Of a stretch of DNA of 25,646 bases, positions 1 through 25,646 are shown one piece after another. Position numbers and translations under genes: made by a program. The notes beneath the pieces were generated by a model, which did no database searches, had not been told where the DNA came from, and saw nothing but the letters and a program-made list of their open reading frames with translations. Origin of the DNA: a virus; IMG/VR virus record IMGVR_UViG_3300022200_001004, positions 1 through 25,646 of that record; one strand, given 5' to 3'. Every line of letters starts with the position of its first letter. Position 1 is the first letter of the stretch.

Positions 1-1
1 C

Positions 2-127
2 AACAAGGTGGCAGGCCAAGAAACCAAGCTGAACTTCAGCGGTAAAGACTACCTTGAGTTGCAGCAGCGCCGCGATGCGATCATCCGCAAGATCAGAACC
101 ATCTGGAACATGGAGGAAATCAGATGA
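2..127 (+). CDS. C-terminal end of a truncated phage protein
   Basis: The reading frame is open from the first bases of the window and ends at TGA 125-127, leaving 41 residues. The visible part is charged and probably helical (KDYLELQQRR... IRKIRTIWNMEEIR). The stop overlaps the ATG of the next gene (ATGA), typical of translationally coupled phage genes, which supports a real coding end. I do not recognise the family and the N-terminus is outside the window, so no function is offered. Confidence 0.6.
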   Translation, partial: NKVAGQETKLNFSGKDYLELQQRRDAIIRKIRTIWNMEEIR

Positions 128-303
128 TCCACCCAAGCCTATCCGTGCTCAAGAAGGCTCGCTGCCTTGCGAAGAAGGCGGTTGAGTTGGCAGAGCGTAA
201 AGATTTTGATGGTGTCGAGTGCCACTTCGCGCTTGACGATATGGCCGCTGAGGCCCGTTACATCCTGTGGGAGACGCAGGAATTGGAGAATAATGATGAC
301 TGA
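124..303 (+). CDS. Small hypothetical protein (59 aa)
   Basis: ATG 124 overlaps the stop of the preceding gene by four bases, with GGAGG at about 113-117 as ribosome binding site. The product is soluble-looking and mostly helical: a basic N-terminal stretch (VLKKARCLAKKAVELAERKD) is followed by an acidic half ending ELENNDD. No domain is recognised. Its 3' end overlaps the start of the next small gene. Accessory early phage gene is the best description; function unknown. Confidence 0.55.
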   Translation: MIHPSLSVLKKARCLAKKAVELAERKDFDGVECHFALDDMAAEARYILWETQELENNDD

Positions 304-397
304 CTGGATGGAAGCAGCGATGTACTTCATCGGCGGTATCGTGGCTGGCTTTGCTGTGGCTGCGTTGGCTGATTGGTTAGAGCAACGCCGTGGCTGA
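293..397 (+). CDS. Tiny single-pass membrane protein (34 aa)
   Basis: The start is the double ATG at 293/296, preceded by GGAG at 285-288. The same frame is open further upstream, but that part lies inside the previous gene and lacks a ribosome binding site. The product is a short N-terminus (MMTDWMEAA), one hydrophobic segment of about 18 residues (MYFIGGIVAGFAVAALA) and a basic tail (EQRRG). Small membrane proteins of this kind occur in phage early regions, but nothing in the sequence says whether this one acts in lysis, exclusion or host takeover. Confidence 0.5.
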   Translation: MMTDWMEAAMYFIGGIVAGFAVAALADWLEQRRG

Positions 398-698
398 TAC
401 CCCGGAGAAAAAAGTCAAACGCAAGATCGTTGACATCTTGAAGCAATACGGAATGTATTACTTCTACCCGGTAACTGGCGGCTACGGTGCTTCGGGTGTG
501 CCGGACATCGTAGCCTGCTACAACGGGCGGTTCATCGGCATTGAGGTCAAAGCCGACTTGAAGAAGAACAAACCCACTGCACTACAACAGCGAAATCTAA
601 GCGAGATCGCTCAACATGGCGGCGTGGCGTTAGTCATCGACGCCTACAACCTAGATCATTTGAAGGAGGTGCTTGACGATCTAATTTGTTTCAGCTAA
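390..698 (+). CDS. VRR-NUC-type PD-(D/E)XK nuclease
   Basis: The 102-aa protein starts at GTG 390, overlapping the preceding gene by 8 bases. It is a minimal single-domain nuclease with the VRR-NUC active-site pattern: an early Glu near residue 6, then GVPDIVA (Pro38-Asp39), then IEVKA (Glu52-x-Lys54), followed by a Gln-containing helix (LQQRNLSEIAQHGG). Family members cleave structured DNA; stand-alone phage copies are usually annotated as Holliday-junction-resolvase-like or VRR-NUC proteins. Lying just upstream of the DNA polymerase, it fits processing of branched replication or recombination intermediates. Nuclease class is well supported; exact substrate is inference. Confidence 0.85.
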   Translation: MADTPEKKVKRKIVDILKQYGMYYFYPVTGGYGASGVPDIVACYNGRFIGIEVKADLKKNKPTALQQRNLSEIAQHGGVALVIDAYNLDHLKEVLDDLICFS

Positions 699-763
699 AA
701 ACACCCCCCTGCTTTAGGCAGACACACCTCGATAAACATGCTGACTACATGAGGAACAGCAAC

Positions 764-2701
764 ATGACTCCGATATTCATCGACTTCGAGACCTATTGGT
801 CTCAAACCCACTCGCTCACCAAGATTCACCCTGTTGAATACGTGATGCACCCCGAGACCGAGATTCAGTCGGTCGCAATCCAAGTAGCTGATGACAAGCC
901 ATTCGTTCTGTTTGGCGAGTCCAACATCCAACGCTGGGTGGACGCTACTGACTTCTCAGATGCCATGCTGATCGCCCACAACATGAGCGGTTTCGACGCC
1001 ATGATCTGCGCGTGGCGGTTCGGCATGAAGCCAAAGGCATGGGGTTGCACGCTCGCAATGTCCCGCGCACTTGGCTTCGCCAAAACTGTTGGTGGCTCGC
1101 TGAAGAAGGTCGCTGAAGAACTAGGGCTTGGCAAAAAGCTCGACCTAGAAGCGACAAACACGAAGGGCAAGAAGTTAGCGGATTTTACCGACGACGAGTT
1201 AGCAGCCATGACAAGCTACAACACCGTCGACACTGAACTCTGCTACAAAATCTTCAATCGTTTAACTCCACAGTTAGGGCAACGAGAACTCCGCTTGATC
1301 GACTTGACCATCCGTATGCTGGTCGAGCCGCAGTTTGAGTTGGACTTCGCGCTGCTTGAACACACGCTGGAGGAGATTCAGACAGCGCAGCAGAAGATGC
1401 TGCTCAACGTAGCCGAGCAGGTTGCTGATGAGCCGATCGAGCTGATGACGGACGACGAGAAGATTGAGATTGCCAAGAAGATTCTGGCATCAGCGCCTAA
1501 GTTTGCTAAGTATCTAAAAGCGAAAGGCGTAGCCGTGCCGATGAAGCCGTCTCCGACCAACCCAGAGAAGCAAGTGCCTGCACTAGCCAAAACGGACGAA
1601 GCGTTTCTTGCGCTGCAAGAACACGACGACTACGAAGTGGCTGCCGCTGCGGGAGCTAGGCTGAAGGTCAAGAGCACGATTCTTGAGTCACGCATCAAAC
1701 AGTTCATCGCATGCGGCACGGCTGCGAAAGGCAAGATGCCTGTAGCTTTGAACTACTACGGCGCAGACACTACAGGTCGTTGGTCTGGCACGATGAAGAT
1801 GAACCAGCAGAACCTGCCTCGCATAAACCCGAGCAAGCCGAAACCAACTGATGCGCTACGCAAAAGCCTCCGCGCGCCAGACGGATACAAGGTGGTTGTG
1901 GCTGACTTGTCAGGCATCGAGCTGCGCGTGAATCACTTCCTATGGCAAGAGCCGAGCAGTATGGCGTTGTTCAACGCTGACCCTGAGAAGGCGGACTTGT
2001 ACAAAGACTTCGCGTCTAAGCTGTACAACAAGCCAATCGAAGAAGTTACCAAGCATGAGCGTCAGGTGGGCAAGGTTGCGCACCTCGGCCTTGGCTTTGG
2101 TGCTGGCGGGCTGACATTCCAGAAGGTAGCGAAGCTGATGGGCGGCGTTGACCTGACTGAGGGCGAATCCTACGACGTTGTCACCCGCTGGCGAACCGCG
2201 TACCCGAGGATTACTCACGGCTGGAAGGTTTGTCATGCGGCGTTGAACCACATCTACCACGGGCGTACCGGTATCTCTATCGACCCGAAGGGGTTGTGTA
2301 AGACAACCAAGGGCGGGATCAAAACCCCGCTAGGCATGATCCGCTATCCACACCTGCGCATGGAGGAGGACGCGGAGACTGGCAGGAAGGAGTGGGTGTA
2401 CGGCGAAGGCCGTCGCAAGGCTCGCATCTACGCCGGGAAGGTTACGGAAAACATCGTGCAGCACCTTGCTCGCGAAGTGATCTCTGACCACATGCTGAAG
2501 GTTACTCAGACCCAGCTAGGCAAGAAATATCCACCCGCTCTGACGGTTCACGATGAGCTGGTGTATGTAGTGCGAGACGAGCACGCACAGGAGATGCTCG
2601 ATTTGGTGCAGTCCATTATGAGGGATGGCTGTGACTGGTGGCCCGAGCTTGTTACATGGAGCGAGGGCGATATTGCAACGACTTACGGAGACGCAAAATG
2701 A
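764..2701 (+). CDS. DNA polymerase, family A, with 3'-5' exonuclease
   Basis: Replicative DNA polymerase of 645 aa from ATG 764, chosen because GAGGA (751-755) sits 8 bases upstream; a TTG at 686 and an ATG at 749 are in frame but less likely. The N-terminal proofreading domain shows Exo I (FIDFET, Asp7/Glu9), Exo II (HNMSGFD, Asn73/Asp78) and Exo III (YNTVD, Tyr152/Asp156). The polymerase domain shows motif A (DLSGIELR, Asp381/Glu386/Arg388), motif B (RQVGK then HLGLGFG, Arg433/Lys437) and motif C (HDE, 596-598). In motif B the position matching E. coli Phe762 is Leu441 and the Tyr766 position is Phe445, an unusual pair. No 5'-3' exonuclease domain is present, as usual for phage enzymes. The stop overlaps the next start. 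Confidence 0.97.
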   Translation: MTPIFIDFETYWSQTHSLTKIHPVEYVMHPETEIQSVAIQVADDKPFVLFGESNIQRWVDATDFSDAMLIAHNMSGFDAMICAWRFGMKPKAWGCTLAMSRALGFAKTVGGSLKKVAEELGLGKKLDLEATNTKGKKLADFTDDELAAMTSYNTVDTELCYKIFNRLTPQLGQRELRLIDLTIRMLVEPQFELDFALLEHTLEEIQTAQQKMLLNVAEQVADEPIELMTDDEKIEIAKKILASAPKFAKYLKAKGVAVPMKPSPTNPEKQVPALAKTDEAFLALQEHDDYEVAAAAGARLKVKSTILESRIKQFIACGTAAKGKMPVALNYYGADTTGRWSGTMKMNQQNLPRINPSKPKPTDALRKSLRAPDGYKVVVADLSGIELRVNHFLWQEPSSMALFNADPEKADLYKDFASKLYNKPIEEVTKHERQVGKVAHLGLGFGAGGLTFQKVAKLMGGVDLTEGESYDVVTRWRTAYPRITHGWKVCHAALNHIYHGRTGISIDPKGLCKTTKGGIKTPLGMIRYPHLRMEEDAETGRKEWVYGEGRRKARIYAGKVTENIVQHLAREVISDHMLKVTQTQLGKKYPPALTVHDELVYVVRDEHAQEMLDLVQSIMRDGCDWWPELVTWSEGDIATTYGDAK

Positions 2702-3159
2702 GTTATGACGACGAGTTTACTGTTGAAGACGAAGACGGTAATAAGCGCTGCACCTGCTGCGGGGCTACTATCGTTAAGTACCGCCACAAGTTCAACAAGG
2801 GCATGGCGATCGGGCTTTACCGGCTGGCACAGGCTGGTGGGGTGGAACACCTTAAACGCTTAAAGTTAGCCTACAACCAGCGCACCAACTTCCAGAAGAT
2901 GCAGTACTGGGGGCTGGTGCGTAAATTGAAGGCGTCTTCAGATGGGGGTAGAACCAAAGGTTACTGGGAGCTGACCGACAAGGGGCGCATGTTCGTGAAT
3001 AACGAAATCACGATCCCGTACTACGCTTGGTCATACCGGGGCAAACCTGTTGAAACTGAGGGAGAACCCTGTAGTATCAACGAGTTCGCGTACCTTCCTG
3101 AGACGTACGATGAGTTCGAGGACTACGCGGAAACCAGTGTACCGATGCTCGACTACTAA
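2698..3159 (+). CDS. Phage winged-helix-like protein with N-terminal CxxC
   Basis: ATG 2698 overlaps the polymerase stop (ATGA) and is preceded by GGAG, giving 153 aa. A CTCC pair near residues 14-17 may be half of a zinc site. The middle (KGMAIGLYRLAQAGG ... MQYWGLVRKL ... GYWELTDKGRMFV) has the helix-helix-wing pattern of a winged helix-turn-helix. The acidic C-terminus is not recognised. Similar proteins commonly sit beside phage DNA polymerases. DNA binding is inferred from the fold-like pattern; its target, and whether it regulates or assists replication, is unknown. Confidence 0.75.
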   Translation: MSYDDEFTVEDEDGNKRCTCCGATIVKYRHKFNKGMAIGLYRLAQAGGVEHLKRLKLAYNQRTNFQKMQYWGLVRKLKASSDGGRTKGYWELTDKGRMFVNNEITIPYYAWSYRGKPVETEGEPCSINEFAYLPETYDEFEDYAETSVPMLDY

Positions 3160-3168
3160 AGGAGTCAC

Positions 3169-3825
3169 ATGCCCGCAGCTTGGAGTTTCAGCTCGATAAA
3201 GACGTTTGACACCTGCCCTCGGAAATACCATGCCGAGAAGGTAGAGAAGCTGTATCCGTTCGTTGAGACGGAGCAGACGATTTACGGCAAAGAAGTTCAC
3301 AAAGCTGCGGAAGAGTACATCCGCGACGGCAAACCCCTGCATCCGGGCTACGGCAAATTCAAGCCCGCACTCGACTCGCTCAACAGGATTGAAGGCGAGA
3401 AGCTGTGCGAGCTGGAGATGGCACTCACCCTTGAAAAGAAACCGACCAAGTTTCTAGCCAAGGATGTCTGGGTGCGGGGGATCGCTGACCTAGTAATTCT
3501 CAACGGCGAAAAGGCGTGGATCGTTGACTACAAGACTGGCTCCGCCAAATACCCCGACAAGGGGCAGCTGGAGCTGATGGCCCTGATGGTGTTCGAGCAC
3601 TACCCGGATGTAAAAGAAGTCAAGGCCGCGCTGGTGTTCCTCCTGCACGATGTGGTGATTAAGGCCGCCTACGACCGGCAGGACCAGCCGTTTCTGTGGG
3701 GTAAGTGGGAGAAGAAAGCAGCCCTTTTACAAGCGGCCTTTGACAACGATAATTGGCCTGCGAACCCGAACGGCCTGTGCCGTAAGTGGTGCCCCGTGAA
3801 ACACTGTGAATTTTGTGGAGGCTGA
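3169..3825 (+). CDS. Cas4/RecB-family PD-(D/E)XK exonuclease with Fe-S cysteines
   Basis: The 218-aa protein has a strong ribosome binding site (AAAGGAG) before ATG 3169. It carries the RecB/Cas4 nuclease motifs in order: SFSSIKTFDTCPRKY (Cys16), YGKEVHKAAEEY (His44), RGIADLVI (Asp107), VDYKTG (Asp120/Lys122) and a downstream Gln133 (GQLELMAL). The C-terminus adds Cys204, Cys208, Cys213 and Cys216. With Cys16 these can form the 4Fe-4S cluster that closes the domain in Cas4 and AddB. It probably trims DNA ends during recombination-dependent replication or host DNA breakdown. No cas genes or CRISPR repeats are nearby, so a replication/recombination role is more likely than adaptation. Confidence 0.9.
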   Translation: MPAAWSFSSIKTFDTCPRKYHAEKVEKLYPFVETEQTIYGKEVHKAAEEYIRDGKPLHPGYGKFKPALDSLNRIEGEKLCELEMALTLEKKPTKFLAKDVWVRGIADLVILNGEKAWIVDYKTGSAKYPDKGQLELMALMVFEHYPDVKEVKAALVFLLHDVVIKAAYDRQDQPFLWGKWEKKAALLQAAFDNDNWPANPNGLCRKWCPVKHCEFCGG

Positions 3826-3826
3826 T

Positions 3827-4084
3827 ATGCCGCGCAACCCGAGAGACTACAAGGCCGAGCGTAAGTACGACGGCAAGCCATCCGTCAAGAAGAAGCGTGC
3901 CGCACGCAACCGTGCCCGCTATCAGCTGATGAAGGAAGGCGTTGTCAAGAAGGGCGACGGCAAGGATGTTGACCACAAGAAACCAATGGCGAAGGGCGGT
4001 GGCAATGGCCGCAGCAACCTGCGTGCGGTGCCTGCAAGCAAGAATCGTAGCTTCGCAAGAACTAAGTCTGCCAAGATGAAATAA
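3827..4084 (+). CDS. Small HNH endonuclease
   Basis: ATG 3827 has GGAGG at 3817-3821 and follows the nuclease stop by one base; an upstream in-frame start inside that gene is less likely. The 85-aa product is strongly basic (KKKRAARNRARYQLMKEG) and ends in an HNH core: DVDHKKPMAKGG (Asp49-His50), then SNLRAV (Asn64), then SKNRSF (Asn73). This spacing matches compact phage HNH proteins, which nick DNA using one metal ion. There is no zinc-finger Cys pair. It could be a free-standing homing-type enzyme or a replication/packaging nuclease; its place inside the replication operon does not decide between these. Confidence 0.85.
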   Translation: MPRNPRDYKAERKYDGKPSVKKKRAARNRARYQLMKEGVVKKGDGKDVDHKKPMAKGGGNGRSNLRAVPASKNRSFARTKSAKMK

Positions 4085-4096
4085 CCCCTTGGCATA

Positions 4097-4144
4097 GGCA
4101 CTACCACGGCGTAGACTGTGGAGTGCCGCTATAAAAAAAGCGGC
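4097..4144 (+). promoter_or_regulatory. Two overlapping RNA hairpins in the helicase leader
   Basis: Hairpin 1 pairs 4097-4107 (GGCACT-a-CCAC) with 4118-4127 (GTGGAGTGCC): ten base pairs with one bulged A and a 10-base loop. Hairpin 2 pairs 4125-4130 (GCCGCT) with 4139-4144 (AGCGGC), with an A-rich loop. The two stems share GCC at 4125-4127, so both cannot be complete at once. Neither is followed by a T run, so they are not simple terminators. They fill most of the 116-base gap between the HNH gene and the helicase start, and may be a translational or processing control; this is inference from pairing alone. Confidence 0.45.
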
Positions 4145-4200
4145 GTAGGGTGAAGTCATTCACCTTAAAAATTGACCGCATAAACCACTTCAGGAACGTC

Positions 4201-5757
4201 ATGGAAGTTATTGATAATAGAGGGCTATTGGTCCGCGTCCGCGACCCAAAAAAATACACCACTGCCATCCAGCAGAGCCGCTACCTCGGCCAAGTCGGGG
4301 AAGACTCCCACGAAGTGCTGGTTAAATGGAGTCTGGATAACGCCCGCCGCTTAGCTAACCTCGGAGTGCGTAAAGCCCCGAGCCCCATCCTGCGGGACTA
4401 CGACTGGCCGGGCGCCTTCAAGCCTTACGACCACCAGAAGCAAACTGCTAGTTTTCTAACTGCGAACAACCGGGCCTTCTGCTTCTCCGAGCAGGGGACT
4501 GGCAAGACTGGCGCAGTCATCTGGGCGGCTGACTACCTGATGAAGATTGGCGACATCAAGCGCGTGCTGGTTGTCTGCCCGCTGTCGATCATGCAGTCGG
4601 CGTGGATGAAGGACATTTTCACCATCGCCATGCACCGGTCTGCTGCCGTAGCCCACGGCGGCAAGGAGATTCGCCGTAAGGCAATCCACGGCCCGAACGA
4701 CTTCGTCATCATCAACTACGACGGCGTACCCACGGTGGTCGAGGACCTGAAACAGGGGAGCTTTGACCTCGTGGTTTGCGACGAGGCTAACTTCGTCAAG
4801 ACGGCTACCACCCGCCGCTGGAAGTCGCTGAACAAGGTCATCACCCCGATGACTAAGCTGTGGATGCTGACCGGCACACCTGCCGCCCAGAGTCCGGTCG
4901 ACGCGTTCGGGCTGGCTAAGATGGCAGTACCGCAGCGAGTACCGAATTACTACACCACTTGGCGCGACAAGGTGATGGTCAAAGTCACCCAATTCAAATG
5001 GGTGCCAAACTCCAACGCCACGAAGCTGGTCAACGCAGCACTCCAGCCAGCGATCCGGTTCACCAAGGCCGAGTGCCTCGATCTGCCTCCGATGACATAC
5101 CAGACCCGTGAGGTGGAGCTGACCCCGCAGCAGAAGAAGTACTACAAGGAGCTCAAGAAGCAGATGATGGTGCAGGCTGCCGGGGAGCAGATCACCGCTG
5201 TCCATGCGGCGGCTGGCCTGAACAAGCTGCTCCAGCTGTCCTGTGGGGCGGTTTACTCAGACGACGGCGAGACTGTGCAGTTCGACGCCAAGAACCGCCT
5301 AGACGAGATCGTGGAGGTGGTGAGAGAGGCGGCACACAAGGTAATTGTGTTCGTGCCCTTCCGGCACGCCATCGAGATTGTGGTAGACCGGTTGAGGAAG
5401 GAGGGCTTCACGGCTGAGGTCATCAACGGTGCTGTCCCAATGAAAGTTCGCACTCAAGTATTCAAAGATTTCCAAGAGGCGGAGGACCCACGCGTGCTGG
5501 TCATCCAGCCTCAGTCCGCAGCGCACGGCGTGACGCTCACCGCAGCGGATACGATCGTTTGGTTCGGCCCGGTGGCCTCAGTGGAGACTTGGCTACAGGC
5601 GAATGAACGAATAAATAGGCCCTCACAGCAAAATAAAATGACTGTGATAAAAATTTACGGCTCAGAGGTTGAAAAGAGAGTCTATGATACGTTAGAATCA
5701 AAGGAAGCTAACCAAAAAGACTTGGTAGCACTGTACGAACAAGAACTTAGCAGCTAA
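4201..5757 (+). CDS. SNF2-type DEAD/DEAH-box helicase
   Basis: ATG 4201 is chosen because AGGA (4192-4195) lies 5 bases upstream; GTG 4150 in the same frame would add 17 residues but starts next to the leader hairpins. The 518-aa protein has two RecA-like lobes. Lobe 1 has the Q-like entry YDHQKQTASFL, motif I EQGTGKTG (Lys102), motif II VVCDEANF (Asp194-Glu195) and motif III LTGTPAAQ (from residue 223). Lobe 2 has VIVFVPFRHAI, QPQSAAHGVTL and motif VI QANERINRPSQ. These mark a SNF2-like dsDNA translocase; DEAN replaces the usual DEAH/DEAQ. Phage copies are thought to help fork progression or remodel DNA-bound proteins. No nuclease domain is fused. Confidence 0.92.
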   Translation: MEVIDNRGLLVRVRDPKKYTTAIQQSRYLGQVGEDSHEVLVKWSLDNARRLANLGVRKAPSPILRDYDWPGAFKPYDHQKQTASFLTANNRAFCFSEQGTGKTGAVIWAADYLMKIGDIKRVLVVCPLSIMQSAWMKDIFTIAMHRSAAVAHGGKEIRRKAIHGPNDFVIINYDGVPTVVEDLKQGSFDLVVCDEANFVKTATTRRWKSLNKVITPMTKLWMLTGTPAAQSPVDAFGLAKMAVPQRVPNYYTTWRDKVMVKVTQFKWVPNSNATKLVNAALQPAIRFTKAECLDLPPMTYQTREVELTPQQKKYYKELKKQMMVQAAGEQITAVHAAAGLNKLLQLSCGAVYSDDGETVQFDAKNRLDEIVEVVREAAHKVIVFVPFRHAIEIVVDRLRKEGFTAEVINGAVPMKVRTQVFKDFQEAEDPRVLVIQPQSAAHGVTLTAADTIVWFGPVASVETWLQANERINRPSQQNKMTVIKIYGSEVEKRVYDTLESKEANQKDLVALYEQELSS

Positions 5758-5784
5758 AAGCTGCACACTTCAGAGGGACAACAC

Positions 5785-6180
5785 ATGGACACAGCAAAGC
5801 TGGTATCGGCTTATATTCGCATCCGTGACGCTCGCTCAGACCTCAAGCGCAAGTTTGACGACGAGGACGCAGCGCTCAAGGAGAAGATCGACATAATCGA
5901 AAACGCCCTGCTTGACCTTGCCAAGGAGCATGGGCTAGACAGCATGAAGACCCCGTACGGGACCGCCTCTAGGGTGGTGCGTACTCGGTATTGGGCCCCA
6001 GATTGGGACTCATTCAAAGACTTCCTGAAGGGGCAGGGGGACGACGGCTTCGACCTAGTTGAGCGCCGTATTCACCAAGGCAACTTCAAGGAATTTCTGG
6101 AGAACCATCCAGATGTGGCACCGCCTGTTAATTCCGACAGTCGGTATTCAATCGTTGTACGAAGAGGGAACAAGCCGTGA
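5785..6180 (+). CDS. Conserved-looking phage protein with N-terminal coiled coil
   Basis: The 131-aa protein starts at ATG 5785 after GAGGG. Residues 1-45 form a charged helix likely to be a coiled coil (DLKRKFDDEDAALKEKIDII). The rest is mixed, with WAPDWDSFKDFLKG and VERRIHQGNFKEFL segments and a strand-like end (SRYSIVVRRG). Proteins of this outline are common in phage replication operons just before the ssDNA-binding gene, but I know no established function. A nuclease-inhibitor (Gam-like) role was considered because of the coiled coil; nothing specific supports it. The stop overlaps the next start (GTGA). Confidence 0.8.
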   Translation: MDTAKLVSAYIRIRDARSDLKRKFDDEDAALKEKIDIIENALLDLAKEHGLDSMKTPYGTASRVVRTRYWAPDWDSFKDFLKGQGDDGFDLVERRIHQGNFKEFLENHPDVAPPVNSDSRYSIVVRRGNKP

Positions 6181-6374
6181 GCGACCTCGGACTATTCACC
6201 ACCAAGGAAGCGGCCAAGATGCTCAGGCTATCGGAATCCGCACTAAACAAGCTGCGGTATGAGGGCAAGATCGCCTTCGTGCGGCTTGGTTCCAAGGTGC
6301 TTTTCACTAAAGAGCAGCTGGAGAACTTCGTTTCAGGCCAGCAATTTATTTACGAGCAAAAGGAGACCAAGTGA
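6177..6374 (+). CDS. Excisionase/MerR-like helix-turn-helix protein
   Basis: The 65-aa protein starts at GTG 6177, overlapping the previous stop, with AGAGGGA at 6163-6169. Residues 7-52 match the HTH_17 (excisionase-like) pattern: LFTTKEAAKMLRLSESALNKL, then EGKIAFVRLGSKVLFTKEQLENFV, where the last part forms the wing. Such proteins bind and bend DNA and act as excisionases, repressors or origin-binding accessories. No integrase or attachment site is visible and the gene is embedded in a replication operon, so a regulator or replication accessory role is more likely than excision. DNA binding is well supported; target unknown. Confidence 0.85.
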   Translation: MSDLGLFTTKEAAKMLRLSESALNKLRYEGKIAFVRLGSKVLFTKEQLENFVSGQQFIYEQKETK

Positions 6375-7276
6375 TGTCAGACATGACTATCTTTGAAGGC
6401 ATGGGCAACACCATGCCAGCCCACCTCGCAGGTGGCGAACTTTCAGAAACCGCTAAGGCTTTGGCCGGTGGCGGCGGTGGCGGCCAGTCCCTGAAGCGCA
6501 TCAGCTTCAAGGGTTCTGTATTCCGCATGATGCTGGGTAGCGAGGAAATCGCGCAGAACGAAGATCGTGCCATGAACATGATCGTCGTGAAGTCCGCTCC
6601 GGCTATCGCCCGCACCTACTACGAAGGCGCTTACAAGGAAGGCGTAGTCACCAGCCCAGCTTGCTGGTCTGACGACGGCAACGCCCCGAGCTCAAACGTA
6701 GAGAGCCCGCAGGCCAGCCTGTGCGCTAACTGCCCGCAGAACGTGAAGGGTTCAGGTCAGGGCGACTCTCGCGCCTGCCGCTACTCTGCGCGTTTGGCAG
6801 TGGTACTGGAAGGCGACCAGAAGGGCGATGTGTACGGCGTAACCCTGCCTGCCACCTCGGTGTTCGGTAAGGCTGAAGACGGCAGCAAGTACGCTCCGCT
6901 TCAGGCGTATGTCCGCAAGCTGGCTGAGTTCGGATTTGACATTGTAAAAGTTGTCACCGAAGTGAAGTTCGACACCAAGTCCCCGGTGCCGAAGCTGATG
7001 TTCCGTGCTGTTCGTCCGCTGAACGAAGACGAGTGGGCAACGGCTCAGGAAAAGGCTAACTCCTCAGAAGCGAAGGCGCATACCGGCGACCGTCAGTTCG
7101 CCAAGCGCGAGTCTGAAGAAGAGTTGAAGGCTAAGGACGGCTTCGAGAAGCCAGCCGCTGCTCCAAAGGCAGAAGCTGCTGCGGAAGAGCCGAAGGTAGT
7201 CAAGAAGAAGGCTGAGCCTGTGCAAGCAGAGAAGGCCGACGTGGCTTCCATTCTGGACGAGTGGGGCGACGAGTAA
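6374..7276 (+). CDS. Probable phage single-stranded DNA-binding protein
   Basis: ATG 6374 overlaps the previous stop by one base and has AGGAG at 6361-6365; GTG 6371 would add one residue. The 300-aa protein has a Gly-rich stretch (AGGGGGGQ), a beta-rich core and four cysteines spaced like a zinc site (Cys97, Cys117, Cys120, Cys135). An Ala/Lys/Glu linker leads to a short acidic, aromatic tail (SILDEWGDE). Core, flexible linker and acidic tip with an aromatic residue is the layout of SSB, T4 gp32 and T7 gp2.5, where the tail recruits replication partners. Position between helicase and primase fits. I cannot assign a named family, so the function is inference from layout and context. Confidence 0.65.
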   Translation: MSDMTIFEGMGNTMPAHLAGGELSETAKALAGGGGGGQSLKRISFKGSVFRMMLGSEEIAQNEDRAMNMIVVKSAPAIARTYYEGAYKEGVVTSPACWSDDGNAPSSNVESPQASLCANCPQNVKGSGQGDSRACRYSARLAVVLEGDQKGDVYGVTLPATSVFGKAEDGSKYAPLQAYVRKLAEFGFDIVKVVTEVKFDTKSPVPKLMFRAVRPLNEDEWATAQEKANSSEAKAHTGDRQFAKRESEEELKAKDGFEKPAAAPKAEAAAEEPKVVKKKAEPVQAEKADVASILDEWGDE

Positions 7277-7470
7277 TGCAGTACACCAGCCTCAGCGATC
7301 GCGAAGTGTTGAGGCTGGTGAAGTCGGTTCTTGAGTACGACGGTAGGACATCTGTTGGAGTAAATAAGCAACTTCTTAACGAGCTTGCTGAACGCTTCGA
7401 GCTGATGCTATCTTCGGTTCCCCCTGCTAAGCAGGTCGAGGCCGACCCCAACCAGCTGAAATTATTCTGA
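7276..7470 (+). CDS. 64-aa protein ending in a beta-clamp-binding-like motif
   Basis: ATG 7276 overlaps the TAA of the SSB-like gene by one base; an in-frame start at 7261 inside that gene is less likely. Residues 5-45 look helical (SDREVLRLVKSVLEYD, NKQLLNELAERFELML). A Pro/Ala linker follows, and the last five residues are QLKLF, matching the Q-L-x-L-F consensus by which bacterial proteins bind the DnaN sliding clamp. No clamp gene is seen here, so the target would be the host clamp. It could tether phage replication proteins to the clamp or compete with host polymerase. The gene call is firm; the function is a motif-based hypothesis. Confidence 0.75.
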   Translation: MQYTSLSDREVLRLVKSVLEYDGRTSVGVNKQLLNELAERFELMLSSVPPAKQVEADPNQLKLF

Positions 7471-7478
7471 GCCACTAA

Positions 7479-7529
7479 GGGCGGCTAGGGCTTCGTGCCC
7501 GAAAACGGTAGGCGTAACCGCTGCCGCCC
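7479..7529 (+). promoter_or_regulatory. Potential three-way-junction RNA before the primase gene
   Basis: A closing stem pairs 7479-7485 (GGGCGGC) with 7523-7529 (GCCGCCC), seven Watson-Crick pairs. Inside are two hairpins: 7488-7491 with 7497-7500 (GGGC/GCCC, 5-base loop) and 7506-7509 with 7517-7520 (CGGT/ACCG, 7-base loop). GAAAA joins them. The element fills the only non-coding gap (7471-7552) in this part of the operon and ends 23 bases before the primase start. There is no T run, so it is not a terminator. I do not recognise it as a known riboswitch or ribozyme class. Confidence 0.5.
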
Positions 7530-7552
7530 ACTATTACTCGCCGGAACCACTG

Positions 7553-10417
7553 ATGAGTCCAACAACTGATTTTCTGCACGACGTTCTGCCGGAAGCCGGA
7601 CGGTATTGTGTAGTCGGAATTAGCGGGGGAAAGGTCCTCCAAGAATTTGTAGATGACATCGACACGGTAGCAGAGCGCGCAGAGAGCTTTGCTGACCGCA
7701 AGATCGACGCGTATTTTGCCGTTGCCTCGTTCAAAGAAGGCAGCGAGAAGCGCACCCAAGAAAACGCCCAGTGGATGAAGTCATTCTGGCTTGATCTCGA
7801 CTGCGGGCCGGGCAAGCCATACCCAGACCAAGCGACAGCACTCGAAGCGCTTGAAGACTTTAGAGTTAAAGCCAAGCTGCCGCACCCAAGCATCGTCAAC
7901 TCTGGCAACGGCGTTCATGTTTATTGGCTGCTCACGCAGTACATCCCAAGCTCGGCGTGGTCGCCAATCGCAGAACGACTGAAGGCCGCGTGCGCACAGC
8001 TAGGGTTGAACGCTGACCCAGCAGTTACCGCTGACGAAGCGCGTATTCTGCGTGTACCGCAGACCCTGAACTTCAAAAATCCAAACGATCCGAAGTGGGT
8101 TACGCAGTATGAGAAAGGCGAGCCAGTCGACGTTGACCTGTTTGCAGACTGCCTAGCTGCGCTTGATCTGCCAGAACCAAAACGCGAGCGGGTCAAGGTA
8201 GACACCTCGCAGCTGAGCGAAACCGCTAAAGCCCTGCTGGGTAACAAGCAGTCGCGGTTCGGGCTTATCGTAGCCAAGACCAAAAAAGGTAAGGGCTGCA
8301 ACTTCCTCAAGTACGCGATCGAAAACCAAGCTGAGTTAGAAGAGCCGCTTTGGCGAGCCAGCCTGTCTATCGCATGGGCTTGTGATGATCGCGACACGGC
8401 CATACACAGAATATCTGAACGGCATCCGGGTTATACACCGGAAGACACGATTGAGAAGGCATGCCAGACCAAGGGGCCATACACCTGCGCGGTGATTAAG
8501 GGGCTAAGCGCTGACCTCTGCCAAGGCTGCACGCACAAGATCACCAGCCCGATCCAGCTCGGTGCTGAAGTTAAGCGTGATGCTAGTGAACTGTTTGAGG
8601 TGCCGGACGAGGATGATCCGCACGGTGATGGCACGATAGCAACGCAGGTGGTTGCACAGGCGCTGTTCAAGCCGCCGTTCCCGTACTTTCGAGGCGCCAA
8701 CGGCGGTGTATATCGTGAAGACAGAGATGAGGACGGGGACAAGATTGAACAGTTAATTTACGAGCATGACTTGTACGCGTCCACCAGACTTGTTGACCCG
8801 AACGACGGTGAGTGCGTGGTGTTTCATCACGTCCTGCCACGGGACGGAGAGCGCGAGTTCATGGTGCCCATCAAGGACATGCACTCGGCAGACCAATTCA
8901 AAAAAATCCTCGGCGGCAAAGGTGTCGCTGGTAGCAAAAAACAGATGAACGAAATTATGGACTACGCAATTCGCTATACAAAAGAACTTCAGATGCGGGA
9001 AAAGGCCAAGGAAGCTAGGCTGCAATTCGGTTGGCACGCTGGCAACACCGAGTTCGTAGTAGGCAACCGGGTGTACACCAAAGACGGTGTTTCCCATAAC
9101 TACCCAAGCAGCACCACGGCCAACATCATTGACTCTTTCAATGTGAAGGGCTCGCTGGAAACTTGGAAGAAGATTTTCAACGTGCTGAATCAGCCGGGCA
9201 TGGAAGCGTTGCAGCTAGTTGCCCTGTCTGGGTTCGGCGCCCCGATGATGAAGTTCACTGGCGTAGCTGGTGGCGTAATCAACCTAATCAGTAACCACTC
9301 CGGCACGGGTAAGTCGACCGCTGGCCGTCTCGCGCTAAGCGTGTTCGGACATCCTGAGAAAACCCTGCTGACGCAGCGGGACACTATGGCCTCTCGCCAG
9401 CATCGCCTTGGCGTGCACAACAACCTCGTTGCGCTGTCTGATGAAATGACAAACGCACCAGCTGAGTTCCTGTCTGATGAAATCTACGGCACATCTCAGG
9501 GCCGTGGCCGGAACAGAATGAACGCCACCAGCAACACCGAGCGCGTCAACGAGTCAACGTGGAACCTGATCCACCTGATGAACTCCAATGCGTCGATGAT
9601 TAGCAAGCTAGTTAAGTTGAAGGCTCGACCGGACGGCGAGCTGATGCGACTCATCGAAATTCCAGTTAAGCGCCAGACTATTGAGGGCGCAGATGCCCTG
9701 TTTGCGATGCTTGAGGAAAACTACGGAGTTGCGGGCGAAGTGTACGCCCCGTGGCTGGTGAAGAACGCTGAGAAAATACCCGAGCTGCTAGACCGTCAGC
9801 GCGAGCGTATCTGGAAGAAAGTAGACAAGCGGATCGAAGAGCGTTTCCACATCGGCACCTACGCGGCCAACCTCGCATCTGGGCATGTAGCCAAGGCTCT
9901 CGGTCTGATCGAGTTCGATCTTGAAAACTTAGAAAACTGGTGCTGCGAGTTGATTAAGACCAGCCGCAGCAGCATGCAGGCAGAGGTGATCGACGCCTAC
10001 GAGTTAGTCGGCGAATTTATTTACGAAAACCTCCGCCAGACAGCCGTGATTGGGACCGAGCAAAACGTAGTCTCTACGTTCGCCAACGATTACGCCACTA
10101 TCACCCCGAACGGCGGCAGCTGCACAGTGCGCTACGAGGAGGATGGCAACATGCTCTACATAGCCTACAAAAACCTACGCGACTACTGCACCACCCGCCA
10201 GTTCACCATCGACGACGTGCTGAACGGATGCTCGGTGGCTGGCGGACCATACACATTCCGAAAGAAAACCAAGAAGCGCATGCTGGCTAAGACCCGGTAC
10301 ACAATGTCTCCGCCGGTTGATGCAGTCGAGTTCCATGTTGCGCCTGAAGAAGCCGAAGCGTTCATAGCGTCTATGGAGGAGCTGCCGGAATACGAAGATG
10401 CTGAAATGGAATCTTGA
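7553..10417 (+). CDS. Primase-helicase (AEP primase fused to an SF3/AAA+-like ATPase)
   Basis: A 954-aa two-part replication protein; GGAA at 7543-7546 precedes ATG 7553. The N-terminal part is an archaeo-eukaryotic primase: WLDLDCG (Asp81/Asp83, metal ligands), VNSGNGVHVYWLL (Ser117 to His122) and RILRVPQTLNF (164-174). A cysteine cluster follows (Cys304, Cys312, Cys323, Cys326), probably a metal or Fe-S site. The C-terminal ATPase has Walker A NHSGTGKST (Lys587), Walker B VALSDEM (Asp630-Glu631) and a following LIHLMNSN sensor-like segment. It should synthesise primers and unwind the fork for the phage polymerase encoded upstream, replacing separate DnaG and DnaB-type genes. The next small gene overlaps its 3' end by 20 bases. 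Confidence 0.92.
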   Translation: MSPTTDFLHDVLPEAGRYCVVGISGGKVLQEFVDDIDTVAERAESFADRKIDAYFAVASFKEGSEKRTQENAQWMKSFWLDLDCGPGKPYPDQATALEALEDFRVKAKLPHPSIVNSGNGVHVYWLLTQYIPSSAWSPIAERLKAACAQLGLNADPAVTADEARILRVPQTLNFKNPNDPKWVTQYEKGEPVDVDLFADCLAALDLPEPKRERVKVDTSQLSETAKALLGNKQSRFGLIVAKTKKGKGCNFLKYAIENQAELEEPLWRASLSIAWACDDRDTAIHRISERHPGYTPEDTIEKACQTKGPYTCAVIKGLSADLCQGCTHKITSPIQLGAEVKRDASELFEVPDEDDPHGDGTIATQVVAQALFKPPFPYFRGANGGVYREDRDEDGDKIEQLIYEHDLYASTRLVDPNDGECVVFHHVLPRDGEREFMVPIKDMHSADQFKKILGGKGVAGSKKQMNEIMDYAIRYTKELQMREKAKEARLQFGWHAGNTEFVVGNRVYTKDGVSHNYPSSTTANIIDSFNVKGSLETWKKIFNVLNQPGMEALQLVALSGFGAPMMKFTGVAGGVINLISNHSGTGKSTAGRLALSVFGHPEKTLLTQRDTMASRQHRLGVHNNLVALSDEMTNAPAEFLSDEIYGTSQGRGRNRMNATSNTERVNESTWNLIHLMNSNASMISKLVKLKARPDGELMRLIEIPVKRQTIEGADALFAMLEENYGVAGEVYAPWLVKNAEKIPELLDRQRERIWKKVDKRIEERFHIGTYAANLASGHVAKALGLIEFDLENLENWCCELIKTSRSSMQAEVIDAYELVGEFIYENLRQTAVIGTEQNVVSTFANDYATITPNGGSCTVRYEEDGNMLYIAYKNLRDYCTTRQFTIDDVLNGCSVAGGPYTFRKKTKKRMLAKTRYTMSPPVDAVEFHVAPEEAEAFIASMEELPEYEDAEMES

Positions 10418-10589
10418 GGCCACCATCAGCGGCATGCGGGTGGGAGACAGTTTCTTCATCCCATGCCTTAAATGTTCAAACGTAGAATCCAGAATCCGTA
10501 GGCTATCTAGGGAGTTCGGCTACGAGTTCACGGTAAAAAATGTTACGGAAGAGTTCGTAAAAGGTGTACGCGCGTGGAGACTTCGGTAG
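10398..10589 (+). CDS. Short conserved phage protein (63 aa)
   Basis: ATG 10398 lies within the last 20 bases of the primase gene in another frame. The product has a pattern that recurs in many phage small proteins: an N-terminal GDSFFIPCL segment, a central helix (SRIRRLSREFGYEF) and a terminal KGVRAWRL strand. I know no proven function for this type; the basic helix suggests nucleic-acid binding. It is the last gene of the rightward operon, 81 bases before the terminator stem. Confidence 0.75.
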   Translation: MLKWNLEATISGMRVGDSFFIPCLKCSNVESRIRRLSREFGYEFTVKNVTEEFVKGVRAWRLR

Positions 10590-10600
10590 AATCGGCGCCA

Positions 10601-10655
10601 CAGTGATTCTTCTGCCCATTCCTCATGGGCATCTTTCCTCCAGCAAGTGTCACTG
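10601..10655 (+). other. Stem-loop region in the 3' untranslated segment
   Basis: CAGTGA (10601-10606) can pair with TCACTG (10650-10655), enclosing a perfect hairpin GCCCAT/ATGGGC (10614-10619 with 10625-10630, 5-base loop). An unpaired TTTCCTCC (10634-10641) lies between them and is complementary to Shine-Dalgarno sequences. With the terminator downstream this could form a stable 3'-end RNA. On the other strand the same bases form GGAGG followed by ATG. The role is unknown. Confidence 0.3.
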
Positions 10656-10670
10656 GTCTCTGAAGTGGTT

Positions 10671-10697
10671 GCCCCCTCTAGCGAGGGGGCTTTTTTT
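10671..10697 (+). terminator. Intrinsic terminator of the rightward operon
   Basis: An eight-base-pair GC-rich stem (GCCCCCTC 10671-10678, GAGGGGGC 10683-10690) with a TAGC loop is followed directly by seven T (10691-10697), a textbook Rho-independent terminator for the plus strand. On the minus strand the hairpin is followed by AACCACTT, not a U tract, so it should not efficiently stop the opposing virion transcript, whose last stop codon lies 4 bases beyond the T run. Confidence 0.93.
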
Positions 10698-10700
10698 CGC

Positions 10701-13700
10701 CTAGAAGAAATCTCCCCGACCGGCCATTGCTCGCATTTCTTTGAGGTTCATGCCGCTGAGGATCTCATTTTCTAGCTGGCGAAGGTCAGAAATCATCTGT
10801 TCCTTCTCTTCAGAGTCACCGCTGGTCTTGGAAATCTGCCGGATCGCGGCACGGATCTTATTCAGACGGTTGGAGAGGTTACGCACCGCCTTAGCCATAG
10901 CCACACGCTGCGCATTTTCGTCGTCCGCCAAGAACGGATCGAGGTCTTCTGGGCGGTACTTCTGTAGCTCCAGATACTCTTTGTACGACATGTTCACGTC
11001 GCGGGACATTTCGTAGAAGTAGCTGCGCATGCCAGAGCCTTCTTCGCGGTTCAAGAAGCGGCTGAAGCCCGGCAGGGCTGCTGCGTAATCCTGAATCGAC
11101 CGTGACGGACGGATGCCTGCGTAGTCGCCGAGCAGGTTGGAGGTCCACAGAAGCGCACCACCCACAGAACCGAAGTAACCACGGATCAGCTGGTCTACCT
11201 TGATCGGAGACAGGCCCTCGCCACCGAATACGGCGTGAGAAGCATCGCCAATGAAGTTCGCCAGCTCGGAGGTGTATTCCGTCTGCTGGAGGTAGGCTGG
11301 CAGGCTTGCGTACGCCTGACTGACCAACGGGCGGCCAGTGAAGAAGTTGCGGTCGATTGCCACTTCCACCATAGGCTTGAGGATCTGCGGCACTGCCATC
11401 GGGCTGGCGACACCGTTCACTAGGGCAGTAGCCAGCGCATCACGGAAGGTACGACCGTCTTCCATAGCGTTGTCGGTCATCAGGCGGTAGCTGTGCTCTG
11501 CGATGATCTTCGGCAGGAGGAACAAGTCAGTACGCAACGGTAGGCCAAAGCCACCCATGCCCGGAATCATCAGCATGCGGTCGCGGTACATCGGATCGAG
11601 TTCTTCGTAGTCTTCGTCGCCGCCCATCATCATGGCGTACAGCATCATCATGGCAGTAGCCATGCCGAGGTTCTGATACAGACGGGTGCGAGACGCCTCG
11701 TTCTTCGGGGAGATGCCTTCGCCAGTCAGCGTGGAAGCCTGCACATTCAACGCCTGCAACCAAGCGTTAAAGAACGGAATCATGCGAGCCATACCGTGAA
11801 TGATCGGAGAGGAGCCCTTGCGGCGGAAGTTGATGATCTCAAACGAACGCTCAACCGCTTCGGCCTGAGAGGTGCCATCAGCTATAGACAGGCTGTAGAC
11901 CGCCTGACGCACAGCGTTATCTGACGCCATAGAAAAGTTTTCCATCTTGTCTAGGAGACTTTTCCAGCCAGACTTGTACTTGGACTTGCTAAGGCGGCTC
12001 TCGATGTCGTTCACCACAACAGCGGCACTGTAGTCTCTGGTGCCAACTGAGGCGAAGCGTTTCAGGAAGTCATGGGCTTCACTGGTGCCGCGCAGGGTCT
12101 TAATAAACTCTTTAATTACGTAGTACGGAATCTTGATCGCCTGCATCGGGCTCAAGCCAGACGTGAACATTGCACCGAAGGCGTCCTGCGTCAGCTGACC
12201 AATGGAGAAGATCGGGTTGAGTACAACGGATTTACGCAGGAAGTTGGTGAACCACGATGCCTGCTTGAGGTACGGGATGCCGAGGCCTTCCTGACCCTTG
12301 AACGCTTCAATGAACAGCGGGTCTTGAGCAACGAAGGTGCGCTTCTTGCCCTCCATGTACATCTCAACCTTGCCGCGCTTGTATTCTTCGATGTCGACCT
12401 TATGGGCAGCAGTTACTTCCTGCGCCATGCCGAGGTCGATCATCGTGTTCATTAAACGAACGCCGGAGTGATTACGCACGGCTGCTTCTACGGAGTACTC
12501 AACCCACTTCGCCATGTTGTCGAAGATGTCGTTGACCTCGTTTTCAGAGCCCTTCATTCGCTTATCTTGATATTCAGCTTTAATGCCGCTGATGAAATCA
12601 GGTAAGCCTTCCTTGTCTTCAATCTGCTTAACGCGCTGGAACGGAACGTAGTCGACGTTATCCAACCACGCTTCCGCCTTTTCTTCAGTCAGCAAGCCAC
12701 CCTGAACCATTACGTCCACGGCGTTCTTACGCATCTTGTTCCAAATCTCGACTACCTTGGCTGCTTCAGCGTTGCCTTCGTAGTTCTTGAGCAGAGCGTC
12801 TACTGCTGACTCTTTAACGTGCAGCTTGCGCTCTTTCAGTAGCTTTTTGAGCTTCCTGTACTCGGCGCTGCTGGCCTTGTTTTCGGTCTTCAGCTCGTCG
12901 AGGCGGCGCTGCTTCTTGCGGGTGTCTTCGTACAGAGACTTGAGACGCTTCATCTCAAGGTAGCGGTGCAGCACGCGCTGCGCGCGGAACGGATCTAGGC
13001 CGACAGACTTACCAAACGCTTCAACGGCACGCATCAAGCTGGCGAAGTTAGCGTCGTCATCCACAGCACGCCACTTGTACAGCTTCTCGTCGTACGTGAT
13101 GTTGCCGTATTCAAGGAAATTACTCGCTACACCCTCAGCGTGGAACGTCTGGGAGGTCGAGATTTCTAGCATGCGACCGATGATTTCGGCCTCGGCATCC
13201 GGCATTTCGCGCATACGACGGCGGGCTTCACGCTGGGCGGCTGCATCAGCGGAGACGATCTTAGTAAGCTTTTCGTCCATCCAACGGCGACCAGACGCAC
13301 GGTAGTCATCCACCGTCATGCGGACCATCTTGCCGTCGACTTCCTTGTACGCGAGCTTCTTGGCGCGATCGCGAACAGTCTTCGGAGATTCTGGCTCGCC
13401 AATAACGCCGCCCGACTCAACGGTAGCCTGTACGAAATCCTGACCAGTCTTGGCACTCAGCATCGGGCCTTCGCGGGTAGCGTTGACCGCTGCGTCACGC
13501 AGCATCCAGTTTTTAGCCGCGCTGTGAGCTATGTCGGAGAGGTCGAACAGGATCTTGTCTACGTTGCGCTCAGCAATGGCCTGCTTCCAAGACTTAGGCA
13601 AGAAGCCAATGCCCTTCAGCCAGTTCATAATGCTGTTGATGAGGCGCTTGTAGAACGGGATGTCGGTGTGCTGGTCTACAACGTGCGCCAGCACTTCTTC

Positions 13701-16700
13701 CATTACCTCGCTCGGAGAAATCTTGTAGTCGGTCTTAACCCTTCTGTAGGCTTCGTAGATTACAGACTCGGTCTTGTTCAGCGGACGCCCCTGCTTTTCT
13801 ACGCGGCGGATCGCCTGACGGATGAAGTTCTCCGCCTGCATGTAACTCTGGTCGCCCATCACACCACGCCAGCCAGCATGCACACCGGCCTCGTGCACCA
13901 GAACACGAAGGGTTTCGTTCGGGTTGATGTTGCTCGCTACGAGATAGACAACAGGCTCAGCCTTGGCATTCGGGTGAACGAAGCCACCGATAACCGCACC
14001 CTGCTCAGCACCAGCCTCAACCGCAGCACGAGTCTTGCGATCAAGGCGTGGGTCGTTCATGCTGTCCAGCAGCACTACGCGACCGGAACGGATGCCAGCG
14101 TCTAGGGCGTCCTTGTCGAATTTGCGTTCGAGAACTGCACGCAGCTCCTCGGCGCTGTCGAACTGCGGGGTAGATACCATGCGGTTCGCACGCAGGCTGG
14201 TCTGCTTAGACTTCCACGCTTCAGCGGCGTCGAGGTGCTCTTCCACGAACTCGTTAATGATGTCCTTGGCGTCGAGCATTTCCTCTGTGGTGGCGGTCTC
14301 GTCTTGGTAGATTTCAAGCGCGTCGGTGAGGCGCTCTACTTCCTCGTCAGAAACAATATCCGCCTGCGAAACGTAGTTCAGTACCTTCTCGCCGTTCTTG
14401 ACTGCCTTTCTACGCAGCTGCTTAGACATGGCGTCACGGGCGAACTCGTTGGTCTCCTGATCCACCTGATCCTGCGTGACTTGCAGGCCGAAGCTGTCCT
14501 CTTCGTTGAACTGCTCAACGTCGCGAGTGTTACGGACGCTGAAGTCTTTCGACTTTTCAATAGCGTAGATAGCGTTCTGGTACTGCCTTGGGCTGAGCGT
14601 AGTGATGCGTTTGTCAGGCGTCTTGCCGCCGGATTCCTCCAGCAGAGTTGGCATGCGTGGCAGGGCGATGTAGACCGGCCCAACCATAGACTTCGCGCGC
14701 TCTTCGCGCTCGATCCGAGCCTGTGCCTGTTTCTTGAGCGTATCTATTGTCGGACGAGAAACTCTAGACTTCTCGCTGTACTCGCCTGCTTTCTCACGGC
14801 GCTCTTGAGCAAGGCGATCAGCCGACTCTTTAATCTGACCGTAACGCGCCTCTTTAGCGACGCCCTTCTGAATACCTGAATCACGCTTAATAGCGGTAAT
14901 GTCAGAGAGTGCACGCTGTGCCTGTTCGAGTTCCGCGCGCACTCTGGAGCGCAGCATTGACGGCTTGCTTAGTTCAGCCTTCAGCCTGCTCACAGCCTTA
15001 GTGACGGTATCTTCAGCCAGCTTCTCAGCAACGTACGCGCCGATCAGACGCTCGGTGTCAGCAGGGGTCAACGGGGCACGTTTGCCCTGACGCGCACGCT
15101 TATTGGCCTTAATCTTGTTGGCGATGTCCGCCTGCACCCGAGCCGGGTCGACAATACCTTTCAGCGTCTTAACTGCTTCAGGCACGCGCATCGGCTTGGT
15201 TTCGATCTTCCGACCTTCTTCATCAGTGCCTACCGCCACTTTTAGACGGTTAGAGACGGCGCGGATCGCAGCGTCAATCTTGGCATCTACGATCGGCCCT
15301 TCGGTGTTTAGGTCTGAAATTTCAAATTCGGCGTCTTTAACCGCCTTGGTCACTTCTTCACGGACGACCTGCGCAGTGGCACCACCGCCGCCAAGGTTTC
15401 TGACCATGAACTGACTGGTCTTATCGACGATGTCGGCGTCAAACTCATCTAGTGCAGACGAGATAGCTCCTGCTCTTCCAGCGTCTCGTACAGGAGACAG
15501 GCCACGGCCTCCCACTCCAGCCGTTTCAGATGTCTTAGCCCCCTCGGTGGTACCGGATTCGGACTTAACTCCAACCAATTCCACGCCCTCTCCAGTTGGC
15601 GCGCCGTCATCGGTAACTTTCTGTTTGCCACCCGGAACACCACGTACGGGTGTTGGCCCTTTGGCAACTTCATTGGCAGCCTCCTGAAAAATCGTTGCGC
15701 CTTCGTCGCCGTAGTTTCTACGCACGTTCTCGACCGCAGCGGCGATGTCACCGCCCTTGGTAACGAGCGCTGAGGCTTTTTCTTGCAGGCGTAGTTTGGT
15801 GTCTTCGTCTAGAGGAGCGACCTGTTTGACTTCTGCCGCCCCCTCGTCTACTGGCGCTACTGGCGCAGCTGGACCAGCTGCCAAACGAGCCTTGATTTCG
15901 GAGGACAGTTTCGGAGCCCATTTGGTGTTTACGTTTTCTAGCTCAACGGCGTATGCCTCTGCTTCAGCACGACCAGCGTCAGATTCAAAATCTAAGTTGG
16001 CGACCTTGCTCGCTACTTCCGTATACCGCTTGCCCTTCTTAGGCAGCGCACCTTTCTCTTTTAAGGTATCAACGTCGAAGTCGTAGTCAATGTCTTCTAC
16101 CTGCGGAACCGCCTGAGCTTGGGCGCCGGCAGGTGCGCCAGTTGGCGCAGTAGTAGGAGTTACTACAGGTGCTCTAGGCGCAGGCTTGCGGTCAACAGTT
16201 TCTGGAACCTGCGGGGCTTCACCACGTTGGGTTTCGCTCAACCAACGGGCGCGCTCAGCAGCGGCTTCCTGCTCGTTATAAACAGGGTCGCTAACAGTCC
16301 CATCAGGGAATGTGACTCGGTATCCGGGGTCGTAGCCAAGCTGCGGGCGTGCTGCGCGTTCAGCCTCTTCAGCTTCCTGCTTTTGTACGGCTGCTTCAGT
16401 AGCCTGACGAGCTTCTTCCAGCCTCTCGTTTAACTTTTTCGCAGCTTTCTGCGTCTGGTACGCATTCACTAAGTTAGACGGACCACCAAGACCGGCGCCG
16501 AGCATGAAGCCGGTAGCACCGGCTTTCCCAACACCTTCAAACACGTCACCTTCAGCACCAGCCTGAATCGCGCTGATGTTAGAGAGTAGCTGACCGCTGG
16601 CTTCTTCAGCGAACTCTTGTCCGCCTTCACCAAGCGCACCAATAGCCGTGGCTTTAGTCTTACCAAGCTTAGGCACAGCCTGCTTAGTGATTTCTTTAGC

Positions 16701-17528
16701 AATCTGCTTAGCGGCTGGAGTGCCGATAACCGCACGTTCAATAGCCGTACCGCCCGGAATCAGGGCGCTGGTGCCTAAAGTAACAGTAGCAGCGATGGCA
16801 GCATCTTCACGCGCTGCGGACATAGCCTGTTCGGTAGCGGCTTTTTCATCTACGCCATCAGCCAAGAGCTGCTCTAACACTCGGTCGTAGGTTTCCATGC
16901 CTACATCTGAGGCATTTAGCCCGCCGCCAGCGGCTACGGCGCCAACAGTACCAGCCTTGGCGATAACTTTATCGGCGACATCCTTAGTCAGAACTTTAGT
17001 CAGCGCACGAGCTACAGTAGGAGTGTTTGCAGCGGCACTAGCTACGCGCCCAGCAGGGGCGATAACGCCGGCGAGTTGCGGAACCTGAGCCACGCCCATA
17101 TCCGCCAAGTACATCGGGTTCTGCGCTAGGAACGCAGCTGTGTCCCAGAAGCCTTCAGTCTCGCCAAACAGCTGCTCTTGGGCTCTGATTTTTTCAGATT
17201 TAGAGGCTTGCAAATCTTCACGACCGCGCTCAAACGCTTCACGCATCTGAGTAGCTTCTTTCGGATCATAGCCGAGGAGTTGCATCAAGCCGACGGCACC
17301 GGACCCAATGTCCATGAGCCCTTGGCCGAGTGATTTGCCAGTATCCGTTACGAACTCACCAAGCCCACGAGTGCTGGATGCAGTCTGCTCAAGTTGAGCA
17401 CGCTGCTGGTCCTCTTCGTAGATGCGGTACCGTGCAATCTCCTCGGCTTGCTGCCTCGTTAGTTGCTCCGGTGACTCAAAATTTACTACGCGCCCATCAA
17501 CTGTTTCTAGAGAGTACGAGTACGCCAT
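10701..17528 (-). CDS. Giant polyvalent/internal virion protein (2275 aa), zincin-like motif and LPD38-like region
   Basis: Starts at ATG 17528 with AGGAG upstream; last gene of the leftward virion block. The N-terminal third has Ala/Gly-rich hydrophobic segments, then long Ala/Lys/Glu-rich linkers. Near residue 1205 comes VLVHEAGVHAGWRG (His1212, Glu1213, His1217), the HE-x3-H-x-G motif of zincin-like domains in phage polyvalent proteins; EEVLAH (1277-1282) could add a ligand. A coiled coil (about 1535-1570) precedes an AWLDNVDYVPFQR segment. Residues about 1750-2130 (LNPIFSIGQLTQDAF ... FFNAWLQALNVQ ... MMMLYAMMMGG) resemble LPD38 of polyvalent proteins. Such proteins are packaged and ejected with the DNA. 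Position matches T7 gp16, but no transglycosylase motif is seen. Domain calls are by eye. Confidence 0.88.
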   Translation of the reverse strand: MAYSYSLETVDGRVVNFESPEQLTRQQAEEIARYRIYEEDQQRAQLEQTASSTRGLGEFVTDTGKSLGQGLMDIGSGAVGLMQLLGYDPKEATQMREAFERGREDLQASKSEKIRAQEQLFGETEGFWDTAAFLAQNPMYLADMGVAQVPQLAGVIAPAGRVASAAANTPTVARALTKVLTKDVADKVIAKAGTVGAVAAGGGLNASDVGMETYDRVLEQLLADGVDEKAATEQAMSAAREDAAIAATVTLGTSALIPGGTAIERAVIGTPAAKQIAKEITKQAVPKLGKTKATAIGALGEGGQEFAEEASGQLLSNISAIQAGAEGDVFEGVGKAGATGFMLGAGLGGPSNLVNAYQTQKAAKKLNERLEEARQATEAAVQKQEAEEAERAARPQLGYDPGYRVTFPDGTVSDPVYNEQEAAAERARWLSETQRGEAPQVPETVDRKPAPRAPVVTPTTAPTGAPAGAQAQAVPQVEDIDYDFDVDTLKEKGALPKKGKRYTEVASKVANLDFESDAGRAEAEAYAVELENVNTKWAPKLSSEIKARLAAGPAAPVAPVDEGAAEVKQVAPLDEDTKLRLQEKASALVTKGGDIAAAVENVRRNYGDEGATIFQEAANEVAKGPTPVRGVPGGKQKVTDDGAPTGEGVELVGVKSESGTTEGAKTSETAGVGGRGLSPVRDAGRAGAISSALDEFDADIVDKTSQFMVRNLGGGGATAQVVREEVTKAVKDAEFEISDLNTEGPIVDAKIDAAIRAVSNRLKVAVGTDEEGRKIETKPMRVPEAVKTLKGIVDPARVQADIANKIKANKRARQGKRAPLTPADTERLIGAYVAEKLAEDTVTKAVSRLKAELSKPSMLRSRVRAELEQAQRALSDITAIKRDSGIQKGVAKEARYGQIKESADRLAQERREKAGEYSEKSRVSRPTIDTLKKQAQARIEREERAKSMVGPVYIALPRMPTLLEESGGKTPDKRITTLSPRQYQNAIYAIEKSKDFSVRNTRDVEQFNEEDSFGLQVTQDQVDQETNEFARDAMSKQLRRKAVKNGEKVLNYVSQADIVSDEEVERLTDALEIYQDETATTEEMLDAKDIINEFVEEHLDAAEAWKSKQTSLRANRMVSTPQFDSAEELRAVLERKFDKDALDAGIRSGRVVLLDSMNDPRLDRKTRAAVEAGAEQGAVIGGFVHPNAKAEPVVYLVASNINPNETLRVLVHEAGVHAGWRGVMGDQSYMQAENFIRQAIRRVEKQGRPLNKTESVIYEAYRRVKTDYKISPSEVMEEVLAHVVDQHTDIPFYKRLINSIMNWLKGIGFLPKSWKQAIAERNVDKILFDLSDIAHSAAKNWMLRDAAVNATREGPMLSAKTGQDFVQATVESGGVIGEPESPKTVRDRAKKLAYKEVDGKMVRMTVDDYRASGRRWMDEKLTKIVSADAAAQREARRRMREMPDAEAEIIGRMLEISTSQTFHAEGVASNFLEYGNITYDEKLYKWRAVDDDANFASLMRAVEAFGKSVGLDPFRAQRVLHRYLEMKRLKSLYEDTRKKQRRLDELKTENKASSAEYRKLKKLLKERKLHVKESAVDALLKNYEGNAEAAKVVEIWNKMRKNAVDVMVQGGLLTEEKAEAWLDNVDYVPFQRVKQIEDKEGLPDFISGIKAEYQDKRMKGSENEVNDIFDNMAKWVEYSVEAAVRNHSGVRLMNTMIDLGMAQEVTAAHKVDIEEYKRGKVEMYMEGKKRTFVAQDPLFIEAFKGQEGLGIPYLKQASWFTNFLRKSVVLNPIFSIGQLTQDAFGAMFTSGLSPMQAIKIPYYVIKEFIKTLRGTSEAHDFLKRFASVGTRDYSAAVVVNDIESRLSKSKYKSGWKSLLDKMENFSMASDNAVRQAVYSLSIADGTSQAEAVERSFEIINFRRKGSSPIIHGMARMIPFFNAWLQALNVQASTLTGEGISPKNEASRTRLYQNLGMATAMMMLYAMMMGGDEDYEELDPMYRDRMLMIPGMGGFGLPLRTDLFLLPKIIAEHSYRLMTDNAMEDGRTFRDALATALVNGVASPMAVPQILKPMVEVAIDRNFFTGRPLVSQAYASLPAYLQQTEYTSELANFIGDASHAVFGGEGLSPIKVDQLIRGYFGSVGGALLWTSNLLGDYAGIRPSRSIQDYAAALPGFSRFLNREEGSGMRSYFYEMSRDVNMSYKEYLELQKYRPEDLDPFLADDENAQRVAMAKAVRNLSNRLNKIRAAIRQISKTSGDSEEKEQMISDLRQLENEILSGMNLKEMRAMAGRGDFF

Positions 17529-17546
17529 GAACGGCTCCTAGCGCGA

Positions 17547-19337
17547 TTATTTGAATGTGATGCCTTCGTACAACGGAGGAGCCGTCATCATACCGGTACC
17601 GCCTTGAACGTCCAGAAGTCTGTTCAGCTCAGCGGTGTATTGTTGGATCATTTGATCTCTGTACTTATTGCCAGCCGCATCTGCTGGGTTATCAGCCTTG
17701 GCGCTTTGGAGATCGTTAATAGCCTTACGCAGCGTGTCAGCGCGAGAAGACGCAGCTGTAGCGTGGCGGTACAGAGCGGTTTCTCTAGAGCCTAGAACGT
17801 CAGTCATCTGCTTACGGATGTCCTTCTTACGCTCAGACTCAGCCTTACGGCCTTCGGCCATAGCCTTCAGACCAGCTACACCGCCTTCACCTGCGGCGCC
17901 CCAGAAATTCGGGTTGTCGCTCGCCATCATATTCAAGCCCATCGCCATGAGGAAATCGCTCATAGCGCTGCTCTTGTCTTCGCCACGTTCAGCACGCAGC
18001 TCGTTCAGATACTGGAGCAGCGGGTCGCCAGCGGCACGGCCTTCAGCCTTAACATCTTCATCGCGGTACTGGTTAGTAATAGTGTCCAACGCGCGCTGTC
18101 TAGCGGCGGCATCGGCCTCGGCAGCTACACGGGCACCTTCACGGGACCCCGGATGGTAAGACTTGGCAGCCTCTGCTTCAGCCCGCGCACGTTCCTGCTC
18201 GGCACGTTTAGATTCAGTGAACTTTCTAGCCGCAGCTTCGCGCTCTTCCTGAGTTTGCGCCTGAGTAGTTTCTTCCTGAAACTGCTTTACTTCAGGTGCG
18301 CCAGAGAAAGCTGGCTGGCGTGGCTGAGTTGCTGCGCGGGCTTCAGCTTCCTCTTTAGTAGGTTCGCTGATGTTCCACAAATCTCTCGACGTAACGTAAG
18401 TATCTCCCCGCGCCTGAATAGCAGCGGCGTTGGCTTCATCAGCCTTCTTACGCTCAAACTGCGCACCACCCGGCTGATAGCTCTTAATGTCTTCAAGCAC
18501 CTGCGCGTCAGATCGCTTAGATGGGTCGTACCCGTCTGCGGCGTTATCTTTCAGCCAATTTCTAGCTTCTCCAGCGGTCATTTTGTCACCCGCCGGAACA
18601 GGTTCAGCTGCTTGCACTTCACCCATACCCAGCAAGCTAGTGATGCCGCTAGTTATCGTATCCATGAAGCTTGGCTCTGCTTTAGGCGCAGGTTCAGGCT
18701 CAGCCATAGGGGCAGGAGGCAGCGGTGCTTGAGTCGCAGGCACTGGGGAGAACCCGGTGTCCGGGGTCGGCTCAGCTACATCTACGTTAGGCGCCATCAC
18801 CCCAGCGTATGTAGCCGCAATATTCATAACCTCATCGTCAGACATGCCGGTCGTGTCCACGCCCTTGGCAGCCAGCATCGCGCGGGCTTCAGACGGAGTA
18901 CCGCCGCCTTGCAGGGAGACGATGCCACCTTCAGCTTTCTTGACGCGCTTCGCAGCTGCATAGTGAGACGACGGGGCCTCCAGCATCTTTGCGGAGCCCG
19001 GAGGGCAATCGGTTTCGCCGGTTACTGGGTTTTTCCAACACGCAGCGCCGGTACCCTGCTTGTACGCATCACTTGTGGAGCCGCCAGCAGCAAAACTCAC
19101 CAGCCCGCCAGAGGCCATCTGCTGAGCCTGCATCGGCAGCTGGGTGATCCCACCCATAATTTCGTCAGCCACCGTGCTCTGCGCCTGCGGCTGGCTTGAT
19201 GTCTCGTCACGCATTTTCTTGCGGCGCTGCATTTCAGCGAGCACTAGATACTGCGGAGCTGACCCCATCTGCATGGAGCTGAGCAGCTGCTGGTCAGAGA
19301 GGTCTTTAAGGTCGTTTTGTAGCTTGACGATGTTCAC
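17547..19337 (-). CDS. Internal virion protein (596 aa), T7 gp15 position
   Basis: Starts at GTG 19337 with AAGGGG six bases upstream, 10 bases after the stop of the previous gene. The N-terminus (about 1-45) is helical and ends in a basic patch. Two Gly-rich motifs follow, MASGGLVSFAAGG (74-86) and KAEGGIVSLQGGG (134-146), then a Pro/Ala/Glu linker. The middle is a long Ala/Glu/Arg-rich helical stretch (EEREAAARKFTESKRAEQER), and the C-terminal third has FLMAMGLNMMASDNPNFWGAAGEG followed by more helix. It probably belongs to the ejected core proteins that carry DNA across the cell envelope. Family not named; role inferred from gene order and composition. Confidence 0.8.
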   Translation of the reverse strand: MNIVKLQNDLKDLSDQQLLSSMQMGSAPQYLVLAEMQRRKKMRDETSSQPQAQSTVADEIMGGITQLPMQAQQMASGGLVSFAAGGSTSDAYKQGTGAACWKNPVTGETDCPPGSAKMLEAPSSHYAAAKRVKKAEGGIVSLQGGGTPSEARAMLAAKGVDTTGMSDDEVMNIAATYAGVMAPNVDVAEPTPDTGFSPVPATQAPLPPAPMAEPEPAPKAEPSFMDTITSGITSLLGMGEVQAAEPVPAGDKMTAGEARNWLKDNAADGYDPSKRSDAQVLEDIKSYQPGGAQFERKKADEANAAAIQARGDTYVTSRDLWNISEPTKEEAEARAATQPRQPAFSGAPEVKQFQEETTQAQTQEEREAAARKFTESKRAEQERARAEAEAAKSYHPGSREGARVAAEADAAARQRALDTITNQYRDEDVKAEGRAAGDPLLQYLNELRAERGEDKSSAMSDFLMAMGLNMMASDNPNFWGAAGEGGVAGLKAMAEGRKAESERKKDIRKQMTDVLGSRETALYRHATAASSRADTLRKAINDLQSAKADNPADAAGNKYRDQMIQQYTAELNRLLDVQGGTGMMTAPPLYEGITFK

Positions 19338-19347
19338 TTCCTACCCC

Positions 19348-20589
19348 TTAACCCATGTTCGCAAATGAGCCTAGACCGGCGATGCCAGCCCCCGCTAACT
19401 GTGTGCCTAGACCAGCGGTAGAGGCGGTCTGAACAGTCTGAGATGTGGACTGCACAGGTATGCCACGCAACATAGCGTTGTAGAACGCCAGCTGATTTCT
19501 GTTGTAGTCGCGAGCGTTGATGAAGTCCTGCTCTGCACGATCGAGTTCGCGCTGAGCCAGCGCCTGTTCTTCCGCACCAGTAGCCTTCTGGAGGTTGAGG
19601 CGGGCGATCTCCACCGCTTGCTGAGTATTGCCAAGCTGCTCCTGCGCCTGAGCCACCTGCATGGACAACTGAACGCCCTGCTGGCCGTAAGTAGCGGCAA
19701 ACTGATTCGCCGCTTCCTGACTAGTAGCCACCTGCTGAGCCATATTGGCAGCGAACTGCTCCTGACCCTCTGTCATCTGGGCTGCGGACTGAGCGAACTG
19801 CTCCTGCTGCTGTTTAGCCGCTTCAGTCTGCTGCTGAGCCGTGAGACCCATCTGACCAGCTTGCTGCTGCATGGCTTGTTCAGCGCCGAACTGCTCACGA
19901 GCCTGCTGATACGCAGTCTGCATGCCAGTTGCTTCGATATTAGCCATGCGGTCGAGCATTTCGGACTCAGCCACCGCTTCTTCAGCACCAAAGCGACCAC
20001 CACCAAACGCACCAGCCTGCACGGCCTGAGCCGCACGACCTGCTTTACCGCGTTGGAACTCTTTCATCGCTTCAGCTTTTTGAACATCCAGCACATTGCG
20101 CATGTACGGGTCCATCATGGCCTGCGCCGTGGCAGTATCAAAAGTGCCTGCCTGATAGCCCGGAGTTGCGGCAGTGGCTGTATAGCCAGAAGTTACGCCG
20201 GTTGGGGCGTAAGACGTACCGAAGGTAGTCGGGGTGTAAGACTGAAGCCCTTGCGCTGCTGTAGCAGCGTTGGCTAAACCAGCACTAGCAGCGGCCATTT
20301 CGCTCGGAGTTTGCAGGGCGTAGATGCCCTGCATGGCAGTAGTTTGGTCTGGGGAGAAGCCAGCGATGGTGTCGCCGGTGTACGCTGAATATGGCCGCAA
20401 GTACTCCTTGTTCGATTCAGCCATCAGCTGCTCGAAGTACGGAATCTGTTCTGGGGACAGGCTAACCTGCGTGGTGGTGTTCTGCCCACCGCCACCGCCG
20501 CCACCTTCATAGGTGCGGCTGTACTTGGATTCGTTGAATGCGCGGACCGGCAGGTCAGCTACGTCTTGGAATTTACCCCAGCGGCTCAT
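19348..20589 (-). CDS. Gln/Ala-rich internal virion protein (413 aa), T7 gp14 position
   Basis: ATG 20589 overlaps the stop of the GNAT gene (ATGA) and has GGAGG upstream; a longer in-frame start at 20643 lies inside that gene and is less likely. A Gly-rich stretch (EGGGGGGGQN) precedes LSPEQIPYFEQLM and YSAYTGDTIAGFSPDQ, a pattern frequent in phage virion proteins. An Ala/Thr/Tyr-rich region and AQAVQAGAFGGGRFG follow. Residues about 215-370 are a Gln/Ala/Glu-rich coiled coil (QQQTEAAKQQQEQFAQ). It may be the outer-membrane-channel component of an ejection apparatus by analogy with T7 gp14; this rests on position and size, not sequence identity. Confidence 0.82.
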   Translation of the reverse strand: MSRWGKFQDVADLPVRAFNESKYSRTYEGGGGGGGQNTTTQVSLSPEQIPYFEQLMAESNKEYLRPYSAYTGDTIAGFSPDQTTAMQGIYALQTPSEMAAASAGLANAATAAQGLQSYTPTTFGTSYAPTGVTSGYTATAATPGYQAGTFDTATAQAMMDPYMRNVLDVQKAEAMKEFQRGKAGRAAQAVQAGAFGGGRFGAEEAVAESEMLDRMANIEATGMQTAYQQAREQFGAEQAMQQQAGQMGLTAQQQTEAAKQQQEQFAQSAAQMTEGQEQFAANMAQQVATSQEAANQFAATYGQQGVQLSMQVAQAQEQLGNTQQAVEIARLNLQKATGAEEQALAQRELDRAEQDFINARDYNRNQLAFYNAMLRGIPVQSTSQTVQTASTAGLGTQLAGAGIAGLGSFANMG

Positions 20590-20999
20590 ATCGCCACCTC
20601 CACAATAGAGTATTTTTCTGCAAAGCCAAACTTCATTTTCCAAAGTCTGGCGATGGACTCGCGGGCGGCACCCTCAATATGGGTGGCCCCGTTTAACCGG
20701 AGAATATTGCGTAGCTGGTCGAAAACTTCGGGGGTGGAAACAAACTTCCCGCCCACAGCGGTAATCATCGCTACACGACTATTCGGTCGGTTGATATATT
20801 CGATTGTGCAGGCGCCCTTAATGTCGCCAGAGGTTTCGTCTACAGCTACTAGCAGGTGCCAGTGGCCCTGAGACAGGTATACTTTAGCATGTTCCGCGTC
20901 GTAATCACCCTTAGAAAAGTCAAGTGCGGATTTGATATACCGCTCGACTAACGGCCAAACTTGCTGGACGTTCTGGGTGAGTACCGGCTGGATTTTCAT
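20586..20999 (-). CDS. GNAT-fold protein, probable internal virion protein (T7 gp13 position)
   Basis: ATG 20999 overlaps the preceding stop (ATGA), giving 137 aa, the size of T7 gp13 and of small phage GNAT proteins. The pattern is GNAT-like: an N-terminal helix (VQQVWPLVERYIKSAL), strand pair (HWHLLVAVDE ... IKGACTIEYI), helix VFDQLRNILRLNG, strand HIEGAA and a terminal WKMKFGFAEKYSIVEV segment. The R/Q-x-x-G-x-G/A loop that binds acetyl-CoA is not evident, so enzymatic acetylation is doubtful. It lies between virion genes and is coupled on both sides, which suggests a structural or assembly role. Confidence 0.75.
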   Translation of the reverse strand: MKIQPVLTQNVQQVWPLVERYIKSALDFSKGDYDAEHAKVYLSQGHWHLLVAVDETSGDIKGACTIEYINRPNSRVAMITAVGGKFVSTPEVFDQLRNILRLNGATHIEGAARESIARLWKMKFGFAEKYSIVEVAI

Positions 21000-22324
21000 G
21001 CTGGCATGTATTTCTTCGCGTTAATTTCCGGTGCCTGCTCAGTGGTACCAGTGCGAGCCTTGCGGATTCTGTCCATCATGGCGTACAGCTGCTGGGCACC
21101 GGCATCAGAAGAGCCGTTTCCAAGACCGCTAACTACATCAGCAGGGACCACAAATTCGTTGGTGCTGAGAGCCGCTGGCTGAGTACCGTCTATAGTAGCC
21201 GGGATGTCGTCGCTCATGCCGTCGCCTACGGAGCCGCCGTTTAAGTAGCCGCCAGCCGCTTTACCGCCAGCCGCCTTAGCCTTAGCTTGAAGGTCTTCAA
21301 CGTCCTTACTCCCGCCCATCAATGCCTGAAGAAACGCCATCTGCTCTGGAGCCATCTGCGGAGGAGCCGAAGGAGCCGCATCAGCTGGGCGACCACCGCC
21401 CATCAGACCAATAATTCCGCCAGTGGCAAAAACCGGGCGGCCAGTGAACGGGTTGATAGGAAGGTCTCGGCCCACATCAGCGTACTGCTGACGAATACCC
21501 GCACGAGTCTGCTCCAGACGGCGCTGACGATCAGCTTCAGCCTGCTCACGGGCATCTCCACTAGCTTCGATAGACGCCTGCTGCATTTGCCCGGCCTTGG
21601 CTATACCTGCGGTAGAGAGAGGGAGCGCCTGAGATTTGGCAAAAGAGCCTAGAGCCTTACCTGACGGGTCAGAAAGAAGATTCTTAGCGCCTTGGAACAT
21701 CTGGCCTGCTTTAGTGGTGCCAAAAGGCATCGCCTGCGAACTAGCACGCCCGGCGATCCGGCCAGTGATGTCCTGCCCCAACTGCCCGCCGTACTGAGAT
21801 TCCATTACGCGACCCAGAGTCGCTTGGTCCATGCCCTGTCCAGCCAGCCGTGCAGCATTCTGCTGAGCGGCTGATACAGCCTGATTCTTAGCTACGTCAG
21901 GAACTACTTGGCTACCAATCTGCTTGCCAGCTTGATCGAAAACCGCCTGACTGGTAGTCATTTCAGGGATGGGAGCCCCGCCAGCACCTTGAGCGGCCAG
22001 TTCACCGCCAACGCCAGACATCGCACCAGCGGTAACGCCAGCCAACAGGCCTTGTTCTAGAGAGCCAGTAGTTGCTGCGGTGGTGCCGCCTACCAGACTG
22101 CCGAGTACCCACGGGCTAATCCCCGGCATCATCGCACTAGCGCCCAAGCCGACGATAGTTGGCAGCGCGTCTTTAAGACTGAATGCTTCTGGGTACCCAG
22201 TCACAGGGTTTGTGGTCAGCTCACGGCCCATCGACTTGGCGAGGCTTGCCAGACCGGCAACTTCCTCGTTGTTCATGTGGACCATTGTGTTGTCGCCGTA
22301 GCGACCAAATTGTGCTGGATTCAT
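20996..22324 (-). CDS. Gly-rich virion protein with EFVVPADVV motif (442 aa)
   Basis: ATG 22324 has AGGG upstream; an in-frame TTG at 22330 is less likely. The N-terminus (about 1-45) is polar, then an Ala/Gly/Met-rich hydrophobic region (IVGLGASAMMPGISPWVLGS) may insert in membranes. The middle is Gln/Ala-rich. Near residue 300 comes FATGGIIGLMGGG, similar to motifs in the 596-aa protein. The C-terminus has GGYLNGGSVGDGMSDDIPA, then NEFVVPADVVSGLGNGSSDAG and a basic helix (YAMMDRIRKAR), a pattern recurrent in virion proteins of environmental podophages. Likely an internal or ejected protein; its exact place in the particle is unknown. Confidence 0.8.
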   Translation of the reverse strand: MNPAQFGRYGDNTMVHMNNEEVAGLASLAKSMGRELTTNPVTGYPEAFSLKDALPTIVGLGASAMMPGISPWVLGSLVGGTTAATTGSLEQGLLAGVTAGAMSGVGGELAAQGAGGAPIPEMTTSQAVFDQAGKQIGSQVVPDVAKNQAVSAAQQNAARLAGQGMDQATLGRVMESQYGGQLGQDITGRIAGRASSQAMPFGTTKAGQMFQGAKNLLSDPSGKALGSFAKSQALPLSTAGIAKAGQMQQASIEASGDAREQAEADRQRRLEQTRAGIRQQYADVGRDLPINPFTGRPVFATGGIIGLMGGGRPADAAPSAPPQMAPEQMAFLQALMGGSKDVEDLQAKAKAAGGKAAGGYLNGGSVGDGMSDDIPATIDGTQPAALSTNEFVVPADVVSGLGNGSSDAGAQQLYAMMDRIRKARTGTTEQAPEINAKKYMPA

Positions 22325-22335
22325 AACCAAAACCC

Positions 22336-22662
22336 TTAGTTGCGGTCGTGTTCTAAGTAAGACAGGTAGAAATGTACCGTAGATTGCGAGGATTCTACAG
22401 TGATTTTATCCCCAGCTTCGAGCACGCAGGGGACGCCGTTGAAGACGTCAATCGTGCCGTCCGGGGACAGTGGGTAATCTTTGAGGAGATATGTCTGAGT
22501 TGCGCCCTCGTATTGGGACACCGTGACTTCTGTGTCTGAGGCATTAGCGTTGGTCACGCGAAGCGAGCGGAGGATGGCCGTGTTAGCAGCGGGCACCGTG
22601 TAGAGGTCCGTCGCAGTGGCTGCGCTCGGAATGAGGTGGTCGCGGAAGTATTTATTGCTCAT
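22336..22662 (-). CDS. Small beta-rich virion protein (108 aa)
   Basis: ATG 22662 lies 11 bases inside the end of the previous gene, with only a weak ribosome binding site, so translation is probably coupled. After a short basic N-terminus (MSNKYFRDHLIP) it is almost all predicted strands: DLYTVPAANTAILRSLRV, DTEVTVSQY, YLLKDYPLS, VLEAGDKITVESS, VHFYLSYLE. This looks like a small beta-sandwich typical of phage decoration, fibre-tip or head-to-tail accessory proteins. No family was recognised. It sits between the C1q-like gene and the EFVVPADVV gene. Confidence 0.75.
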   Translation of the reverse strand: MSNKYFRDHLIPSAATATDLYTVPAANTAILRSLRVTNANASDTEVTVSQYEGATQTYLLKDYPLSPDGTIDVFNGVPCVLEAGDKITVESSQSTVHFYLSYLEHDRN

Positions 22663-23329
22663 GCGAAATACTCTGACAAATTAGGGTGACTGAAGGCACG
22701 GCAGGGCAAAAAGTCTCAGCTGCGTACGCCTGAAGTGACGTATCTAAGCTGTCAACAGCCCACATAGCCTGTAGGTAGTCCCCAGCGTTTACCTGAAATA
22801 AACCAGCACGGGCGACAGTTTTAGCCTCGCCGTTGTCATGCACAGTAATTCGCATAGTTGATCCAGCGACGTCTGTACCGTTAATTCTAGGCCAGAACCA
22901 GAAAGTTTTAGCATTAGCTGATTCAGAGTTAAGCTGCGCCGTGAACTCAAGTTTGTACTTACCAGCCTTAGAAAAAACAATTTTACTGGAGTCCACACTA
23001 TCTACTGAGATGTGCTTAGCGAGAGCTGTTGTGTTCCACGTAATCTCTTTGGCTGTGTCAACTGACGTTTGGGTTTGGTCTGTGAAATCAACAAAAGCGC
23101 CGTAAGCAAATACACCACGATCTTCAAGCGTAGAACGAGAGATAGGTCCAACTGTGCCGGTCATCCAATCTTCAATCTGGCGCTGATCCGACTCAACCTG
23201 CGGGGTATACGTGCTGTTTAGCTGACGAACAATTTGCTGTAACGCTTCGAGGGCTTGGTTGAACGCAGCAGGGTTGTAGTTCGGGTTAGTCCCCGAGCTA
23301 GGCAAGCGGATGTTGGTGATTTTGCTCAT
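22652..23329 (-). CDS. C1q/TNF-like jelly-roll virion protein (225 aa), possible fibre
   Basis: ATG 23329 overlaps the stop of the 677-aa gene (ATGA). Residues 1-65 form a helical N-terminal part (FNQALEALQQIVRQL) that may trimerise or attach to the particle. Residues about 70-215 read as a jelly roll: GVFAYGAFVDFT, KEITWNTTAL, KIVFSKAGKYKLEFTAQLNS, FWFWPRING, GLFQVNAGDYLQAMWAVDS. The order 'strand - KAGKYKLEFTAQ - GLFQVNAGDYLQ' is what C1q-like phage domains show. It may be a short tail fibre, a receptor-binding protein or a decoration protein; the sequence does not decide. Confidence 0.75.
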   Translation of the reverse strand: MSKITNIRLPSSGTNPNYNPAAFNQALEALQQIVRQLNSTYTPQVESDQRQIEDWMTGTVGPISRSTLEDRGVFAYGAFVDFTDQTQTSVDTAKEITWNTTALAKHISVDSVDSSKIVFSKAGKYKLEFTAQLNSESANAKTFWFWPRINGTDVAGSTMRITVHDNGEAKTVARAGLFQVNAGDYLQAMWAVDSLDTSLQAYAAETFCPAVPSVTLICQSISHEQ

Positions 23330-25359
23330 CGACGCCCGTCCGTGCGCTGGTCAATACGGGTCGAACCATATTTCCACCAGTCACCGAGGTTCTTGCTCGT
23401 GATAGACAGCGCAAGCTGACGGCCACGAATGCGGGTGTTGATCTTAGTTGTGCTGGCAGTCACGGTGCCGATGTTCTCCTGCACCTGATCGCTCAGCGGG
23501 TAGTAGCGAGCTTGGAACTTGAGGTCCACGCTTCCGCCTTGAATTGTGAAGTCAGGCACAACACGGTGGATGAACATCAGGCTGTCGCCCTCACCAATGT
23601 CGAAGTCACCAGAGACGATCTGCGCAACCATTGGCTCGCCGTCTGCGTCGTAGCCTTTCTCGTGCTCAAACAAATAACGGCTCGGTCCGGTAGCGATCGG
23701 ATACTTAAACGCTCCACGGTCTACCCAAGCAGTGCGTTCTAACTTACCAAGCCACCACAGCTGGTCAATCAGGCCAAACGTAACGTAGTGGTACGGCTCC
23801 TTAGACCAGTTGCTCGTATCTGGGTTAGAAACAGTCGCTTCATCATCATGCGCAGCAGCCACCGTGCCGCGAGCACCTCGCGTACAGCCAGTGAAACTAG
23901 CATCCGTCTTACCGGTGTACTCAATAACTTCAGTGCCGATCTGGATCGCACCTGTCAGAGCGTAGCCGCCGGTAGAGTTCACGGTGACAGTCGTATCAGA
24001 ATCAGAAATCGCACCGTTCAATGAGCGGTTGCCTACAGATGTAGCTGGGTAGAACCATGTGATCTCGTGGTTTTCACGGTCGAGTGAGGCATGGACCTTA
24101 GCTTTCTGCTGGTCATCCAGCCCTTCAAACACATAACGCTGCACGGTACACGGCTGAACGGCACTACCACCTTGGTAGATGTAGAACGCGTTGTCGCCCA
24201 TCCAGTACACGACGTTGTTGTACGCAGCCCATGCGTTTGAGCTGACGATACCGGTCGAGGTACCTGCTTGGCTGAATCCGAAAGTGTACGGAGGGCCGAT
24301 GTACTGCATGGCGTGAACGGTGTCGTCTGTCCAGATCAGCACCTGTGATTCCGTATTCGCAGCAGCCATGATCTCAGTGCCACCGGTCAACAGCTGGTCG
24401 CCCGCCGTATTCGTCGAAGTCACCGTCCAGTCGGTGTAGTCTTCCTGCTGGCACCAGCGCACCTGCATGGCATCCAGATCGGTCGAAGCACTCGCCGTGC
24501 CCGGCTCATTACAACCGAAGCACACAAGGTGACGGTCGCTCGTCACGGTGAAATGATTGACCTTATGCGGAGCCTGCGTGATCTGCGTAGCACGAGTCAG
24601 CGGATTAGTTGCATCCCAGAGGTACAGCGAGCCGCCGATGTAGCCCATGATGAGGTCTTCGCCCCAACTGGCAAAGTGCCAAACACGAGGGTCTAGTGAC
24701 ACACCGCTGGAAACAGCTGGACGGTTCCAGCCAGCACCCGAAGCGCGTGCTCTATTCCAAGCACCTGCACCCCAGCCGTACTGGTAAATACCGTTCAGCG
24801 CCCCCGGATTGATCTGGTACGCAACAGACACAGACGCACCGCCGCCACCCGTCACCCCAGCAGAGCCGGTAGTAGTTACAGTGATCGTGTAAGAATTGGC
24901 GTCGACGTACGTAATTTTGTGCTCGGCGTTAATTTCTGCCGCAGGGATGCCGTCTACATCAGCAGAACCAGAAATCGTGATATACGCGCCGTCGTCAGCG
25001 CCGTGCGCCGTGTCATTAACGGTGATAACCGCAGACCCAGCTGACGTGTCAAATGGGTTGGTTAGCGCCTGAGTTTCACGAATCGGCGTGATGTCCGTCA
25101 GACTGCCGCCGGTTTCAACGTAGACTTTTTCGTTGGTGGCAATCGCTAGGTAAATCGTACCGTCCAGCGTACGCTGGAGGTAAAGGGCACGTGCAACGCC
25201 AATAAGCTGATCTGAGAGGTACTTTTCCCAGCCGCCGATCTTTTCAGGTTTGCCTGAGCGGAAGCGAATCTTGTCAGACTGAATCCACCCGCCCTCGTTC
25301 GTATAGGGGGTGTTTTCCTTGTTGACGCCCGGCAGAAAGTCTAGTTTTGTCAGCGCCAT
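23326..25359 (-). CDS. Tail-hub / DNA-stabilisation protein (677 aa), T7 gp12 or P22 gp10 type
   Basis: ATG 25359 has GGAGG upstream. The N-terminus (FLPGVNKENTPYTNEGGWIQSDKIRFR ... KIGGWEKY, about 8-47) is the usual opening of phage stabilisation/tail tubular proteins, followed by beta-propeller-like repeats (LYLWDATNPL, DLIMGYIGGS, VVYWMGDNAFYIY). Two small beta domains appear inserted: about 105-185 (AVITVNDTAHGADDGAYI ... YTITVTT), resembling the E1-FCCH-like phage module, and about 448-510 (TTVTVNSTGGY ... IQIGTEVIEYTG ... CTRGARGT). The C-terminus (GRQLALSITSKNLGDWWKYGSTRID) is also typical. It should form the tail nozzle that plugs the head-tail channel. Its gene leads the recognisable T7-like order. 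Confidence 0.88.
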   Translation of the reverse strand: MALTKLDFLPGVNKENTPYTNEGGWIQSDKIRFRSGKPEKIGGWEKYLSDQLIGVARALYLQRTLDGTIYLAIATNEKVYVETGGSLTDITPIRETQALTNPFDTSAGSAVITVNDTAHGADDGAYITISGSADVDGIPAAEINAEHKITYVDANSYTITVTTTGSAGVTGGGGASVSVAYQINPGALNGIYQYGWGAGAWNRARASGAGWNRPAVSSGVSLDPRVWHFASWGEDLIMGYIGGSLYLWDATNPLTRATQITQAPHKVNHFTVTSDRHLVCFGCNEPGTASASTDLDAMQVRWCQQEDYTDWTVTSTNTAGDQLLTGGTEIMAAANTESQVLIWTDDTVHAMQYIGPPYTFGFSQAGTSTGIVSSNAWAAYNNVVYWMGDNAFYIYQGGSAVQPCTVQRYVFEGLDDQQKAKVHASLDRENHEITWFYPATSVGNRSLNGAISDSDTTVTVNSTGGYALTGAIQIGTEVIEYTGKTDASFTGCTRGARGTVAAAHDDEATVSNPDTSNWSKEPYHYVTFGLIDQLWWLGKLERTAWVDRGAFKYPIATGPSRYLFEHEKGYDADGEPMVAQIVSGDFDIGEGDSLMFIHRVVPDFTIQGGSVDLKFQARYYPLSDQVQENIGTVTASTTKINTRIRGRQLALSITSKNLGDWWKYGSTRIDQRTDGRR

Positions 25360-25386
25360 CAGCAGCCTCCGTAATATGCCGAAAGT

Positions 25387-25566
25387 TTAATCAGCATCGG
25401 GGTTTACCTCAACTTCTTCGTTTTGTTCGAGGTAAATGTTCGCTTGTTTAGTGATTCCCGTAGCCTGCACGTAGCGGGCACCATTGTTACGCATCACCTC
25501 GAACTCAGACCCATCACGCCAAAAACGCTCGCCGACCGTCAGGCTGCCTACGTCCACAACGCTCAT
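25387..25566 (-). CDS. Small hypothetical virion-block protein (59 aa)
   Basis: ATG 25566 overlaps the stop of the upstream gene (ATGA), which fixes the start; an in-frame ATG at 25608 has no ribosome binding site and lies within that gene. The product is beta-rich (SLTVGERFWRDGSEFEVMRN ... ARYVQATG) with a strongly acidic end (EQNEEVEVNPDAD). No family is recognised. Small proteins like this often sit between head-tail connector and tail genes. Confidence 0.6.
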   Translation of the reverse strand: MSVVDVGSLTVGERFWRDGSEFEVMRNNGARYVQATGITKQANIYLEQNEEVEVNPDAD

Positions 25567-25646
25567 CGTGGTTTTCCCGTGATGCAGACAACGTCGGGGT
25601 CTAAACATCGGAGGAAGGTCAACTGGCCGTAGTACCGAGCCTCGTC
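25563..25646 (-). CDS. C-terminal end of a truncated minus-strand gene
   Basis: Reading the minus strand from the window edge, one frame is open for 27 residues (ending LDPDVVCITGKPR) and stops at TGA 25565-25563, overlapping the next ATG. It is the tail of a gene that starts outside the window, in the same virion operon. Too short to identify. Confidence 0.55.
   Translation of the reverse strand, partial: DEARYYGQLTFLRCLDPDVVCITGKPR

What the first reader, a model, noticed from the sequence alone, without database searches (positions are those of the whole stretch)
10701..17528. 2275-aa ejected polyvalent protein with an HEAGVH zincin-like motif
A 6.8-kb single reading frame ends the virion operon and combines membrane-prone N-terminal segments, long low-complexity linkers, an HE-x3-H-x-G-x-R motif (His1212, Glu1213, His1217) and an LPD38-like C-terminal region. 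Polyvalent proteins are described as cargo ejected with phage or conjugative DNA that acts against host defence or remodels the cell. Here such a protein occupies the T7 gp16 slot, so one molecule may both build the ejection conduit and deliver a protease-like domain. The T7 gp16 transglycosylase is not visible.
Basis: partly seen in the sequence, partly recalled or inferred. Interest (0 to 1): 0.65.

Follow-up and report, generated by a model that had tools for sequence, protein, structure and literature searches.

The report
Phage polyvalent protein with protease-LPD38 cassette
This is a giant virion protein of an uncultured short-tailed phage, probably ejected into the host with the DNA, and its conserved half pairs a predicted zinc protease with a domain of unknown function (LPD38); the class is known, but the almost fixed pairing across the family is informative.

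Summary
The 2275-aa frame is real. It lies on the minus strand (17528->10701) and is the last gene of a virion operon. LPD38 is confirmed (Pfam E=7e-24), and the conserved module spans residues ~1587-2271. The motif is HExxxH (H1212, E1213, H1217), not classical HExxH. I found the missing third ligand, E1278, which is invariant in 37/37 non-redundant HExxxH relatives with the motif near the module. A modest-confidence AF2 model (pLDDT 74, pTM 0.70) has the zincin order of elements, but no solved zincin matched it. Iyer et al. 2017 already described HEXXXH peptidases and LPD38 in phage polyvalent proteins, and an LPD38 protein of phage JC1 was found in virions. So this is a new, deeply diverged member of a known kind. 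New here: of 78 non-redundant LPD38-module proteins with enough upstream sequence, 76 carry HEx(2-3)H, 60 of them 240-380 aa before the module (about 6 expected). HExxH and HExxxH types interchange on the module tree, while cargo domains vary. This favours a processing or packaging cassette over a host-directed effector. The "T7 gp16 slot" is not supported: the operon is P22-like, no gp16 similarity was found, there is no transglycosylase, and N-terminal membrane segments are weak.

The parts
10701..17528 (-). Giant polyvalent virion protein, 2275 aa, ATG start at 17528, stop at 10701-10703
   Evidence: 3 nucleotide differences (2 synonymous codons, 1 I/V) from IMG/VR contig 3300025646_000304
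14163..17528 (-). Residues 1-1122: rapidly diverging N-terminal half, Ala/Gly/Glu rich, no recognised enzyme; 24-56% identity to the nearest relative where aligned
13494..14162 (-). Residues 1123-1345: predicted zincin-like metallopeptidase (HExxxH type)
   Evidence: 60-73% identity to nearest relative
13878..13895 (-). HEAGVH motif, residues 1212-1217 (predicted zinc ligands H1212, H1217; general base E1213)
13695..13697 (-). E1278, predicted third zinc ligand (EEVLAH), invariant in 37/37 HExxxH relatives with the motif 240-380 aa before the module
10716..12770 (-). Residues 1587-2271: conserved C-terminal LPD38 module, mostly helical
11091..11618 (-). Residues 1971-2146: Pfam LPD38 (PF18857)
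   Evidence: E=7.3e-24
17535..17539 (-). AGGAG, likely ribosome-binding site of the giant gene
   Evidence: sequence
17547..19337 (-). 596-aa gene directly upstream; weak homologues sit 10-100 bp upstream of the giant gene in 5 related loci
19348..20643 (-). 431-aa gene matching PHROG 4287 'DNA ejection protein'; homologue found upstream of the giant gene in 51 related loci (those printed lie about 1.6-2.5 kb away)
   Evidence: (E=9.4e-20)
20586..20999 (-). 137-aa acetyltransferase-like protein (name by eye only, no Pfam hit); homologues upstream in 12 related loci
20996..22330 (-). 444-aa virion-operon protein; homologues upstream of the giant gene in 30 related loci
23326..25359 (-). 677-aa 'stabilization protein' (P22 gp10 type), virion structural PHROG 3287
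   Evidence: (E=2.2e-63)
10671..10690 (+). Terminator-like hairpin between the convergent early (+) and late (-) gene sets

Best explanation
It is a phage-type polyvalent protein, packaged in the capsid of a short-tailed phage with a P22-like tail-completion gene and ejected with the DNA. Its C-terminal half is a conserved cassette: a zincin-like metallopeptidase (HExxxH plus E1278) about 375 residues before a ~690-aa LPD38 module. The LPD38 module is proposed to be the part that holds the protein in the virion and engages the ejection machinery. The peptidase is proposed to cut the polypeptide, in the capsid or after ejection, separating the variable N-terminal half from the module. Shown: the frame, LPD38, the invariant ligand set, and the conserved pairing and spacing. 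Inferred: zinc binding, catalysis, packaging, ejection, and the site and time of cutting.
For: LPD38 at E=7.3e-24. H, E, H, E1278 and A1281 invariant in 37/37 non-redundant HExxxH domains lying 240-380 aa before the module. AF2 order helix-strand-helix-strand-strand-helix(HExxxH)-helix-helix(E1278), matching the core described by Iyer et al. (PMC5512222). Upstream ejection-protein gene (PHROG 4287) conserved in 51 related loci. The LPD38 giant protein of phage JC1 was found in CsCl-purified virions with 51 unique peptides (PMC9144972). 76 of 78 LPD38-module proteins carry HEx(2-3)H, 60 of them 240-380 aa upstream against about 6 if placed at random. The N-terminal half diverges (24-56% identity) while the cassette is 55-87%. 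Cargo upstream changes between relatives: ParB-like nuclease, helicase, pyrophosphatase, methylase. Precedent: P1 DdrB is proteolytically processed before packaging.
Against: No solved structure matches the peptidase model (best PDB E=0.24, TM<0.2), and Pfam has no significant peptidase hit. The LPD38 module model is low confidence (pTM 0.28), so its role rests on conservation and position only. N4 virion RNA polymerase carries a similar peptidase yet is packaged uncut. Lederberg EXVC029P has the module without the motif, so the peptidase is not essential to the module.
Confidence: 0.58

Rival explanations
1. The peptidase is an effector: it is ejected intact and cleaves a host protein (defence, envelope or regulatory target) early in infection.
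For: Iyer et al. list this as one possible role of polyvalent peptidases. No other enzyme is visible in this protein, so release of other cargo is less obviously needed here.
Against: The peptidase keeps a nearly fixed distance to the LPD38 module across dozens of phages while cargo varies, and HExxH and HExxxH types occupy the same slot. A host effector need not be tied to one partner domain.
Confidence: 0.24
2. The protein is mainly an ejection-conduit component in the manner of T7 gp16; the peptidase-like domain is structural or a degenerate remnant.
For: End-of-operon position next to a PHROG 'DNA ejection protein'. The module occurs in a T7-like gene order in Pelagibacter phage Lederberg. 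One BFVD fold hit of the peptidase model is named 'Internal virion protein D' (E=0.0097, probability 1.00).
Against: No gp16 similarity, no transglycosylase, no strong membrane segment. The ligand set is strictly conserved, unlike a remnant. The operon has a P22-type stabilization protein.
Confidence: 0.14
3. The HExxxH motif is a coincidence in a non-peptidase helical protein.
For: No PDB or Pfam peptidase match. HExxxH is longer than the classical motif.
Against: 29 motifs seen against 1.1 expected over the family. E1278 is invariant far from the motif in 37/37. HEXXXH peptidases are a published set in polyvalent proteins.
Confidence: 0.04

Closest known systems
Phage-type polyvalent proteins with zincin-like MPTase of the HEXXXH set (Iyer et al. 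2017, PMC5512222)
   Same: Giant protein in a virion gene neighbourhood, HEXXXH plus downstream Glu; LPD38 is one of the phage-type domains of that study
   Different: No second recognised catalytic domain, so 'polyvalent' in the strict sense is not shown for this protein; a deep lineage of its own with one relative (L009)
DarB-like giant proteins of Bcep22-like podophages (BcepMigl gp69, JC1 gp69)
   Same: End of virion operon, C-terminal LPD38 module; in BcepMigl a peptidase motif about 326 aa before it; JC1 gp69 shown in virions
   Different: Those are about 4500-4660 aa, JC1 gp69 adds transglycosylase, methylase/helicase-like and LPD3 regions, and BcepMigl has the HExxH form one residue shorter
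Aeromonas phiARM81mr, Escherichia Pondi, Vibrio D274, Achromobacter CF418P1 giant virion proteins
   Same: HExxxH peptidase upstream of the LPD38 module
   Different: About 24% identity over the module; different or additional cargo domains
T7 gp16
   Same: Large late protein, last of the internal/ejection genes
   Different: No detectable sequence similarity, no transglycosylase, different operon type
Bacteriophage N4 virion RNA polymerase
   Same: Virion protein whose C-terminal region, with a peptidase-like domain, is needed for encapsidation (as cited in PMC5512222)
   Different: N4 carries an RNA polymerase and is packaged unprocessed; no relationship to LPD38 was tested here

Membership tests
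LPD38 (PF18857) | Profile score over the curated cut-off | tested here: met
   85.3 bits against 27, positions 1-184 of 189
Zincin-like MPTase, HEXXXH set | H-E-x3-H on a helix | tested here: met
   Residues 1212-1217, in predicted helix 94-136 of the model
Zincin-like MPTase, HEXXXH set | Glu ligand on a later helix | tested here: met
   E1278 invariant, predicted helix 163-177 of the model
[quoted passage not shown] match to known zincin folds | tested here: inconclusive
   Element order fits; no PDB match; marginal matches to phage polyvalent/MuF/internal virion proteins in BFVD
Zincin-like MPTase, HEXXXH set | Zinc binding and proteolysis | not testable with these tools
   Needs protein
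Polyvalent proteins | Several domains of unlike biochemical activity in one polypeptide | tested here: inconclusive
   Peptidase-like domain plus LPD38 only; no other family hit
Polyvalent proteins | Encoded near virion genes | tested here: met
Polyvalent proteins | Packaged and injected | not testable with these tools
   Only by analogy to JC1 gp69
T7 gp16 internal virion protein | Sequence or profile similarity to gp16 | tested here: not met
T7 gp16 internal virion protein | N-terminal lytic transglycosylase | tested here: not met
T7 gp16 internal virion protein | T7-type internal core gene order | tested here: not met
   P22-type stabilization protein in the operon; no matches of the other virion genes to the T7 locus

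The most novel reading that the evidence does not exclude
The peptidase and the LPD38 module form one functional cassette across many phages. A peptidase of either HExxH or HExxxH type is kept at a set position before a virion-targeting module, and its task is to free the ejected cargo from that module.
Probability: 0.4. Interest if true: 0.6.

Novelty: new member of a known kind. Interest (0 to 1): 0.36.

Why it matters
Whether the proteases inside giant phage virion proteins cut the phage's own cargo or host proteins is open. Among 78 non-redundant LPD38-module proteins a peptidase motif is nearly universal and mostly sits at one distance from the module, whatever the cargo. Iyer et al. named LPD28, not LPD38, as the peptidase-linked LPD. 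This makes the processing hypothesis directly testable in a cultured phage that carries the same cassette, such as Escherichia phage Pondi.

Tried and rejected
- Plasmid collection: no match.
- Scans with window + L009 pairs found only those two contigs.
- Bacterial and archaeal genome scan (one only): no relative. Its two patterns are narrow, so absence of prophages is not shown.
- PDB sequence profile searches with the peptidase and LPD38 alignments: nothing significant.
- T7 gp16 relationship rejected.
- A shared N-terminal packaging signal was considered: a short 'PDG/DGR..' start resembles those of L031-L035, but most relatives lack it; not claimed.
- Klebsiella ZX1 has the peptidase but its C-terminus is not an LPD38 module by my profile, so it was left out of the cassette counts.

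Full report
WHAT IS THERE. The frame at 10701-17528 is on the minus strand, begins with ATG at 17528 behind AGGAG, and codes for 2275 aa. It is the last gene of a minus-strand run that also holds a 677-aa stabilization protein (PHROG 3287, E=2.2e-63; annotated 'stabilization protein' in several phage hits), a 444-aa protein, a 137-aa protein that looks acetyltransferase-like by eye, a 431-aa 'DNA ejection protein' (PHROG 4287, E=9.4e-20) and a 596-aa protein. It converges with the plus-strand replication genes, with a terminator-like hairpin at 10671-10690. The window is an IMG/VR virus record. A second record, 3300025646_000304, holds the same gene with three nucleotide differences and extends about 8.2 kb further left.

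DOMAINS. Pfam finds LPD38 at 1971-2146 (E=7.3e-24). Homology with cultured phages covers 1584-2257 at about 22-27% identity, so the conserved module is much longer than the Pfam domain. The HEAGVH motif at 1212-1217 lies in a domain at about 1123-1345. Aligned with nine other HExxxH domains, the invariant columns are G1181, H1212, E1213, H1217, E1278 and A1281; over 37 non-redundant ones with the motif 240-380 aa before the module, H, E, H, E1278 and A1281 are 37/37 (the first three are so by selection of the motif, E1278 and A1281 are not). The AF2 model (pLDDT 74, pTM 0.70, ten sequences) has three short strands, a long helix with the motif and a later helix with E1278, the order given for zincin-like peptidases by Iyer et al. 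(PMC5512222). Fold searches did not confirm the zincin fold against solved structures. In BFVD the best hits are phage MuF, polyvalent and 'Internal virion protein D' proteins at E=0.002-0.01 and TM 0.38-0.46. So the catalytic site is well supported by conservation and only weakly by fold. The BcepMigl relative has the same domain with HExxH, one residue shorter.

FAMILY PATTERN. Scans of IMG/VR gave 17 loci with one query pair, and 260 relatives with another query, of which the best 80 were kept. After clustering at 95% identity, 83 proteins carried the module and 78 had more than 450 aa before it. Of these, 43 have HExxxH and 33 have HExxH as the nearest motif before the module, and 2 have neither: L096, which is cut off at its start, and Lederberg. 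In 60 of 78 the motif is 240-380 aa before the module, against about 6 if motifs were placed at random upstream. All 43 HExxxH cases match the peptidase profile; of the HExxH cases only three do (BcepMigl clearly, L026 weakly, and L114 through a separate HExxxH motif further upstream), so most HExxH domains are too diverged to be called the same domain and may be another peptidase clade in the same place. On a quick tree of the module the type changes at least 9 times among the 60 (7 without the longest branches); over all 76 motif-bearing proteins 17 times, 11 forced by well-supported branches. The sample is biased toward the query's neighbourhood, and the tree has some long branches. The window protein and L009 form a deep, isolated lineage. 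Upstream cargo differs among relatives: ddrB-ParB, InPase, LPD3, helicase, methylase. Between the window protein and L009 the N-terminal half is 24-56% identical and the cassette 55-87%. A homologue of the 431-aa ejection gene lies upstream of the giant gene in 51 loci.

HOW IT PROBABLY WORKS. Known for relatives: the LPD38 giant protein of phage JC1 is in purified virions (PMC9144972), and P1 DdrB, which has a C-terminal peptidase domain, is cut before packaging. Inferred here: the protein is packaged, held and ejected through its C-terminal module, and the peptidase separates cargo from module. The steady peptidase-module spacing with changing cargo is the main argument for processing over a host target. 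It is an argument from arrangement, not a demonstration. The N4 precedent (peptidase region needed for encapsidation, protein packaged uncut) warns that packaging itself may be the role.

Right about the frame, motif, LPD38, end-of-operon position and lack of transglycosylase. The T7 comparison fails: no gp16 similarity and a P22-type stabilization gene. The membrane segments are weak.

NOVELTY. HEXXXH peptidases and LPD38 in phage polyvalent proteins were described in 2017; LPD38 is there called phage-only, but LPD28, not LPD38, is named as peptidase-linked. I therefore file the protein as a new member of a known kind. The near-obligate pairing is the part I did not find stated, in the open-access papers I could search.

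Noticed in passing
L004:1456-2547 and 2575-3891 (contig IMGVR 3300025646_000304, left of the window): AAA/MoxR-like ATPase gene followed by a DUF2201 metallopeptidase-like/VWA gene with HENYH: a MoxR-VWA type pair in a phage.
   Followed up: partly
window 7553-10417 (+): 954-aa protein with a DUF927 domain (E=1e-24), probably a primase/helicase-like replication protein; conserved next to the giant gene in L009.
   Followed up: no
window 686-2701, 3169-3825, 4150-5757 (+): Family A DNA polymerase, PD-(D/E)XK nuclease and SNF2 helicase genes in one early block.
   Followed up: no
L006:8938-12702 (Pelagibacter phage Lederberg EXVC029P): 1254-aa LPD38 protein in a T7-like gene order with no HEx(2-3)H motif: a natural module-only case.
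   Followed up: partly
several LPD38 proteins, e.g. Pondi 277, D274 268, L022 279, window protein residue 301: A recurrent E-G-x-Q-E-like stretch after an Ala/Gly-rich helix in the N-terminal 230-330 residues; meaning unknown.
   Followed up: no
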